Origin: Candidatus Lindowbacteria bacterium RIFCSPLOWO2_12_FULL_62_27
GTDB taxonomy: Bacteria; Lindowbacteria; 2-12-FULL-62-27
Length of the DNA stretch: 64,000 bases
Direction of reading: 5' to 3'
Assembly: GCA_001784175.1 (NCBI GenBank)
Contig: MFPR01000006.1
Span: forward strand, 202,226-266,225
The notes under the pieces were generated by a model. That model ran no database searches. It was not told where the DNA came from and saw nothing but the letters and a program-made list of their open reading frames with translations. A program made the translations under genes and the position numbers. Shown in pieces: positions 1 to 64,000 of this stretch; position 1 is the stretch's first letter; each line of letters begins with the position of its first letter.

Positions 1-359
1 ACGTTATAGTATCCGCCGAGGCTGTTTTGATTGCCCTCGTCGTAATGCGACACGAGAAATACGCCCCGCTCGCCGATCTCGGGCGCCCGGCTCCTGTAGG
101 CGGACGCGGCCGGCCTGACCGGCGGAACTTTGCGGAGCCTGTAAATGTCGAGCCTGTCTTTTTTTTCATGGATCACACCGATCTGCCCGGCGCGGATTTC
201 GGATACATCCTTGAAGCCCCAGTCGGCGAGCAGGATCTCCGTTCCCAGCACAGGATGCGGCACGTGTGATTCCGCGGCCGGCCGGTCGAAGGCCGTGCCG
301 AGAAGGAAAGGAAGCGCGATAAAAATCGGAAGGATAACTCGCAGGGATCGGACGTTCAT
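1..359 (-). CDS. Secreted protein of unknown function, C-terminus outside window
   Basis: The reading frame stays open from an ATG at 359 to the window edge (119 codons). It starts with a typical signal peptide (MNVRSLRVILPIFIALPFLL, then GTAF), so the product should be exported. The mature part contains VLGTEILLADWGFKDVSEIR and later GVFLVSHYDEGNQNS; I do not recognise a family. The ATG overlaps the stop of the EpsI-like gene (ATGA, 359-356), so it is the next cistron of the exosortase operon and is probably translationally coupled. No function can be assigned from the visible part. Confidence 0.75.
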   Translation of the reverse strand, partial: MNVRSLRVILPIFIALPFLLGTAFDRPAAESHVPHPVLGTEILLADWGFKDVSEIRAGQIGVIHEKKDRLDIYRLRKVPPVRPAASAYRSRAPEIGERGVFLVSHYDEGNQNSLGGYYN

Positions 360-2308
360 GGGCTCCAGAACAAATTGCCCGCAAATCCGCCCTCCAGCGC
401 TTTCATCGCCAGGATCGCCCAGGCGGTGCCGATCGCCGACGGCGCCGGAGAAAACTGATGCTCGATTTCCCGGTCCGCGTACCGGATGCCGCCCCGGACG
501 TTCATCTTCGGATCCAGCATATGGATCAGAATGTCCTCCGCCTCGCCGGGCTTGCCCAGCCGCGCGGCCGCGACGGCCACGCCGAGCGTCCCCTCGGACC
601 AGGCCAGCTCAAATTCGTTCCAATCCATGCTCGGCTTGTTCGGGAAAAAATGATGCTGTGAAGGCGTGTCCTCGTAGACAGGCAAATCCAGATATGGCTT
701 GTAGCCCAGAATCCCGTTCGACCGGTTGCGATACCGTCCGGCCGACTCCATGGCCGTCCGGGCGAGATCCCGCTCGCCCGCCGCTTCCAGAAACAGCGCG
801 CCCCAGGACGCGCAGTCCAGTGCCTGGACCGTGTCGGGGCCGTCCGGCCTCATGCCCCTGTGGAACTGCCCGGTGGTTCGATCGAACATCTTGAGGAGGC
901 CCGATCGTATTTTTTCGGCCGCCTCCCGGTACTTCGCCTGCTCGGTGATGTAGCCGAGGTCGCGCAGGAAAAAGAAGGCGTCGATATTATGCTCGGCGCT
1001 GCACCATACAACCTCACCCGGACGGTAGACTTCCTGAAGCGTCCCGCCTTCGGACGCGTAGATGTAGACGCCCTTGCCGCCGGTGACCAGCCCGTACCGC
1101 GGGTCGCCGGCGGATTGTATCTGCCGGCTCAAGACCGCCGATGCTATTTTTTCGGCGAACTGCAGGTAGTCGGCAAGGATGCGGTCGTCGTTCAAGGCAT
1201 TGGGATTTTTCGCGAGCTCCGACAGAATGTAGTAACTGACCGCGTATCCCACCCAGCAGTTTGCGCCTGTGCGGATGATGGCGCCGTCGTTGTCATTTTC
1301 GTCCGGCCATGTGTTGTGGGTATTGAGCCCGAACCAGAGATCGCCGTCGGGCCGGGCGCTGCGCATCATGCCGTTGATGATTTTGGCCGCCTCCCGGCCG
1401 CGGCCGAGCATGGAGAGCGCGATCACGGACACGGCGTTGTCGTAGATGGACGAGCGGGAAAATGTGTAGCGGTAGCCGTGCGCGGCCGGAGACTGGTTAT
1501 AGGAAAGAACGAGACCGCGGCGCTGATAAACGGGAAAAGGAATCGTCGGGTTTGGCACCATCTGGCCGATCAGGAACGCCTCGAGATCCGCCGCCTTTTC
1601 GGCCACGGCGCCCACGAGCGGTTTGTTTTTGCCGGAGGCGCGATACCGTTCCGTGACCTGCCGTTTGGGAAACAGTCTGGGCGGCGGCTCGGCGTCTCCA
1701 AAAACGGCGGTCGTGACGGCCGTCATGAAATCGGTGAAAATCTCGTCCGGCGCGCGGCGATCGGCCGCCCCCTGCCGGATCGAGAGGCGGAACATGAATG
1801 CGCCATCGGCCGACGTCTGGCGGGCGGAGTTTTTCCAGAAGAAGAAATAGTAGATGTGGTGAATTTCCCCGCCAAACTCGGCGCGTGTGTATTTGACCTG
1901 CAGATCATCCGGCCCGATCCGGATCGTCTTGTATTTCCGCTTCTCCAGGGACCAGCCGTCGTCGATGTAGCAGACCTCGGGGATGTGGAAATCGCTTTCG
2001 AATTTGCCGTAGACGACCATGAAATAAAGCTCAGCGCCGGTGGCGGAGTTCCGGTAAAACCGGGAACTCAGATAGGGATCCTCCCTGCCCTCAACCTCCT
2101 CGCCTTTCCACGCTCCCGCGGCGTACGGGATGCCGCCGAAGTTCCCGCTGTGAAACAGATGGGTTGCAAACGAAACACGGGATTCGTGACCGGTGTAAAA
2201 ATACTGGTTGACGTCCGAGACATAGGTGTGAAGCCGCGCCTCTACAGGCGCCTGCGCGATCAGCAGGGCCATGGCATGAAAGACAAACCAGAAAGGCCCC
2301 CTTTTCAT
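356..2308 (-). CDS. EpsI-like (DUF3485) domain fused to a six-hairpin glycosidase-like domain
   Basis: 650 residues from ATG 2308, whose ATGA overlaps the exosortase stop; the open frame extends upstream but that part lies inside the exosortase gene. Residues 1-25 form a signal peptide or anchor. Residues about 25-230 resemble EpsI, the exosortase-associated domain, with the motif HIPEVCYIDDGW at 108-119 (Cys113), matching the family's HxPExCYPxxGW. Residues about 270-640 look like an alpha/alpha-toroid: repeated helical hairpins with NTHNTWPDENDNDGAIIRTG, WCSAEHNIDAFFFLRDLGY and SMDWNEFELAWSEGTLGVAV. EpsI is normally a stand-alone protein or fused to the exosortase, so this pairing is unusual. 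Inference: it acts outside the inner membrane on the polysaccharide or a glycosylated exosortase substrate. The catalytic residues of the toroid are not identified. Confidence 0.75.
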   Translation of the reverse strand: MKRGPFWFVFHAMALLIAQAPVEARLHTYVSDVNQYFYTGHESRVSFATHLFHSGNFGGIPYAAGAWKGEEVEGREDPYLSSRFYRNSATGAELYFMVVYGKFESDFHIPEVCYIDDGWSLEKRKYKTIRIGPDDLQVKYTRAEFGGEIHHIYYFFFWKNSARQTSADGAFMFRLSIRQGAADRRAPDEIFTDFMTAVTTAVFGDAEPPPRLFPKRQVTERYRASGKNKPLVGAVAEKAADLEAFLIGQMVPNPTIPFPVYQRRGLVLSYNQSPAAHGYRYTFSRSSIYDNAVSVIALSMLGRGREAAKIINGMMRSARPDGDLWFGLNTHNTWPDENDNDGAIIRTGANCWVGYAVSYYILSELAKNPNALNDDRILADYLQFAEKIASAVLSRQIQSAGDPRYGLVTGGKGVYIYASEGGTLQEVYRPGEVVWCSAEHNIDAFFFLRDLGYITEQAKYREAAEKIRSGLLKMFDRTTGQFHRGMRPDGPDTVQALDCASWGALFLEAAGERDLARTAMESAGRYRNRSNGILGYKPYLDLPVYEDTPSQHHFFPNKPSMDWNEFELAWSEGTLGVAVAAARLGKPGEAEDILIHMLDPKMNVRGGIRYADREIEHQFSPAPSAIGTAWAILAMKALEGGFAGNLFWSP

Positions 2309-3099
2309 CGCCGTCGCCTTTTCAAAACCGCTCCGGCCCAGACAAGGCTTCCCAGCGCCATCAGATAGAAGATCCATGCAGAAGGACCGTGCCAGAATTT
2401 GACGGCCGTGTCGACTCCCCACGCCTGCCCGACTCCCAGCATGGCGGTCACGCGGAGGACGTTGAAGGCGATCGAGGAGACGATGGAGAAGGCGATCAGC
2501 ATGAACTTGCGCGCAAAGTTCAGTTCCAACAGATGCGCGAGAAGTGCGGAGATCGCGAAGAGCACGATCAGCGATTGAAACCCGGAACAGGCGGCCGCCA
2601 CGCGGACCGGGCCGTCCTTGAGATGCACCAGGGATCCTTCATGAGAAAGCGGCGCGCTCATGAGGGCCATAAGACCGAGAGACGCGCGCTGCGCGAACAA
2701 CTGCAGGATGGAGAGAAACTCCGCATAAAAAGGAAAGGGCATCGTGAAGAGCACGGCGCAGTAGAGGCCGTCGACCCGCCGGGACACGCCGGGCGTCAGA
2801 AAACGGAGCAGCAGAATAGAAGTCAGCAGGAAGCTCGCCATTCCCAGATAGGGGCCCTTCCACGTGAGATAACAGCCCCACGCCACCACCGCCAGCGCCG
2901 CCCCCCATGCCGGGTGGCCGGCCGGGACCTGCTTCGGGGGCCGGAGTTTCTCGGCGATCCACCAGCCGGCGACGAAAAAAAGCGAGAAATCGTAGTACGG
3001 ATTATCTACGCAGTTCCGCCCGTACCAGTAAAAGTCGTTTCTGAAAAAAACCGCCAGCCCCAGATGCAGGGCCGCGGCGGTCAGACTTTTTGCTGGCAA
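2305..3099 (-). CDS. Exosortase (transpeptidase of the PEP-CTERM type)
   Basis: 264 residues, almost entirely hydrophobic, with about eight membrane segments. The exosortase/archaeosortase catalytic triad is visible: Cys171 in AAACSGFQSL, Arg216 in FNVLRVTAM and His237 in KFWHGPSAW. These enzymes cleave C-terminal sorting signals and attach exported proteins to the envelope or release them. The gene overlaps the 3' end of the small substrate gene by 19 bases and the start of the EpsI-like gene by 4, so enzyme, substrate and partner are co-translated. The location next to a glycosyltransferase and an export barrel matches the EpsH-type exosortases that sit in exopolysaccharide loci. Confidence 0.92.
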   Translation of the reverse strand: MPAKSLTAAALHLGLAVFFRNDFYWYGRNCVDNPYYDFSLFFVAGWWIAEKLRPPKQVPAGHPAWGAALAVVAWGCYLTWKGPYLGMASFLLTSILLLRFLTPGVSRRVDGLYCAVLFTMPFPFYAEFLSILQLFAQRASLGLMALMSAPLSHEGSLVHLKDGPVRVAAACSGFQSLIVLFAISALLAHLLELNFARKFMLIAFSIVSSIAFNVLRVTAMLGVGQAWGVDTAVKFWHGPSAWIFYLMALGSLVWAGAVLKRRRR

Positions 3100-3338
3100 G
3101 TCCGGCAGCGTCTGGTCAGCAGGTACCCTCCACCGATGGCAGCCGCCCCGAGAATCATCCAGAGGCCTGGAAGTTCAGGGGCGCTGGGCGCTCCTTTTCC
3201 CTTGTCGCCACCCTTGTCGTCGCTCTTGCCCTTGTCGACACTCTTTCCTTTATCCGCGTCCTTTTCCGCATACACGATGGGCGCAACCGCAAACAGAACA
3301 ACCGCGGTCACCAGGACCACACACACGATACGTTTCAC
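3081..3338 (-). CDS. Small exosortase substrate (PEP-CTERM-like sorting signal)
   Basis: 85 residues, starting at GTG 3338-3336, which overlaps the stop of the upstream gene (GTGA) and is preceded by a strong GAGGAGG ribosome binding site. Residues 1-24 are a signal peptide ending in VYA. The middle (about 25-50) is a low-complexity run of Lys, Asp and Gly (DKGKS repeats). The C-terminus is a tripartite sorting signal: APELPG, a hydrophobic helix (LWMILGAAAIGGGYLL) and a basic end (TRRCRTCQQK). That is the layout cut by exosortases, whose gene follows directly with a 19-base overlap. Two cysteines after the RR are unusual. Inference: a dedicated, probably surface-anchored, very hydrophilic linker or matrix peptide. 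Confidence 0.85.
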   Translation of the reverse strand: MKRIVCVVLVTAVVLFAVAPIVYAEKDADKGKSVDKGKSDDKGGDKGKGAPSAPELPGLWMILGAAAIGGGYLLTRRCRTCQQKV

Positions 3339-4180
3339 ATCTTCACCTCCTCTTCGAATATCACCAACTCCGGATAGATCCAGTTCAGGATCGTATCGAT
3401 CGCGAGTTTATAGTCCATTATCCCGTCAAAATTCCAGGCTTTCAAGTCATATCGGTCCATATCCCAGAGCGGGCCGGTGGAGCCGTCCCAGTCGTCGCCG
3501 CCGGACAGGGTCGACCCGTTGAGGAGATTGCCGGTGGCGTTTCCCTTAATGCCATGCCCGCCGCCGACCCGGAGGGAGACCGGAACATGCCCGGGCGATG
3601 CCCGCGGGAAGGGGAACACATAGACTTCTCCGGGTACCGGCGTTGACAACCCGGAAAAAATGCGGATCCTTTTCCGCGGCGCGGCGTTCTTCCGATACAC
3701 GACGATCATCGTCGCCGCAGCGGTCGAATACTTGAACTTGCCCGTCGGGTTGACCACGTCTGAAAGGATCCTGCCGACGACGACCTCCGTTTCGCCGGCG
3801 GGATCGAACGCGAAAATCTCGTGATAGAGCGTTTCCAGCATGCGCCTCTGATATCCGGCGGCGCGCCGGACGGGAACGGAAAAAACGGCGACTGAATCCA
3901 CCCCCAGCCTGGCCGACTCGCCGGTTACGCAGATAAACCCGGCCACCGCTCCCTTTTGGACTTCCGGCGGAATCCGGAACGCACGCGTCGGATACAGCCG
4001 GTCGCCCGCCGGATGAATGAGCGACTCGCTCCCCACATGCACGGCGCAGCCGGGGAGCTCCGTGTCGTAGAGAACGTCAAAGGACAGCACGCCGTCGGCG
4101 CAGGCCGGGAGGGCGGCAAACAGAAGACAGACAACCGCCGTAATCAGTATTTGAATGTGAGGTATCCGGTCGCGAACCAT
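3335..4180 (-). CDS. Secreted surface protein, DUF3344-like
   Basis: 281 residues with an N-terminal signal peptide (residues about 8-29, ending in ACA-DG). The core has the style of DUF3344 surface domains: AAATMIVVYRKNAAPRKRIR, then GGGHGIKGNATGNLLNGS and DDWDGSTGPLWDMDRYDL, with an acidic tail. It has no sorting signal of its own. The start overlaps the end of the TPR/barrel gene by 37 bases and its stop overlaps the substrate gene, so it belongs to the same transcript. Role unknown; probably an extracellular structural component of the layer handled by the exosortase. The family match is by eye and moderate. Confidence 0.6.
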   Translation of the reverse strand: MVRDRIPHIQILITAVVCLLFAALPACADGVLSFDVLYDTELPGCAVHVGSESLIHPAGDRLYPTRAFRIPPEVQKGAVAGFICVTGESARLGVDSVAVFSVPVRRAAGYQRRMLETLYHEIFAFDPAGETEVVVGRILSDVVNPTGKFKYSTAAATMIVVYRKNAAPRKRIRIFSGLSTPVPGEVYVFPFPRASPGHVPVSLRVGGGHGIKGNATGNLLNGSTLSGGDDWDGSTGPLWDMDRYDLKAWNFDGIMDYKLAIDTILNWIYPELVIFEEEVKM

Positions 4181-6420
4181 GACACATCCCCGCTGAAATA
4201 GTCGGTGTACCGAAGCTCCGCCGTGTAGTCTGCGGAGTTTCCGATCGGCCCTGAGTAGACGAGATCGCCCTCGTGATAGGAATCATGCAGCGCGTTTTCA
4301 TGTTCGTGCTTGTAATGCGCGTACGTGTAGATTTTCGTTTCCGGATCGTATCGGGACCAGAACAGCCGTCCGGCGTAGACGGCCGCCATCGGCGATGTCA
4401 CGTGTTTGTAGGTCGCCTCAATCCCGAGTCCGGCCGGGCTGGAGAGCTTGCGGGTGAGTTTTGCCTGCGTGGTCTCCCGGGTGATCCGGCTCACGCTGAA
4501 ATGCTCCGCCGTGAACTCCTCAAACAGCGTCCAGCCCGGCGCGATCTCATCCTGGTGCGAGACGTCGTAGGTGGTGAGGTCCCCGATTTTCAAATTGCCT
4601 GTGGTCTGGTCGGCGAAATAGTCGTCCTCCGAATAGAGGAGGGTCGTCCGCCGGCCCCGGCTTTTGTGCTCGAGGATCCCGTAGATGTCGCCCCGCCGGC
4701 GCTTGTTTCTGAGCGGGCTGAACGACGGCAGGTCCTGCTTGTACTCGTGCATGGCGCCATAGAGGACGGAATTGAGCGACGCGGACCATTGCTTCGCCCA
4801 TCGCGCGGAAATGGACTCGCGGACGAGATCATAATTCCTGTCGCCGGCCCGCTGATCTTTTTCGATCAGATGCGCCTGGCTGCTTTTGACGAGAACGTTG
4901 TTGTCGGGCGAAAAATGATGCTGGTAATCCACGATGCGTTCCTCGGTGTACGTCTTATAGCGGACGGCCAGGTTCGGCGGGTCGGCGTCGTCGTAGCGGG
5001 TAAGCGAATACTTGACCCGGGCCTGCGGCGCGGTCATTTCGCGGATGACACGCATGCCCTCCTGCGCCTCCGCCGATTCCGGATCGATGGACAACGCCTT
5101 CTGATAATACTCCATGGCGCGCCCGCCCATGCCCGCGAACCGCCAGGTGTTGCCGAGGCCCACCAGCGCGGACACGTTGTCGGGCTCGCGATCGAGAAGC
5201 GTCTGGTACCATTGGACCGCCTCGTCCGTCTTGTCCTGCCACGAATAGAGCTTGCCAAGCGACAAATAATTGTTTTTGTTGTTGGCGTCGAGCTGGATGG
5301 ACTTGCGAAGCTCGTTGGCGGCGTCCGCGAACCGGCGGGCGGAAGCGTACTGGTTGGCGAGTTCGCCGCGGGCCTGCGGCGCCTCCGGATTTTTTTCGAG
5401 AAACTGCTCGAGGAGTTGCACGGCTTCTCCGGATTTTCCTCTCTGGCCCAGAAGCCTCGCATGGGCCGTCACGATCTCCTCGTCCGATGGGAACGATGCC
5501 AGAAGCTCCGCCGAAAGCCTGAATGCGTCATCCATTTTGCCCTGCCAGCGCAGGACGTCCCTAAGACCCCTTTTGGCGTCTCCGTCCGCCGGCTGAATCT
5601 CGAGAATCCGCCGGTATGCATCCTCCGCCTCGCGCAGCCGCCCCGTCCAGGACAGGACGCGAGCCCGGACGTTGAGCGCGTCGGTGTTCCGGGGGTTCTT
5701 TTCAAGAATGGCCCCGATGACTTTCAAGGATTCGTCGTACTTTCCGTTCCAGCCCAAGGCGCGCGCAAGGTTGAAGCGGATGTCGTCGTTGGCCGGATCC
5801 AGTTCAAGCGCCCGGGCGTACAAGCGCTCCGCGTCCGGCAGCCGTTTCTCGGCCACGGCCTTTTCAGCCTCCCGGAGCGTCTTCGAAACGGCCGGGGACG
5901 CCTGGGCGCGGATCACCGCGAGGGCCTGCCGGTTTTTCGGATCATCCTTCAGGAGCGCCTTTGCAAGGTCGACGGCCGCCGCCGTGTACTCGTCCGGATG
6001 GTCCATGAGTTCCAGCCGCAATTCGGCCGCGAGAACTTCCACGCGCGTATACGCGGTCTTCTTGAATCTGGCCCCGTGATCGGCCAGAAACCGCCGAAGC
6101 TTGTCGTATCGCTCGATCCATATATAATTCTTGATGATCCCGATGGCGGCGTCGCCGTAGTCCGGCGCAAGTTCGAGCACGCGCGAGAAAAGCGCCTCGG
6201 ATTTATCGTACTTCTTGCTCCAGAGCATTCCCAACCCGTAGACGACCATGACGTCGACATCGTTGGGATTTTCCGCCAGAAATTTTTCGGCCAGTTCCGC
6301 GACGCCCGCATAATCGCCCTTGTTCAATTTTTCGCGCACCCGCTCAAACGGCTCCTGCGCGCCGGCGGGTCCGGGCCAGAGGAAGAGGCCGGCCAGCAAC
6401 AGGAGGATACCCCTGCTCAT
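4144..6420 (-). CDS. TPR protein with C-terminal outer-membrane barrel (YaiO-like), polysaccharide export
   Basis: 758 residues from ATG 6420 (ATGA overlap with the glycosyltransferase stop); upstream in-frame codons lie in that gene. A signal peptide (about 1-20, ending in AGA-QE) is followed by roughly 13 tetratricopeptide repeats (about 25-480; for example PDYGDAAIGIIKNYIW, PANDDIRFNLARALGWNGKY, PDNVSALVGLGNTW). The last 270 residues alternate polar and aromatic residues and end in TGYLTFKY, typical of a beta-barrel finishing on an aromatic. The architecture parallels YaiO and the export proteins PgaA, PelB and BcsC. Next to a processive glycosyltransferase, it is the likely periplasmic scaffold and outer-membrane exit for the polysaccharide. 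Confidence 0.8.
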   Translation of the reverse strand: MSRGILLLLAGLFLWPGPAGAQEPFERVREKLNKGDYAGVAELAEKFLAENPNDVDVMVVYGLGMLWSKKYDKSEALFSRVLELAPDYGDAAIGIIKNYIWIERYDKLRRFLADHGARFKKTAYTRVEVLAAELRLELMDHPDEYTAAAVDLAKALLKDDPKNRQALAVIRAQASPAVSKTLREAEKAVAEKRLPDAERLYARALELDPANDDIRFNLARALGWNGKYDESLKVIGAILEKNPRNTDALNVRARVLSWTGRLREAEDAYRRILEIQPADGDAKRGLRDVLRWQGKMDDAFRLSAELLASFPSDEEIVTAHARLLGQRGKSGEAVQLLEQFLEKNPEAPQARGELANQYASARRFADAANELRKSIQLDANNKNNYLSLGKLYSWQDKTDEAVQWYQTLLDREPDNVSALVGLGNTWRFAGMGGRAMEYYQKALSIDPESAEAQEGMRVIREMTAPQARVKYSLTRYDDADPPNLAVRYKTYTEERIVDYQHHFSPDNNVLVKSSQAHLIEKDQRAGDRNYDLVRESISARWAKQWSASLNSVLYGAMHEYKQDLPSFSPLRNKRRRGDIYGILEHKSRGRRTTLLYSEDDYFADQTTGNLKIGDLTTYDVSHQDEIAPGWTLFEEFTAEHFSVSRITRETTQAKLTRKLSSPAGLGIEATYKHVTSPMAAVYAGRLFWSRYDPETKIYTYAHYKHEHENALHDSYHEGDLVYSGPIGNSADYTAELRYTDYFSGDVSWFATGYLTFKY

Positions 6421-7847
6421 GACGTCGCCGGCGCCGGCTTGGCCCCGCCGAATCCCTTCCGCGTCATCACGCCCCACTCGTGGCCGCCGCCGCGGATCTT
6501 GTCGATGATGGCCCAGAACCGCCACCAGACGTTGAGCTGGCGGTAGCCGAAGTTTTCGATGACCGCATAGAAGATCAGCCGCGCGAGATGCGATATTTTC
6601 GGGTAGGTCCGAAATCCGATTTCCTCCAGGAGCAGCACCATGATGGACTGAATGATTCCGAGGACGACCGAGGCGAACGAAAAGAGCAGATAGAATTTCA
6701 TGTTGAGATGTCCCGTGAGGATGCAGGCGGCGAAGATGAGGTACCCGAGGATTTCAAAGGGCGCGCTCAGCGTTTCGACGAAGAGATAGTACGGAAATCC
6801 GAGCATCCCGGCCGCGCCGTATTTCGGGTTGAACAGGATGCGCCGGAACTTGATCATGGCGTCGATCGTCCCCTTCTGCCAGCGCAGGCGCTGCCGGCGG
6901 AGCACTTTCAGATCCTCAGGAACTTCTGTCCAGCATACCGGATCAGGCGTAAAAACGATCCGGTAGGGCTCCCGGCGCTGCCGCATGAGATCGTGCATCG
7001 AAACCACCAGTTCCATGTCCTCGCCGAGGCTGCCCTTCCGGAATCCGCCGCAGTCGATCATCACATCCCGGCGGAACGCGCCGAACGCGCCGGAGATCAC
7101 GAGGAGGCTGTTGATCGCCGACCAGCCCATCCGGCCGAAGAGAAAGGCCCGGAGGTACTCGACCATCTGGAATCGCGCAAGCATGGACTGCGGCATGTCG
7201 ACCCCGACGACCCGGCCGAGCTTGACGTCGCAGCCGTTGACGATGCGGATCATCCCGCCGACCGCAATGACCCGGGAATCCTCGATGAACGGCCGGACCA
7301 TTTTGAGAATGCTGTCCTCCTCGAGAATGCTGTCCGCGTCGATGGCTAGTACGTAGGGATTGCGGGCCGCGTTGATCCCGACGTTGTTCGCGTCCGCCTT
7401 CCCGCCGTTCTCCTTGTCGATCACCATGAGCTGCGGGTAGGCCGGACTGCGGTAGACGCGCCGGACCGCTTTGGTCGGAATGAGCCCCGGAACCTCCTCC
7501 GGGACGCTTCGGAGATCAAACGTGTCCCTCAAAACCGAAAGCGTCCGGTCGGGCGAACCGTCGCTGACGACGACGACCTCGAAATTGGGATAGCGCAGAT
7601 TGAGGAGGTTCTTGACGCTCTCCGCGATCGTCAGCTCCTCGCGGTAGGCCGGCACGATGATGCTGACGGGTAGGTTCAGCTCGCTGTGAAAGAGCTGGCC
7701 GAGTTCGACGCTCGACTGGTGACGTTTCTGCCGGCGGTGGTGAATGAACGACGCGGAGATGATGAGGATCGTGATCGCGTTGATGATCAGAAAATACACG
7801 ATGGTGATCCAGCCGAGAACCTCCAGAAAGCGCTCGAAGGCCTCCAC
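6417..7847 (-). CDS. Membrane-bound processive family 2 glycosyltransferase
   Basis: 476 residues if started at GTG 7847, the first plausible start after the stop of the HEAT gene (7853); no ATG exists near the N-terminus. One membrane segment (about 11-33), a GT2 domain and three or more C-terminal membrane segments. All catalytic signatures of processive synthases are present: DGS at 96-98, DAD at 170-172, ED at 276-277 and Q319-R322-W323 (QRLRW). This is the layout of PgaC/IcaA, cellulose and hyaluronan synthases, which polymerise and extrude a beta-linked polysaccharide from UDP- or GDP-sugars. The sugar cannot be read from sequence. The downstream TPR/barrel protein would carry the chain across the outer membrane. 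Confidence 0.88.
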   Translation of the reverse strand: MEAFERFLEVLGWITIVYFLIINAITILIISASFIHHRRQKRHQSSVELGQLFHSELNLPVSIIVPAYREELTIAESVKNLLNLRYPNFEVVVVSDGSPDRTLSVLRDTFDLRSVPEEVPGLIPTKAVRRVYRSPAYPQLMVIDKENGGKADANNVGINAARNPYVLAIDADSILEEDSILKMVRPFIEDSRVIAVGGMIRIVNGCDVKLGRVVGVDMPQSMLARFQMVEYLRAFLFGRMGWSAINSLLVISGAFGAFRRDVMIDCGGFRKGSLGEDMELVVSMHDLMRQRREPYRIVFTPDPVCWTEVPEDLKVLRRQRLRWQKGTIDAMIKFRRILFNPKYGAAGMLGFPYYLFVETLSAPFEILGYLIFAACILTGHLNMKFYLLFSFASVVLGIIQSIMVLLLEEIGFRTYPKISHLARLIFYAVIENFGYRQLNVWWRFWAIIDKIRGGGHEWGVMTRKGFGGAKPAPATS

Positions 7848-7852
7848 CAGAC

Positions 7853-8986
7853 TCAGGCCGCCACCCAGGACGCCCGCTGAAGAGCCCAGACGGCCGCGTC
7901 GCGGGAAGCGCTCGCCTGACCGGGACGCGCGGCGGCGTCCCATAAGAGGCGCTCGCCTTTCTTGCCGAACGCCATGAGCGCGCCCGCCGCGGCCTGTCGG
8001 ACCGCAACGTCTCTGTCGCTGAGCAACTCGACGAGGTCCGGCGCCGCGCCGGTCGCCATGCACATCCCCAGCGCCTCGGCGGCGCCCTGCCGGATTTTTG
8101 GCGTCGGAGAAATCAGACACGTCCGGAGGACCCAGTCCGACGCCGGCAGGCCGATGCGCCCGAGCGCGCGGATGGCCGCGAATTTGAGCGTGTCGTCGTC
8201 GCCGCGCGCGACCGCCTCCAGGGCCGGCCGGGCCTCGACGACCCTGAAGTGTCCCATGATTTCGATCATGGGCTGGAGCCAGTTCGGCGCCACGCGGCCG
8301 GACAAGAACTGCCGGAGCGTCTCCATGGCGACGCCGGGGCCGAACTCGAGAAGCAGTTCAATGATTTTTGCCCGACTCCAACCCTTCTGCCGGCAGACGA
8401 CCGCGACCACTTCACGGATGACCTCCGGATCGCCGAGCATCCCGATCGACCGGGCCGAGTCGTAGGCGACAAGGGGATCCTTGTCTTTCAGAAGGCCGAG
8501 CAGGGTCGGGATCGATTCGGCCAGCCCGGCGTAGCCGCACAGAAGCGCGGCCCGGGCGCGCGTCCAGCCGCCGGCGGATTTCAGGTCCTTCAGGAAAACG
8601 GCGCTGAGACCGGTCTCGTCGCAGAATTTTTTCAACCGCGCGCGCTGGCTCACCGGAATGCGAACCGAGAAATGACAGATCAATTGCACAAGATGTTCGC
8701 GATCGGCCTTTTTCAGCGCAGGGTAATCCGTCTTGTGGTCGCCGTCCGTCCCTGTCAGGAGACGCACCAGGATCGGCCGCCACACGGTCTCGATCCGCGC
8801 CTGCCGCCGGCGCTTCGAAAGAGACCGCAGTCTCAAGAAAAACAGATACATCACCAACGACGCGGCGACAAACAGCCCCATCCCCAGCGCAAACCCCGCC
8901 CACACCGTCTCGGCGCCGCCGCGCTGATAGGCCCAGCCGGTGAACGCGTCCAGGAGGCGATCGGCGCCCCCGCCTACTCCGGCCAT
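7853..8986 (-). CDS. Membrane-anchored HEAT-repeat protein
   Basis: 377 residues. A single membrane helix near the N-terminus (about 28-52, FALGMGLFVAASLVMYLFFL) followed by a basic stretch, then about seven HEAT-like repeats (ARSIGMLGDPEVIREVVAVV, FAAIRALGRIGLPASDWVLR, IRQGAAEALGMCMATGAAPD, VRQAAAGALMAFGKKGERLL). Such repeats form protein-binding solenoids, here on the cytoplasmic side. It overlaps the upstream regulator gene by 13 bases and ends 5 bases before the glycosyltransferase start. Similar HEAT proteins sit next to polysaccharide synthases. Inference: an adaptor that links the regulators to the synthase. Confidence 0.8.
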   Translation of the reverse strand: MAGVGGGADRLLDAFTGWAYQRGGAETVWAGFALGMGLFVAASLVMYLFFLRLRSLSKRRRQARIETVWRPILVRLLTGTDGDHKTDYPALKKADREHLVQLICHFSVRIPVSQRARLKKFCDETGLSAVFLKDLKSAGGWTRARAALLCGYAGLAESIPTLLGLLKDKDPLVAYDSARSIGMLGDPEVIREVVAVVCRQKGWSRAKIIELLLEFGPGVAMETLRQFLSGRVAPNWLQPMIEIMGHFRVVEARPALEAVARGDDDTLKFAAIRALGRIGLPASDWVLRTCLISPTPKIRQGAAEALGMCMATGAAPDLVELLSDRDVAVRQAAAGALMAFGKKGERLLWDAAARPGQASASRDAAVWALQRASWVAA

Positions 8987-10062
8987 TGGCCGTATTCGAG
9001 CCGGTCCAGAAACTCGATCGCGCTTTCATCTGCTTTCAACACGCCCGTGACGACGTCCACCGACTTGGGATTGCCCAAGGACTGCCCGAGCTGGCGCCGC
9101 CAAGTGGGAATGATCTTGCCTGAATCCTTGGAATCGGTGGCCGGCATCAAAACCGCGAACATCACCGGCTCGATGCGGGCGCACAGGTCGGTGGGCCGGG
9201 CCATGTCCAGGAGCTGTCTGGCCAGACCCGGCAGGCCCTGGTCGCTGACCGCGCCGCCGGTCATGGTCCTGAACCTCAGCAGGCCGAGGGAAAGCGGCAT
9301 GTCCATCCGCCGGGCCACGGCCACCTGATGGTGCAGGCGCTCGATGAAGTGCCCGCGGTTGGTCAGTCCCGTGAGCTCGTCCACCACGGTGGTCGCGGCG
9401 AGCTTGGCGTTGCTTCGCACCAGCGTGGAATTAATGTGCGTCAGCTCCTTGATCTGCGCCCGGGCGCGGCGGAGGTCGTCGCGGATCTGCAGCGTGGTTT
9501 TCATCCGGGCCAGGAGTTCCTGCGCGTCGACGGGTTTTCGCAGAAAGTCCGCCGCCCCGAGGTCGAGCGCCCGGACGACGCTTTCGGTGTCGGCTTTCTC
9601 CGACACCATCAGGATCGGAAACGGATTCTCGCTGAATTGCATTCGCATCTGCCGGCAGACCTCGTACCCGTCCATGCCGGGCATCAGCATGTCAACGACG
9701 GCGATGTCCGGCCGGCCGGAGGTCACGGACTGGAGGAGTCCCAGCGCCTCCGGGCCGTTCGACGCGGTCCGGCACACAAAGCCGGCGCCCTCCAGCCGGA
9801 CCCTCAGGATCTCAACGATGTCGGGGTCGTCATCCACCAGGAGCACGGTTTTTTTCCCGTCCTCCTGTTTCTCCGCGGGCGCCATGAGGTCGGCCTCGGA
9901 AAAGGAGAGGTCGATGTCGGCCTGGATCACCGAAGAGGCGAGGTCGCCGGCCGCGCCGGCCGCGGCGCCTGCATTGAGCGGCGCCTGCGACCCCGCCGCC
10001 GGCAGAAGGTCGGCTTCGGTGAAGAGGAGTTCGAGTTCCGACGAAGGTTCCGGCGGGGTCAC
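8974..10062 (-). CDS. Response regulator with degenerate GGDEF domain
   Basis: 362 residues. The N-terminus carries a duplicated short acidic motif (LLFTEADLLPA near 10-20 and LSFSEADLMAPA near 52-63). A REC domain follows (about 70-190) with the acidic pair in LLVDDDPD, phospho-acceptor Asp in VVDMLMPGMDG and Lys in FLRKPV. Residues about 215-350 are GGDEF-like (VVDELTGLTNRGHF is the canonical entry), but the catalytic RYGGDEF position reads ARIEPVMF, so cyclic-di-GMP synthesis is not expected. It could still bind a nucleotide or protein. ATGA overlap with the upstream REC gene. Confidence 0.85.
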   Translation of the reverse strand: MTPPEPSSELELLFTEADLLPAAGSQAPLNAGAAAGAAGDLASSVIQADIDLSFSEADLMAPAEKQEDGKKTVLLVDDDPDIVEILRVRLEGAGFVCRTASNGPEALGLLQSVTSGRPDIAVVDMLMPGMDGYEVCRQMRMQFSENPFPILMVSEKADTESVVRALDLGAADFLRKPVDAQELLARMKTTLQIRDDLRRARAQIKELTHINSTLVRSNAKLAATTVVDELTGLTNRGHFIERLHHQVAVARRMDMPLSLGLLRFRTMTGGAVSDQGLPGLARQLLDMARPTDLCARIEPVMFAVLMPATDSKDSGKIIPTWRRQLGQSLGNPKSVDVVTGVLKADESAIEFLDRLEYGQWPE

Positions 10063-10592
10063 TTTGACTCGCCGCTCTTGGGCGTCTCTCCCGCCGCCGC
10101 CTTTTTCTTCGCAAACTCGGCATCGTAAGCCTTCTTCAGGATCTCTTCCACCTTTTTTTTCTGAAACGGCTTGGCCAGAAAAAAGAAACTGCCCATGCCC
10201 GCCTGCGAGATCTGGTCGGCCGTGAAGCGTGCGCTGGTGATGATGAAGACCGTATCGGGATTGGTCGCGGCGATGATCTGGATCGGCTTTGCGCCGCCGC
10301 CGTCCGTCTGGTCGATGTCCACCGCCGCAAAACGGACCTTCGACTCTGTCAGGATCGACCGGGCTTCCACCGCCGATCCGACGACGCCCACGACCTTGTA
10401 GCCAGACTCCTCGATCTGGCTCTTGAGGATGTTCCGGTGAAATGCGGAGGCATCGACGAGGACGATCTGCTTCAGGTCGACGTCCTCCTCGATTTCCTCC
10501 TCGTCGTCTTCCTCCCAGTCATCCGGAAACTCGTAGAAATCCTCGCTGCCGTCGTCCAGCATGAAGAATTTCGGCTGTTCCTGCGGATCCAT
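10059..10592 (-). CDS. Single-domain response regulator with acidic N-terminal extension
   Basis: 177 residues. The first 40 are strongly acidic (FPDDWEEDDEEEIEEDVD) and probably disordered. The rest is a REC domain: VLVDASAFHRN in place of the usual acidic pair, phospho-acceptor Asp in FAAVDIDQTD, Thr/Ser in IITSARF and Lys in LAKPFQKK. The first acidic pocket is incomplete (one Asp), so phosphorylation may be weak. No output domain; it probably acts by protein contact. It lies 15 bases after the TPR gene and overlaps the REC/GGDEF-like gene by 4 bases. Confidence 0.82.
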   Translation of the reverse strand: MDPQEQPKFFMLDDGSEDFYEFPDDWEEDDEEEIEEDVDLKQIVLVDASAFHRNILKSQIEESGYKVVGVVGSAVEARSILTESKVRFAAVDIDQTDGGGAKPIQIIAATNPDTVFIITSARFTADQISQAGMGSFFFLAKPFQKKKVEEILKKAYDAEFAKKKAAAGETPKSGESK

Positions 10593-10607
10593 GTCGATCC
10601 CTCCTTC

Positions 10608-11468
10608 CTAAGCCGTCTTGCCCGCCGGCCCTGCCGGCGGCTTGGCCTTCGCGGCGGCCTCCTTTTCGGCGGCCTGTTTCTCAACGACCGCCTGAACATC
10701 GGCGATCGCCTTCCGGATGTAGGCGAGGAGCGGATTCTGTTTGCCCAGACCCTTGCCGAGAATCTCCAGCGCCTTCTGGAGGGCATGATCCGCTTCCTTC
10801 AACCGGTCGATGTTCTTGTAGAATAATCCCAGGTCCTTCCACAGCTCGCCGACCTTGATATGATCCTCGCCCAGCACCTTCGACCGCACCTTGAGCGTGC
10901 GTTTGAGGAGCGCCTCGGCCTGCTCGTTCATGCCGAGGATCCGGCAGACGCCCGACAGTTCCTGGTAGGCGGAGAGGAGCCGGGGGTGGTCCGGGCGGAG
11001 TTTCTTGTGCCAGATGTTGAGGGAATTCTCGTAGGACTCGCGGGATTCCGGGTAGCGGGACCGGATGCGGTAAAAGGCGCCGAGATTGTACTTGATCTCC
11101 CCCACCAAAGGATGCTCCGGCCCGACCTCCGCCTCGGCTTTGCGGCTGTATTGATTGAAATGGAGTTCGATCTCGAAAAATTTGTCCAGCTTCAGATACG
11201 CCTCCGCCAGAAGGCCAAGCGTCAGCGGGATCTGGGGATGGTCCGCCTTGAGCTGGCCGCGGTGGATTTCCAGCGCCCGCTCCAGAACGGGAATGGAGTC
11301 GCGCCATTTCGACATCGACAGATACAGGGACCCGAGCCGGGTCAGGAGCGCGCCGGTTTCGGGATGGTTCGGCCCGAAGGCCGCGTCTTTTTCCTTTTCC
11401 GCAATCTTTTTCTTCAGATCCTCCTCGTAGGCCTTGGCGTTGGCCCGGAGGTTCGAAGTTTTATTCAT
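10608..11468 (-). CDS. Cytoplasmic tetratricopeptide-repeat protein
   Basis: 286 residues, no signal peptide. About five TPRs of the kinesin-light-chain type with the recurring GxxHPxxxxxLxxLxxLY pattern (FGPNHPETGALLTRLGSLYL, LKADHPQIPLTLGLLAEAYL, VGPEHPLVGEIKYNLGAFY, LRPDHPRLLSAYQELSGVCR, LGEDHIKVGELWKDLGLFY). The tail (about 255-286) is an Ala/Lys-rich coiled-coil-like stretch. Its ATGA overlaps the stop of the HDOD gene, tying it to the same operon. Likely a scaffold for the neighbouring regulators. Confidence 0.82.
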   Translation of the reverse strand: MNKTSNLRANAKAYEEDLKKKIAEKEKDAAFGPNHPETGALLTRLGSLYLSMSKWRDSIPVLERALEIHRGQLKADHPQIPLTLGLLAEAYLKLDKFFEIELHFNQYSRKAEAEVGPEHPLVGEIKYNLGAFYRIRSRYPESRESYENSLNIWHKKLRPDHPRLLSAYQELSGVCRILGMNEQAEALLKRTLKVRSKVLGEDHIKVGELWKDLGLFYKNIDRLKEADHALQKALEILGKGLGKQNPLLAYIRKAIADVQAVVEKQAAEKEAAAKAKPPAGPAGKTA

Positions 11469-12742
11469 CGTCCTGTGAAGGTGGCCATGAGGTTGGCCAT
11501 GTTGGCGTCCACCCGTTCGGCCATTTTATCCGGATTGAAATTCTCGCCCAGCTTGAGCGGCCCCCGGTACCGCTTGCCGAGCTGATCGAGCTGCTCGGAA
11601 TAGGCGAACGCGTCCAGCTTCGGGTCCAGCTCGCTGATCGTCGAGGCCATATGCACGATGTAGACTTCGTCGGCGAGGTTGGGCGTGTTGAGGAGCAGTT
11701 GGAAATCGTGATGGTGGAGCATGGTGCTCTGGATCGTGGATTTCGGCAGTTGCCACAGATTGAACAAAAATCCGCCGAGGTCGGCGTGGTTCCCGCCCAG
11801 CACCGCCTTCTCGGCGTCGATCGGCTTCTTGCCGGCGGCCAGCAGTTCCTCGATTTTGGTCTGCATCGGCCGGAAGTATTGATACATGAGAAGGTATCCG
11901 ATGTCGTGCAGCAAGCCGCACACGAACAGCTCGTCCGCTTCCGCCAAACGCTTGTGCTCGCCGACCTCCTTGCTCCACTGCGCCGTCCGGATGGCGTTTT
12001 CCCAGAATCTTTGCGCAAACTGCGGCGGCACCGCCTGGAACTTCTGCATGACCGCCGCCGCGATCACCAGTTGCCGGAGCTTCTTGATGCCGAGCACGAC
12101 GAGGGCCTTGGTCACGCTGGTGATTTTGTCGCGAAGCCCGTAGAAGGCCGAGTTGACGACGCGGAGCATCGTCGAGGTGAGGCCGGGATCGAGCGAGAGA
12201 ATTTCGCCGACCTTGTCGAGATTGACCTCCGGGTCGTCCAGCATGACCACGGCGCGCTGGGCGGTGGCGGGCAGGGGCGAAATTTCCTCGATGTTTTTCA
12301 GTACCGTGCGGACCTGCCGGTCAAGCCCGATTTTTTCCTCGGTCGGCGGCGGATCGGGTTCCTTGGCGAGCTCGGGGTTGGTTCCAAGGAAGGTCTTGAT
12401 ATGGCCGATGATTTTGTCGGTGGTCGTGAGCTTCTGGGTGACGGCGGCCTGGGCAAAGAGGAAGAGGTCGTCTTTCTGGAGTTTCAGGAGCAGGCCGATC
12501 TGCTGCGCGTTCATGAGATTCAGCCGGCCCGCGCACTCGCCGAACATCCCGCCTCCGCGCGACTGCTCGAGCAGGATGGAGTTGATCTGGTCGGGCTGAA
12601 TGAATCCGCGAAACGCGCCCAGTTGACCGATCCGCCGGTCGAAGGCGCTCATCTGCCGCACCGCACGCAACACGTCATCCTGGGCCATGATGTTGGTGGC
12701 CCGAAGATACTGGATGAACTTCTGTAATTTGGCCAGACTCAT
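11465..12742 (-). CDS. HDOD signalling protein with intact HD pair; first gene of the exosortase operon
   Basis: 425 residues from ATG 12742. Residues about 35-95 resemble the GspE/MshE N-terminal fold (RRIGQLGAFRGFIQPDQI). Residues about 150-350 are an HDOD domain (ISPLPATAQRAVVMLDDPEV, RVVNSAFYGL, then LLHDIGYLL with His279-Asp280). It is the only one of the five HDOD proteins in this window that keeps the HD pair. HDOD proteins are mostly non-enzymatic signalling scaffolds. A promoter at 12751-12779 sits 8 bases upstream of the ATG. The start choice is supported because all paralogues begin with the same M(S/N)xxxLQxFI sequence. Confidence 0.87.
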   Translation of the reverse strand: MSLAKLQKFIQYLRATNIMAQDDVLRAVRQMSAFDRRIGQLGAFRGFIQPDQINSILLEQSRGGGMFGECAGRLNLMNAQQIGLLLKLQKDDLFLFAQAAVTQKLTTTDKIIGHIKTFLGTNPELAKEPDPPPTEEKIGLDRQVRTVLKNIEEISPLPATAQRAVVMLDDPEVNLDKVGEILSLDPGLTSTMLRVVNSAFYGLRDKITSVTKALVVLGIKKLRQLVIAAAVMQKFQAVPPQFAQRFWENAIRTAQWSKEVGEHKRLAEADELFVCGLLHDIGYLLMYQYFRPMQTKIEELLAAGKKPIDAEKAVLGGNHADLGGFLFNLWQLPKSTIQSTMLHHHDFQLLLNTPNLADEVYIVHMASTISELDPKLDAFAYSEQLDQLGKRYRGPLKLGENFNPDKMAERVDANMANLMATFTGR

Positions 12743-12750
12743 ACAGAATG

Positions 12751-12779
12751 TATATAGCCTTTCTTCATGACACGGGCAA
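12751..12779 (-). promoter_or_regulatory. Promoter of the exosortase operon, leaderless geometry
   Basis: On the minus strand TTGCCC (12779-12774), a 17-base spacer and TATATA (12756-12751), then 8 bases to the ATG at 12742. Transcription would begin one or two bases before the start codon, and there is no Shine-Dalgarno sequence. The promoter overlaps the last codons of the GH94-like gene. Confidence 0.5.
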
Positions 12780-15539
12780 GGGGTCTTGAACTTCAACGGC
12801 GTTCGTCCCGGCGGCCTTCAGGTCCCCCCAGCGCAGCCGGGCGCAAGGGATGCCCCGGGGCGCCGGGGCGGTCAGGGCCAGCAGCGCGCCGTGGAACCGG
12901 ATCGATCGATCCGTCGCCGCCGGCGACCATGTGTGGATGAGCCGAATGCGCCGGCCGCGGAGGGTCGTCGTGTAGACCATCGAGGGGGCCTGACCCATGG
13001 TCGCCGGCAGGCGCGGTATCGGCTGAATCTCGATGCCTTCGTAAGTAACTTTCAGCCCGACGATCTCCTCGACGAGGAGCCTCGAAAAAATGGCTGCGGA
13101 ATTGGTGTGAAAATCGTTCATGCTCGCGCCGTCGTTTTTGGGGCCGATCCCCCATGAATTCGGAATATAATTGATCCCGCGGTTCTGCCGCGCATGGAGG
13201 GCGCGGTTGATGGGAAGCGTCTTGTCGACAAACTCGTTGGCCTGCTCCCATCGGCCGATTTTGTAGAGCGCGTCGCACAGAAACATCCCGGCATGGACAT
13301 AGGGGCTGGCGTTTTCGGCGCCGTCGAGATTGCCGATCCGGCCGATCCGCAGTTCCTTCGAAAACCGGTTGAAGGGGACGCTGAAGGTTTTGAATCCATA
13401 GGGCGAATCGAGCGCGCGCGCGTCCCGGCCGATCGCTTGCTCGAGACGGTCCGCATGCCCGCCGGTGGACCGGTGCCTCAGAATTCCGCTCAACACCGCA
13501 AACGCCAGCGGCGTGGCGCTCACGCGATTCGCCAGAAACAATCGCCGGGCGGACTCGGGCAGCCGCCGTAGTCTCCGGCAGGCCGGGTCGATCCAGCGCC
13601 GGTGCAGCTTGTAAAGCGTGCGGCCCTCGGCATCCCGAAACGGCGACGCGATCTCCGTCTTCACGCGGCCGCCCAGCGCCCGGGCGAGTTCCCGTTCCGT
13701 CACCACGCCGTCCGAATCCCAGAATCCCCCGACCGTCCGGCCCTCCGGCGTGTAGCCGTGGATGATCCGAACGCAACCGTCCGGAGACATCTGAACGAGG
13801 CGCCGGATAAACGCGCGATGCAAATCGTTCTGGAGGCGGCGGTAGGATGCGGTTTTTTTCGAGAGGCGTTTCCCCACCGAGGTTCTGCGAACAGCATCAG
13901 GAAGATGCCGGTGGAGTTCCTCCATCGCGCCGAGCGCCTGATAGAGCTGTTCGAGGACCATCGTGCTGTTTTGAATGAGCCCGATGGCGTCGTTCCAGTC
14001 ACCGTCGCGGATGTTCACGAGCCCGCTTCGGGGATCACGGTTCGACACGACGTGGTCGACGTTTTCGATCAGGTGGTCGAGGACCGTGCTGTTCCTGGGA
14101 GAATCCTCGACGCGGCCCGTCCGGCGCGCCGGGTCCCAGTCGCGCAGCCTCTTGTATCCGGCGCGTTCCGTCAGAACGTCAAAATCTCCCGTGCATTTCA
14201 AATAATGAGGGATCAACATCGTCGACAGCCACAGGCCCGAATCCATGAAGTATCTCAGATCGTACGCGCCGTCGAATGAATACTGCCGCGGAAACCGGCC
14301 GTCCTCGAACTGTTGGCCCGAAAGCTCCAAAATCATGCGCCGGCCGGTGGCGGCATCAAAATCGACCGCGGCCGCCCCCGCCTGCGCCTTGTCCCGGACG
14401 CCCAGGAGATAATTCCAAAATAGGCGAAACCGGCTTCTGATCCTCGCGCAACCGCTCACCTGCTGTTTAAGCCACGCGTGGGAGCAACTGAAGGCGCGGC
14501 TCGGCGCATCCAGCCTGGCGCCGCCGTACAATCGCCCCGCGCGGCGTTCCGATTTGGCGATGTTTCGATCGACTTCGCCCGCCGTCAGCCCCCGGTTGAG
14601 ATGGCGTTGTGCGCCCGCCGGCGACGGAAACGCCCGCACGGCGTAATGCAGATCGGCCGATCGGCCCGGCCCAAGAACCATCTGGTCCTCCGTGTGCGCG
14701 CAGGCCGGCGCAACGAATCCGGAATGGGCCTGCCGCACGATTTCCCCCGGCCCGACGGCCGCCGGATGCGCGGCGCTCCGGTCCATGCCGCCGTAATAGG
14801 CGAGGGTCGACGTATTGTCGCAGTGCCGGCTGCCTCGAGGGAAACAATACCGGATGGCGCAGGCAATTCCCTCTTCCGTCGACCGGATCAGAATTCCCTT
14901 TCCGGGGACAGCCCATCCTTCGTGCCACCAGGGACTTTCGGCGTTGAACGAGAACCCGCGAGTAAGCAGGGGAAGGAAGAAAGAAATCAGGCTCACGCGG
15001 ATCGGCCGCCCGGAAATATTCTGCGCGCCGGCCGACAGCAGGAGTTCCTCGCCATGAAGTCCGAACCGCAGACCGACCCGGACCGCGGGCTTGCCGGCGA
15101 ATCCGAGTTCCCGCGCGTGCCAGGCAAGACCGGTTGGCGTAAACACGGAAATGTTTCTGAGCGTCGCGCGGTCCATCTGCGCCGTTCGAGGATAAAGGAT
15201 CGGACCGGACAGGAGGCCGCGCGGCGTTCGGCCGGCGGACTCGATCCGAACGTGAAAATTGACCGGCGGATCCTCGCGGACCTGCGTGTCCCAGGGCGAC
15301 GTCTCCTGAAAGACCGTCACGCCGTCCAGTGTATTGAACCGAACGCGCTCGCCGGTGAAAATCACGTAACTGGGAGTTTGGGGATCGTAATGAACGACGC
15401 GGCTGTCCGCAAGCGGCGCGCCCGAAGACCGGTCCACGATCAGCTCGCCGGTCGGCCCGAAATGGTGATGGCTGTCCACGCGCGCACAGTTCTTGAGCGC
15501 GAGGTAATCGCCAATGGTTTCCCAGAATGCAGTTCTCAC
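12765..15539 (-). CDS. Glycoside hydrolase family 94-like (cellobiose phosphorylase type)
   Basis: 924 residues. GH94 enzymes phosphorolyse beta-glucosidic bonds of cellobiose, chitobiose or cyclic beta-1,2-glucan chains. The N-terminal part (about 1-320) is the beta-sandwich (DSHHHFGPTGELIV, YVIFTGERVRFNTLDGVTVF); the catalytic alpha/alpha-barrel follows (RTGRVEDSPRNSTVLDHLIE), with the signature GDWND at about 512-516 carrying the general acid Asp, then FRDAEGRTLYKLHRRW and NRGINYIPNSWGIGPKNDGA. The lid motif SMNDFHTNSAAIF is present. No signal peptide, so cytoplasmic. It overlaps the DUF559 gene by 4 bases at its start. Substrate unknown; it may recycle the glucan of the neighbouring locus. 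Confidence 0.78.
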   Translation of the reverse strand: MRTAFWETIGDYLALKNCARVDSHHHFGPTGELIVDRSSGAPLADSRVVHYDPQTPSYVIFTGERVRFNTLDGVTVFQETSPWDTQVREDPPVNFHVRIESAGRTPRGLLSGPILYPRTAQMDRATLRNISVFTPTGLAWHARELGFAGKPAVRVGLRFGLHGEELLLSAGAQNISGRPIRVSLISFFLPLLTRGFSFNAESPWWHEGWAVPGKGILIRSTEEGIACAIRYCFPRGSRHCDNTSTLAYYGGMDRSAAHPAAVGPGEIVRQAHSGFVAPACAHTEDQMVLGPGRSADLHYAVRAFPSPAGAQRHLNRGLTAGEVDRNIAKSERRAGRLYGGARLDAPSRAFSCSHAWLKQQVSGCARIRSRFRLFWNYLLGVRDKAQAGAAAVDFDAATGRRMILELSGQQFEDGRFPRQYSFDGAYDLRYFMDSGLWLSTMLIPHYLKCTGDFDVLTERAGYKRLRDWDPARRTGRVEDSPRNSTVLDHLIENVDHVVSNRDPRSGLVNIRDGDWNDAIGLIQNSTMVLEQLYQALGAMEELHRHLPDAVRRTSVGKRLSKKTASYRRLQNDLHRAFIRRLVQMSPDGCVRIIHGYTPEGRTVGGFWDSDGVVTERELARALGGRVKTEIASPFRDAEGRTLYKLHRRWIDPACRRLRRLPESARRLFLANRVSATPLAFAVLSGILRHRSTGGHADRLEQAIGRDARALDSPYGFKTFSVPFNRFSKELRIGRIGNLDGAENASPYVHAGMFLCDALYKIGRWEQANEFVDKTLPINRALHARQNRGINYIPNSWGIGPKNDGASMNDFHTNSAAIFSRLLVEEIVGLKVTYEGIEIQPIPRLPATMGQAPSMVYTTTLRGRRIRLIHTWSPAATDRSIRFHGALLALTAPAPRGIPCARLRWGDLKAAGTNAVEVQDPLPVS

Positions 15540-15922
15540 TTCCTCCCCCCTTGTGGGGGAGGATCGAGGTGGGGGGTTACAGGGGTTACTGTGGTTACTG
15601 TATTGAAAATCATCTCCATCACCGCCTCTGTTTCCCGCATGACCTGATCATTCCAGACGCGGATTACCCGAAACCCCTGCGATTCGAGCCATCGGTCTCT
15701 GGCCTCGTCGTATTCGGTCTGCTCTGCGTGCTGTCCGCCATCCAGTTCGACGATCAGCCTTTTTTCAAAACAAACGAAGTCCACGATGTAATTCCCGATC
15801 GGCGCCTGTCTCCGGAATTTTTGGCCTTCGATCTGCTTCAGACGCAGGCGGCGCCACAGCAATTTCTCGGCGTCTGTCAGGGTCTGGCGCAGTTCTCTGG
15901 CTCTGAAAACATTCTTCTTCAA
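15536..15922 (-). CDS. DUF559 protein (Vsr-like endonuclease fold)
   Basis: 128 residues. The DUF559 core is clear: ARELRQTLTDAEKLLWRRLR, KFRRQAPIGNYIVDFVCFEK, LIVELDGGQHAE and RVIRVWNDQV, with the acidic residues of the restriction-endonuclease-like fold (Asp in VDFVC, Glu and Asp in VELDGGQH). The last residues, TPHLDPPPQGGRK, are encoded by a palindromic repeat that also occurs in opposite orientation just upstream of the gene, so gene and repeats look like one mobile cassette. Its stop overlaps the GH94 start by 4 bases. The function of DUF559 proteins is not established; DNA cleavage or repair is inferred from the fold. Confidence 0.85.
   Translation of the reverse strand: MKKNVFRARELRQTLTDAEKLLWRRLRLKQIEGQKFRRQAPIGNYIVDFVCFEKRLIVELDGGQHAEQTEYDEARDRWLESQGFRVIRVWNDQVMRETEAVMEMIFNTVTTVTPVTPHLDPPPQGGRK
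15541..15577. repeat. Palindromic repeat at the 3' end of the DUF559 gene
   Basis: CCTCCCCCCTTGTGGGGGAG followed by GATCGAGGTGGGGGG. The C-rich and G-rich arms form a hairpin. The same unit, inverted relative to this one, lies at 15932-15975. It encodes the C-terminal tail of the DUF559 protein. Confidence 0.7.
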
Positions 15923-15931
15923 AACACCGAC

Positions 15932-15975
15932 CCCCCATCCCAGCCTTCCCCCACAAGGGGGGAAGGGGGGAGAAC
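15932..15975. repeat. Inverted copy of the palindromic repeat, 5' of the DUF559 gene
   Basis: Reads CCCATCCCAGCCTTCCCCC, ACAAGG, GGGGAAGGGGGGAG on the plus strand. Its reverse complement matches the 15541-15577 copy, so the gene is bracketed by inverted repeats. It may also fold as a hairpin after the symporter gene (minus strand). Confidence 0.65.
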
Positions 15976-15992
15976 ACAGTGAAAAGAGAGCG

Positions 15993-17744
15993 CTACCGCG
16001 TCCAATCGATTCGATTCACGTTTTTCAGAAGAATCGCGCCGGTGCCCAGGGAGGCGGTGAAGGCCAGGAGGCCTCCCGCATACCGGCCGATGCACAGCCA
16101 GCCGACGCCGAAGAGCGCGAGGTACACGGTGACTACGCCGAGCGCCCAGCTCCAGATCCGGAGGCGGTCGATGCCGCTGCCCTGAATGTCCGGGCATAAT
16201 CGCCGGATCGGACCCCAGGCGCCGCCCGGGCGGACGCGGCGGTAGAACTCGACCATGTGCTCCTGCGGCACCGGTTTCGTGGCGAACGTGACGATAACCC
16301 AGACCACGGTGGAGACGCCCATGATGATCATGAAGCGCGCCGGATACAGGTGATCGCCGTCCATGAAGCCGGTCAGCCGGAACGTATTGGACAGGATGAG
16401 AGACGTTGCGAGGGCCGAGATTTCCGACCAGGCGTTGATCCGCCACCAGTACCATCGCAGGACGCCCAGAACGGCCGCGCCCGATGCGATTTCGCTCAGA
16501 TACAGCCACGCGCCCACGATCGAGTCCATCTGCCACGCCATCACGCCGCCCAAGACCGTCATCGCCACCACGAAAAACTGCGACACGATCACGTAGTGCC
16601 GGTCGGTCGCGGCCGTTTTGATGAATCGCCGGTAGACATCGTTCATCAGGTACGACGCGCCCCAGTTCAGGTGCGTGGTGATGGTCGACATGAAGGCCGC
16701 GAGGAGCGACGCGACCATGATGCCGATCATGCCGACCGGGAGAAACTTGATCATCATCTTGGGATACGCCAGCTCCGGGTCGGGCAGGTCGGCGAAATAG
16801 ACGATGGAGGCGAGCCCCACGACGATCCAGGGCCACGTTCGGACCACGAAATGCGCGATCGTGAACCACAAGAGCGCCAGCACGGCATGCCGCTCGTTCG
16901 CGGTGGCGAACAGCCTCTGCGCCAGAAAGCCGCCGCCCTGGCCGCCCCCCCACCACTGGATGAGGATGAAAAACAAAAACGTGTAGAGCGCCATATCGCC
17001 GGTCGCGAAGTTCGGCAGGAAATTGAACACTTGATCCGCCGGCGCCAGGGGCGACGAAAGAACGGCGCCGGCGTTCGACGACAGCGCCGCCTGAACCTTC
17101 CCGGCCAGCGCCGCGGGGCCGCCGGCGTCGGCCAACACGAAAATCATGAGTGAGATCGAACCGAACATGGCGAGCGCGAACTGGAAGAAATCGGTGACGA
17201 CCACGCCCCAGAGGCCGGACATGACCGTGTAGATGAAACTGACGCCGACCAGGAGTGGGATCGCGACGGCCTTGCTCCAGCCGAACGTCTCGACCGAAAT
17301 CTTCTGCATGCCGAGGATGACCCAGCCCATCGTGATGCCGTTGGCCAGGATCGACAGGTACAGCGCCTGAAACAGGCGCAAAATCGCCGCCGGCCGGCCC
17401 GCGTATCTCAGCTCGATGAACTCCACGTCCGTCATCAGGCGCGACCGCTGCCACAGCGGCGCGAAGAAAAACATGCAGAGCATGAATCCCATCACGCCGC
17501 ACCACCAGTACCAGTTGCCCTGAAATCCCTGGGTCCGGACGATCCGCGCGATCGCCAGGGGCGTGTCGGCCGCGAAGGAGGTCGCGACGATCGATGTGCC
17601 GGCCAGCCACCAGGTGAGCTTGCGGCCGGCCACGAAATACTCGACGACGTTGGCGGTGCCGCGCCGGGCGAAGTACAGGCCGAGGCCAAGCGTGATCACC
17701 ATGTAAAAGGCGATGATCGACCAGTCGATCCAGCCGAGGATCAT
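15993..17744 (-). CDS. Sodium:solute symporter (SSS family)
   Basis: 583 residues with about 13-15 membrane segments. SSS features include an N-terminal FVAGRKLTWWLAGTSIVATS (the discontinuous first helix with sodium-binding region), ADTPLAIARIVRTQGFQGNW, DVEFIELRYAGRPA and the mid-protein FMSTITTHLNWGASYLMNDV (sodium-site helix). These carriers import sugars, amino acids or organic acids with Na+. The substrate cannot be assigned. It lies 10 bases downstream of the HDOD gene that ends at 17755, in the same direction, so the two are likely cotranscribed. Confidence 0.9.
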   Translation of the reverse strand: MILGWIDWSIIAFYMVITLGLGLYFARRGTANVVEYFVAGRKLTWWLAGTSIVATSFAADTPLAIARIVRTQGFQGNWYWWCGVMGFMLCMFFFAPLWQRSRLMTDVEFIELRYAGRPAAILRLFQALYLSILANGITMGWVILGMQKISVETFGWSKAVAIPLLVGVSFIYTVMSGLWGVVVTDFFQFALAMFGSISLMIFVLADAGGPAALAGKVQAALSSNAGAVLSSPLAPADQVFNFLPNFATGDMALYTFLFFILIQWWGGGQGGGFLAQRLFATANERHAVLALLWFTIAHFVVRTWPWIVVGLASIVYFADLPDPELAYPKMMIKFLPVGMIGIMVASLLAAFMSTITTHLNWGASYLMNDVYRRFIKTAATDRHYVIVSQFFVVAMTVLGGVMAWQMDSIVGAWLYLSEIASGAAVLGVLRWYWWRINAWSEISALATSLILSNTFRLTGFMDGDHLYPARFMIIMGVSTVVWVIVTFATKPVPQEHMVEFYRRVRPGGAWGPIRRLCPDIQGSGIDRLRIWSWALGVVTVYLALFGVGWLCIGRYAGGLLAFTASLGTGAILLKNVNRIDWTR

Positions 17745-17754
17745 GGACTGGGCC

Positions 17755-18657
17755 TCATGCGATCAACGACGCCACGATGTCGTCCGCCTTGGTCAACTCG
17801 GCGTCGACATTGTCGAACACCGTGTTGATGTCCGATTGGACGATGTTCAGAATCTTCATGGCGTTCAGAGACAATTTCGGCGTCCCGGCCTCGCCCGACG
17901 CGCCGAACCGGATCTTGCGGGCCACGTGATCCCCCACGTGGACCAGGGCGGCGAGGGTCTGGTTCAGCTCGGCCAGTTGCGGGTGGGGATAGTACCGGAT
18001 GCTTTCTTCAAGATGAAGCGGCAATTTCCATTTTCGGGCCAGGAGCGCCCCGGCCTCGCAGTGGTCCAGCCCGAGAACGGCCCGCTCGGTCTCCGCCAGC
18101 GTCTTTTTTTCCTTCTTCGCCTTCTGGATGGCCTGGACAAACCGGTCGTGCAGGTACTGGTCGAACACGAGCTTGCCGATCCCGTGCAGAATGCCGGCCA
18201 CGAGGCACTCCTCCGGCAGCGGATACTTGATCCGCGTGCCGACCATGTTGGCGATCACGCCCGTGCCGATCGAATGCTTCCAGAACTCGATCAGGTCGAA
18301 TTCCTTTTCCTTCCCGCCCTCCAGGCCGAAGAGCCGGACGACCGAAGCCGACAGCGCCAGGCTTTTGACGGCGTTGAACCCGAGGATCACGACGCCCTGG
18401 CTCACGGTCGAGATCTGCCGGGGGAATCCGTAGTAGGAGGAATTGACGATCTTGAGGATGCGGGCGGTCAGCGACTGGTCCAGGCTGATCTGGCGGGTCA
18501 GCTCCTGCACGTTGCTCTTCGGATTCTCCATGACTTCGAGAATCCGCGCAATCACCGCGGGGAGCGTCGGGACTTTTTCTATGCACTGAATGATTTGCGT
18601 GACCGCCTCCGGCGCTCCGCCGCTGGTCCCTTCGGTTGTCGCTGCCGAATCAGCCAT
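17755..18657 (-). CDS. Short HDOD protein without the HD pair
   Basis: 300 residues, lacking the N-terminal GspE-like domain of the longer paralogues. The HDOD domain spans about 20-230 (VPTLPAVIARILEVMENPKS, IVNSSYYGFPRQISTVSQGV). The catalytic motif is degraded to LHGIGK (HG for HD), although HVGDHV is kept downstream, so phosphodiesterase activity is not expected. Promoter signals must lie in the 80-base divergent gap with the response regulator at 18738. It probably works as a signalling adaptor. Confidence 0.85.
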   Translation of the reverse strand: MADSAATTEGTSGGAPEAVTQIIQCIEKVPTLPAVIARILEVMENPKSNVQELTRQISLDQSLTARILKIVNSSYYGFPRQISTVSQGVVILGFNAVKSLALSASVVRLFGLEGGKEKEFDLIEFWKHSIGTGVIANMVGTRIKYPLPEECLVAGILHGIGKLVFDQYLHDRFVQAIQKAKKEKKTLAETERAVLGLDHCEAGALLARKWKLPLHLEESIRYYPHPQLAELNQTLAALVHVGDHVARKIRFGASGEAGTPKLSLNAMKILNIVQSDINTVFDNVDAELTKADDIVASLIA

Positions 18658-18737
18658 AGACCGGTGACGCTATATTAATATGGAGGAGAAGTAAACCTGT
18701 TTTTTATGACCTTGGGGTAAGGTACACTCTCGCCGAC
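18658..18737. promoter_or_regulatory. Divergent intergenic region between an HDOD and a REC gene
   Basis: This 80-base gap must hold promoters for both directions. For the plus strand, TACACT (18723-18728) is a fair -10 box placed so that transcription would begin about 3 bases before the ATG at 18738; no convincing -35 is seen. For the minus strand an AT-rich stretch (TATATTAATA, 18671-18680) may serve as -10. Confidence 0.35.
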
Positions 18738-19892
18738 ATGAACCTCAACGTTCTTGTGGTGGACGACGAAGCGGATGTGTGCGAGGTCCTGAAAGACGGC
18801 CTGAAGGTGCACGGGATCGGCGTCACGATCGCCCGCGACGGCAAGGAGGCCGTTCTTCAGGCGCTCGTCAAGGCGCCGGACGCCGTGCTCATGGACATCC
18901 TTATGCCCGGGCTGGCCGGACTCGACGCGCTCGGCCTGTTCAAAATCATCGAGCCGATCCGGACCGTGCCGGTGATCATGCTGACGGCGTTGAAGAGCAA
19001 GGAAGACATTCTGAACGCCATGCGGGCCGGTGCGGCGGATTACATCGGAAAGCCGTTCGACATCGCCGACACGGTGACCCGCCTCCGGCGGGTCGTGGCC
19101 CGGCCCGCGCCCATGACATTTCCCGTGTTCCGATATCTGTCGTATCGCGCGGGATCGGACGGCCGGGGCCTGCGGCTGGAACTCGAAGGGGATTTCTCAG
19201 AAGACGCGGCGGAGGATCTGGAGGTCCTGATCCGGGCGCTGTTGCCGCTGCAGCCGGTCCGGATCGACCTCGATTTCGAGAAAGTTCCGAACATCGGCGA
19301 CCGGCTGGTTCCGAATCTCGTCGCGGTCCGGGACATGGCGGCGGCCCGGGGCGGTAAAGTTCTGGTCGCGAATCTCGATCCCAAAAAATACCGCGCCGCG
19401 GCCGTGTCCCCCATCCGAAACATCTTTCCGGCCGTCCCGGCGCCGCCGGAAGAACCTGTGCGGTCCACACGGGCCTCGAAAAAAGTGGACGCCGTCGCAA
19501 AAGACATCGACGAACAGATGTCCCAGGTCCTTTCGCGCCTCCCCGGACTCCGCTTCGATTTCAAGCTGCGGAACGAACTGTCCGTGCTCGAGCTTCAGGG
19601 ACAACTGACCGGGGACACCAGGAGCGAAGTCGAGAAGGCGTTCCAGGCCGTCACGGAGGCCCACGCGCACGTGATGGTCGTCATCGAGAAGGCTTCCCAG
19701 TTCGACGCGCGCGGCATGCTGCACTTGGTGGAAAAAATCACGGACACGAAAAACCGGGAGGGACTGAAAGTCTACGTCGTTTGCCGCAATCAGGAGCTGC
19801 AGGTGGCCTACCGGAACGCCCGTGGGCATCTGGTGGCCGGCATCTACGACGATCGCGACAAGGCGCTGTCGTCGTTCCGGGCGTCCGGGTGA
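18738..19892 (+). CDS. Response regulator with two STAS-like domains
   Basis: 384 residues. REC domain at 1-120 with VLVVDDEADV, phospho-Asp in VLMDILMPGLAG, Thr in MLTALKS and Lys in IGKPFD. Two STAS-like alpha/beta domains follow: about 140-225 (LRLELEGDFSEDAAEDLEVL, RGGKVLVANLDPKKY) and about 280-380 (LSVLELQGQLTGDTRSEVEK, FDARGMLHLVEKI). STAS domains in anti-anti-sigma factors bind partners through a Ser/Thr, which I cannot place with confidence here. The product therefore looks like a phosphorylation-controlled protein-interaction module. It is related to the gene at 23311. Confidence 0.78.
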   Translation: MNLNVLVVDDEADVCEVLKDGLKVHGIGVTIARDGKEAVLQALVKAPDAVLMDILMPGLAGLDALGLFKIIEPIRTVPVIMLTALKSKEDILNAMRAGAADYIGKPFDIADTVTRLRRVVARPAPMTFPVFRYLSYRAGSDGRGLRLELEGDFSEDAAEDLEVLIRALLPLQPVRIDLDFEKVPNIGDRLVPNLVAVRDMAAARGGKVLVANLDPKKYRAAAVSPIRNIFPAVPAPPEEPVRSTRASKKVDAVAKDIDEQMSQVLSRLPGLRFDFKLRNELSVLELQGQLTGDTRSEVEKAFQAVTEAHAHVMVVIEKASQFDARGMLHLVEKITDTKNREGLKVYVVCRNQELQVAYRNARGHLVAGIYDDRDKALSSFRASG

Positions 19893-19916
19893 TCCCATGA
19901 TCCTTGATACGGGAAT

Positions 19917-19945
19917 TTGACACCCGGCCAATCTTCGTTTACTAT
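19917..19945 (+). promoter_or_regulatory. Strong sigma-70-type promoter, leaderless geometry
   Basis: TTGACA (19917-19922), 17-base spacer, TACTAT (19940-19945). Only six bases separate the -10 box from the ATG at 19952, so the expected start of transcription is the A of the start codon. There is no ribosome binding site between them. Confidence 0.65.
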
Positions 19946-19951
19946 TGAGCC

Positions 19952-20338
19952 ATGAGTAAATCCGTCAACGTCCTTGTGGTGGATGACGACCGGGCCGTCT
20001 GCGACGTGATCCGCCGGACGCTCGAGGCGTCGTTCAAGCCGGTGTCGGTCAAGGTGGTCTATGACGGGGTGAGCGCGGTGGAGTCCCTGGACGAATCGCT
20101 CGATCTCATTGTCCTCGACCTCGGATTGCCCCAGCTTCGAGGGGAGGGCGTTTCGCTCGCGAACGAATTGAAAGGCGCGAACGCTCCCATCCTGATCATC
20201 ACCGGCGAGCCGAATCCGGACCTTGAGTTCATGGGCGACATCAACGTCATGGGCATTCTGAAAAAACCGTTCGACCTGAACGACCTCGTCAAAGCCTCAA
20301 AGACCATCCTGTCCGGCCGGGAATATTCCGGGAACTGA
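19952..20338 (+). CDS. Single-domain response regulator (CheY-like)
   Basis: 128 residues, a bare REC domain: VLVVDDDRAV acidic pair, phospho-Asp in LIVLDLGLPQ, Thr in LIITGEPN and Lys in LKKPFD. No output domain, so it acts through protein contact or as a phosphate relay. It is followed after 12-18 bases by the hybrid histidine kinase, its probable partner. The promoter at 19917-19945 predicts an mRNA starting at this ATG. Confidence 0.92.
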   Translation: MSKSVNVLVVDDDRAVCDVIRRTLEASFKPVSVKVVYDGVSAVESLDESLDLIVLDLGLPQLRGEGVSLANELKGANAPILIITGEPNPDLEFMGDINVMGILKKPFDLNDLVKASKTILSGREYSGN

Positions 20339-20350
20339 CGCCGCTTGGGG

Positions 20351-21967
20351 ATGGGCATGGAATCCGATACGATCGCCCAGGGCGAGGAACGATTTCAGAA
20401 TCTCCTTCAGGCGATCCCCGACATCATCTACAAGATCGATCCGGCCGGCCGCTTCGTGTTCGTCAACGACTCCATCCGGAGGCTCGGCTATGAGCCGGCG
20501 GACCTGATCGGAAAACATTTCAGCGAGATCCTCCACCCCGACGACGTGGCCCGGGTCAGCCGGGAGAACGTGCTGCCGAAACTTTCCGGGAAGCTGACGG
20601 GCGACGACCAGGCGCCGAGACTCTTTGACGAGCGCCGGACGAGAATGCGCATGACGAAAAATCTGGAGGTCCGCCTGCGCCCGAAAAACCGGGCCGACGT
20701 CAAGTTCGGCGAGGTCTTCGCGTATGGCGAGATCATCTCCACCGGACAGTTCGACCGCGACATCCGGAACCACAACAAGACGTTTCTGGGTACCGTCGGC
20801 ATCATCCGCGACGTCACGGACCGAAAAACCATGGAGGAAAAGCAGAAACGCCTGCAGGAACAGCTCATCCAGTCCGAGAAACTGCGGGCCCTCGGCGAAG
20901 TCCTCTCCAGCGTCGCGCACGAACTCAACAACCCTCTCACCGCCATCATCGGCTACGCCCAGCTCATGCAGTCCGCCGAAAACATCGAGTCGTGCCGCTC
21001 GGACCTCGACGCGATCCGGCAGGAGGCCAAACGCTGCGCCGACATTGTCCAGAACCTGGTCGCGTTCGCCCGGAAAAAGGGATTCCGGCGCGAGCCCTGC
21101 CGGATCAACCAGCTCATCGCCAATACGCTGAAGTTCCGGTCCTATCAAATGACGGTCGACAGCGTCCGCGTGTCCGTTTCGATGGATGACCGGATCCCCC
21201 AGACGATGGCGGATCCGAACCAGCTCCAGCAGGTCTTTCTGAACATCGTCAACAACGCGCTGGACGCGATGAAAAAGTCGCAGGTCCGGAGGCTGGAGGT
21301 GACCAGTCACCTGGTCGGAGAGATCATCCGGGTTTCGTTTGCGGACAGCGGCTGCGGGATTTCGACGGAGCATCTGGGCCGGATCTTCGAGCCGTTCTTC
21401 ACGACCAAAACCGCCTCCGGCGGCACCGGACTCGGCCTCAGCGTCTGCTACGGCATCGTCACCGACCATGGCGGAAGGATCCGGGCCGAAAGCGAGCCCG
21501 AGAAGGGCGCCACGTTTGTCGTGGAACTGCCGGTGGTGGCGCCGCCCCTGTCCTACGAATTCTCGCCGCAGGACGCGGAGGAACCGCGGAAAGCTCCGCA
21601 GGCGGCGGCGGTCCTCGTGGTGGATGATGAACGTTCGTGCCTGGATGTCTTCGAGCGCTATCTCCGGCAGGTGGGCTGGTCGGTCCAAACGGCCGACACC
21701 GTGGGCAAGGCCATCGATCTCCTGGACCGGACGAAATTCTCCTTGATTGTCTCGGACCACAAAATGCCCGGGCGGGGCGGGGAGGAACTCTATGAGCACG
21801 TCGCCCGCCGGCACCCGCGCCTCCTGGACCGGTTCATTCTGGTCTCGGGCGACGTCATCAATCCCGCGTCGCGGCTGTTCATTGAAAAAAGCCGCGTGCG
21901 GGTACTCGAAAAACCGTTCGCGATGGAAAAACTCTCGGACCTGATGTCGGAGGTGCTGGAGGCCTGA
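20351..21967 (+). CDS. Hybrid sensor histidine kinase (PAS, HisKA, HATPase, REC)
   Basis: 538 residues from ATG 20351; ATG 20357 with TTGGGG just upstream is an equally good start. A PAS domain (about 12-160) carries IDPAGRFVFVNDSIRRLGY. The HisKA H-box is SSVAHELNNPLTAIIGY with His190. The ATPase has an N-box (NIVNNALDAM), G1 (DSGCGIS) and G2 (GGTGLGLSV). A C-terminal REC (about 415-535) has VLVVDDERS, phospho-Asp in LIVSDHKMPG and Lys in LEKPF. No membrane segment, so it senses a cytoplasmic signal. The stop is 7 bases from the stop of a convergent HDOD gene. It most likely works with the REC protein upstream. Confidence 0.93.
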   Translation: MGMESDTIAQGEERFQNLLQAIPDIIYKIDPAGRFVFVNDSIRRLGYEPADLIGKHFSEILHPDDVARVSRENVLPKLSGKLTGDDQAPRLFDERRTRMRMTKNLEVRLRPKNRADVKFGEVFAYGEIISTGQFDRDIRNHNKTFLGTVGIIRDVTDRKTMEEKQKRLQEQLIQSEKLRALGEVLSSVAHELNNPLTAIIGYAQLMQSAENIESCRSDLDAIRQEAKRCADIVQNLVAFARKKGFRREPCRINQLIANTLKFRSYQMTVDSVRVSVSMDDRIPQTMADPNQLQQVFLNIVNNALDAMKKSQVRRLEVTSHLVGEIIRVSFADSGCGISTEHLGRIFEPFFTTKTASGGTGLGLSVCYGIVTDHGGRIRAESEPEKGATFVVELPVVAPPLSYEFSPQDAEEPRKAPQAAAVLVVDDERSCLDVFERYLRQVGWSVQTADTVGKAIDLLDRTKFSLIVSDHKMPGRGGEELYEHVARRHPRLLDRFILVSGDVINPASRLFIEKSRVRVLEKPFAMEKLSDLMSEVLEA

Positions 21968-21973
21968 ATTCCG

Positions 21974-23254
21974 TCACTCGAACTTGAACATCTTTTTCAT
22001 CTCTTCCGTCTTGTCCCGCACCGTCACCGCGATGTCCTCCACCACCAGATTCTGAAGCCCGAGCCGGGCGCGGTAGGGATCGGCCAGGGACCCGATCTTC
22101 GCCATGTACTCGTAGGGGTCGATGTCGGAATCGAGGCCCGTGAGCGTTGCCGCGAGATGCACGATCATGGCCTCCGGCTTGATCGACTTCATCTGCTCGA
22201 TCTGGCCGATGGGATAATGGTGGATCATGGCGCCCTGGATGACCACGGGCGGGAACTGCCAGATTTCGAACAGAAACGACCCGATGTCCGCATGGCATCC
22301 TCCCAGAACCTGCCGCTCGGCCACCAGCGGATCTGTTCCGGAAGATTTCAGTTTCACGATCTCCTCATGTTCCGCAGGGAAATGCTGGTAGATCGCGAGT
22401 TCCCCCACGTTGTGGATGAAGCCATTGATGAACAGCATGTCGACGTCCGGTATTTTCAGAAACGTCCCGACTTCCTTGCACCACTGGGCCGCGGCAATGG
22501 CGCGGTCCCAGAATCGCGCCGCCTCCTCGGGCGGGATGTCCTTGAATTTCTGCATGACGCCCGCCACCAGCACCAGTTCCTTCACCTTCTTGGTGCCCAG
22601 CACCACCAGCGCCTGGGTGACCGTCTTGGCCTGTGACCGCAGTCCGTAAAAAGCCGAATTGACGATGCGGAGCAAGGTCGTGACGAGTCCCGGATCGATC
22701 GTGATGACCTTGCCGACCGCTTCCATGGAGGTCTTCGGATCGTCGAGCATCTGCGACACTTTCGTGACGACGCCGGGCAGCGGCGCGATGCCCTTGATCT
22801 TCTGCAGATTCTTCCGGATGTCGCCCTTCAGGCCGGCGGGCTTGCCGTCGCCCGGTCCCGCGCCCGCCGGCGCGGCGGCCTGCGCCGGCAGCGCCGCCAT
22901 GAACGGCTTCAAAAGCCCCACCATCTCCGGCAGAGTCGCGACGCCGGCCGAGACGGCGGCCTGCGCGAACGAAAACAGTTCGTCCCGCTGCAGCCTCAGA
23001 ATCTCGTCGCCCTTCGTGTTGTCGATGTATCCCATCTCGACCGCCAGCTCGATGAATTTCTTGTTCACCTGCGTCTGGGACAGCATGACCTTGCTGACCT
23101 GCTCGGGCGTCAAAAACCCGCGCAGCATCGCAAGCTGGCCGATCCGCCGGTCCAGTTGCTGCATGGCCTTCACCGCGCGGATGATCTTCTCCTGTTCCAT
23201 CAGCTTGTTGGTGCGAAGGTGGGCGATAAAGGTCTGGAGCGTCTGGATGTTCAT
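21974..23254 (-). CDS. HDOD protein, HD pair replaced by HN
   Basis: 426 residues, paralogue of the genes at 11465, 24059 and 25341. GspE-like N-terminal domain (DRRIGQLAMLRGFLTPEQVS, about 35-90), Ala/Pro/Gly-rich linker (about 120-145), HDOD domain (about 150-350; IAPLPGVVTKVSQMLDDPK, RIVNSAFYGLRSQ). The metal motif reads FIHNVGEL, so the Asp is lost and catalysis is unlikely. A minus-strand promoter at 23263-23291 ends 8 bases before the ATG, predicting a nearly leaderless mRNA. Confidence 0.85.
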   Translation of the reverse strand: MNIQTLQTFIAHLRTNKLMEQEKIIRAVKAMQQLDRRIGQLAMLRGFLTPEQVSKVMLSQTQVNKKFIELAVEMGYIDNTKGDEILRLQRDELFSFAQAAVSAGVATLPEMVGLLKPFMAALPAQAAAPAGAGPGDGKPAGLKGDIRKNLQKIKGIAPLPGVVTKVSQMLDDPKTSMEAVGKVITIDPGLVTTLLRIVNSAFYGLRSQAKTVTQALVVLGTKKVKELVLVAGVMQKFKDIPPEEAARFWDRAIAAAQWCKEVGTFLKIPDVDMLFINGFIHNVGELAIYQHFPAEHEEIVKLKSSGTDPLVAERQVLGGCHADIGSFLFEIWQFPPVVIQGAMIHHYPIGQIEQMKSIKPEAMIVHLAATLTGLDSDIDPYEYMAKIGSLADPYRARLGLQNLVVEDIAVTVRDKTEEMKKMFKFE

Positions 23255-23262
23255 CGCCGTTC

Positions 23263-23291
23263 ATATAATTCTGTTCCAATCCCAAAGTCAA
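23263..23291 (-). promoter_or_regulatory. Promoter of the HDOD gene at 23254, leaderless geometry
   Basis: Minus strand: TTGACT (23291-23286), 17-base spacer, TTATAT (23268-23263), then 8 bases to the ATG at 23254. No ribosome binding site. The same AT-rich block contains TATAAT on the plus strand (23264-23269), which may serve the divergent gene at 23311. Confidence 0.55.
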
Positions 23292-23310
23292 TATGATACG
23301 AGGGGGGCCG

Positions 23311-24072
23311 ATGATCGCGGAAGAGGAAAACTTGGACCATGCTCCAGCCGTGGAAAGCGCCGCGGCGCCAACCCGCGTCCTGGTTTTGGAGGACAACGAC
23401 GACGGCCGGGAACTTTTGGTGGAGGGCCTGCAGAGTTCCGGCTGCGCGGCGCAGGGCGTAAAACGCGGCCGGGAGGCGGTATTGTCCGCCCTGCGGGACG
23501 CGCCGGATGTCCTGCTGGTCAATCCGGCGGCCTGCCAGATGGATCCCGTGCGGCTCCTGAAAATGATCAAACTGCTTGAGCCGCTCCGCCGCCGTCTCGT
23601 GTTTGTCATGCTGGACCTGGCGGACAAAGACGAGGTTCTGCGGCTGGTCCAGGCGGGCGCGGACGGGTGCGTGTCCAAGGACCTGTCGGTTCATGCGATC
23701 TACCTGAAACTCGCGCAGAGCCTCAAGCAACCGCGCGCGCCGGCGCCGACGCCGTTTGAACATCTTCGTTTCTCCGTACAGGCCGAGGGAGACACCGTCA
23801 CGATCAGCGTCGAATCGGAACTGTCGGGCCCCTGCGCCAAGGAACTCGTGGCACTGGTCCGAACGCTCATCCCCGTCCAGCCATTCGCGCTTGTTCTGTC
23901 CCTGGAAAAAACGCCGGCCATCGCCACGAGCGCCATCGGTTACCTGTCCGAAGTCAAGGACACGGCGAAAGACTGCGGGGGGACATTCGTGCTGGCGCGC
24001 TTCGACGCCTCGAAATATCTTCCAAACATCCAGCGGGTGATCAAAACGAATTTCCAGATCACCCCGAATTGA
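23311..24072 (+). CDS. Degenerate receiver domain with STAS-like tail
   Basis: 253 residues from ATG 23311, chosen because AGGGGGG lies just upstream; an earlier in-frame ATG at 23293 has no such site. A REC-like fold covers about 20-145 (VLVLEDNDDGRELLVEGLQS), but the phospho-acceptor strand reads LLVNPAACQMD, with Asn where Asp is expected; Lys is kept in CVSKDLS. The C-terminal part (about 155-250) is STAS-like (VTISVESELSGPCAKELVAL). It is a relative of the protein at 18738 with one STAS-like domain fewer. Its 3' end overlaps the convergent HDOD gene by 14 bases. Confidence 0.75.
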   Translation: MIAEEENLDHAPAVESAAAPTRVLVLEDNDDGRELLVEGLQSSGCAAQGVKRGREAVLSALRDAPDVLLVNPAACQMDPVRLLKMIKLLEPLRRRLVFVMLDLADKDEVLRLVQAGADGCVSKDLSVHAIYLKLAQSLKQPRAPAPTPFEHLRFSVQAEGDTVTISVESELSGPCAKELVALVRTLIPVQPFALVLSLEKTPAIATSAIGYLSEVKDTAKDCGGTFVLARFDASKYLPNIQRVIKTNFQITPN

Positions 24073-25339
24073 AAATGGCCATGATGTTGCCGACCGCCGC
24101 GGAGATCTGGTCATGGGCCGTGCCGGCGTCCAGCGTGGAGAGGCCCTGCAGCGGCAGGCCCCGGTAGCGACCGACGGTTTTGTCCAAAAGTTCGTGGAAT
24201 TGAAAATCATCGAACGTTGACTCGATCCCCGACAGCGCCCCCGCGAGGTGCACCACCAGAACCTGGGACTTGACGTTCGGCATCGCCGACACCACGCTGA
24301 GATCGTGGTGATGCAGCATGGTGGACTGGATGATTTCGGCCGGCAGCTGCCAGAGCCCGAACAGATAGCCGCCGAGGTCCGCGTGCGTCCCTCCGAGATG
24401 CTCGCGCTCGGCTTCGAGGCGGTCGGCGCCGCCCGCCGCCTGCGCGTCGACGGCCGCCGCCTCCGCCCGGAAATACTGCTGGACGAGCAGCTCGCCGACA
24501 TTGTGGAGCAGGCCCGCCACGAACAGCTCATCGGCCTCGGCGAACCGGCACTGATGCCCGATCGTCTTGGCCCACTCGCCCGCCCAGACCGACCGTTCCC
24601 AGAACCGGGCGGAGAAGTCGGGTGGCACGTTCCGGAACTTGTCCATGACCGCCGCCGCGAGGATGAGCTGGCGCAGTTTGGTGAGACCGAGCACCACGAG
24701 GGCGTTTTTGACGTTGCCGATGCGCGACCGCAGACCGTAGAATGCGGAGTTGACCATCTTGAGCAGGAGGCTGACAAAGGAAGGATCGAGGGACAGCACC
24801 TGGCCGAGCTTGCCGAGGTCGACGTCCGGATCGTTGAGCATGGACATCGCCTTGGCGGCGGTCGGCGGCAGGGGCGCGATGGCGTTGATGCTCTTGAGCA
24901 CTTTCTTGACGCGCACGATCGTCGCCTTCTGCGCCTCTTCGCTCGGATAGTCCGCCGGCGCGGTGAGGCCGCGGTCTTTCTGAAACTCATCCAGGCATTT
25001 GAGCATCCGGTCCATGGTGGAGAGCTTGAGAAGCACCGCCGCCTGGGAAAACAGGAAGAGATCGTCGTTCTGAATACGCAGCACCCGCTCGACCTGCTCG
25101 GATTTCATCGCCTGAACCTCGACCGCGCATTCTCCGAACCGCCGGCCAGAATCGCGGCTCTGGGCCTCCAGGATCTGCGCGATCTGCTCAGGTTTCAGAA
25201 ACCCGTAGAGCGCCGCAAGCTGGCCGAGGCGCCGGTCCAGCCGGCCGTACTGTTTCAGCACCCGCTGAACGTCGGCCGGCCCCATCAGGTTCTGGCCGCG
25301 CAGGTATCCCATGAAGGCCTGGCATCGCGCGAGGCTCAT
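24059..25339 (-). CDS. HDOD protein, HD pair replaced by HN
   Basis: 426 residues, same architecture as its paralogues: GspE-like N-terminal domain (DRRLGQLAALYGFLKPEQIA), linker near 115-140 and HDOD domain (about 150-350; IAPLPPTAAKAMSMLNDPDV, KMVNSAFYGLRSRIGNVKNA). The metal motif is LLHNVGEL. It starts one base after the stop of the paralogue at 25341, so the two form an operon produced by tandem duplication. Likely a non-catalytic signalling scaffold. Confidence 0.85.
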   Translation of the reverse strand: MSLARCQAFMGYLRGQNLMGPADVQRVLKQYGRLDRRLGQLAALYGFLKPEQIAQILEAQSRDSGRRFGECAVEVQAMKSEQVERVLRIQNDDLFLFSQAAVLLKLSTMDRMLKCLDEFQKDRGLTAPADYPSEEAQKATIVRVKKVLKSINAIAPLPPTAAKAMSMLNDPDVDLGKLGQVLSLDPSFVSLLLKMVNSAFYGLRSRIGNVKNALVVLGLTKLRQLILAAAVMDKFRNVPPDFSARFWERSVWAGEWAKTIGHQCRFAEADELFVAGLLHNVGELLVQQYFRAEAAAVDAQAAGGADRLEAEREHLGGTHADLGGYLFGLWQLPAEIIQSTMLHHHDLSVVSAMPNVKSQVLVVHLAGALSGIESTFDDFQFHELLDKTVGRYRGLPLQGLSTLDAGTAHDQISAAVGNIMAIFNSG

Positions 25340-25340
25340 G

Positions 25341-26621
25341 TCACTTCCACTCGGTGAAGGACGTGAGCAGGTTCCCGAAATGCGTGTCGACCTGCTCGGC
25401 CAGCCGGTCGACGGCCATGTCCGGGCGGAACTTCAGCGGCGCCTGATAACGCTTGCTGATCTTTTCGAGCTCCTCCATGTACCCGAGCGCGTCCAGCTTC
25501 GGATCGAGATCGCAGATGTCGGCGGCCATGTGGACCACGAAGACCGCCGGCGACAGGTTGGGGCTGTTCACGAGAAGCTGGAGGTCATGGTGGTGGAACA
25601 TCGCGCTCTGGATCGTGTCCTTGGGCATCTGCCACAGGTTGAACAAAAACCCGCCGACGTCCGCGTGCGACCCGCCGAGGACCGACTTTTCGGCGTCCAC
25701 CATCCGTTTTCCTCCCCTCACCATCTCGTCGATCTCGTTTTGCTGCGGGCGGAAATACTGCATGGTCACGAGGTGGCCGGTGTTGTGCAATAGCCCGCAG
25801 ACGAACAGCTCGTCCGATTCCTCCATCCTCAGCGCCTCGCCCAGCTCCTTGCTCCACTGCGCGCACCGCAGGGAATCCTCCCAGAATTTCTGTGCGAAGG
25901 CCGGCGGGATCGACTGGAACTTCTGCATGACCGCGGCCGCGATGATCAGTTGCCGGATCTTCTTCAGCCCCAGCACCACCAGGGCCTTCGTGACGCCCGT
26001 GACCTTTTCGCGCAGGCCGTAGAAGGCGGAGTTGACCACGCGAAGGAGCGTCGCGGTGAGACCGGGATCGAGGATCAGCACGCCGCCGACTTTGTCCAAA
26101 TCGACGTCCGGATCCTCCAGCATGCTGACTGCGCGCTGGGCGGTCGCAGGCAGCGGAGAAATTTTTTCGATCCCCTGAAGAATCGACCGGACCTGGCGGT
26201 CGATCCCGATCTTCTCGATGCTCGGCGGCGCCTCCGCCTCCCGGGCCATGTCGGGGTTGGCGCCGAGGAAGGACCTGATGTGGGACACGATCTTGTCGGT
26301 CGTGGTGAGTTTCTGGGTCACGGCGGCCTGCGCGAAGAGGAAGAGGTCGTCTTTTTGAAGTTTGATCAGCATGTCGATTTGCTGGGGGTTCATCAGTTTC
26401 AACCGCACGGCGCATTCCCCGAACCGGTCGCCGCTGCGGGCCTGCTCGAGGAGAATGGTGTTGATGTCCTCCGGCTGGATGAATCCGCGAAACGCGCCGA
26501 GGTGTCCAAGCCGCCGGTCAAACACGCTCATCTGCTTGACCGCCCTCAGCACGTCCTCCTGCTTCATCACGTCCTGCCCCCGCAGGTACTGGATGAACCG
26601 CTGCAATTTCGCGAGGCTCAT
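25341..26621 (-). CDS. HDOD protein, HD pair replaced by HN; closest to the 11465 paralogue
   Basis: 426 residues. Nearly every segment matches the HDOD protein at 11465 (MSLAKLQKFIQYLR versus MSLAKLQRFIQYLR; AAVTQKLTTTDKIV; ISPLPATAQRAVSMLEDPD; RVVNSAFYGLREKVTGVTKA), yet the metal motif is LLHNTGHL rather than LLHDIGYL, so loss of the Asp followed a recent duplication. The start overlaps the end of the cyclo-ligase gene by 4 bases. Confidence 0.86.
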   Translation of the reverse strand: MSLAKLQRFIQYLRGQDVMKQEDVLRAVKQMSVFDRRLGHLGAFRGFIQPEDINTILLEQARSGDRFGECAVRLKLMNPQQIDMLIKLQKDDLFLFAQAAVTQKLTTTDKIVSHIRSFLGANPDMAREAEAPPSIEKIGIDRQVRSILQGIEKISPLPATAQRAVSMLEDPDVDLDKVGGVLILDPGLTATLLRVVNSAFYGLREKVTGVTKALVVLGLKKIRQLIIAAAVMQKFQSIPPAFAQKFWEDSLRCAQWSKELGEALRMEESDELFVCGLLHNTGHLVTMQYFRPQQNEIDEMVRGGKRMVDAEKSVLGGSHADVGGFLFNLWQMPKDTIQSAMFHHHDLQLLVNSPNLSPAVFVVHMAADICDLDPKLDALGYMEELEKISKRYQAPLKFRPDMAVDRLAEQVDTHFGNLLTSFTEWK

Positions 26622-27274
26622 CGGGGACCCCGAGGGAGTGCCGCTCTTGACTTTTTGATTTGTTGGCGAAAAGTCAAAAAGTCAAGAGCGGCCCCGAATG
26701 GGAATGGGCTGAATTGGAATTCTATAAAACCATGTTCGGTGACGGCGCCCATCAGCGCGGCGTCCTTTTTCGTTCGCGGAATCCGCCGCGCGAGCTGGCA
26801 GTCGAAGAGAACGCCGGCGCGGATGCCCCTCGGATGATCGGCAAGCCACCGGTCGTAAAACCCGCCGCCGTGGCCCAGCCGGACGCCGCTCGCCCGGTCC
26901 AGCCCGAGGCACGGCACGAGCACCAGATCCGACCGGCCCGGCGGCCCGCATCTTCGGCCGCGCGACGGCTCAAAAATTCCGAACGCGCCGCGTTTCAGCG
27001 CCGCAAACGATGGCACCTGATAAAACACCATGCGCTTCCCCCTCACTTTCGGAAATGCCGGCCGCAGGCCGAGCCGGAGGACCCGGCGGTAGAAGGCCCA
27101 TAGGTCAGGTTCGGGAAAGGACGGCGCAAACGCATAGAGGCGCCTCGGGCGGCAGGCGGCGACCAGCGCCCCAAGGTGCGCGCAGATCCGCCGGCTTCCC
27201 GCCCTGCGTTTCGACAAGGTCATGCGGCCAAGCCGCGCTCTAAAAATCGCCCTCCATCTCTTTTTGGTCGCCAT
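26618..27274 (-). CDS. 5-formyltetrahydrofolate cyclo-ligase
   Basis: 218 residues. The enzyme converts 5-formyl-THF to 5,10-methenyl-THF with ATP, returning stored folate to one-carbon metabolism. The family signature GVRLGHGGGFYDRWLA is intact, with the basic N-terminal KKRWRAIFRARL and FPKVRGKRMVFY. The domain ends near TEHGFIEF; the last 30 or so residues (from AALDFLTF on) are encoded by a perfect hairpin and look like an added tail. ATGA overlap with the HDOD gene downstream. No standard gene symbol is certain. Confidence 0.88.
   Translation of the reverse strand: MATKKRWRAIFRARLGRMTLSKRRAGSRRICAHLGALVAACRPRRLYAFAPSFPEPDLWAFYRRVLRLGLRPAFPKVRGKRMVFYQVPSFAALKRGAFGIFEPSRGRRCGPPGRSDLVLVPCLGLDRASGVRLGHGGGFYDRWLADHPRGIRAGVLFDCQLARRIPRTKKDAALMGAVTEHGFIEFQFSPFPFGAALDFLTFRQQIKKSRAALPRGPR
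26640..26692. repeat. Perfect 19-bp inverted repeat inside the cyclo-ligase 3' end
   Basis: Left arm 26640-26658 (GCCGCTCTTGACTTTTTGA), 15-base loop, right arm 26674-26692 is its exact reverse complement. The hairpin encodes the C-terminal tail of the cyclo-ligase and lies 19 bases upstream of the HDOD start codon at 26621. It may be a terminator or attenuator separating the two genes, or the footprint of an inserted element. Confidence 0.7.
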
Positions 27275-27303
27275 CGGCTCCGCTCAATTTTTCGTTCCCT
27301 CTC

Positions 27304-27332
27304 TTGACAACGGCCCTCCAAAACGGTAGACA
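27304..27332 (+). promoter_or_regulatory. Promoter of the ferredoxin gene
   Basis: TTGACA (27304-27309), 17-base spacer, TAGACA (27327-27332). This leaves a leader of about 30 bases that carries GAGGAGG before the ATG at 27371. Confidence 0.5.
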
Positions 27333-27370
27333 AGGCCAACAACACACATCGATCTTGAGGAGGCAAATGA

Positions 27371-27697
27371 ATGGCCTACATTGTGACTGAAGCCTGCATC
27401 AACTGCAAGTATACTGACTGCGCCGTGGTGTGCCCGGTCGACTGTTTCCACGAGGGGCCGAATTTCCTCGCCATCGACCCCGACGAATGCATCAGTTGCG
27501 GCCTGTGCGAGCCGGAGTGCCCGACCAAGGCCATCTATTCGGAGGACAATCTGCCGGAGGACCAGAAGGAGTACGTCGAGGTGAACGCGCGGCTCGCCAA
27601 GGGCTGGCCGGTCATCAAGGAGAAGAAAGAGGCGCTCCCGACGGCGGAGGAGTTCAAGGAGAAGAAGGGCAAGCGGGCGCTGTTGACGGAAGCCTGA
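27371..27697 (+). CDS. fdxA: Seven-iron ferredoxin, FdxA type
   Basis: 108 residues. A cytoplasmic electron carrier with one 3Fe-4S and one 4Fe-4S cluster. Cys residues: [17 protein letters not shown] in the first half and [12 protein letters not shown] in the second. The N-terminus [16 protein letters not shown] and the C-terminal tail ([20 protein letters not shown]) match FdxA of many bacteria. A strong ribosome binding site (TTGAGGAGGC) precedes the ATG. It stands alone, with its own promoter, between the cyclo-ligase (divergent) and a MerR gene with a separate promoter. Confidence 0.93.
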
Positions 27698-27716
27698 CCG
27701 GTTTCACATTTTTCGC

Positions 27717-27744
27717 TTGACAAAACCAAAACTCGAATTACACT
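27717..27744 (+). promoter_or_regulatory. Promoter upstream of the MerR-type gene
   Basis: TTGACA (27717-27722), 16-base spacer, TACACT (27739-27744), leaving a leader of about 70 bases. MerR regulators usually act on spacers longer than 17 bases; this one is not long, so autoregulation of the classical kind is not evident. Confidence 0.5.
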
Positions 27745-27819
27745 TCCCGCGACATCAGCAAAGTAAAACAAAAAACGCCTGATTGCCGCGGTTTTTGTTT
27801 CTTTGCAGGAGAATTGGCC

Positions 27820-28317
27820 ATGAAGGAAAAAGCAGGGAAGACGGAGGATTTCACACGGGGGGATCTTTTGAAGGTCGTCCGGCTCACGCCCCGGCAGATC
27901 CAGTACTGGGATGAGTCGAACCTGATCCGCCCCACGCGCAAAACGAGACGCCGCCGCTATTATGATTTTGCCGGCGTGGTCGAGCTCCGGGTGGTCCAGG
28001 CGCTCCGCGAGGAGGGCTTTTCCACCCAGAAAATCAGGAAGTTCCTTGTCACGCTCAGGCGCATGATGCCCCGCGCACAGAATCTTCTGGCGCGGCTTCG
28101 GATTCATACCGATGGCAGAACCTTGATCTTTCAGGAAAAAGGCGCCTTCTTCGAAATGAACGGACAGGGACTCCTCAAACTCGACCTCGAACGGCTTTAC
28201 CATCAGGTCCGTCCCGCTTCCAGGGCTTTTTCCGGGCCAATGGGCACCCGTGAGAGGGGAAGCCAGAACGTCCATCGGATGAAGGGTGGGGATCAGCGGC
28301 TGAAACGGGCCGTCTGA
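27820..28317 (+). CDS. MerR-family transcriptional regulator
   Basis: 165 residues from ATG 27820, with AGGAG eight bases upstream; a TTG two codons earlier is less likely. The N-terminal winged helix-turn-helix is clear (LLKVVRLTPRQIQYWDESNL, RRRRYYDFAGVVELRVVQAL, EGFSTQKIRKFL). The remaining 80 residues have no cysteine pair for metal binding, so the ligand is unknown. It heads a plus-strand run that continues through two hypothetical genes, spoVG and on to kdsC; spacing is short throughout, so it may regulate its own operon. Confidence 0.85.
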   Translation: MKEKAGKTEDFTRGDLLKVVRLTPRQIQYWDESNLIRPTRKTRRRRYYDFAGVVELRVVQALREEGFSTQKIRKFLVTLRRMMPRAQNLLARLRIHTDGRTLIFQEKGAFFEMNGQGLLKLDLERLYHQVRPASRAFSGPMGTRERGSQNVHRMKGGDQRLKRAV

Positions 28318-28380
28318 GCCGGCGCGGCGGCATATGGGGCCGCAGTGCCGGTTTTTCCCTCGATGGACGAGGGGGAGAAT

Positions 28381-28917
28381 ATGGGGATCGAAGAGACGGG
28401 AGCGCTGATGGGCGTCCTCCGCCGGTTTGACACCGGGGTGACGGAGGGACATCTGCACACGCTCCTGTATGTGGGGCAGAAACTGCGGCTGATCGAGCCG
28501 CGGTATGTTTTTGATTTTCACGGCCTGATGCCGTACAGCGACGCCTTGGACCTCGAGATCGCGATGTCGATCTGGAACAGCGTGATTCGCATCCGGGACA
28601 ACCGCATCCATGCGGCGACACGGGAGCGGATTAAGGTCGGGTCTGCGTCTCTTGACAAACTGATTGCGCTTTCCTACGATACCCTGAAGTTTCTGGCGGC
28701 CAGTCTGCGTCTGGAGGAGGACCTTCAGAAGAGCCGGCAGGAGATGAAAGAGGAGTGCCATGCCAGCGGAGATTTTGAAGTTGAAGGACAAGGACAAGGA
28801 AGCGATCAATCTGAGCGCGTTCCAGCAGGAGGAAAAGCACCGGAGGCGCATCCAGATCCGCCAGCGCCGCGTCCGGCGCGATGCGCGCCAGGTCGAGGTC
28901 TACATCCGGCTCCATGA
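28381..28917 (+). CDS. Hypothetical protein; long overlap with next gene
   Basis: 178 residues from ATG 28381 (AGGGGGAG just upstream). Residues 15-60 (EGHLHTLLYVGQKLRLIEPR, YVFDFHGLMPYSDALDLEI) resemble the YwgA/Panacea-like pattern YxFxFHxxxPYSxxLxxE. From about residue 127 on, the frame runs through the next gene in another frame and becomes Pro/Arg/Gly-rich, which suggests that the real C-terminus ended near the start of that gene and the original stop was lost, or that there is an unrecognised frameshift. Function unknown. Confidence 0.55.
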   Translation: MGIEETGALMGVLRRFDTGVTEGHLHTLLYVGQKLRLIEPRYVFDFHGLMPYSDALDLEIAMSIWNSVIRIRDNRIHAATRERIKVGSASLDKLIALSYDTLKFLAASLRLEEDLQKSRQEMKEECHASGDFEVEGQGQGSDQSERVPAGGKAPEAHPDPPAPRPARCAPGRGLHPAP

Positions 28918-29236
28918 GTTCAATCGCTACAACCGCGTCTACCAGATGCTGGCGTTCGACAAGATCATCAAGGACATCGCGCTGTCCGGGTCGGTCGGCA
29001 ACGTCGCATTTGAACTTCTGGACCGGCCGGGCGCCGAGAAGGCCGTGAAGATGATCATCGACCATCCGGAGATGAACGCGCTGGGGATTCAGGAGAAGAT
29101 CGAGATGGAATCCAAGATCGAGACGCACGAGTTCACCCTCTACAAGGCCATGGCGATGATGGACGAGGTCAAAATTTCCTCCGGCAAGCACGGGGGGATC
29201 CAGCTCGAAGTCACCAAGAATCTGCGCAGCCGCTGA
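28760..29236 (+). CDS. Conserved-looking hypothetical protein, 158 aa
   Basis: ATG 28760 has AGAGGAG upstream. The N-terminal third is strongly basic and helical (EEKHRRRIQIRQRRVRRDAR), the rest mixed alpha/beta (VEVYIRLHEFNRYNRVYQML, AEKAVKMIIDHPEMNALGIQ, FTLYKAMAMMDEVKISSGKH). No signal peptide or membrane segment. I recognise no family. It lies 15 bases upstream of spoVG, so the two are probably cotranscribed, and may likewise bind nucleic acid given the basic stretch; that is inference. Confidence 0.7.
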   Translation: MPAEILKLKDKDKEAINLSAFQQEEKHRRRIQIRQRRVRRDARQVEVYIRLHEFNRYNRVYQMLAFDKIIKDIALSGSVGNVAFELLDRPGAEKAVKMIIDHPEMNALGIQEKIEMESKIETHEFTLYKAMAMMDEVKISSGKHGGIQLEVTKNLRSR

Positions 29237-29251
29237 GCCGGGGTCGGGGCG

Positions 29252-29554
29252 ATGGAAATCACCGAAGTTCGAATCAAACGGTTTGAGGACCCGCAGGGCA
29301 AGCTCATGGGGTTCGCGTCGGTCACGTTCGACGGTTGTTTCGTCGTCCACAATCTGAGAATCGTCTCCGGCGAAAAGGGCGTCTTCGTCGCCATGCCGTC
29401 CCGCCAATTGCCGAACAATAAATTTGTCGATGTGGCCCATCCCGTCACCAACGAGATGCGCGCAAAAATCCAGCAGGCGGTTCTCCGCCAGTTTGAACAA
29501 ACCAAGTCTGACCCTCCCAAAGAGACACCCCCGCCGGCGGAACCGTCCCATTGA
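29252..29554 (+). CDS. spoVG: SpoVG family regulator
   Basis: 100 residues. The first 80 match SpoVG closely: MEITEVRIKRFEDPQGKLMG, FASVTFDGCFVVHNLRIVSG, VFVAMPSRQLPNNKFVDVAH, PVTNEMRAKIQQAVL. SpoVG proteins bind nucleic acids and act as global regulators in many phyla; the sporulation name is historical. The C-terminal tail is Pro/Glu-rich. It overlaps the N-terminal coding region of the next gene. Confidence 0.95.
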   Translation: MEITEVRIKRFEDPQGKLMGFASVTFDGCFVVHNLRIVSGEKGVFVAMPSRQLPNNKFVDVAHPVTNEMRAKIQQAVLRQFEQTKSDPPKETPPPAEPSH

Positions 29555-30995
29555 CGCACAGGGATGGCGACGGCGCCTTCGATGGGCCGCCGCCGTCGCG
29601 GTCCTCTGGGCCTGCGCCGGCCCCGTTGCGCAGCCGGCGGCGGTCGCGCTGGAGACCGGGTCCGAAGAATTCCGCGTCATCCTGATTGAAGACAGTTTCA
29701 TTTACATGAACGCGGGCCGGGACCGCGGCGTTCAGGTCGGCGACCTCTTCGTCGTCGAGCGGCCCGGCAAGGCCGTCGTCGATCCCGAAACCGGCGACAC
29801 GCTCGGCCACGAGCCCGTCGCCATCGCGAAACTGCGCGTCCAGTACGCCGCGCCCCATTACGCGCGCACCTACGCAATGGAAGTGCTGGAGGGCGTCCCG
29901 GTCCAGATCAAGGACCGCGTGGCCCGGTGGTCCGGGGAAGCCGTGGGACGGGTGCCGGCGCCGGCCGTGATGGGCATCGAAGTTGAGGAGCCGCGGCGGG
30001 CCGCCGGCGAGGGCGACAAGATTTTCACGGAGGAGAAACGCCGGAAGGGCGACATCGTCGGGGACTTTGAGGTCGAGGGCGAGGTCATCGATTACGATTT
30101 CGGCGACGTCGACGGCGACGGCATGCCGGAACTCGTCGCGCTCGAGGAACGCCGCATCGCGGTCTACCGGATATCGGCCGGCGCCCCGGAGGAGATATGG
30201 CAGGAAAAGCTGCGCGGGTATCAGTTCGTCGCGCTCGAGCTGTATGACGCCGATGCCGACGGCAAGGCGGAGATCTACGTGGGCCAGAAGCACGGGAACA
30301 CCGGCCGGACCGACGTCTACCGGCATCAGGACGGCCACGTGGTCAAGCGCGGCGAGATCAAGGGCGTGTTCGTTCGGCAAAACGGCGGCGCCCTGTATGC
30401 CCAGCGCTACGGATTCGGCAAGCCATTTGCCGGCCCCATCATGGAGATCAAGTACGACATCGCGGCCAATGTCGTCACGAAAATCCGGGACCTCAAGGAC
30501 GGCCCTTACAATGTCCTCGGGATGGGGATCGGCGCCTCCCGGATGGCCTATCTCGATCACAACGACCGCCTCACCATCACCGACCGGACCGGCCAGATGA
30601 TCTGGCGGGGCACCAACCCGCTCGGCGGATCGACACAGGACCTCGTGTCGGGAAACGGCCGGGAGAAGGTCAAACTGCAGAAGAAAATCATGTTCGAGGA
30701 TTTTGACGGCAGCGGCGGCGAGGATCTGCTCGTCGTGAAAAACGAACTCAATCCCTTCTGGGGATTCGTCGGGCCTTTCGGCGGAAACAAATACAAGAAC
30801 GGCAAATTCGTGATCTACACCGACCGGCCCGGCGGCTGGGACGTGCTGAAGGAGACGCGGGAATTCGAGGGATACGTGTCGGACTACGAATACGCCCGGG
30901 TCGGCGGCCCGAACAAGCAACTCAGCGTGTGCCTGGTGACCCCGGCCGGCCGGGAAAAATTCAAGAGCCGGATCATCGTGGTGAGGGAACTGTGA
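29493..30995 (+). CDS. Secreted protein with FlgT-like N-terminal domain and FG-GAP/VCBS repeats
   Basis: About 500 residues; the start is uncertain because no ATG lies before the signal peptide. TTG 29493 is in frame but overlaps spoVG by 62 bases; an ATT overlapping the spoVG stop at 29550 is the other option. A signal segment (RLRWAAAVAVLWACAGPVAQ) leads into a domain like the C-terminal domain of FlgT/CsgG partners (FIYMNAGRDRGVQVGDLFVV, VVDPETGDTLGHEPVAIAKL, VQIKDRVARW). Acidic FG-GAP-type repeats follow (DVDGDGMPELVALEE, DADADGKAEIYVGQ, DFDGSGGEDLLVV), likely calcium-binding beta-propeller blades. Probably periplasmic or surface located. Its stop overlaps pyrG (GTGA). Confidence 0.75.
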   Translation: MNKPSLTLPKRHPRRRNRPIDAQGWRRRLRWAAAVAVLWACAGPVAQPAAVALETGSEEFRVILIEDSFIYMNAGRDRGVQVGDLFVVERPGKAVVDPETGDTLGHEPVAIAKLRVQYAAPHYARTYAMEVLEGVPVQIKDRVARWSGEAVGRVPAPAVMGIEVEEPRRAAGEGDKIFTEEKRRKGDIVGDFEVEGEVIDYDFGDVDGDGMPELVALEERRIAVYRISAGAPEEIWQEKLRGYQFVALELYDADADGKAEIYVGQKHGNTGRTDVYRHQDGHVVKRGEIKGVFVRQNGGALYAQRYGFGKPFAGPIMEIKYDIAANVVTKIRDLKDGPYNVLGMGIGASRMAYLDHNDRLTITDRTGQMIWRGTNPLGGSTQDLVSGNGREKVKLQKKIMFEDFDGSGGEDLLVVKNELNPFWGFVGPFGGNKYKNGKFVIYTDRPGGWDVLKETREFEGYVSDYEYARVGGPNKQLSVCLVTPAGREKFKSRIIVVREL

Positions 30996-32620
30996 GCCGA
31001 AAGCGCGCGAAGTACGTCTTCGTGACCGGCGGAGTTTTGTCGTCGATCGGCAAGGGCATCACGACCGCCGCGATCGGGACGCTGCTCAAGTCGCACGGGC
31101 TTTCGGTCACCGCGCTGAAGCTCGATCCGTATCTGAACGTGGATGCCGGCACCATGAGCCCGTTTCAGCACGGGGAGGTCTTCGTGACGGACGACGGGGC
31201 CGAGACCGACCTCGACCTCGGCCATTACGAGCGGTTCCTCGGCGTGCGGATGGGCGCGAAGAACAACGTGACCGCCGGCAAGGTCTACGCCGCGGTGATC
31301 GCCAAGGAGCGCCGGGGTGATTTTCTGGGCGCGACGGTGCAGATCGTGCCGCACGTGATCGAGGAGATCAAATCGCAGATCGCCGCGCTGGAAAACGGCA
31401 TCGACGTCATTTTGGTCGAAGTCGGCGGGACCGTGGGCGACATCGAGAGCCAGCCGTTCCTGGAGGCGATCCGGCAGATGGCGCTCGAGCGGCGCGGCGA
31501 CGCCGTCTTTGTGCACCTTACCCTTGTGCCGTATCTCTCGACCGTGCAGGAACTCAAGACCAAACCGACCCAGCACAGCGTTCAGGAACTGCGCCGGATC
31601 GGCATCCAGCCCGACTTCATTTTCGCGCGCTCGCCGGTCCCCCTCTCCGACTCGGCGCGCGCCAAGGTCGCGCTCTTCTCGAACGTCGACGCCGCATCGG
31701 TCATCTCCCTGCCCGACGTCAAGTCCATCTACCAGATTCCTCCCCTCCTCGCAGCCGGGGGCGTCGACCGGCAGCTCCTCGAGCGGCTCCGGCCGGAGAA
31801 GGCGGAGAAGACGCCGAAGCCGCCGGCCAAATCAGCGGCGCCGCTCATGGAGCGCTGGGAGCGGCTCGCGAAGACGGTTCTTTTGGCCAAGGATGCGGTG
31901 ACGATCGCCATGGTCGGCAAATACATTGATCTTCAGGACGCCTACAAAAGCATTCTGGAGGCCCTGACCCACGCGGCCGCCGCGCACGACCGGAGGCTCG
32001 ACCTCCGATGGGTCGACGCCGAGGAGCTGCAGGACCGCACGCTGGGCGAAACCTTCAAGGGCGTCGGCGGGATTCTGGTGCCGGGCGGATTCGGCGAGCG
32101 GGGGATCGAGGGCAAGGTCCGCGCCGTGAGTTACGCGCGCCTGAAATCCGTCCCGTATCTGGGCCTGTGCTTGGGCCTGCAGATCGCCGTCATCGAATAC
32201 GCGCGCAACGTTCTCGGCCTCGATGGCGCCACCAGCACCGAATTTTCGCCGCGGCCCCGGCATCCCGTGATCGACCTCATGGAGGAGCAGAAGAAGAAAA
32301 AAAATCTCGGCGGCACCATGCGCCTCGGCGCGTGCACCTGCAACATCCGCAAGGGAACGCTCGCGCACCGCATCTACGGCCAGCCCAAAATCCGCGAGCG
32401 GCACCGGCACCGGTACGAAGTCAACGCCGCCTACGTCCAGCGCCTCGCCAAGGCCGGACTCGTCGCGGCCGGCACGGACGAACGCACCGGCCTCGTCGAA
32501 ATCGTCGAATGCCCTTCCCATCCGTTCTTCATCGGCGTCCAGTTCCATCCGGAGTTTCTCTCCGCCCCTCTGGCGCCGCATCCGCTCTTCAAGGCTTTTG
32601 TCGGCGCGGCGCTTCGGTGA
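30992..32620 (+). CDS. pyrG: CTP synthase
   Basis: 542 residues from GTG 30992, overlapping the previous stop; the length matches PyrG. It makes CTP from UTP, ATP and glutamine. Amidoligase domain 1-270: KYVFVTGGVLSSIGKGITTA (P-loop), LKLDPYLNVDAGTMSPFQHG, VEVGGTVGDIES. Glutaminase domain about 300-540: GILVPGGFGERGIEGK, catalytic Cys in YLGLCLGLQIAVIEY and His/Glu in GVQFHPEFLS. CTP is needed for CMP-Kdo, so grouping with kdsA, kdsD and kdsC makes metabolic sense. Confidence 0.97.
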   Translation: MSRKRAKYVFVTGGVLSSIGKGITTAAIGTLLKSHGLSVTALKLDPYLNVDAGTMSPFQHGEVFVTDDGAETDLDLGHYERFLGVRMGAKNNVTAGKVYAAVIAKERRGDFLGATVQIVPHVIEEIKSQIAALENGIDVILVEVGGTVGDIESQPFLEAIRQMALERRGDAVFVHLTLVPYLSTVQELKTKPTQHSVQELRRIGIQPDFIFARSPVPLSDSARAKVALFSNVDAASVISLPDVKSIYQIPPLLAAGGVDRQLLERLRPEKAEKTPKPPAKSAAPLMERWERLAKTVLLAKDAVTIAMVGKYIDLQDAYKSILEALTHAAAAHDRRLDLRWVDAEELQDRTLGETFKGVGGILVPGGFGERGIEGKVRAVSYARLKSVPYLGLCLGLQIAVIEYARNVLGLDGATSTEFSPRPRHPVIDLMEEQKKKKNLGGTMRLGACTCNIRKGTLAHRIYGQPKIRERHRHRYEVNAAYVQRLAKAGLVAAGTDERTGLVEIVECPSHPFFIGVQFHPEFLSAPLAPHPLFKAFVGAALR

Positions 32621-33450
32621 TCCCGCGCACCCGCCGCGTCCGCATCCGCCCCGGCCTCGAGCTGGGCGGAGGCGGACCGATCGTCTTCATCGGCGGGCCG
32701 TGCGTCATCGAGAGCGAAAAGACGCTCCTGGAAACGTGCGGCCGCCTGGCGGAAATCTGCGGCGAGCTTGGAATTGGGTTTGTGTTCAAGACGTCGTATG
32801 ACAAGGCGAACCGGACCAGCGTGCGGTCCTACCGCGGGCCAGGACTGCGCGCGGGACTGCGCGCGGTCGAGAAAGTGAAGAAAAAATTCGGCGTGCCGGC
32901 GCTTTTGGACGTCCACAAGGAATCGGAGTGCGGCCCGGCGGCCGAAGTCGCCGAGATTCTGCAGATCCCGGCCTTCCTGTGCCGCCAGACCGATTTGATT
33001 CAAGCCGCGGCGCGGACCCGGCGCGTGGTGAACATCAAGAAGGGGCAGTTTTTGTCGCCGTCGGACGCGCGGTATGCCGCCGAAAAAGTAACCTCGGCCG
33101 GCAATCCCAACGTCACGCTGACCGAGCGCGGCGCCAGTTTCGGTTACGGGAATCTCGTGGTGGACATGCGGTCGCTGCAGATCATCCGGGAGTTCGGCAT
33201 CCCCGCGATTTTCGACGCGACCCACAGCGTCCAGATGCCGGGCGCCGGCGGCAAAACCGCGGGCGACCGCCGCTTCGTCCCGGCGCTGTCGAGAGCCGCC
33301 GTCGCCGCCGGCATCGACGGCCTATTCATGGAAGTCCACCCCAACCCGGCCCGGGCCAAATCAGACGCGGCAAATCAAATGCCGCTCGCGTCCGTCCGCG
33401 GGCTTCTCCGAGACCTGATCGAAATCGACCGGGTGGTCAAGTCAAAATGA
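32617..33450 (+). CDS. kdsA: 3-deoxy-8-phosphooctulonate synthase
   Basis: 277 residues from GTG 32617 (GTGA overlap with pyrG). It condenses phosphoenolpyruvate with arabinose 5-phosphate to Kdo 8-phosphate. Family motifs: FIGGPCVIESEKTLLETCGR, FKTSYDKANRTSVRSYRGPG, LLDVHKESECG, IPAFLCRQTDLIQAAA, VNIKKGQFLSP, TERGASFGYGNLVVDMRSL, FDATHSVQMPG. The Asn in KANRTS is followed by no metal-site Cys near the N-terminus (the GPCVIES Cys is present), so metal dependence should be tested rather than assumed. Confidence 0.96.
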   Translation: MIPRTRRVRIRPGLELGGGGPIVFIGGPCVIESEKTLLETCGRLAEICGELGIGFVFKTSYDKANRTSVRSYRGPGLRAGLRAVEKVKKKFGVPALLDVHKESECGPAAEVAEILQIPAFLCRQTDLIQAAARTRRVVNIKKGQFLSPSDARYAAEKVTSAGNPNVTLTERGASFGYGNLVVDMRSLQIIREFGIPAIFDATHSVQMPGAGGKTAGDRRFVPALSRAAVAAGIDGLFMEVHPNPARAKSDAANQMPLASVRGLLRDLIEIDRVVKSK

Positions 33451-34418
33451 AGCCACGAATTCTGGTCCGTGAGGCCCGCCGCGTCCTGCGCGTCGAGGCC
33501 GACGCGATCCGCGCGATCCTGCCGCGGATCGGCCGGCCGTTTGTAGCCGCCGTCGAAACGCTCCACGCCTGCCGCGGCCGCGTCGTGGTCACGGGCGTCG
33601 GCAAGTCCGGCGCCGTCGGCCGGAAAATCATGGCGACCCTCGCGTCGACCGGGACACCGGCCCTTTTCCTGCACGCGGTCGAGGCCCTGCACGGTGATTT
33701 GGGGATGGCGACCAAGGACGACGTGGTCCTGGTCGTTTCGTACAGCGGTGAGACCGCGGAACTCACGACGCTCCTGCCCGCCTTCCGGCGGCTCGGCTGT
33801 CCCCTCATCGCCATCACGGGGAACCTCCGGTCGACCCTCGCGAAATTTTCCGACATCGTCCTCAACGTCCACGTGAAGCAGGAGGCCTGCCCCATGAACC
33901 TCGCGCCCACCGCCAGCACCACCGCCACGCTCGCGCTGGGCGACGCGCTCGCCGTCGCGCTCCTCAAGCTCCGCGGATTTACGCCGCGCGATTTCGCGCA
34001 GGTCCATCCGAGCGGCGCCCTCGGCCGGCGGCTCCTCACCCGGGTGTCGGACCTCATGCACACCGGCCCGGCGATGCCGAAGGTCGACCGCCGCGCCACG
34101 ATGCGCGAAGCGATCGTGGAGATGACCGCCAAGCGGCTGGGATTCACGTCGGTCCTCGACGGCGCCGGCCGGGCCCTCGGCGTCATCACGGACGGCGACC
34201 TCCGCCGCCATCTTCAGCGCGGCGGCGATTTCCTGGACCTCCCGGCCGAACGCCTCTGCACGCGGTCGCCCAAATCGATTTCAAAAGACGCGCTGGCCGC
34301 GCAGGCCCTCGCGATCATGGAAAAAAATTCGATCACGTCCCTCCTCATCCTCGACGACCGCAAACGCGTCTTCGGATGCATTCACATCCACGACATCCTG
34401 AAAGCAGGCGTGGCGTGA
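33447..34418 (+). CDS. kdsD: Arabinose-5-phosphate isomerase (KdsD/KpsF)
   Basis: 323 residues from ATG 33447 (ATGA overlap with kdsA). It interconverts ribulose 5-phosphate and arabinose 5-phosphate, the KdsA substrate. SIS domain about 30-175: GRVVVTGVGKSGAVGRKIMA, EALHGDLGMATKDDVVLVVS, YSGETAELTTLL, APTASTTATLALGDALAVAL, VHPSGALGRRLL. Two CBS domains follow (about 200-320; VSDLMHTGPAMPKV, GVITDGDLRRHL, ITSLLILDD). The order A, D, C gives a complete route from ribulose 5-phosphate to Kdo. Confidence 0.96.
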   Translation: MKPRILVREARRVLRVEADAIRAILPRIGRPFVAAVETLHACRGRVVVTGVGKSGAVGRKIMATLASTGTPALFLHAVEALHGDLGMATKDDVVLVVSYSGETAELTTLLPAFRRLGCPLIAITGNLRSTLAKFSDIVLNVHVKQEACPMNLAPTASTTATLALGDALAVALLKLRGFTPRDFAQVHPSGALGRRLLTRVSDLMHTGPAMPKVDRRATMREAIVEMTAKRLGFTSVLDGAGRALGVITDGDLRRHLQRGGDFLDLPAERLCTRSPKSISKDALAAQALAIMEKNSITSLLILDDRKRVFGCIHIHDILKAGVA

Positions 34419-34963
34419 TGGGCGCCGGCGCAGTGCCTTACGAAAAACTGAAAAAAATCCGCGCGTGTCTGTTCGACGTCGACGGCGTTCTCACCGACGG
34501 CCGGATTCTCCTCGGCGAAGGGCCCGAGGGCGCGCTCCACGAGCACAAAGCCTTTCACGCGCGGGACGGCCAGGGCCTCATCCTCGCGAGCGACGCGGGC
34601 CTGGAGGTGGGCCTGGTGACGAGCCGGGCGTCGGCCATCGTCGAGCGGCGCGCACGGGAGCTTCGGATCGGCCATGTGTTTCAGAACGTGAAAGACAAAC
34701 TGCAGTGCGTGCGGGGCTTTCTCTCCGGCCGGGGCCTGCGGTTCGAGCAGCTTCTGTACATGGGCGACGATCTCCCCGACCTGCCGGTGCTGGACCGCGC
34801 CGGGTTTTCGGCGACGGTCCCGGAGGCGCCACGGGAAATCCGCGCCGGCGCCGATTACGTCACGGACCTTCCGGGCGGCTCGGGCGCGGTGCGCGAGGTG
34901 CTGGACCTTCTGTTTCGAACGCAGGGCCGGTGGCCGAAAATTCTAAAAAAATACCGCAAATAA
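34418..34963 (+). CDS. kdsC: 3-deoxy-D-manno-octulosonate 8-phosphate phosphatase
   Basis: 181 residues; ATG 34418 overlaps the kdsD stop by one base. It removes phosphate from Kdo 8-phosphate. HAD type C0 motifs: catalytic Asp in CLFDVDGVLTDG, Thr/Ser in VGLVTSRAS, Lys in VKDKLQ, acidic pair in YMGDDLPDLPVL. KdsC proteins are small tetrameric HADs of about 175-190 residues, as here. The following promoter at 34964 starts a separate unit. Confidence 0.95.
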   Translation: MGAGAVPYEKLKKIRACLFDVDGVLTDGRILLGEGPEGALHEHKAFHARDGQGLILASDAGLEVGLVTSRASAIVERRARELRIGHVFQNVKDKLQCVRGFLSGRGLRFEQLLYMGDDLPDLPVLDRAGFSATVPEAPREIRAGADYVTDLPGGSGAVREVLDLLFRTQGRWPKILKKYRK

Positions 34964-34991
34964 TTGACAACGGAGCGGCGCGCGGTATATT
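34964..34991 (+). promoter_or_regulatory. Strong promoter ahead of the nuo operon
   Basis: TTGACA (34964-34969), 16-base spacer, TATATT (34986-34991), directly after kdsC. It leaves a leader of about 40 bases to the GTG at 35038 and about 260 to nuoA. Confidence 0.65.
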
Positions 34992-35037
34992 TACTGTAGT
35001 GAACTGAGGGGAGTACAAATCAAGGGGGTGAGGAAGA

Positions 35038-35241
35038 GTGACCAATGGCAAGACATTGAGGCATCTGGTGGCGCCGGCATTTCGCGACCATACCTCAACG
35101 GGTGCGATGGCCGCTGATTTTTTTGCCGACTTCAAGGAGGCCACGGTCGAGCTGCAGCAGATGGTGAAGGGGAAACCGCTTTCAGCAAGGCTGGTTTCCG
35201 AGCATGCGGTGAGACGGCTTCGGGAAAAAATACGAGTCTAG
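35038..35241 (+). CDS. Small hypothetical protein at the head of the nuo operon
   Basis: 67 residues from GTG 35038 (GGTGAGGAAGA upstream). Sequence such as MAADFFADFKEATVELQQMV and KPLSARLVSEHAVRRLREKI looks like a soluble helical protein; I recognise no family. It sits between the promoter at 34964-34991 and nuoA (19-base gap). It could be a real small gene or a leader peptide; the good start site and promoter favour expression. Confidence 0.5.
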   Translation: MTNGKTLRHLVAPAFRDHTSTGAMAADFFADFKEATVELQQMVKGKPLSARLVSEHAVRRLREKIRV

Positions 35242-35260
35242 CGATCCGCGCGGAAATTCA

Positions 35261-35626
35261 ATGCTTTCTCCCTATCTGCCCATACTGTTTCAACTGATCC
35301 TGGCCGCGGGCTTTGCCTGCGCGCTCCTGGTTCTCACGCACGTGTTTGGCCCGAGGCGGAGCACCGACGTGAAACTTTCGCCCTTCGAGTGCGGCGTCGA
35401 CCTTTTGGACTGCGCGCACCACCGGTTCAGCGTGAAGTTTTATCTCGTCGCGATGCTGTTCATTTTGTTTGACATCGAAGCGATCTTTTTCTACCCGTGG
35501 GCCGTGATCTTCCGCGAGGAGATTTCGCAGGGGTTGCTTTTGCTGTCGGAAATGGGTACGTTTGTGGCGGTGCTTCTGGTCGGATTCATCTTCATCTGGA
35601 GGAAAGGGGTTCTGGAATGGGCGTAG
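35261..35626 (+). CDS. nuoA: NADH-quinone oxidoreductase subunit A
   Basis: 121 residues, three membrane helices. Complex I subunit A sits at the junction of membrane and peripheral arms. Signature: [44 protein letters not shown] (conserved acidic residues in FDIEA). The last 10 bases overlap the nuoB start. Confidence 0.95.
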
Positions 35627-36129
35627 AGTTGATCCGCGGCGACAACTTTGTCACGACGTCTCTGGCCTCGGTCGTGAACTGGGCCCGCAAGTCCTCCCTG
35701 TGGCCGTTTCCGTTCGGCACCGCGTGCTGCGGCATCGAGATGATGGCGGCCCTGGCCTCGAAATTCGACATGGCCCGCTTCGGCGCCGAGGCCGTCCGGT
35801 TCTCGCCCCGGCAGGCCGACCTTCTGATCGTGGCCGGCACCATCTGCAACAAGATGGCGCCGGTCCTCAAGCGCGTGTACGACCAGATGTCGGACCCGAA
35901 ATGGGTCATCGCCATGGGCGCCTGCGCCTCCTGCGGCGGGATTTTCGACAACTACACCGTCGTCCAGGGCATCGACGAGATCATCCCCGTCGACATGTAC
36001 GTCCCCGGCTGTCCGCCGTCGCCCCAGGCGCTCATGTACTCATTTACCCGGATTCAGGATATGGTCCAGCACGGGCGCGGCGCGTCCCTTGCGCCCATGT
36101 CCGAGTCCGTGGTCCCGCTTCCCGTCTGA
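35617..36129 (+). CDS. nuoB: NADH-quinone oxidoreductase subunit B
   Basis: 170 residues from ATG 35617. It holds cluster N2, the last iron-sulfur centre before quinone. Ligands: adjacent cysteines in [12 protein letters not shown], Cys in [12 protein letters not shown] and Cys in [12 protein letters not shown]. Conserved [11 protein letters not shown]. Overlaps nuoA by 10 bases; 20 bases to nuoC. Confidence 0.97.
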
Positions 36130-36149
36130 TCTCATCGAGTTTGTCCGAA

Positions 36150-36659
36150 ATGGATCCGCACGATATCCCCGCCAAACTTGCGGCGCTCCTGCCCGGCCTC
36201 GACTGCGCGCTCGTCGAGTGCGCCGGCCAGTCGACGCTGGAGGTTCCGGCGGCCCGCGTCAAGGACGTGCTGCGAATCCTGCGGGACGATTCGGCCCTGC
36301 GCTTTGACCAGCTTCTGGATCTCACCGCCGTCGATTATCCGGGGCGTGAGTTGCGGTTTGACGTCGTCTACATCCTGGTGTCGACCGCGTACTCGCGCCG
36401 GCTCCGCGTGAAAACGCGCATCGCGGACGGCGGCCCGGCCGGGCCGGCGCTGCCGACGGTGTCGGACCTGTGGCCGTCGGCGAACTGGGGCGAGCGCGAG
36501 TGTTTCGACATGTTCGGGATCCGGTTCGAGGGCCATCCGAACCTCAAGCGCATTCTGAACCCGGACAATTTTTACGGATATCCGCTTCGCAAGACCTACC
36601 CGCTGCGGGGCGAGCGGGACCCGGCCTTTCTCGAGTACAAGGAAACAGAGCCGGCCTGA
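36150..36659 (+). CDS. nuoC: NADH-quinone oxidoreductase subunit C
   Basis: 169 residues from ATG 36150. The 30 kDa subunit of the Q-module. Family motif [22 protein letters not shown] is present in pieces ([26 protein letters not shown]), preceded by [20 protein letters not shown]. It is not fused to nuoD; the stop overlaps the nuoD ATG by one base. Confidence 0.95.
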
Positions 36660-37855
36660 TGGAAATCACGGACGACACGCTTGAAGACACGCAGATTCTG
36701 ACGATCAATTTCGGGCCCTCGCACCCCGCCACCCACGGGACGCTGCACCTGATCGCCAAACTGGACGGCGAGCGGATCGCCGAAGCCGAACCGATCATCG
36801 GGTACCTGCACCGCGGCAAGGAAAAGATGGGAGAACACCTCAAATACAACCAGTACCTCACCATGACCGACCGCATGAACTACCTGTCACCGGCCTTGAA
36901 CAACATCGGCTGGTGCCTCGCGGTCGAAAAACTCATGGGGGTCGACCCGCCGCCGCGCGCGAAGTGGGTCGAAACGATCGCGTGCGAACTTGCGCGGATC
37001 ATGGACCACATGGTCTGCAACGGCATCAACGCTTTCGATATCGGCGCCGGCACCGTCTTCTTCTACATGTTCCAGCAGCGCGAGGTCATCACGGCCATTT
37101 TCGAGCGCATGACCGGCGCCCGCCTGACCATCACATGGCCAAGAGTCGGCGGCCTGCCCTACGACGTGCCGCCCGACTTCAAGGACCAGGTGCGGGCGTT
37201 CCTGAATGGATTTTATCCGGCGCTGGCCGATTGCGATAATCTCCTCAAGAACAACCGCATTTTCATGGACCGCACCATCGGCGTCTCGCCGATCACGGCC
37301 GACCGCGCGATCAGCCACGGATTCACGGGCCCGTGCCTGCGTGCCACCGGCTTTGAATATGATTTGCGCAAGCGCGAGCCGTATCTGTGCTACGACCAGG
37401 TCGACTTTGACGTCGCGGTCGGCACGAACGGCGACGTCTACGACCGGTTCTTCGTCCGGATGGAGGAATGCCGCCAGAGCGTGCGGATCATCGAGCAGTG
37501 TCTGGCCAAACTGCCGGACGAGGGGCCGTTCGCCGTCGACGACTACCGCGTGGTGTTGCCGCCCAAGGAAAAAGTCTACACCGAAATGGAGGCCATGATC
37601 TTTCATTTCAAACTCGTGATCGACGGCTTGAAGCCCCCGGCCGGCGAAATCTACCGGGGCATCGAAGCGGCGAACGGCGAGCTCGGCTTTTTCATCGTCA
37701 GCGACGGCAGCGGCAAGCCGTACCGGGTGAAAGTCCGCTCGCCCTGTTTTTACATCTACTCGGCCTATCCGGAACTCATCCGGGGCCTGATGATTTCGGA
37801 CACCGTCGCCGTCCTCGGCAGCCTCAACGTCATCGCGGGGGAGCTGGACAGGTGA
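36659..37855 (+). CDS. nuoD: NADH-quinone oxidoreductase subunit D
   Basis: 398 residues. The 49 kDa subunit that, with NuoB, forms the quinone site. Motifs: NFGPSHPATHGTLHLI, GYLHRGKEKMGEHLKYNQYL, DRMNYLSPALNN, ERMTGARLTITWPRVGG, SVTAD-type region ISHGFTGPCLRATGFEYDLR, and C-terminal ACP-like GEIYRGIEAANGELGFFIVS. The conserved GPSHPATHG loop and RGxE near the active site are intact. A palindromic repeat element separates it from nuoEF. Confidence 0.97.
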   Translation: MEITDDTLEDTQILTINFGPSHPATHGTLHLIAKLDGERIAEAEPIIGYLHRGKEKMGEHLKYNQYLTMTDRMNYLSPALNNIGWCLAVEKLMGVDPPPRAKWVETIACELARIMDHMVCNGINAFDIGAGTVFFYMFQQREVITAIFERMTGARLTITWPRVGGLPYDVPPDFKDQVRAFLNGFYPALADCDNLLKNNRIFMDRTIGVSPITADRAISHGFTGPCLRATGFEYDLRKREPYLCYDQVDFDVAVGTNGDVYDRFFVRMEECRQSVRIIEQCLAKLPDEGPFAVDDYRVVLPPKEKVYTEMEAMIFHFKLVIDGLKPPAGEIYRGIEAANGELGFFIVSDGSGKPYRVKVRSPCFYIYSAYPELIRGLMISDTVAVLGSLNVIAGELDR

Positions 37856-37862
37856 TCATTAT

Positions 37863-37979
37863 TCACCTCCTCTCCCCCCGAAGGGGGGAGAGGATTGAGG
37901 TGAGGGGGGAGGAGACGGCGCTGACCGCAGCCTGCCACCCTCACCCCAACCCTCTCCCGCCAGAGGCGGGAGAGGGGGA
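37863..37979. repeat. Double-hairpin palindromic element (copy 1), between nuoD and nuoEF
   Basis: Two G/C-rich hairpins: CTCTCCCCCCGAAGGGGGGA (from 37869) and CTCTCCCGCCAGAGGCGGGA (from 37952), joined by GGTGAGGGGGG...CCACCCTCACCCC, which themselves can pair. A near-identical copy lies at 44078-44195. The right end, GAGAGGGGGA, touches the start codon of nuoEF and probably provides its ribosome binding site. Confidence 0.8.
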
Positions 37980-39832
<1,853 letters not shown>

Positions 39833-39833
<1 letters not shown>

Positions 39834-41356
39834 TGACTGAGAACAAGACGATCACGTTCTTCGTCGACGGCAAGCCCGTGACCGCGCCGGCGGGCGCGAT
39901 GGTCATCCGCGCGGCGCTCGACGCGGGGGCCGTGATTCCGTACTTCTGTTACCATCCCGCCCTCAAACCCGCCGGCCTCTGCCGCATGTGCCTCGTCGAA
40001 ATCGAGGGCTTCCCGAAACTCCAGGCCTCCTGCACGACCCCCGTGACGGAGGGGATGAAAGTCCACACCGACACCGCGCGCGTCGAGCAGGCGCGCAAGG
40101 ACGTCCTCGAGTTTTACCTGCTGAATCATCCGCTCGATTGTCCCATCTGCGACAAGGCCGGGGAGTGCCAGCTTCAGAATTACACCTTCGCCTACGCCCG
40201 GCAGAATTCCCGGTACCGCGAGGGCGAAAAGCGCCGGTACAACTACGAGGACCTCGGGCCCAAACTCTTCCGCGACATGGACCGGTGCGTGCACTGCCTG
40301 CGGTGCGTGCGGTTCTGCGAGGAGATCGTGGGGGACGACAACCTGAGCGTCTTCAAGCGCGGCAACGAAACGGACATCTCGATCTTCGGCAGCGCGGTGG
40401 TCAACGAATACGCGCTCAACATCGCCGAACTCTGCCCCGTCGGCGCACTGGTCTCGAAGGACTTTCTCTACAAGGCGCGCGTGTGGCACCTGAAAAAGAC
40501 CGAGACGGTCTGCGCCTCATGCGCCACGGGCTGCAATATATATATGGAGAGCAAGGACCAGGTTGTCCAGCGCATCACGCCGAGGGTCAACCCGGAGGTC
40601 AACGACCACTGGATCTGCGATTTCGGCCGGCTGAACTTCAAGCACATCAACAGTTCCCAGCGCATCCACGAGTCGACCCGGCTGGAGGACGGCGTGCCGC
40701 AGGTGCTGGAAATGGACGACGCCGTCCGGCGGCTGGCCGGCATCCTCGCGGGCGCCCCGGCCGACCGGCTGGGTCTTCTGATCACGCCGGAGGCGACCAA
40801 CGAGGAGATTTTCGAGTTTCGGCGCCTGGCCGAGCAGGTCCTCAAATGTCCGCATCATGCGTACGGTCTGGTTCCGCCCGAGGAAGGCAAACTCGATTTC
40901 TTGCGCAGCCGAGACAAATTCCCCAACTCAGCCGGCGCCCGGCGGCTCGGCGGCCTCTCCGGGCTGGGCTTTGACGGACTCAGGATTCTGGAAATGGCCG
41001 AGAAGGGCGAACTTGAAGTTTTGTTGATGATCTACCCGCACAGCGTGTCAAAGCATCCGGGCGGCGAGGCCTTCTTGGGGCGGCTGGCCGCCGCGCTCGC
41101 GCAGGTTCAGACCTCGGTCGTGATCGATTATCTGCAGAGCAAGGTGTCCGGCGCCGCCACCATGATCATCCCGGGCCTGACGCACGCCGAAAAAAACGGC
41201 ACGATGGACAATTCAAAAGGGATCACCCAGAAACTTCGCCGCGCCATTTTCCCGTCGCCGGACCAACTCAGCGAGCAGGAGATGCTGATCCGCGTCTCGA
41301 CAGCGCTCGTCGAAAAAAGAGCGGGGGTTACTTTGTCTGCGTCTGACCCGCGCTGA
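39833..41356 (+). CDS. nuoG: NADH-quinone oxidoreductase subunit G, short form
   Basis: 507 residues from ATG 39833; many NuoG proteins are 700-900. The N-terminal clusters are complete: 2Fe-2S (YFCYHPALKPAGLCRMCLVE, ASCTTP), His/Cys 4Fe-4S (HPLDCPICDKAGECQLQ) and 4Fe-4S (MDRCVHCLRCVRFCEEI, LCPVGAL). The extra cluster of the molybdopterin fold is also seen (CASCATGCNIYM, HWICDFGR). The molybdopterin-like domain is then shortened to about 250 residues. No nuoH-N or nuoI follows: the next gene is convergent and overlaps by 29 bases. Confidence 0.92.
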
Positions 41357-42947
41357 GCCGTTCCTGCATTTTTTTCTGAAAGCTCGCCTTGAAATCCGGC
41401 AGGTTGGCCGCCAGCGCGCCGAATTCCTGTTTGCGCAGGCACAGAAGGTCCATCGACTCGGCGCACCGGACCGTCGCCCGGCGGGTCGTCTGGCCGAGGA
41501 TGGCCATCTCGCCGAAATACTCGCCGGGTCCCAGGGCCGCGAGAATTTTTTCCCCGCCGCCGTCCGGCAGGACCACTTCGGCCTTCCCTGAGAGCACGAT
41601 GTAGATCTGGTCGCCGATATCGCCCTGGCGGAACACCTCTTCGCCGGGCTCGTAGTGTTCCTGCTTGATCGCGCCCGCGCCGAACACCTTGAGCTGGACG
41701 AGATCGGGCGGGAAGAAGAAGTCGAGGAACCAGGCCATGGCCACTTTGACCTTGCGGTCCAGACCCGGCAGTTTGGAAAGATAGATGACGCGCCAGAAGA
41801 GCCATGCGAGGATTCCCGAAAACCGGAAATTCACAATCTCCGCCACGCCGCTCTGATGGCCGAGAGAACACATTTTTCCCAGACCCGTGAACGCAAATTG
41901 CTTTTTCTCCCCCTCGGACCGGATGGCCCGGACGATGTTGTGGGCCGCAACAACCGCCTGCCTCATCCCGAACTGCGCCGTCGGCGGGCAGAAGCCCTTG
42001 CCGCTCGGATGCGGCACGACGGCGCAATCCCCGAGCGCCCAGACGTGGTCGGACCCCTCGACCTGCAGGTCCAGTCCGGCCTTGATGTGGCCCCGGTCTT
42101 TGGGCAGGTCCAGCTTCTCGACGATGGGGTTGGGCGAGGCCGGCACGGTTGAGATGAGGGTCCGGGTGGGAATGCGCTCTCCGGACTGCAGGATCGCCTC
42201 GGTTTTGGTGGCGGCCACGAGCCGGGTATTCATCCGGAACTCCACGCCGCGCTTCTCCATCACTCGCTGGGCAAACCGCCCGAGTTTCTCCTCCACCTCC
42301 GGCAGGATTCGGTCCTGGGAGTGCAGGAGGATCACGCGGATGTCGGACGGCGCCACGGCATCATAGTGTTTGTCCGCGATGAGTTTCACAAAATCGTTGA
42401 GGTCCGCCGCGCACTCGACGCCCGAAAACCCGCCGCCGGCGATCACGAAGGTCAGAAGTTCCTGTCGGAGTTTCGGGTCCTCCTCGATGTCGGCCTCCTC
42501 GACGGCGCGGATGGCGTGGTTGCGGATGTAGAGGGCGTCCCCGAGGTTTTTAAACGGGATCGCGTGTTCGGGCATCCCGGCCATGCCTTTGAAGTGCGTG
42601 ACCTTCCCGAGCGCGACGACCAGGTAGTCATAGGGCACGATATGCGGCCGGGGAACGAACCCGGGGGACGTGCGAATGGTCTTGTTTTTGAGGTCAACCT
42701 CCTCGACGTCGCGGATGTGGAGCTTGGTTTTTTTCAGAAGGCGGACCAGGGGCGTCACCGCATCCATGATCCCGATGCTGCCGGAGATGACCTCGGCCAG
42801 CATCGGCTGGAAGACAAAATAGTTCTCGTGGTTGATGAGATGGATTTCAAAATCGTCCTTGTAGCGGAGGGCCTTCTCCAGAGTCATGGCTGCGTACACG
42901 CCGCCGAAGCCCCCGCCCAGAATCGCAACTCGCTTTCGTCCGCCCAT
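41328..42947 (-). CDS. Type II NADH dehydrogenase fused to a cyclic-nucleotide-binding domain
   Basis: 539 residues. Residues 1-410: FAD/NAD(P)-binding NDH-2: RVAILGGGFGGVYAAMTLEK, VFQPMLAEVISG, PYDYLVVALGKVTHF, second nucleotide fold FVIAGGGFSGVECAADLNDF, and VWALGDCAVVPHPSGKGFCP. A membrane-associating stretch (AWLFWRVIYLSKLPGLDRKV) follows. Residues about 425-525 are a CRP-type cyclic-nucleotide domain: YEPGEEVFRQGDIGDQIYIV, LSGKAEVVL, GPGEYFGEMAILGQTTRRAT (the phosphate-binding cassette). This could tie quinone reduction by NADH to a nucleotide signal. Convergent overlap of 29 bases with nuoG; its promoter predicts a nearly leaderless mRNA. Confidence 0.9.
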   Translation of the reverse strand: MGGRKRVAILGGGFGGVYAAMTLEKALRYKDDFEIHLINHENYFVFQPMLAEVISGSIGIMDAVTPLVRLLKKTKLHIRDVEEVDLKNKTIRTSPGFVPRPHIVPYDYLVVALGKVTHFKGMAGMPEHAIPFKNLGDALYIRNHAIRAVEEADIEEDPKLRQELLTFVIAGGGFSGVECAADLNDFVKLIADKHYDAVAPSDIRVILLHSQDRILPEVEEKLGRFAQRVMEKRGVEFRMNTRLVAATKTEAILQSGERIPTRTLISTVPASPNPIVEKLDLPKDRGHIKAGLDLQVEGSDHVWALGDCAVVPHPSGKGFCPPTAQFGMRQAVVAAHNIVRAIRSEGEKKQFAFTGLGKMCSLGHQSGVAEIVNFRFSGILAWLFWRVIYLSKLPGLDRKVKVAMAWFLDFFFPPDLVQLKVFGAGAIKQEHYEPGEEVFRQGDIGDQIYIVLSGKAEVVLPDGGGEKILAALGPGEYFGEMAILGQTTRRATVRCAESMDLLCLRKQEFGALAANLPDFKASFQKKMQERLSAGQTQTK

Positions 42948-42955
42948 TGGCGGGA

Positions 42956-42983
42956 AGCATACCTAAAAAAGTCAAAAAAACAA
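42956..42983 (-). promoter_or_regulatory. Candidate promoter of the NDH-2 gene, leaderless geometry
   Basis: Minus strand: TATGCT at 42961-42956 with TTGTTT about 16 bases upstream, then 8 bases to the ATG at 42947. No Shine-Dalgarno sequence. The -10 matches consensus at four of six positions, so the call is moderate. Confidence 0.4.
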
Positions 42984-42991
42984 CTTGCTTT

Positions 42992-43007
42992 GCAACAATC
43001 TTGTTGC
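42992..43007. promoter_or_regulatory. 16-bp perfect palindrome between divergent respiratory genes
   Basis: GCAACAATCTTGTTGC: two 7-base half sites (GCAACAA/TTGTTGC) around a TC centre. It lies between the NDH-2 promoter region (minus) and the operon starting at 43069 (plus), a natural place for an operator controlling both. The regulator is unknown. Confidence 0.5.
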
Positions 43008-43068
43008 TAACGTCGCCCCCTATGGGACGGGCCGTGGACGGTTGTGTCTGCGAGTACGGGGGGAGGTC

Positions 43069-44049
43069 GTGAGCGGCGGCATCTGGATTCCGGAAACGCC
43101 GCCGATTCCTCTGCCAATCTGGCCGGCGTTTCTTCTGGTCATCGGCCTCGTCACGCTTGCCGTGCATTTCATGCTGATCCAATCCACGCTCGCCAGTGTC
43201 CTCGTCGCGGGCCTGTCGCGCGACCATGCGCAGGTGGTTCTGGCGCGCGCGCCGATCCTGGTGGCGTTCTTGATCAATTTCGGTATCCCGCCGCTCCTCG
43301 TGGTTCAGGCGCTCTACGGTTCCTTTTTCTATTCCGGCTCGATCCTCATCGCGGGCCCGTGGCTGGCGGTGGTGTTTCTGCTCATGGGGTCCTACGCGCT
43401 CGTGTATTTCGCGCGATACACCAGCCGGCTCGATTATTCGCGCTGGGCGAGCCTTCTCTCCGCGGCCGGCATCCTGACGATCGCCTTCATTTACTCCAAC
43501 GTCATGTCCTGGATGATCCATCCGGGCGCATGGGGCGAAGCCTATCAGTCGGCCGGATCGCACTGGTATCCCCGGACGGCCGAGGCGACCCTGCGCTGGG
43601 CGTGGATTCTGGGGCCGGCGCTCTGCTGGATGGGCTATTTCTGGCCGGCGCGATTCCGGCCGTTGTTTTTCACGGGTCTCATCGTGAGCGGCGTGGCGTT
43701 TGCGGGTCTGCTCTCCGTCGCGCAGTATCCGTTGACGGGCGGTCAGAAATTATATCAGTGGGCGGCCCTGGGCATTCTGGCGGTGGTCGGCGTGGCGGGC
43801 GTCGACGCCGGCGGGAAGCTTCGGTGTCAAGTGATGCCGATCGTCGCGCTGGCGCTGGACGCCGCGTCGAAGGTCCTGACGCGGCACTGGATCCGGGAAT
43901 CGCAGATCCGCGACCTGCACAACATCTGGACGCTGCCGGTGCAGATCCAGCCGTCGGTCGTGGCCGTCACGATCGGGTCTCTCGTGTTGTTTGTGGGCTT
44001 GGGCCTCTGGATGTGGAACGTCGTCCGGAAGGAAGGCGTGGCGCTCTAG
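43069..44049 (+). CDS. CydA-like polytopic membrane protein (subunit 1)
   Basis: 326 residues from GTG 43069 (GGGGGGAGG upstream; the frame is open further but crosses the operator). About eight membrane helices. It aligns in pattern with the CydA-like protein at 48513: FLLVIGLVTLAVHFMLIQST, WLAVVFLLMGSYALVYFARY, ILTIAFIYSNVMSWMIHPGA W, TLRWAWILGPALCWMGYF. His residues in AVHFML and MIHPGA could bind haem, but cofactors cannot be proven. As first gene of the Rieske/cytochrome b operon it is probably a membrane subunit of the same complex. Not a canonical CydA: the quinol loop and CydB partner are absent. Confidence 0.6.
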   Translation: MSGGIWIPETPPIPLPIWPAFLLVIGLVTLAVHFMLIQSTLASVLVAGLSRDHAQVVLARAPILVAFLINFGIPPLLVVQALYGSFFYSGSILIAGPWLAVVFLLMGSYALVYFARYTSRLDYSRWASLLSAAGILTIAFIYSNVMSWMIHPGAWGEAYQSAGSHWYPRTAEATLRWAWILGPALCWMGYFWPARFRPLFFTGLIVSGVAFAGLLSVAQYPLTGGQKLYQWAALGILAVVGVAGVDAGGKLRCQVMPIVALALDAASKVLTRHWIRESQIRDLHNIWTLPVQIQPSVVAVTIGSLVLFVGLGLWMWNVVRKEGVAL

Positions 44050-44077
44050 GTATGGATGGCCGAGCTATAACTACTCA

Positions 44078-44195
44078 CCTCCTCTCCCCCCGGAGGGGGG
44101 AGAGGATTGAGGTGAGGGGGGCGGGGGGCCGCGCCGGAAGTCTGCCACCCTCACCCCAACCCTCTCCCGCCAGAGGCGGGAGAGGGGGGGGCGGG
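44078..44195. repeat. Double-hairpin palindromic element (copy 2), upstream of the Rieske gene
   Basis: Same element as 37863-37979: CTCTCCCCCCGGAGGGGGGA (from 44084) and CTCTCCCGCCAGAGGCGGGA (from 44161), with the middle AGGATTGAGGTGAGGGGG and CCACCCTCACCCCAACC conserved; only the spacer between the hairpins differs. Its G-rich right end again sits at the ribosome binding position of the next gene. Confidence 0.8.
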
Positions 44196-44202
44196 GAGGA
44201 AC

Positions 44203-44631
44203 ATGGACCGCCGAAAATGGATCGACTGGGCGATCAAGGGCATCACCGGACTCTACGGCATGGCCATCGCCTATCCGCTCGTGCGGTTCCTCCACAGCGG
44301 CGAGGGCGAAGCGGAGGAGAAGGTCACGCAGATCAAGCTGGAGAAAAACGTGGTGCCGGAGCCCGGCACGTCCAAGATTTTCAAATTCGGATCCAAACCC
44401 GCCATCATCATCAAACGCCCGGACGGCGCCGTCCACGCGCTCTTGGCGACCTGCAGCCACCTCGGCTGCACGGTCGATTACGACAAGAAGGAAGACAAAA
44501 TCGCCTGCGCCTGTCACGGCGGCCGCTACGACGCCTCCACCGGCGCCAACATCTCCGGCCCCCCGCCCGCGCCGCTCAAGCCGCTGAAGCTGGAAGAAAA
44601 GGACGACGGTTATTACGTCGGGGTGGTGTGA
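44203..44631 (+). CDS. Rieske iron-sulfur protein
   Basis: 142 residues. An N-terminal membrane helix or Tat-like segment (about 8-28, IDWAIKGITGLYGMAIAYPL) anchors the domain outside the inner membrane. The 2Fe-2S ligands are in CSHLGC and CACHGGRYD (two Cys, two His), followed by GANISGPPPAPLKPL. It passes electrons from quinol to cytochrome c in bc-type complexes. In the usual order cytochrome b would follow directly; here two unrelated genes intervene. Confidence 0.95.
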   Translation: MDRRKWIDWAIKGITGLYGMAIAYPLVRFLHSGEGEAEEKVTQIKLEKNVVPEPGTSKIFKFGSKPAIIIKRPDGAVHALLATCSHLGCTVDYDKKEDKIACACHGGRYDASTGANISGPPPAPLKPLKLEEKDDGYYVGVV

Positions 44632-44637
44632 GACGGG

Positions 44638-46347
44638 ATGAACATAGCCACATTCGTTGCGTTGAAGTGGCGATTCCCTGTGGTCTTGCCACAGGGTCTC
44701 CTTGGATCGGCCATCTGGCGTATTCTGGGGCTGTCGGTTTCCTTGATTATATTTCTTATCGCAGTACCTCTCACGTGGGCGGCACATCGGATTGTCGGAG
44801 GCGCACCAGTGGGCCTCATTGAACACAATTGTGACCTCTCCATCAAAACGGGCGATGTCGATACCGCAGCGGCCGATGAAATATCGTCCTATCTTATTGC
44901 CGGCGATTGGACATTCTCGTTTGTCCGTACAGGGGAACTCCTCAAGCGGATATCAAAAACAATCAATCCGGGGCTAAACCCCTATACATTCGATTGGACG
45001 CCGACCCCGCCTGCGACATTTCCGGAGGCGTGTGCGTTTAAGGGGGCGATCGTTGGGATCCAAATTGGCGACCGGTTTAGGTTTGGCGGGCCGTGTGTGG
45101 TGGATGCGAATGTGCTTGAAGAATATCCGCTCTATTTGATCATGCCGACGGCCAGCGGAGACGTCGTTGAGGAGTTTCCGCTATTTGGTGAAATTTTGTC
45201 CAACGGAAGCGAACTCTATGTCAGAAAAGAATCCGCGCCGGGAGTCTTTACGCCGCATCGGTTCAACATTGGAGGTGACGCGCTCATTACAACCGGAGCA
45301 TTTGGGCACGGGTTGAGCGGACCCGGCGAATTCGACGATCCTAGCCAGTTCAATCCTGTTGCCTTGATGTTTTTGGATCCGGGATTGTACGAGGTCGAAC
45401 TCGTCTGGTATATGCCGAAGCCTCCTACGTTCGTGGGCAAAGAGAAAATCAGCAGCGAAATCAAGCTGATCGACGTTCAAGTAAACCGCACGCCTTTGCA
45501 GGTGGTCCCTGAAGAAGCCAGAGAAGTAACGTACACCATCAACCCCAAAATCGATGCGCATCTAAACAGGCTGGCTTTTTTGGTCGAGCGCCGGAAGGGA
45601 AGCGGGGGACATGATCGCGAGCACCACACGCCGTCGTTGCCGGAAACACCGGAATGGGAAGTGATGGATGGAACACAGGACAACACGAACACACATCCCA
45701 CAGGCACGGTGGAAAGCCCGCTTATCGTTTCACGGCAGAGCACAGGTACGAAGAAATATCAAGCAAGCAAATTTGGGGGTCTGGAGCGGGCCAGAATTTT
45801 TGGAGTGCCGCCCAGTTTCCCATCCGTGTCTACTCAAAAGGACCTAAAGGACGAACTCGACCGTCAGAAAGGTCAAGTCTGCCAATTGGGATCCGTCGAG
45901 ATCGAGGTTAAGGTGCCGGACCTCGAATTACTGCCGGATGCGCCGGACCCGGATGATTACGAAAAGATTGGTGGTACTCCCGAACACCTTGGCCCACCAT
46001 CATCGACAACGGACAATAACCACTGGGGGAAGCCCAGTGTAATTCAGGCTTTAAAGGACATAGCTGCCGCTTACGATCTGATCCCCTTCTTGGGACCAAT
46101 TAAATATAATGACATTAGCCTGCCGTGGGGTGGTGGTTTCGATGTGGACGGAAATTGGGGAGCAGATTTGGCGGCAAGCAATCACAGCGGCCATCGCATA
46201 GGGAAGGCCGCCGATGTACGATCCGACCCACCCAATTCTGATGGAATTTCATTGAGTGGACCGTTGGCATGGTCGCTCAAGGGTATCGTGAGTTACTACG
46301 GCGGAGAAGCAAAAGATCATGGCAATCACTGGCATCTGAAATTCTAA
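44638..46347 (+). CDS. Membrane-anchored protein with M15-like metallopeptidase end; inserted in the operon
   Basis: 569 residues. One N-terminal membrane helix (about 22-48), then a long region without recognised domains, with a low-complexity hinge near 320-350. The C-terminal 60 residues show the zinc-site pattern of M15/LAS peptidases: HRIGKAADVRSD (HxxGxAxD) and NHWHLKF (HxH) at the very end. These enzymes cut peptidoglycan peptides. Base composition is clearly lower in GC than its neighbours, a sign of transfer. It starts 6 bases after the Rieske stop and overlaps the next gene by one base, so it is inside the operon's transcript. Confidence 0.7.
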   Translation: MNIATFVALKWRFPVVLPQGLLGSAIWRILGLSVSLIIFLIAVPLTWAAHRIVGGAPVGLIEHNCDLSIKTGDVDTAAADEISSYLIAGDWTFSFVRTGELLKRISKTINPGLNPYTFDWTPTPPATFPEACAFKGAIVGIQIGDRFRFGGPCVVDANVLEEYPLYLIMPTASGDVVEEFPLFGEILSNGSELYVRKESAPGVFTPHRFNIGGDALITTGAFGHGLSGPGEFDDPSQFNPVALMFLDPGLYEVELVWYMPKPPTFVGKEKISSEIKLIDVQVNRTPLQVVPEEAREVTYTINPKIDAHLNRLAFLVERRKGSGGHDREHHTPSLPETPEWEVMDGTQDNTNTHPTGTVESPLIVSRQSTGTKKYQASKFGGLERARIFGVPPSFPSVSTQKDLKDELDRQKGQVCQLGSVEIEVKVPDLELLPDAPDPDDYEKIGGTPEHLGPPSSTTDNNHWGKPSVIQALKDIAAAYDLIPFLGPIKYNDISLPWGGGFDVDGNWGADLAASNHSGHRIGKAADVRSDPPNSDGISLSGPLAWSLKGIVSYYGGEAKDHGNHWHLKF

Positions 46348-47432
46348 TGAACACCTTAAAAATTAATCTCGGTGTGTTTGTTGTAGGACTTTTTTTAATT
46401 TCACCCTCCTATGGCGATCACCTCGGCCCCGTTGATTTAAGCAGGATGCGCGTAGTCCACAGCGATGCTACCGATTCGTTCAAATTCTTCTTAGACCCTG
46501 TCAGTGGAAACTATTTCGTTGAATATTTCGAGTTGGGTTCATCGGGGCAACTTGCCCGGGAAATCGCTCTCGTCGAACCGACAAACAAAGTCTCGCCCAA
46601 AACGAAAGTGGATATTACGCGAATGAATGCCGGATCATTCTCATATGAGTATACGGTGGAGAATGGACAGGACGCCAAACAACGTATCATCATGTTTAAG
46701 TTGTCATTCTCTAGAGATGTAACACTAAAAAACAGCGAAGGTCCCCTTGCTTGGCTGTCTCTACCTCAGAAAAAAGATGATGACCTCAACAACCGCGTCG
46801 GTTGGGTAAATATCAATCTTGTCGAAAGTTTTTTTGGTTTGGCCCCCGGCGAATCAAAACGCGGATTTAGAGTAGAAGCTGATTATTTACCTGGCATCAT
46901 CAATGCTTCATATTCCGGCGCGGGTGTAGAAAAAAATGCCGAAGGAAGAGCCCTGAGTAATTGGTTTCCACACGAAATTTCCGAAAATCTTGAAGGGAAG
47001 ATTGACGCTCTGTTAAATAATGACACCAATAAATTCACCGTCCGCAAAACGGTTGGGCCAATGAAACCAATTCCAACTGATGCCGGTTTCATCTGCGACA
47101 CGTTCATCCTCGACCTGATCGGCCAAGTACGCGAAGCGGTCACGGCGGGCTGGATCAAGCACGACCTGCGGAAAGACCGGGACGAGGATGACGACGACGG
47201 CGACGAATCCGACCTATCCAATCCGGACAAGCAGTTGCCCGGCGTGGCAAAGTCGATCATCCGGAAGCTGACGAAGGTGCGGCGCGAGTGCATGCGCGGA
47301 AAATTCGGCAACGCGCGGGAGAAACTGCGGACGCTGATCCGTCAGGTGAACGCGCAGCGCGGGAAGCATTTGACCGAGGAATCCTACGCGCTGATCAAAT
47401 TCAACACTGAGTTTTTGCTGGAGAAGCTTTGA
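46347..47432 (+). CDS. Secreted protein with C-terminal FIMAH-like domain; chimeric composition
   Basis: 361 residues from ATG 46347 (TAATG overlap). Signal peptide 1-23 (INLGVFVVGLFLISPSYG). Residues about 24-240 are unrecognised and AT-rich in codon use. From about residue 250 the GC content jumps to the genome level and a FIMAH-like helical domain appears (DLIGQVREAVTAGWIKHDLR, then LTKVRRECMRGKFGNAREKL and LIRQVNAQRGKHLTEESYAL), interrupted by an acidic run (DRDEDDDDGDESD). FIMAH domains are found at the C-termini of surface proteins. The gene looks like a fusion of an imported part with a resident one. The stop overlaps the cytochrome b ATG by one base. Confidence 0.7.
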   Translation: MNTLKINLGVFVVGLFLISPSYGDHLGPVDLSRMRVVHSDATDSFKFFLDPVSGNYFVEYFELGSSGQLAREIALVEPTNKVSPKTKVDITRMNAGSFSYEYTVENGQDAKQRIIMFKLSFSRDVTLKNSEGPLAWLSLPQKKDDDLNNRVGWVNINLVESFFGLAPGESKRGFRVEADYLPGIINASYSGAGVEKNAEGRALSNWFPHEISENLEGKIDALLNNDTNKFTVRKTVGPMKPIPTDAGFICDTFILDLIGQVREAVTAGWIKHDLRKDRDEDDDDGDESDLSNPDKQLPGVAKSIIRKLTKVRRECMRGKFGNAREKLRTLIRQVNAQRGKHLTEESYALIKFNTEFLLEKL

Positions 47433-48508
47433 TGAACGTCAAGGAATGGCTCAACCGGTTCCTCGAAGAGCGTCTGCCCGTGAAGGAAATGAAGGACCTG
47501 TCGGCCCACAAGCTGGTGCCGGAGCACAAGCAGGCGGTGTGGTACTATTTCGGCGGCATCTCCCTGTTCTTTTTCATCATTCTCGTCTTCACCGGCATGG
47601 TCCTGCTGTTTCAGTATCAGCCCGGTCTCGAGAGCAGTCACGCGTCGGTGTTGCGGATCGTCACCAAAGTCGATTTTGGCTGGCTGATCCGGTCGGTCCA
47701 CTCGTGGGCGGCGAACCTCATGCTGGTGGCGGTGTTCATTCACATGTTTTCGGTCTATTTCATGAAGGCCTACCAGAAACCGCGGGAGCTGACGTGGTTC
47801 ACGGGCCTTGGCCTTCTGGGGCTGGGCCTCGGATTTGGATTCACCGGCTACTGTCTCGTGTGGGACGACATGGCGTTTTTCGCGACGAAGATCGGCATCG
47901 ACATCGTGGAGGGCATTCCGGGCGGCTCCTACGTCGCGCACATCCTGCGCGGCGGCCCCGACATGGGCGGGCTGACGATCCAGCGGATGTTCGCGCTGCA
48001 CGTGGTGATCATCCCGTGGATTTTCATCGGCCTTCTTTCGGCGCATCTCTTTTTCCTGCAGATCCACGGCAACAAGATACCGGAAGAGATCGAAAAATCC
48101 GGCCAGTACCACAAGATTCCGTTCTTCCCGAATTTTCTTTTGAGCGACCTCTACGTCTGGCTGATCATGCTGAACCTCCTCGCGGTCCTGGCCGCGCTCT
48201 TCCCTTGGCACCTGGGCGCCGAGGCCGACGCGCTGGCGCCGGCGCCGAAGGGCGTGAAACCCGAATGGTATTTCATGGCGATGTTCCAGCTCCTGAAACT
48301 GATGCCGTCCCAGGTGGCCGGCATCAGCGGCGAATTGTTCGGAAACATGGTGTTCGGTGTTGCCGGCCTCTTCTGGGCGCTGGTGCCGGTCTGGAACCCC
48401 GCGACCGCCTCCGGCCGGCGCGCGAAGCTGGCCACCTATGTCGGCTTGTTCGGCATCGTGTGGCTGATCGGTTTCACCATCTGGGGCTATATGGCCCACC
48501 CGGTATAA
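47432..48508 (+). CDS. Cytochrome b, bc/b6f-type complex
   Basis: 358 residues, about eight membrane helices, with the core b6-like half and a subunit-IV-like half in one chain. Haem-binding His pairs lie in VHSWAANLMLVAVFIHMF and LHVVIIPWIFIGLLSAHLFF. The quinol-site motif PEWYF is present (KPEWYFMAMFQLL), with GGPDMGGLTIQR (haem pocket). It oxidises quinol with the Rieske protein. It is followed after 4 bases by a CydA-like gene with haem c rather than by a cytochrome c1. Confidence 0.94.
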   Translation: MNVKEWLNRFLEERLPVKEMKDLSAHKLVPEHKQAVWYYFGGISLFFFIILVFTGMVLLFQYQPGLESSHASVLRIVTKVDFGWLIRSVHSWAANLMLVAVFIHMFSVYFMKAYQKPRELTWFTGLGLLGLGLGFGFTGYCLVWDDMAFFATKIGIDIVEGIPGGSYVAHILRGGPDMGGLTIQRMFALHVVIIPWIFIGLLSAHLFFLQIHGNKIPEEIEKSGQYHKIPFFPNFLLSDLYVWLIMLNLLAVLAALFPWHLGAEADALAPAPKGVKPEWYFMAMFQLLKLMPSQVAGISGELFGNMVFGVAGLFWALVPVWNPATASGRRAKLATYVGLFGIVWLIGFTIWGYMAHPV

Positions 48509-48512
48509 TCGG

Positions 48513-49838
48513 ATGAACTATCCCCAGTGGGTCATTGAAGGTATCGGCGGGCCGTGGGTCATTGGCCTGATCGCCATCAGTCACGTCTTTATCTCGCAGT
48601 TCGCCGTCGGCGGCGGGTTTTTCCTGCCCATTACCGAATACATCGCCCGGAAAAACGGCAACATGGAAATGCTCGAGTACGTCCACAAGCACACCCGGTT
48701 CTTCACGATCCTCACCTCCGTCGTCGGCGCCATGTTCGGCGTCGGCATCTGGTTCGCGATCGGGCTGGTCAATCCGGACGCGACCGCGTTTTTGATCCGG
48801 AATTTCGTCCTCGCCTGGACGATCGAGTGGGTCTGGTTTTTCCTCGAAATCGCGTCCCTCGTCGTCTATTACTACGGCTGGAAGACGCTCTCGCCGCGCA
48901 CGCACCAGATCGTCGGCTGGGTCTATCTCTTCACCGCGGTCATGACGCTCTTCACCATCAACGGCATCCTCACCTTCATGCTGACGCCCGGTGACTGGGT
49001 GGAGAACCGCAACTTGTGGTCGGCCTGGTTCAACCCGACCTTCTGGCCGTCCTTCACGATCCGGCTCCTTGTCTGTCTGGGACTGGCCGGCCTCTACGGC
49101 CTCATCACGGCCTCCCGGATGCCCAAAGAGGGCGGCCTTCGCACGCAGATGCTACGGTATTCCGCGATGTGGTTCATTCCGACCTTCGTCGGCATGCTCT
49201 TCGCCATGGGATGGTACTTTTTCGCGCTCCCGGAGGAAGTCCGGACGATGCTGTACAGCGGCGTGTCGGGGTTTGCGAGAGGCAATCTCGCCGTTCTGAC
49301 GCGCGTGTCGATGCTGACGATCCTCTTCACGTGCACCATGGGCATGATGATCTATTTCGGCGCCTACGCCAACCCGGACGAATTCAAGGGCGGCAAGATC
49401 GCGTTCCTCATGCTGTCCGCGCTTTTCGTGACGGGCGCCGGCGAGTGGACGAGGGAAGTCCTGCGCAAGCCCTACGTGATCCGGTACGTCATGTACTCGA
49501 ACGGGGTCCTCGCGGCGAACGCGAAGACGCTGGAGGATTCGGAGCAGACATTCCTTGACAACATCAAGTGGCGTCGCACGGGCGAGAGCGACGGCGAAGC
49601 GATGTTCCGCGCGCAGTGCCGGAGCTGCCACACGATGGACGGCTACCGCCCGCTCCGGGAGTTTCTGGCGGGCCGGGACGAAAACTCCATCAACAGCCTC
49701 TTGAAAATCATGCGCCCGGGCGACAAGAACCCCTACCAGAACATCATGCCGCCGGTGATGGGCACGGACACCGAACTGGCGTCGCTGGCGCACTATCTGG
49801 CCGAGGAAGCCGCGAAGGCAGACGCGCCGCATCACTAA
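48513..49838 (+). CDS. CydA-like membrane protein with C-terminal haem c domain (subunit 2)
   Basis: 441 residues. About nine membrane helices in residues 1-330 of the cytochrome bd oxidase subunit I type (AISHVFISQFAVGGGFFLPI, FVLAWTIEWVWFFLEIASLV, PTFWPSFTIRLLVCLGLAGL). A cytochrome c domain follows with CRSCH at about 369-373 and a Met in NIMPPVMGTDTEL as likely sixth ligand. It could take electrons from the cytochrome b/Rieske pair in place of cytochrome c1 and pass them on or act as a terminal reductase. It is a paralogue in pattern of the protein at 43069. Confidence 0.82.
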   Translation: MNYPQWVIEGIGGPWVIGLIAISHVFISQFAVGGGFFLPITEYIARKNGNMEMLEYVHKHTRFFTILTSVVGAMFGVGIWFAIGLVNPDATAFLIRNFVLAWTIEWVWFFLEIASLVVYYYGWKTLSPRTHQIVGWVYLFTAVMTLFTINGILTFMLTPGDWVENRNLWSAWFNPTFWPSFTIRLLVCLGLAGLYGLITASRMPKEGGLRTQMLRYSAMWFIPTFVGMLFAMGWYFFALPEEVRTMLYSGVSGFARGNLAVLTRVSMLTILFTCTMGMMIYFGAYANPDEFKGGKIAFLMLSALFVTGAGEWTREVLRKPYVIRYVMYSNGVLAANAKTLEDSEQTFLDNIKWRRTGESDGEAMFRAQCRSCHTMDGYRPLREFLAGRDENSINSLLKIMRPGDKNPYQNIMPPVMGTDTELASLAHYLAEEAAKADAPHH

Positions 49839-49847
49839 AGATTGAGA

Positions 49848-50126
49848 TCAGTATTCGATGAATTCTTTGGGGTAGCGGGAGAGGTCGAGTCGTTCTTCTT
49901 GGGGAATGGGGACGATTCCCCAGTTTTGCATTTCAATGGCGCCAAAGAGGACATCGATCGTCCGGCCGGTTTCGTCCGTTCCAAGTTCATCCACGACGAA
50001 TGCCTGCAGCGTGACGGGTTTGCCCGAAAGTTGCCCAAAGAAGTGACAGGTTTCGGTGCATGTGCGATGTTTTCCGCCAAGGCCGACTCGAAAGGCCGTT
50101 GGCAGGTGGACATGCGCGGGATTTTC
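49848..50126 (-). pseudogene. 3' fragment of a retropepsin-like aspartic protease gene
   Basis: An open stretch of 92 codons with no usable start, ending in FGAIEMQNWGIVPIPQEERL, DLSRYPKEFIEY. That matches the C-terminal half of bacterial retropepsin-like proteins. The N-terminal half with the catalytic D-S/T-G is missing; a stop (50129-50127) precedes the fragment. It starts the accessory region directly after the respiratory operon. A complete relative lies at 54089. Confidence 0.6.
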
Positions 50127-50333
50127 TCAATTATTCTTGACTTTTACCCCCTTGGCGGGTACATTCAGTAATTATACATCACTCGGGCAGCGGCAGGTCC
50201 GGTGTTACGCAGGGACTTATGCCTATAGTACATAATGAAGGAGCCGCCGGTACACGATGCCGCCCGATCTGGCCCGCCGTCTGAAATTCATCCAAACAGC
50301 CGGAAGAGAGAGACTACGCAAAGCCATCCAGAG
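50127..50333. other. Intergenic, no gene seen
   Basis: Short non-coding stretch of mixed composition between the retropepsin fragment and the first CRP-type palindrome. Small open frames here read as random sequence. Nothing else supported. Confidence 0.4.
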
Positions 50334-50349
50334 TGTGATCCAGATCACA
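50334..50349. promoter_or_regulatory. CRP-type palindrome 1
   Basis: TGTGATCCAGATCACA: TGTGA-N6-TCACA with perfect 7-base half sites. It is followed by an AT-rich run (CTATATATATAC) that could hold a -10 box. No complete gene follows on the plus strand; this looks like an orphan promoter. Confidence 0.65.
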
Positions 50350-50408
50350 ACTATATATATACAGTATTTGTATAGCGGCCTCTTGGACCCCGTTCCTCCC
50401 ATGCGGGG

Positions 50409-50443
50409 AAAAACAAAACGGCCCCGATTTCTCGGAGCCGTTT
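50409..50443 (-). terminator. Rho-independent terminator (minus strand)
   Basis: Hairpin 50416-50443: AAACGGC paired with GCCGTTT and an inner CCGA/TCGG around a TTTC loop. On the minus strand it is followed by TTTTGTTTTT. It lies about 95 bases downstream of the tRNA-like sequence on the same strand. Confidence 0.65.
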
Positions 50444-50537
50444 GTGTCAACCTGTGGGAAGGTCCGATCGAACCATCCGAACCGTCCAATGGCTTGACCA
50501 AACTATATGGCAGAAATACTCGGATGTCAAGTGAACG

Positions 50538-50607
50538 TGGATCCGGAGGGAATCGAACCCTCGGCCGACAGGTTGACAACCATTGGACGGCGACCCGCCC
50601 GGCCCCA
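50538..50607 (-). other. tRNA-like sequence, probably a tRNA remnant
   Basis: On the minus strand GAGGG-TTCGAAT-CCCTC (50562-50546) is a perfect T-arm, followed by CGGATCC and A like an acceptor 3' strand and discriminator. Upstream, GTCCAATGG resembles a D-arm. The anticodon arm and the 5' acceptor strand do not form convincing stems, so it is unlikely to be a working tRNA. The terminator at 50409-50443 fits a former transcription unit. Confidence 0.35.
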
Positions 50608-50637
50608 CGCCCCAAACATAGCATAAAATCGCGACGG

Positions 50638-50662
50638 AATAACTTAACAACTTACGGTCTGG
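50638..50662 (+). repeat. Short AT-rich repeat, copy 1 (AACTTACGG variant)
   Basis: AATAACTTAACAACTTACGG then TCTGG. One of eight related copies between 50638 and 55417, here ending in the CGGTCTG variant. Confidence 0.6.
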
Positions 50663-50776
50663 CGCCATCGAACAGGCGCCATCGAACACGGGGAAGTTCT
50701 GGGTGTATCCCGGTTCGGGTGACACCATCTTCATCAATAGATATGATGAAAAACACGAGCGAGGAAGGTGAGTGAA

Positions 50777-51007
50777 ATGAAATTTGATCGGATTACGGTC
50801 AATCCCAAGCAGATGGGTGGGGCGCCGTGCATTCGGGGGATTCGTATCCCGGTCGCCTCGGTTGTGGGGATGGTGGCGGACGGAATGAAAGAGGAAGAGA
50901 TTTTGAAGGCGTATCCCGATCTCGAATTGGAGGACATTCGAGAGGCGCTTCAGTATGCGGCCGAGGCCGTGCGGGAACGTGAAATCCCGCTGATCGCCGA
51001 ACGGTGA
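50777..51007 (+). CDS. DUF433 antitoxin
   Basis: 76 residues from ATG 50777 (GAGGAAGG eight bases upstream). DUF433 signature: [58 protein letters not shown]. Such proteins neutralise DUF5615 PIN-like toxins. The toxin gene overlaps its stop (GTGA), as usual for the pair. A Kelch-like coding fragment lies about 60-100 bases upstream. Confidence 0.92.
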
Positions 51008-51393
51008 AATTTCTGGTGGACAACGCACTCTCGCCGGCTCTTTCGGCCATCTTGCGGTCGGCGGGTCACGATGCCGTGCATGTGCGGGACTACGGCATGC
51101 AGGCTTCGGACGATGATGACATTTTTCGGCGAGCGGCGGTTGAGGAGCGAATACTGATTTCAGCGGATACCGATTTCGGGACGATCCTGGCGAAGCGGCA
51201 GGAGGTCAAGCCTTCGGTCATTCTCTTCCGACGACTGTCCCCACGCCGCCCGGACGCTCAAACCGCTTTTTTGATTGCCCGGTTGCCCGATGTGGCCGAA
51301 TCCTTGCAACAGGGAAGTATCGTTGTCTTGGAAGAAACGCGAATCCGGATCCGCCCCCTGCCCATCGGCGGACCGGAGCGGAGGAACGATTAA
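51004..51393 (+). CDS. DUF5615 PIN-like toxin
   Basis: 129 residues from GTG 51004. PIN-like fold with [53 protein letters not shown] (acidic residues of the nuclease site) and [12 protein letters not shown]. Predicted RNase toxin of a type II toxin-antitoxin pair with the DUF433 protein. Complete in length. Confidence 0.92.
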
Positions 51394-51417
51394 ACCATGA
51401 TGAAAATCAATCCGTCG

Positions 51418-51790
51418 GGTCTACAATGTTGATAATTCGACGATCGAGAGCGACAGCGCAAGTTCAAACGGCGCTGATGGTATCCGACTGAACACGAATT
51501 CTTCCGACAACGCGCTGGGCGGCAATACGGTCCATTCGAATGGATTTTGGGGTATTTCCGTGCGGAGCGCTTCGAATGGAAATGTGATAACAACCAACAC
51601 CCCAAAGTCCAACACGCGGGGTGGAATCGAGATTATCGATGCCGATTCGAACGCGGTAGTTCAGAATGAAGCGGCCAACAACGACACCGGGGTCTGGATT
51701 TATGGAACAGCTTCCGGCAATACCGTCTCAAAAAACACACCACTAAAACTCGGAGGCTTTCATGATGCGGTATGGCAGCGGCTTGGATAG
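51418..51790 (+). pseudogene. Fragment of a right-handed beta-helix surface protein gene
   Basis: No start codon. The open frame begins NVDNSTIESDSASSNGADGI and continues with rungs such as NALGGNTVHSNGFWGISVRS and NAVVQNEAANNDTGVWIYG. The first 50 bases are nearly the same as 62690-62745 in the giant gene (CGACAGCGCAAGTTCAAACG occurs in both). The frame ends inside the 3' end of the PIN gene on the other strand. It is a relic of a second copy of the giant protein or a silent cassette. Confidence 0.75.
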
Positions 51791-52147
51791 AGCGAGGAAA
51801 TCGCGGTTTTCGGAGATGAGAAAATCGGCGTTCACCCATTCCGCGTACGCCCCGATCTGGGCGTCGGCGGGCTTGAGGCCGCGGACCAGATACGACGCGA
51901 ACAATGCCTTGGGGACATTGTCGTCATCGTCGATACGGCAAGCCATGTCCAGCCAAAAGCGGTGGCAGAGCTTGAACGCCGTCCGTTTGAGATTCCGCCG
52001 GGTTTCGTCGGCAATCGATCGTGATACAGACAGCGAGTTTTTTTCGGCTTTCTCGATCAAGCGGCCGATCAGCCGCTCACAGGCGGGCTTCCGTTCCGCG
52101 CCGAAGGCGTATATGTACTCGTTGCTATCGAGAACGATGCGGGGCAA
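51743..52147 (-). CDS. PIN-domain toxin
   Basis: 134 residues if started at TTG 52147, inside the antitoxin 3' end (23-base overlap). PIN motifs: PRIVLDSNEYIYAFG (first Asp), SIADETRRNLKRTAF (Glu), GLKPADAQIGAYAEW (Asp) and ADFLISENRDF (last acidic residues). Predicted endoribonuclease. No ATG is available near the N-terminus, so the TTG start rests on the conserved IVLDSN strand. Confidence 0.8.
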   Translation of the reverse strand: MPRIVLDSNEYIYAFGAERKPACERLIGRLIEKAEKNSLSVSRSIADETRRNLKRTAFKLCHRFWLDMACRIDDDDNVPKALFASYLVRGLKPADAQIGAYAEWVNADFLISENRDFLALSKPLPYRIMKASEF

Positions 52148-52340
52148 AGCGCTCCTCAAAAAGCTCGTATCGAGTTTTTTTAATGCGGGCAAGGATCTGG
52201 GCTGCGGTGAGACCATCGAACAACGTTCCGTGCCGGCGTTTGTAGTCCAGAGCCGCTTCAAACGCCCGGCGAGCCGCCACCGGGTCTGGCTTCCCTCCGT
52301 TTCGTCTATGGAGCCTATCCCTCATCGTCCTTTGTTTCAT
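52125..52340 (-). CDS. Antitoxin partner of the PIN protein
   Basis: 71 residues, basic N-terminus (MKQRTMRDRLHRRNGGK) and a helical C-terminus (TAAQILARIKKTRYELFEER). Size, position and the overlap with the PIN gene mark it as the cognate antitoxin, although I do not recognise the family. Confidence 0.65.
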   Translation of the reverse strand: MKQRTMRDRLHRRNGGKPDPVAARRAFEAALDYKRRHGTLFDGLTAAQILARIKKTRYELFEERFAPHRSR

Positions 52341-52610
52341 GTCGATACTGTCCTAAATCCCGTCGGGCATGTCAAGCGCGGGGACTTGGAGACGTGGGGA
52401 CGTAGAGACTGGGAAAATTTTTCCTTGACTTTCGCTCATCCTGCGGATATGTTCAAGGGGTTGGCTCGGGGTGGCAAGTCCTGCAGGATCAGGACTCATG
52501 AATAGGTTCCATGCGCAGGAAACTGCCCCGGTTGATGACGATACGTCCGTTGCGCGACTCCCGAATCTGGCCTATGTCGGTACACCCTTCGTACGTAATT
52601 CCGTCCGCAG

Positions 52611-52626
52611 TGTGATCTGGATCACA
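52611..52626. promoter_or_regulatory. CRP-type palindrome 2
   Basis: TGTGATCTGGATCACA, perfect TGTGA-N6-TCACA dyad inside cassette copy A, followed by AAGTATATTTGTATATATAC. It matches the Escherichia coli CRP consensus exactly. Confidence 0.75.
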
Positions 52627-52814
52627 AAGTATATTTGTATATATACAGGGGGTATTCTGTCCAAACTTAAAGACTTATTGCGGAGAGCGGAAATAGTTGA
52701 CACCTCGTTGAGGAAACAACAACAACATCAACTACGAAAAGACGCAAAATTTCGCGAAAACGCGAAAAACCTCTCTATGAAATTTTTTCGAGATCATTCG
52801 CCGCTTCAAAACTT

Positions 52815-52842
52815 AAATAACTTAATGCCTGACCCTGTTCTC
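52815..52842 (+). repeat. Short AT-rich repeat, copy 2 (TAATGCC variant)
   Basis: AAATAACTTAATGCCTGACC followed by CTGTTCTC, at the 3' end of cassette copy A. Confidence 0.6.
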
Positions 52843-52887
52843 GCTGATGTTGTCCCGCCTCATCACTCGAATCGGGGAACTCCGCAA

Positions 52888-53226
52888 ATGATCCGCCGCC
52901 CTCTCTCTGTTCTTTTGTTTTGCCTTGTCCTGTTTTCTTCTCTAATCCCTATTCCCTATTCCCCATTCCCTGCCCTTCCCCTAATCCCTAATCCCTATTC
53001 CCTAATCCCTGCCCTTGCCGCCCCCAACACCTGGTCCACCCTCGCCGCCGCCCCGGCCGCCGTGGCTGATGGCGGCGCGTTGGTGTATCCCGGTTCGGGT
53101 GACACGATTTATGCTTCTGGAGGCTCGAATGGCCGTGGCGGCCTATGTGATCAAGATCACAGAGATATTTCCGGCATGAACGGGTACTCCTTGATACAAT
53201 ACGGGTTGGGGGTGAAGAATTTATGA
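52888..53226 (+). pseudogene. Truncated secreted Kelch-like surface protein
   Basis: ATG 52888 gives a signal peptide (MIRRPLSVLLFCLVLFSSLI), a low-complexity Pro/Leu/Tyr/Ser stretch encoded by CCCTAATCCCTATT-like repeats, then NTWSTLAAAPAAVADGGALV and YPGSGDTIYASGGSN, the start of a Kelch-like propeller. The match stops near 53127; the frame then runs through a CRP-type palindrome and ends at 53226. Only the N-terminal part of a gene is left, placed downstream of cassette copy A exactly as the giant gene is placed after copy C. Confidence 0.6.
53146..53161. promoter_or_regulatory. CRP-type palindrome 3
   Basis: TGTGATCAAGATCACA, perfect dyad. It interrupts the Kelch-like fragment and lies about 60 bases upstream of the HicB gene, followed by GAGATATTT rather than the longer AT-run of copies A and C. 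Confidence 0.65.
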
Positions 53227-53408
53227 ACGAATATAAAGTTGCGTTTGTAAAAAGCGGAAAATGGTATGCGGCCTTTGTGCCAGACCTGCCGGGCGCTCAC
53301 TCCCAGGGCAGGACTCTGGCGGAAGCCCGCCGGAACATCCGGGAGGCGATTGCGCTGGTGCTCGAATCCAATCACAAGCGATTCCGCTTCAATTCCCCGC
53401 CATCGTGA
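53223..53408 (+). CDS. hicB: HicB-family antitoxin, no HicA partner
   Basis: 61 residues. HicB N-terminal fold: YKVAFVKSGKWYAAFVPDLP, GAHSQGRTLAEARRNIREAI, ALVLESN. The usual partner, a HicA RNA-binding toxin, is absent on both sides, and the protein lacks a DNA-binding C-terminus. It may be a solitary antitoxin or the remnant of a pair. A CRP-type palindrome lies upstream. Confidence 0.85.
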   Translation: MNEYKVAFVKSGKWYAAFVPDLPGAHSQGRTLAEARRNIREAIALVLESNHKRFRFNSPPS

Positions 53409-53488
53409 AATCAACACGTTCACGGCTCGCGGCATCTGTAAAGACCTGGGTGTCGAACCTCCGAGCGGCAAATGAAACCTGCGGCGTG

Positions 53489-53517
53489 AATAACTTAACA
53501 ACTTACGGTCTGACCCC
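53489..53517 (+). repeat. Short AT-rich repeat, copy 3
   Basis: AATAACTTAACAACTTACGG followed by TCTGACCCC; CGGTCTGACC variant as in copies 1 and 4. Confidence 0.6.
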
Positions 53518-53543
53518 GTTGACCAGTTGCCGGTTACGGCTGG

Positions 53544-53639
53544 TTAACTCTGCTTGTGGCGGGGACGTTCGATGAAGACTTCCATGAACACGATGGCCAG
53601 AATCGGCAATATCAGACTGGCCCATTCGGCAATACTCAC
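53544..53639 (-). CDS. Tiny membrane protein, 31 aa
   Basis: GTG 53639 to TAA 53544. The peptide has one hydrophobic helix (EWASLILPILAIVFMEVFIE) and a basic tail (RPRHKQS). Its GTG overlaps the stop of the 61-aa gene upstream (GTGA), so the two are coupled. Such small membrane pairs are easily missed by annotation. Function unknown; a type I-like toxin or a small membrane regulator are possibilities. Confidence 0.55.
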   Translation of the reverse strand: MSIAEWASLILPILAIVFMEVFIERPRHKQS

Positions 53640-53821
53640 AGTCGATCCTCCTTCCATACGTAATATACCAGACAACAGATGCCGGCCGCCAACGCGCCGA
53701 CCGGAAACGACGGATGCAGGTCCTGCCGAAAAATCGTCGCGGCCAGCCCGCCGATCATCAGCGCACGGCCCATTTCAAAGATCACCTTCTCAAGTCTCGA
53801 CTCAGGCCTTCTCTCCATCAC
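53636..53821 (-). CDS. Small two-helix membrane protein, 61 aa
   Basis: Amphipathic, charged N-terminus (MERRPESRLEKVIFEMGRAL) followed by two membrane helices (MIGGLAATIF and VGALAAGICCLVYYVW), ending KEDRL. It overlaps the 31-aa gene by 4 bases. The layout recalls families of small membrane proteins found in pairs in accessory regions. No known function. Confidence 0.6.
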   Translation of the reverse strand: MMERRPESRLEKVIFEMGRALMIGGLAATIFRQDLHPSFPVGALAAGICCLVYYVWKEDRL

Positions 53822-53874
53822 ATCCGGATCATACCGTCAAACCTACTCTTGTGCAAGCTCGTGGGAAGGATTTG

Positions 53875-53900
53875 AATAACTTAACAACTTACGGTCTGAG
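53875..53900 (+). repeat. Short AT-rich repeat, copy 4
   Basis: AATAACTTAACAACTTACGG followed by TCTGAG; CGGTCTG variant. Confidence 0.6.
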
Positions 53901-53917
53901 CCTTCTCTCAAAAACCT

Positions 53918-54088
53918 CTATATGAAATTTTTTCGCGATCATTCGCCGCTTCAAAACTTAAATAACTTAATGCCTGACCCTGTTCTCGGTTCGGGCGACA
54001 CGATTTATGCTTTCGGAACCTTGAAACATCCTCCGGTTGCGGGTATATTCGAAGATGGGCGCAGGGGTAAAAAGGGGAGTCGAGCGGC
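53918..54088 (+). repeat. Remnant of a cassette 3' end plus Kelch-like codons
   Basis: 53918-53987 repeats the last 70 bases of the cassette (ATGAAATTTTTTCGCGATCA and the TAATGCC form of the AT-rich repeat, 53960-53987). It runs straight into GGTTCGGGCGACACGATTTA, the same Kelch-like coding as at 53090. So a fourth, mostly deleted cassette/gene junction lies here. 54021-54088 shows nothing else before the retropepsin gene. Confidence 0.6.
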
Positions 54089-54487
54089 GTGAGCAAACCC
54101 ATTCGGGACGTGGACATTGAAACGGCCAACGGTAAAAAAACATGCGTTTCGGCTGTCCTCGACAGCGGGTCGTTCTATACGATCATTCGTCAGGATTGTT
54201 TGCCGCGCGGGGCCGTGGTCGAAACGTTGAAGGTCAAACAAAAATTTGGAACGGCAAAACGGCGCGGCGGCAAACTTGTTGTGACCGCGGTTGTGTATTT
54301 AAAAATGCGCGTTGAAGGCCGCTGGATCAGTGACGAGGCGAAGGTCGCCCCCGACTTGGGGTCGGAGATGTTGATCGGCGCCAAAACCATGCAAGCCTGG
54401 GACATCACCATCAAAAACAAAAATGGCCGCACAACCATCCATGTCGGGCATGACATGAACGACCCCGACATCCAGACGGTGCTGTGA
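54089..54487 (+). CDS. Retropepsin-like aspartic protease
   Basis: 132 residues. The catalytic motif is LDSGSFYTII (D-S-G), within VSAVLDSGSFYTIIRQDCLP; the second half has LGSEMLIGAKTMQAWDI, which pairs with the family pattern (hydrophobic-IG near the C-terminus). Retropepsin-like proteins of bacteria are small and act as dimers; substrates are unknown. Start ATG 54089; a GAGCGG segment upstream is a poor ribosome binding site. A fragment of a related gene is at 49848. Confidence 0.85.
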   Translation: MSKPIRDVDIETANGKKTCVSAVLDSGSFYTIIRQDCLPRGAVVETLKVKQKFGTAKRRGGKLVVTAVVYLKMRVEGRWISDEAKVAPDLGSEMLIGAKTMQAWDITIKNKNGRTTIHVGHDMNDPDIQTVL

Positions 54488-54526
54488 TGGCAAAGTCAAT
54501 ACGTCAAGGAATGGCACCGTCAGCGG

Positions 54527-54560
54527 AAAACTTAATAACTAAATGCCTGACACTGTTCTC
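54527..54560 (+). repeat. Short AT-rich repeat, copy 6
   Basis: AAAACTTAATAACTAAATGC followed by CTGACACTGTTCTC, directly upstream of cassette copy B. Confidence 0.6.
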
Positions 54561-54568
54561 CTGGTTTT

Positions 54569-54890
54569 GGAAACTGCCCCGGTTGATGACGATACGTCCG
54601 TTGCGCGACTCCCGAATCGATCCTATGTCGGTACACCCTTCGTGCGGATTTCCGTTCGCAGTGTGATCTGGATCACAATATATATGTGTAGTTATATAGG
54701 AGATATTCTGTCTAAACTTATAGACTTACTACGGAGAGCGGAAATAGTTGACATCTCGTTGAGAAACCCCATCAACTACGAAAAGACGCAAATTTTCGCG
54801 AAAACGCGCAAAAAACTCAAAAACTCAATACCTGGTACTGTCTTCTCCGCAGCCGGAAATAACTTCAATAACTTAATGCTTGACACCGTT
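54569..54890 (+). repeat. Promoter/leader cassette, copy B (partial, diverged)
   Basis: Begins at GGAAACTGCCCCGGTTGATG, i.e. lacks the promoter and first hairpin of copies A and C. It keeps the CRP-type palindrome (54662-54677), the conserved open frame (LRRAEIVDISLR) and the AT-rich repeat at the end (54858-54890, AATAACTTCAATAACTTAAT then GCTTGACACC). More diverged than A versus C. No surface-protein gene follows. Confidence 0.75.
54662..54677. promoter_or_regulatory. CRP-type palindrome 4
   Basis: TGTGATCTGGATCACA, perfect dyad, inside cassette copy B and followed by ATATATATGTGTAGTTATAT. Confidence 0.7.
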
Positions 54891-55010
54891 CGTCTGCCTC
54901 CCCCGCAAGGGGGGAGGAACAACTGCGGCCATGCGAAATTGAACAAAATCTACCACGCCAGTAGCGGTCTGCCGTCTATATGCGGAATCGCTGGACCGGC
55001 CAATTCTCCC
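54891..55010. other. Spacer with one short palindrome, no gene
   Basis: Contains CCTCCCCCGCAAGGGGGGAG (54898-54917), a hairpin of the same family as those near the DUF559 and respiratory genes, and otherwise unremarkable sequence up to the promoter of copy C. Confidence 0.5.
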
Positions 55011-55417
55011 TTGACTTTCGCTCTTCCTGCGGATATATTCAAGGGGTTGGGTCGGGGTGGCAAGTCCTGCAGGATCAGGACTCATGAATAGGTTCCATGC
55101 GCAGGAAACTGCCCCGGTTGATGACGATACGTCTGTTGTGCGACTCCCGAATCTGGCCTATGTCTGTACACCCTTCGTACGTAATTCCGGCCGCCGTGTG
55201 ATCTGGGTCACACAACATATTTGTATATATACAGGGGGTATTCTGTCCAAACTTAAAGACTTATTGCGGAGGGCGGAAATAGTTGACACCTCGTCCAGGA
55301 AACAACATCAACTACGAAAAGACGCAAATTTTCGCGAAAACGCGCAAAAACTCTCTATGAAATCTTTCCGCGATCATTCGCCGATTCAAAACTTTAATAA
55401 CTTAATGCCTGACCCCA
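55011..55417 (+). repeat. Promoter/leader cassette, copy C, driving the giant surface protein
   Basis: Starts with a strong promoter, TTGACT (55011-55016), 17 bases, TATATT (55034-55039). The hairpin AGTCCTG/CAGGACT is at 55063-55082, then the GCAG-GAAA-CTGC stem, a CRP-type palindrome (55197-55212) and the AT-rich repeat (55388-55417). The start codon options of the giant gene (55357, 55405) lie in its last 60 bases, so the leader would be about 310-360 bases long. Confidence 0.8.
55197..55212. promoter_or_regulatory. CRP-type palindrome 5, upstream of the giant gene
   Basis: TGTGATCTGGGTCACA keeps TGTGA-N6-TCACA with one mismatch in the inner half site. It is followed by CAACATATTTGTATATATAC. 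About 160-210 bases upstream of the start codon candidates. Confidence 0.7.
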
Positions 55418-58400
55418 GTCTTCTACCCCAGTCTTCCCTGTTTTTCGCCGATTCGCCGTTTCTCCGTCTCGCCGTTTCGATCTTTATAGCCCTCTTCCCA
55501 CTTTTCAATCCCGAAGCACACGCCGCACCCAACGACACCACCGCCGACGCCGTGTGGGGCCAGCCGAATTTTGGCGATTCGACCGTAAATAACGGCGGCA
55601 TCTCGGCAAACAGCCTGCTATATCCGCGCGGCGGCGCATTTGATGCCCAAGGGCGTCTGTACGGCGCCGATCAGGGTAACAGCCGCATCCTGATCTACAA
55701 CGGTCCGGCATCGGGTGACACGACGGCCGACACCGTCTTGGGCCAGCCGGGATTCACAACGAACACCCAAAATAACGGCGGCGTCTCGGCAAACAGCCTG
55801 GCCAATCCAGATGGCGTCGCATTCGATGCCCAAGGGCGTCTATACGTCGGCGATAGGATCAACAACCGCGTCCTGATCTACGACGATCCGGCATCGGGTG
55901 ACACGACGGCCGACACCGTCTTGGGCCAGCCGGGATTTGCAACGAACACATTCAATATCGGCGGCATATCGGCAAACACCCTGTACGAACCGTATAATGT
56001 CGAAGTCGATGCCCAAGGGCGTCTCTACGTCGCCGATTTGAGTAACCATCGCGTCCTGATCTACGACAATCCGGCGTCGGGCGACACGACGGCCGACACC
56101 GTATTGGGCCAGCCGGGATTCGCAACGAACACCGCCAATAACGGCGGCATATCGCCAAACAGCCTGAACAGTCCGTATGGCGTCGAAGTCGATGCCCAAG
56201 GGCGTCTGTACGGCGCCGATCAGGGTAACAGCCGCATCCTGATCTACAACGGTCCGGCATCGGGTGACACGACGGCCGACACCGTATTGGGCCAGCCGGG
56301 ATTCACAACGAACACATTCGATATCGGCGGCATATCGGCAAACGGCATGTACAATCCGACTGGCGTCGAAGTCGATGCCCAAGGGCGTCTCTACGTCGCC
56401 GATTACTCCAACCATCGCATCCTGCGCTTCGACACAGCCCCGCCGCCCCCTCCCTACGCCGGCCCGAAATGGTACGTGAATGACACGTCGACCAGCGGCG
56501 ACTCGTACACGTACGCGGTCGGCAGTGACGCCAACGAGGGGAGCGCATCATTGCCGTTCCGCACGATCATCCGCGCGATCAACGCCGCCTCATCCGGCGA
56601 CACCATCTACATCGACGCCGGACTCTATGACTCGTATGTCGTCATCAGCGCCACCGAGACGGCGGGCGTCAACATCACCAAGGACTCGATCGCGCTCATC
56701 GGCAAGGACTCGGCGTCCACCATCATCGATCCCCCGGGGGCGAAGACGCTGACGGGACTCTACGGCATCTACGCCGACACGCAGACGGGACTCACGATCA
56801 AAAACCTCGGCGTGACGGGGGCGTATGACGGGATTCGCTTCGATAACGTCGATCGGTCCACAGTTTCCGGTGACAGTTGCAGTTCGAACGGCGAATACGG
56901 CGTCTATCTGTTCAACGGATCGGAAACGAACACCCTCAGCAACAACATCGCCAATTCCAATTCGTCCATCGGGTTTCTCGTTTCCGGATCCAACCACAAC
57001 ACCGTCAACAACAACATCGCCAATTCCAACTCCAATGCCGGAATCAATTTCTCGTCCAGTTCCTACGACACCGCAAGCAACAACACCGCCAACCTGAACG
57101 GATTTGCCGGGATCGATCTGAACGGCGGGTCCTATTACACCGTCACCGGCAACACTTCGGACACCAATTCTTCCCACGGCATCTATCTCGAAGGCGGGAC
57201 CAATAACAACACCGTTTCCAATAACACCGCCCGCGGCAACTCGACCACCGGCATCTACCTCAACGCGGCCGATACCAACACCCTTTCCGGCAACACCGCC
57301 GGCGTCAACGGCGACGGGATCAAGCTCTTGAACAGTCAGGCCAACACGCTGAGCTCCAATACGGCCAACTCGGACTCGTGGAACGGCATTGTTCTTTCGG
57401 GATCGAACCGCAATACCCTTGAAACCAACACCTGTCACTCCAACCTCGGCCCCGGCATTCTGCTCGTGGATACGTCGAAGTTCAATACGCTCCGCAACAA
57501 CACGGCCGAAACGAACACCGGCGCCGGAATCAAAGTCCTGAACAGCTCATCCGACACCCTGAGCGGCAACACGAGCCGGTCGAACACCCTGTACGGCATT
57601 CACTTGGACGGGGCGGCGAATAACACCCTGACCAACAACACGGCCAATTTGAACGTGTCCATCGGGATTTATCTTTCCGGCGCTTCGGACACGAACACGG
57701 TGGACAGCAACGCGGCCAATTCGTGCGGCGACGGAATCAAAGTCTTGAACAGCCACGGCAACACGCTGAAGTCGAACACGGCCCAATCGGACACCTACAA
57801 CGGCATCGTCATCTCGGCGTCGAACGACAACACCGTGGAGAGCAACACGTGCAATCTGAACGCTCAGATCGGAATTCTGTTGGCGGACACCTCGAAACGC
57901 AATACCGTGCGGAACAATTCGGCCGACACCAACACGCAGGCGGGGATCAAGCTGACCGGCGCTTCGTCGGACGACACCGTCAGCGGCAACACGTGCCGGT
58001 CTAATCTCCAGCAGGGGATTCTTCTCGACATGGCCGACACCCACACGATTTCATCCAACACGGCCAATTCCAACGGGGACGGCATTAAACTCCTGAACAG
58101 CCACGGCAACACCGTCAGTTCCAACACGGCCCAATCGGATACCAACGGCATCGTGCTGTCGGGCGCGAACAACAATACGCTGGAGACCAACACCTGTTTC
58201 TCCAACCTGCAAATCGGGATTTTGCTGGCGGACACGTCGAAGTTCAACACGGTGCGGAACAACACAACCGAAACGAACACGTATGACGGCATCAAAGTCT
58301 CGGGCGCATCAAGCGACACGGTGGAGGGGAACACGACGCGGTGGAACACGCAGTACGGCATCTGGCTGGACGACACGTCGACGAACAACGTGGTGAAGAA

Positions 58401-61400
58401 CAACACGGTGACGCTGAACGCGAACATCGGGATTTACCTGTCGGACGGGTCGGACACGAACACGGTGGACAGCAACGCGGCCAATTCCAATTCGGACGGC
58501 ATCAAATTGTCGGACGCTCACGCAAATACGGTGGTGAACAACACGGCCAAATCGGATTCGTACAACGGCATCGCGCTCTCGGGCGCGAACCGAAACACGA
58601 TCGAGACGAACACATGTCAGTCCAATCTGCAGATCGGCATCCTGCTGGCGGACGGGTCGAGATACAACGTCATTTCGAACAACACGACGGACACGAACGC
58701 GCAATACGGGATCAAAGTGCTGGGGAGTTACTACGACACGGTGACGGACAACACGGCGCGCGAAAATCCGGTGCAGGGGATTCTGCTGGACGGGTCGGAG
58801 ACGAACTGGGTCGTGAGCAACACGGCGGTTTCGAACGGGGACGGGATCAAATTGCTGAACAGCCACGGCAATACGGTGCGTTCGAACACGGCGCGGTCGG
58901 ACACGTACAACGGGATTGTGCTCTCGGGCGCGAACGGCAACACGATCGAGACCAACACCTGCAACTCGAATCTGCAGGTTGGGATTCTGCTGGCGGACAC
59001 GTCGCGGTTCAACACGGTGTCGGGCAATGTGTCGGAGACGAACGCGTGGGACGGGATCAAGGTGTTTGGCAGTACGTTCGACACGTTGAGCGGGAACAGG
59101 GCGCGGTGGAACACGAACTACGGCATCTGGCTGGCCGACACGTCGACGAACCACGTGATCAGGAACAACACGGCGGCGCTGAATGCAGGCATCGGCATCT
59201 ACCTCTCGGAAGGCGCGGACACGAACGCGGTGGACAGCAACACGGCGAACTCGAACGGGGACGGGATCAAGGTCCTGCGCAGCCACGGCAATACGCTGAA
59301 GTCGAACACGGCCCAGTCGGACACCTACAACGGCATTGTGTTGTCGGGCGCCAACAACAATGTCTTGGAGACCAACATCTGTTTCTCGAACTTGCAAGTC
59401 GGAATTCTGCTGGCGGACACGTCGAAATACAATGTGGTGAGGAACAACACGACCGACACGAACACGCAATACGGGATTCGGCTGTTGAACAGTTCATACG
59501 ACACGGTGACGGGCAACACGGCGCGGTCCAACCCGCTGGTGGGCATCCATCTGGACGGGTCGGACACGAACGTGGTGAAGAGCAACACGGCCAATTCCAA
59601 CGGCGACGGGATCAAGCTGTTGAACAGCCACGGCAACACCGTCAGTTCCAACACGGCCCAATCGGACACCTACAACGGCATCGTGCTGTCGGGCGCGAAC
59701 AACAATACGCTGGAGACCAACACCTGTTTCTCCAACCTGCAAATCGGGATTTTGCTGGCGGACACGTCCAAGTTCAATACCGTGCGGAATAACACGACCG
59801 AAACGAACACGTATGACGGCATCAAAGTCTCGGGCTCATCAAGCGACACGGTGGAGGGGAACACGACGCGGTGGAACACGCAGTACGGCATCTGGCTGGC
59901 CGACACGTCGACGCTGAATGTGGTGAAGAACAACACGGTGACGCTGAACGCGAACATCGGGATTTACCTGTCGGACGGGTCGGACACGAACACGGTGGAC
60001 AGCAACACGGCCAATTCCAATTCGGACGGTATCAAAGTCCAGCGCAGCCATGGCAACACGCTGAAGTCGAACACGGCCCAATCGGACACCTACAACGGCA
60101 TCATCCTATCTGTCGCGAACAACACCCGTGTGGAAAGCAATACGATCAAATCCAACCTGCAAGTCGGCCTCCAGATCGCGGATATCTCCAATAATAATTT
60201 CTTCCGGAATAACACCGTTTCTTCCAATACCCAAATGGGCGTCAAGCTGTACAGTTCGGACTCGAACACCCTCACACAGAACGATATCAGCGGCAACGAC
60301 ACCGGCGTACGGATCGAAGGGACCTCTGCCGGCAACCTCATTACCAAAAACAACATCACCGGCAACAATGTAAACGGGGTTTATAACCAGGCCGGCCTCG
60401 CCCAGACGCTGACCCGTAACTGGTTCGGTTCCGCCGACTCGGTGACGGTCAAGAACAAGATCAGCGACACGGCGTCGGATTGGGATCCGTGGCGACTCGC
60501 CGCGGTCGACACGGCTGCCGGCGCCGACACGACCGCGCCGAAAGCGCCGGACACGGTGGCGGTGGTGAGCGCGGCGGGCGACTCGTCGGTGGGTTTGGAG
60601 TGGGCGGCGGTGACGGCGCTGGAGGAGTCGAACGGCGGCGCCGTGGGGTTGTCGGGGTATCGGGTGTACCGCAGTCTGACCAAAGACACGTCGTCGTGGA
60701 TCAAAATCGGCCAGACGGGGTCGGGGCAGATCCGGTTTCAGGATACGGATGCCGGGCTCAAGACATACTACTACCGCGTGACTGCGTTCGACGCGGCGGC
60801 GTTTGAGAACGAGTCGTTCTTCTCTGACTCCCAGCCGTCGGGCCAGGCGTGGTTTGGCCGGACCGCGTTTTACGTGAACGACGGCTCCACATCGGGCGAC
60901 AGTTTCACGTATGCGGCGGGTTCGGACACGACGGGCGAAGGCACGTCGGGCAAGCCGTTCGGCTCGCCGGCGAAGGCGATGCAGTACGTGACCGCCGGCG
61001 ACACGATCTGGCTGGACGCCGGCACGTACGGCGGCGACACGTGGGAGATGATTTCGGCGACAGAAACCGGCGCCGTGAATCTGGATACGGACAACTTGAC
61101 GCTGATCGGCAAGGATTCGGGGGCGACGGTGATTGATCCGCCGGGACTGGCGACCGGAATCTTCGGCATCTACGCCGACTCGCAGGCTGGCCTGATGATC
61201 AAAAATCTCGGCGTGACGGGCGCCTATGACGGGATTCATTTCCTGACGGTGACGTCGTCCCGGATCGAGAACGACAGCTCCGGGGCGTGCTTGAATGACG
61301 GTTTCTACTTGGAATCTTCGGACTCTAACACGCTGTCGAACAACATCTCCAATTTGAATTCGGCCAACGGGATCACGCTCTCGTACTGCACCGGCAACAC

Positions 61401-62436
61401 CGTGAGCGGCAACACGGCCAACTCGAACGCGTCGAACGGCATCAACCTGGCCGCTTCCCTGAGCAACACGCTGACCGGCAACACGGCCGACGGCAATTCG
61501 AGCCGGGGCATTATTCTGTCAACCGGATCGACCGGAAACCGCGTGACCGGAAACCGCGTGTTCTCGAACGCCTATGGCGTCAGTCTCGGGATCAACTCGA
61601 CCGGCAATCTCGTCGCGCGAAACGCCGCCAATTCGAATACGACCAACGGCATTTACATCCAGAGCGCGAACAACGTCGTGACGCAAAACGACGTCCGGCT
61701 CAACACCCAGTATCAGATCTATCTCACGTCGGCGGCGACCGGCGCCGTCGTCGAGAAAAACAATATCCAGCCGTCGGGCGGCACCGACAGCGGAGCGTAT
61801 GTTCAGGCGCCGACGACGGGACTCCAGACTTTCACCCGCAACTGGTGGGGATCTCTGGATTCGGTAACAATAAAGAAGAGTGTCGTCCAGACAGCCAACG
61901 CCGATTCGGTCATCTGGCAGCCATTCCGGCTGGCGCAGGTCGACACCGCCGCCGGCGCCGACACGACCGCGCCGAAAGCGCCGGACACGGTGGCCGTGAT
62001 CGGCGCGCCGTCGGACACGTCGATTATCGTCGAGTGGTCGGCGGTGAGCGCGCTGGAAGAGACGAACGGCGGCGCGACGGGGCTGTCGGGGTATCGGGTG
62101 TACCGGAGCGCCGTCAAAGACACGTCGTCCTGGGTGAAAGTGGCGCAGACGGCGTCGGGCGTGATCCGGTGGCAGGACACGGATGCCGGGATCGGGACCC
62201 GGTACTATTACCGCGTGACGGCATTCGACACCGCGACGCCGTTCGAGAACGAGTCGTTCTTCTCGGACAGCCAGCCCTTCGACGCCGCGATGTTTGGCCC
62301 TCAGATCAACTGGTACGTGAACGACGGCTCCACCGCCGGCGACAGTTACACGTATGCGGCGGAACCGACACCGCGTCCGGCAAGGGGTCCGCTTCGGCGC
62401 CGTTCAAGTCTCTCGCCAAAGTCATGCAATTCGTGA
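55405..62436 (+). CDS. Giant secreted protein: NHL repeats, beta-helix modules, FN3-like domains (frameshifted)
   Basis: 2343 residues from ATG 55405 (ATG 55357 is an alternative); the open frame upstream is cassette sequence. A signal peptide (FLRLAVSIFIALFPLFN, cut after AHA) is followed by five NHL-like repeats (55528-56440). Module 1 is a right-handed parallel beta-helix (56470-60480) of about 50 rungs with the pattern N-T-x-x-x-N-T-A-x-x-N-x-x-x-G-I. Then an FN3-like domain (60530-60850; LSGYRVYRS, YYYRVTAF, SFFSDSQ), a second helix module (60870-61900), a second FN3 (61970-62290) and the start of a third module. Each module opens with YVNDxS...GDS and closes with TRNW(F/W)GS. The last 27 residues are out of frame because of a one-base loss near 62361. 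Extracellular adhesin or polysaccharide-binding protein by analogy. Confidence 0.85.
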   Translation: MPDPSLLPQSSLFFADSPFLRLAVSIFIALFPLFNPEAHAAPNDTTADAVWGQPNFGDSTVNNGGISANSLLYPRGGAFDAQGRLYGADQGNSRILIYNGPASGDTTADTVLGQPGFTTNTQNNGGVSANSLANPDGVAFDAQGRLYVGDRINNRVLIYDDPASGDTTADTVLGQPGFATNTFNIGGISANTLYEPYNVEVDAQGRLYVADLSNHRVLIYDNPASGDTTADTVLGQPGFATNTANNGGISPNSLNSPYGVEVDAQGRLYGADQGNSRILIYNGPASGDTTADTVLGQPGFTTNTFDIGGISANGMYNPTGVEVDAQGRLYVADYSNHRILRFDTAPPPPPYAGPKWYVNDTSTSGDSYTYAVGSDANEGSASLPFRTIIRAINAASSGDTIYIDAGLYDSYVVISATETAGVNITKDSIALIGKDSASTIIDPPGAKTLTGLYGIYADTQTGLTIKNLGVTGAYDGIRFDNVDRSTVSGDSCSSNGEYGVYLFNGSETNTLSNNIANSNSSIGFLVSGSNHNTVNNNIANSNSNAGINFSSSSYDTASNNTANLNGFAGIDLNGGSYYTVTGNTSDTNSSHGIYLEGGTNNNTVSNNTARGNSTTGIYLNAADTNTLSGNTAGVNGDGIKLLNSQANTLSSNTANSDSWNGIVLSGSNRNTLETNTCHSNLGPGILLVDTSKFNTLRNNTAETNTGAGIKVLNSSSDTLSGNTSRSNTLYGIHLDGAANNTLTNNTANLNVSIGIYLSGASDTNTVDSNAANSCGDGIKVLNSHGNTLKSNTAQSDTYNGIVISASNDNTVESNTCNLNAQIGILLADTSKRNTVRNNSADTNTQAGIKLTGASSDDTVSGNTCRSNLQQGILLDMADTHTISSNTANSNGDGIKLLNSHGNTVSSNTAQSDTNGIVLSGANNNTLETNTCFSNLQIGILLADTSKFNTVRNNTTETNTYDGIKVSGASSDTVEGNTTRWNTQYGIWLDDTSTNNVVKNNTVTLNANIGIYLSDGSDTNTVDSNAANSNSDGIKLSDAHANTVVNNTAKSDSYNGIALSGANRNTIETNTCQSNLQIGILLADGSRYNVISNNTTDTNAQYGIKVLGSYYDTVTDNTARENPVQGILLDGSETNWVVSNTAVSNGDGIKLLNSHGNTVRSNTARSDTYNGIVLSGANGNTIETNTCNSNLQVGILLADTSRFNTVSGNVSETNAWDGIKVFGSTFDTLSGNRARWNTNYGIWLADTSTNHVIRNNTAALNAGIGIYLSEGADTNAVDSNTANSNGDGIKVLRSHGNTLKSNTAQSDTYNGIVLSGANNNVLETNICFSNLQVGILLADTSKYNVVRNNTTDTNTQYGIRLLNSSYDTVTGNTARSNPLVGIHLDGSDTNVVKSNTANSNGDGIKLLNSHGNTVSSNTAQSDTYNGIVLSGANNNTLETNTCFSNLQIGILLADTSKFNTVRNNTTETNTYDGIKVSGSSSDTVEGNTTRWNTQYGIWLADTSTLNVVKNNTVTLNANIGIYLSDGSDTNTVDSNTANSNSDGIKVQRSHGNTLKSNTAQSDTYNGIILSVANNTRVESNTIKSNLQVGLQIADISNNNFFRNNTVSSNTQMGVKLYSSDSNTLTQNDISGNDTGVRIEGTSAGNLITKNNITGNNVNGVYNQAGLAQTLTRNWFGSADSVTVKNKISDTASDWDPWRLAAVDTAAGADTTAPKAPDTVAVVSAAGDSSVGLEWAAVTALEESNGGAVGLSGYRVYRSLTKDTSSWIKIGQTGSGQIRFQDTDAGLKTYYYRVTAFDAAAFENESFFSDSQPSGQAWFGRTAFYVNDGSTSGDSFTYAAGSDTTGEGTSGKPFGSPAKAMQYVTAGDTIWLDAGTYGGDTWEMISATETGAVNLDTDNLTLIGKDSGATVIDPPGLATGIFGIYADSQAGLMIKNLGVTGAYDGIHFLTVTSSRIENDSSGACLNDGFYLESSDSNTLSNNISNLNSANGITLSYCTGNTVSGNTANSNASNGINLAASLSNTLTGNTADGNSSRGIILSTGSTGNRVTGNRVFSNAYGVSLGINSTGNLVARNAANSNTTNGIYIQSANNVVTQNDVRLNTQYQIYLTSAATGAVVEKNNIQPSGGTDSGAYVQAPTTGLQTFTRNWWGSLDSVTIKKSVVQTANADSVIWQPFRLAQVDTAAGADTTAPKAPDTVAVIGAPSDTSIIVEWSAVSALEETNGGATGLSGYRVYRSAVKDTSSWVKVAQTASGVIRWQDTDAGIGTRYYYRVTAFDTATPFENESFFSDSQPFDAAMFGPQINWYVNDGSTAGDSYTYAAEPTPRPARGPLRRRSSLSPKSCNS
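55528..56440 (+). repeat. Five tandem NHL-type repeats of about 183 bp
   Basis: Each unit of about 61 residues reads DTTADTVLGQPGF, GGISAN, EVDAQGRLYVADxSNHRVLI, YDxPASG. Units 2-4 are very alike at DNA level (GACACGACGGCCGACACCGT recurs). Five blades rather than the usual six for NHL propellers; the diverged sequence after unit 5 may complete the ring. Confidence 0.85.
57000..60060 (+). repeat. Tandem super-repeat of about 765 bp in the first beta-helix
   Basis: The marker ...GTGGACAGCAAC (VDSN) occurs at about 57697, 58462, 59226 and 59992, i.e. every 764-766 bases (255 residues, about 11 rungs). Blocks 58096-58475 and 59622-60005, two periods apart, are nearly identical apart from one missing codon. 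This is recent duplication of multi-rung units, not only of single rungs. Confidence 0.8.
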
Positions 62437-64000
62437 CCGCCGGCGACACGATCTGGCTGGACGCCGGCACATTCGGCGGCGACACATGGGAGATGATTTC
62501 GGCGACCGAAACCGCCGCCGTGAATCTGGATACGGACAACCTGGCGCTGATCGGCGTGGACTCGGGCGCGACGGTCATCGATCCGGCGGGGGTGAAGACG
62601 CTGGCCAATCTCTACGGCATCTACGCTGACACGCAAGTCGGCCTTGCGATCAAAAACATCGGCGTGACGGGGGCGTACGACGGGATTCATTTCTACAACG
62701 TGGACAATTCGACGATTGAAAACGACAGCGCAAGTTCAAACGGCAACTACGGCATTTACCTTCGCGTCAATTCAGACACCAACACGATGACCACCAACAC
62801 GGCCGGGTCGAATTTCTATGGCATCTATCTGACATCAAGTTCGAACAACAACACGTTGACGAGCAACACGGCCAGTTCGAATACAGATGGCATCTATCTG
62901 TCTTCGAGTTCGAACAACACGTTGACGAGCAACACGGCCAGTTCGAATACGGGCAACGGTATCCGTCTGGCCGTGAGTTCGAACAACAACACGTTGACGA
63001 GCAACACGGCCAGTTCGAATACGGACGGCATCTATCTGGATGCAAGTTCGAACAACACGTTGACGGGCAATACGGCCAGTTCGAATTCGAGCCTCGGCAT
63101 CTATCTGTACTCGAGCTCAAACAACACGGTGACGAGGAACACGGCCAGCTCGAATACGGGCTACGGCATCCGTCTGTATGCGAGTTCGAACAGCACAGTC
63201 CTTCAGAACGAGGTCAGGAACAACACCCAATATCAGTTCTATATCGAAGCGGCTTCCTCCTCCGACACCATCCAGAAAAACAACATCGTGACCTCCGGGA
63301 CGAATCCCGACAGCGGGGTCTACAACGCCTCGACCACCGCAACCAACAAATTCACCTTCACCCGCAACTGGTGGAACTCGACCGATACGGGCCGGATCAA
63401 GCAGATGATCTATCAGGCGTCGAACGGCGATTCCGTGATCTGGCAACCGTTCCGGCTGGGGCAGGTCGACACGGCGTCGGGCGCCGACACGACCGCGCCG
63501 AAAGCGCCGGACACGGTGGCGGTGGTGGGCGCGCCGTCGGACACGTCGATCATCCTCGAGTGGTCGGCGGTGAGCGCGAACGAGGAGACGGTGTCGGGCG
63601 GCGTAGGGCTGTCGGGCTACCGGGTCTACCGGAGCAAGACGAAGGATACGAGTTCCTGGACCCGCGTCGCGCAACGAGCGTCCGGCGTCATCCGGTATCA
63701 GGACACGGACGTGTCGCTGGGTGTGAACTATTACTACCGCGTGACGGCCTTCGACACGGCGGCGCCATTTGAGAACGAGTCATTCTTCTCGGACTCGCAA
63801 CCCTTCGATTCCGCGCAGGCGCAGTCGCGAGTGAACTGGTACGTGAACGATATCTACTCCGGCGACTCGTTCACCTACGTCGGCGGGTCGGACACGTCGG
63901 GTGACGGCACAGCGCAAAAGCCGTTCAAGTCTATCCCGAAGGCGATGTCGCTGGCGACATCGGGCGATACAATCTGGATCGACGCGGGGCTTTACGACTC
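62361..64000 (+). CDS. Continuation of the giant protein in the shifted frame, open at window end
   Basis: From 62361 the homologous frame is open to the end of the window: GTDTASGKGSASAPFKSLAK, VMQFVTAGDTIWLDAGTFGG, helix rungs (NTLTSNTASSNTDGIYLSSS), TFTRNWWNSTD, an FN3-like domain (LSGYRVYRSKTKDTSSW) and the start of a fourth module (VNWYVNDIYSGDSFTYVGGS). It lacks its own start codon or ribosome binding site. Compared with 60920, one G of a GGCGGG run has been lost at about 62358-62362. Either the gene is broken here, or the base is an assembly error. Confidence 0.8.

Follow-up and report, generated by a model that had tools for sequence, protein, structure and literature searches.

A putative synthase-dependent polysaccharide locus with a dedicated exosortase module in Candidatus Lindowbacteria

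The analyzed window, a stretch of 64,000 nucleotides of contig MFPR01000006.1 of Candidatus Lindowbacteria bacterium RIFCSPLOWO2_12_FULL_62_27, begins with a run of 12 tightly packed genes on the minus strand (Table 1). All 12 are open at the coordinates listed, codon usage supports them, and from the HDOD start at 12742 to the last gene the best-fitting starts leave overlaps of 4-37 bases or gaps of 5-15 bases. Both the run described in the first-pass annotation and the families named there (HDOD, TPR, two Response_reg, HEAT_2, Glyco_tranf_2, Exosortase_EpsH and DUF3485/EpsI) were confirmed, the latter with Pfam and NCBIfam; however, position 12742 is not the limit of the run, as a GH94 gene, ending 22 bases away, and then DUF559 and sodium:solute symporter genes continue it upstream on the same strand. 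The window boundary truncates the last gene, whose full product in the same contig is 656 aa long. A single transcript across the run is plausible. The promoter scan yielded two sites, not above chance; terminator-like sites were in excess (36 vs. 17.6 expected) but scattered, and neither Rfam nor tRNA searches gave a match in the window.

Table 1. Genes of the run and its upstream continuation.
Feature	Coordinates	Strand	Basis and remarks
CBM30-like + probable glycosidase domain protein, 656 aa	1..359 (start; rest outside window)	-	CBM30
EpsI domain + predicted (alpha/alpha)6 glycosidase-like domain, 650 aa, core	356..2308	-	DUF3485 31.9 bits
Exosortase, 264 aa, core	2305..3099	-	PF09721 94.1 bits
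Tiny exosortase substrate, 85 aa, core	3081..3338	-	Same slot in every full locus
Secreted protein without known family, 281 aa, core	3335..4180	-	Conservation
TPR + outer-membrane-barrel-type exporter, 758 aa, core in most loci	4144..6420	-	TPR matches
Processive GT2 polysaccharide synthase, 476 aa, core	6417..7847	-	GT2 Pfam matches
Membrane-tethered HEAT-repeat protein, 377 aa, core	7853..8986	-	PF13646/HEAT_2 87 bits
REC + degenerate GGDEF protein, 362 aa	8974..10062	-	PF00072 96 bits, PF00990 39 bits
Small REC protein, 177 aa	10059..10592	-	PF00072 38.8 bits; window's genome only
TPR protein, 286 aa	10608..11468	-	PF13424/TPR_12; window's genome only
HDOD protein, 425 aa	11465..12742	-	PF08668 175 bits; local addition
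GH94-family glycoside phosphorylase, 924 aa	12765..15539	-	PF17167; probable member, just beyond 12742
Sodium:solute symporter, 583 aa	15993..17744	-	PF00474 128.6 bits

The exosortase scores above the family cut-offs (PF09721 Exosortase_EpsH, 94.1 vs. 25.7 bits; TIGR04178, 54.4 vs. 23) and below the cut-off of every named Xrt model (TIGR03109 XrtA, 84.6 vs. 208; XrtP, 16.5 vs. 200); XrtG is missing from its model matches. Alignment placed Cys171, Arg216 and His237 exactly where they had been assigned earlier. In the exosortases of five related genomes, serine replaces the catalytic Cys171, while the equivalents of Arg216 and His237 and the substrate motif are kept; one related paralog has lysine at position 237. 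On the tree the serine forms correspond to two changes, and a single origin is neither supported nor rejected (p-AU 0.60). A search of viral contigs with the exosortase gave no match.

The tiny protein encoded next to it consists of a signal peptide, a DKG-rich linker, the motif PSAPELPGLWM, a transmembrane segment and a basic tail. A related tiny protein occupies the same slot of every full locus, and the C-terminal signal common to these proteins is PPx[AV]xE[LMIF]xxxxM followed by the transmembrane segment and basic tail. In eight genomes searched, a profile of the substrate tail found the locus copies only (E ≤ 1.5e-8, next best 0.048); the exosortase thus looks dedicated, in agreement with the initial proposal of a tiny dedicated substrate. 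There is one copy per locus, except in G769 and G770, members of one genus, which have two or three. The linkers are of low complexity and have no common sequence between lineages, and therefore give no pointer to their binding partner.

The gene at 3335-4180, counted but left unnamed in the first-pass annotation, is a conserved member of the core. Its secreted 281-aa product carries the motif GGHGxxGN...SGxDDWDGSSGxxWD, is 57% identical to the homolog in genome G002, and has a C-terminal domain conserved in 10 loci. No relative was found in Pfam, NCBIfam or PDB, and the AlphaFold model (mean pLDDT 39) is too poor for use. Strong matches to this protein come from the same 3 of 386 genomes, sampled across the domain, that encode the full-length EpsI-glycosidase fusion.

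The EpsI part of that fusion is above the cut-off of PF11984/DUF3485 (31.9 vs. 26.1 bits) and below that of TIGR02914 (31.4 vs. 42.8). The fusion reported earlier is real, but its partner domain is probably six-hairpin (alpha/alpha)6 glycosidase-like: in a low-confidence model (mean pLDDT 45; about 70-89 over much of residues 330-465), residues 230-618 match the GH76 structure 4v1s_A (Z 16.4, rmsd 3.9, 257 aligned), and the other fold matches listed belong to the same (alpha/alpha)6 class. Given the confidence of the model, the predicted fold class is tentatively supported, and glycosidase activity is not. The fusion has no sequence relative in PDB, and the glycosidase-like domain is without a sequence match.

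The GT2 synthase has transmembrane segments and the motifs D96, D170xD, GED275 and Q319RLRW, and the adjacent HEAT protein has a single N-terminal transmembrane segment (residues 33-51). The TPR/barrel protein, with C-terminus ...YLTFKY, matches PgaA at 62.1 bits in the TPR region only. The label "PgaC/PgaA-like" therefore holds for the architecture of the pair, but both proteins fall far below the family cut-offs (TIGR03937 PgaC, 150.8 vs. 422.3; TIGR03939 PgaA, 62.1 vs. 366.65), and on these cut-offs PNAG was rejected as the polymer. No deacetylase match was found among the operon proteins.

A neighbourhood search, the check suggested in the first-pass annotation, recovered a recurrent set of exosortase, GT2, HEAT and TPR/barrel genes. 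A core of six genes, encoding the HEAT protein, GT2, the secreted 281-aa protein, the tiny substrate, the exosortase and the EpsI-glycosidase, sits as a group in each of the eight readable loci, which represent three phylum-level lineages and show a largely collinear order; seven of the eight also have the TPR/outer-membrane-barrel gene. As the window's genome and G002 are close kin, the co-occurrence in the 386 genomes amounts to two independent lineages, to which later targeted finds are added. Exosortase-free relatives have HEAT-GT2-glycosidase genes without EpsI, and in one of them GT2 is fused to the glycosidase.

The regulators that had also been expected to recur with the exosortase, and with them the proposed HDOD/REC control, fared less well. 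A REC gene beside HEAT-GT2, upstream of HEAT, does recur in one other lineage (G769 and G770) and in the exosortase-free G294, but homologs of the HDOD protein, the 286-aa TPR protein and the small REC protein are absent from related loci and were found in the window's genome only; HDOD and the small REC protein were rejected as members of the system for this reason. The operon HDOD gene is one of a local paralog array (68% identical to the copy at 25341-26621); the HDOD gene of G002 is a different one and lies on the opposite strand. The GGDEF-like tail of the 362-aa REC protein has EPVMF in place of the GG(D/E)EF signature.

Frequent companions of the core are a glycosidase-like protein with CBM30 and a GH94 phosphorylase. 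CBM30 was detected in all five members of the last-gene family (best E 3.5e-11), and full-length homologs of this gene were found in 6 of the 8 genomes with the system, as against none in 5 other genomes searched. The GH94 catalytic-domain match of the gene just upstream of the run (PF17167, 50.4 bits vs. a cut-off of 27), together with GH94 genes within or adjoining the related loci of G132, G675, G678 and G769, suggests that it is probably a glycoside phosphorylase belonging to the system. The sodium:solute symporter is a possible partner for uptake of oligosaccharides or sugars; G132 and G675 have sugar-ABC-type genes before GH94, in a comparable place.

Exosortases have long been linked to exopolysaccharide genes, and the well-studied systems have many substrates. 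A literature search for a HEAT/GT2/REC polysaccharide system found nothing relevant. The proteobacterial PEP-CTERM/EpsH-EpsI system with PrsK/PrsR/PrsT (Haft, 2006; PMC1569441) likewise combines an exosortase and EpsI, a protein described there as having "no known function," with polysaccharide genes, a tripartite C-terminal signal and nearby TPR and response-regulator genes. Unlike PEP-CTERM/XrtA, the present locus has a single dedicated substrate, of which one genus carries two or three copies; the substrate motif is not of the PEP type, EpsI is fused to a glycosidase-like domain, the GT2 synthase is combined with a TPR/barrel exporter, and the XrtA and PrsT cut-offs are missed (PrsT TIGR02917, 126.7 vs. 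312.2 bits, TPR region only). PgaABCD, which makes poly-beta-1,6-GlcNAc, shares the processive GT2, the TPR/outer-membrane barrel and a periplasmic glycan enzyme, but differs in the exosortase module found here, the missed PgaC and PgaA cut-offs and the lack of a deacetylase match. A synthase-type GT2 is paired with an exosortase in XrtG/XrtP systems, judged by NCBIfam names, but our GT2 is below the respective cut-offs (TIGR03111, 114.4 vs. 363.95; NF053846, 47.7 vs. 520). In Nostoc, cyanoexosortase B likewise belongs to a polysaccharide secretion locus, that for hormogonium polysaccharide, and a covalent bond between processed protein and polysaccharide has been put forward as a proposal; known exosortases stabilize exopolysaccharide at the surface (PMC12188702). 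That system, however, has many targets and a Wzx/Wzy-type locus, in contrast to the single substrate and synthase here.

On balance, we favor, with some confidence, a synthase-dependent polysaccharide system that includes an exosortase module of its own and in which a single exosortase-processed anchor protein serves surface attachment. While the gene set, order, conservation, one-substrate pairing and EpsI-glycosidase fusion can be read from sequence, we infer polymer chemistry, acceptor and control as follows. The GT2 synthase would make a beta-linked polymer, probably beta-glucan-like by the habits of the CBM30 and GH94 families, and extrude it across the inner membrane, controlled by the adjacent membrane-tethered HEAT protein and, in some genomes, a REC protein. 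The TPR/barrel protein would export the polymer, and the EpsI-fused six-hairpin domain and the CBM30 protein would act on it in the periplasm, trimming or otherwise processing it; freed oligosaccharides could return through a transporter and be cleaved by the GH94 phosphorylase. The exosortase would cut the tiny secreted protein near PPx[AV]xE and join its new C-terminus to an acceptor, a glycan or lipid, giving an anchor by which the polymer is retained on the surface, and EpsI would place the glycan-processing enzyme at the exosortase. It is rather doubtful that the locus represents a so far unnamed exosortase subsystem in which the mini-protein is covalently joined to the product of the processive synthase as a proteoglycan-like anchored polymer, EpsI being an adaptor for a glycan-cutting enzyme and one branch using serine-nucleophile exosortases.

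The exosortase might instead serve many surface proteins as a general sorting enzyme, merely lying beside an independent polysaccharide operon, in the way that classical XrtA sorts many PEP-CTERM proteins encoded elsewhere (PMC1569441). We consider this improbable, given the locus-only hits of the C-terminal profile in eight genomes and the largely collinear module in three lineages; moreover, classical PEP-CTERM proteins (PF07589) gave no match in the window's genome (G000) at E ≤ 1, although the short model may miss weak variants. The tiny protein could also regulate the synthase or assist it in export, e.g., as a periplasmic subunit freed by the exosortase, which would then gate synthesis without attaching polymer; the low-complexity linker, unconserved between lineages, and the HEAT and REC control genes adjoining GT2 would fit such a role. 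Its layout is nevertheless that of a sortase substrate, and exosortase-free HEAT-GT2 units exist without the tiny protein, which means that the synthase does not need it, so this role seems unlikely.

Finally, the serine substitutions in five genomes, together with the reported critical role of Cys173 in archaeosortase A (PMC9263693), could indicate that the exosortase is a non-catalytic membrane partner, with the EpsI-glycosidase as the essential part and the serine forms as the inactive extreme. Since the window's enzyme has the cysteine, the serine genomes keep the other two catalytic residues and the substrate motif, and G769 and G770 maintain several substrate copies, we give little credence to this reading as well.

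With one exosortase, one tiny substrate, one synthase and a fusion of EpsI to a putative glycan-processing domain in three lineages, the locus offers a compact model for the cooperation of an exosortase with a surface polysaccharide, making the question of which acceptor the substrate is joined to testable with few genes. The serine-for-cysteine exosortases, in turn, let the catalytic mechanism be tested on naturally occurring variants.

The first-pass annotation described twelve minus-strand genes as one run, which open reading frames, codon usage and domain matches bear out: from the HDOD gene to the last gene, each junction is either a 4-37-base overlap or a 5-15-base gap. Cys171, Arg216 and His237 of the exosortase were confirmed in the sequence and alignment. 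The twelfth gene extends beyond the window edge, its full product being 656 aa, and the family carries a CBM30-like domain. Upstream of HDOD by 22 bases lie a GH94 gene (match exceeding the family cut-off), then DUF559 and sodium:solute symporter genes, all on the same strand. The window occupies 202226-266225 of contig C6 in an assembly (G000) that is 4.39 Mb long and 94% complete; its phylum is represented by just three compared genomes, and the closest relative found, G002, belongs to the same family.

In a profile search of 386 genomes across the domain, just two besides the window genome, G002 and G132, had full-length relatives of the EpsI fusion; G132 shares only domain-level kinship with the window genome. 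The 281-aa protein, which matches no known family, gave strong matches in the same three genomes, and one weak match in G332 without related neighbour genes. Phylum-wide searches, one over 368 genomes (the phylum of G132) and one over 77 (that of G294), yielded further loci, which were annotated with profiles made from each operon protein. The resulting gene orders (see table) uphold the proposed system in its core: genes for the HEAT protein, GT2 synthase, 281-aa protein, substrate, exosortase and EpsI fusion co-occur in all eight readable loci, and the TPR/barrel gene in seven. Four loci (G672, G674, G766 and G768) are cut by contig ends, their visible parts being consistent with the core. 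Six of the eight system genomes encode the CBM30 protein, against none of five others searched with it; one copy lies away from the locus, next to a further GT2-type gene. Outside the exosortase locus of G678, the CBM30 gene is directly followed by a second GT2-type gene, which suggests a separate two-gene polymer unit.

Coordinates and gene orders (window positions unless a locus, L, or contig, C, is named; "281 aa" marks the counterpart of the window's 281-aa protein)
Feature	Coordinates	Details
System locus, G002		HEAT-GT2-(HDOD, opposite strand)-TPR/barrel-281 aa-substrate-exosortase-EpsI fusion
System locus, G132, G675		HEAT-two sugar-ABC-type genes-GH94-CBM30-GT2-TPR/barrel-281 aa-substrate-exosortase-EpsI fusion
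System locus, G678		GH94-HEAT-GT2-two TPR genes-281 aa-substrate-exosortase-EpsI fusion-TPR/barrel
System locus, G459		HEAT-GT2-281 aa-substrate-exosortase-EpsI fusion
System locus, G769, G770		REC-HEAT-GT2-CBM30-TPR/barrel-281 aa-two or three substrates-exosortase-EpsI fusion; GH94 on opposite strand in G769
CBM30-GT2 pair, G678	L139:87-2792, 2765-4273	
Serine exosortases	L069:10280-11104; L070:304-1125; L071:4202-5080; L072:14732-15682; L063:5590-6423	same gene system
Second exosortase, window genome	L006:8081-8662 (G000:C6:20080-20661)	193 aa
Small protein near it	L006:10770-10979	69 aa, ends PGSILLAILSAVGAGTAWKLRKGKKKQE
HDOD and REC array	17755-26621	
HDOD paralog	25341-26621	68% identical to operon HDOD
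REP-like palindromes	15545; 15948; 37874; 44086; 54900; L005:14487	CCTCYCCCCC-n-GGGGGAGAGG, often then GAGGTGGGGGG
GC drop	44001-56000	from about 0.62 to 0.53-0.58
Toxin-antitoxin-like genes	50777-52147 vicinity	small
Very long ORF	55405-62436	2343 aa
Next long ORF	62424-63998	exits window

The regulators fared differently. HDOD, the 286-aa TPR protein and the 177-aa REC protein, counted as system parts in the first-pass annotation, have no in-order counterpart in any related locus. Since the window holds an HDOD and REC array with a close paralog, the operon HDOD looks like a local duplication attached to the run. A REC gene standing directly upstream of HEAT-GT2 does recur, in G769 and G770 and also in G294, which has no exosortase there. 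The REC-GGDEF protein of the window has no recognisable GG(D/E)EF signature, so that its production of c-di-GMP is unlikely. Identity to the operon HDOD is 40-68% for three HDOD proteins of the array. The N-terminal part of the operon HDOD (RRIGQLGAFRGFIQPDQINSILLEQ) looks, by eye, like the MshEN c-di-GMP-binding motif, with no Pfam match. One REP-like palindrome falls within the CBM30 coding sequence and two flank the DUF559 gene; the stretch of lowered GC was possibly acquired, and the long ORFs at the window end have strong AT skew.

Every full locus encodes a small protein (two or three in G769 and G770) between the 281-aa protein and the exosortase. It begins with a signal peptide, followed by a linker of low complexity, the motif, a hydrophobic stretch and a basic tail. 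An alignment of thirteen tails gives PPx[AV]xE[LMIF]xxxxM, in which one Pro, the Glu and the Met column are invariant. Across eight genomes the tail profile matched only copies from this locus (E <= 1.5e-8; next match 0.048); copies from which the profile was built are bound to match, the informative part being the absence of other matches. Classical PEP-CTERM was not found in the window genome, and by its sequence the substrate looks dedicated to this exosortase. The same genome encodes a second, short exosortase about 2 kb from a 69-aa protein, possibly another dedicated pair.

In G459 and four congeneric species (G766, G768, G769 and G770), Ser occupies the catalytic Cys column, Arg and His being kept; nine other exosortases found in the phylum of those four species keep Cys. 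The change may have arisen once or twice. Cys173 of archaeosortase A was reported to be critical (PMC9263693). In an exosortase paralog of G678 (L073), Lys replaces His.

In G416, G417, G418 and G294, where GT2 has no adjoining exosortase, the glycosidase-like domain is found apart from EpsI (G418 carries it as a fusion with GT2); exosortase loci, by contrast, carry it joined to EpsI. The distribution ties EpsI to the glycan-processing step of the synthase. It also suggests that a HEAT-GT2-glycosidase unit gained the 281-aa protein, substrate, exosortase and EpsI as a module. In a fold search, the EpsI-fused domain best matched GH76 (257 residues aligned at rmsd 3.9, Z 16.4), followed closely by GH94, GH63 and epimerases; as the predicted model is weak overall, the match is taken only as far as the six-hairpin fold class.

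It is already known that exosortases can lie inside polysaccharide loci and have EpsI partners and regulators close by (PMC1569441), and XrtG and XrtP (NCBIfam names) likewise pair a synthase-type GT2 with an exosortase; the window exosortase and GT2 score under every named family cut-off. The combination of one substrate, a non-PEP motif, an EpsI-glycosidase fusion and TPR/barrel export was not found described, the main exosortase classification lying outside this comparison.

The GT2 protein retains synthase motifs (D96, D170xD, GED275, Q319RLRW) and would make a beta-linked polymer, under control of REC and the HEAT protein, which has a single N-terminal TM. The polymer may be trimmed in the periplasm, with salvage through GH94; the exporter has TPRs and an aromatic C-terminal end. 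Attachment of the polymer would proceed via the exosortase-cut substrate. The general role has published support: EPS is stabilised at the cell surface by PEP-CTERM proteins and exosortases, a covalent link to polysaccharide being a published proposal (PMC12188702).
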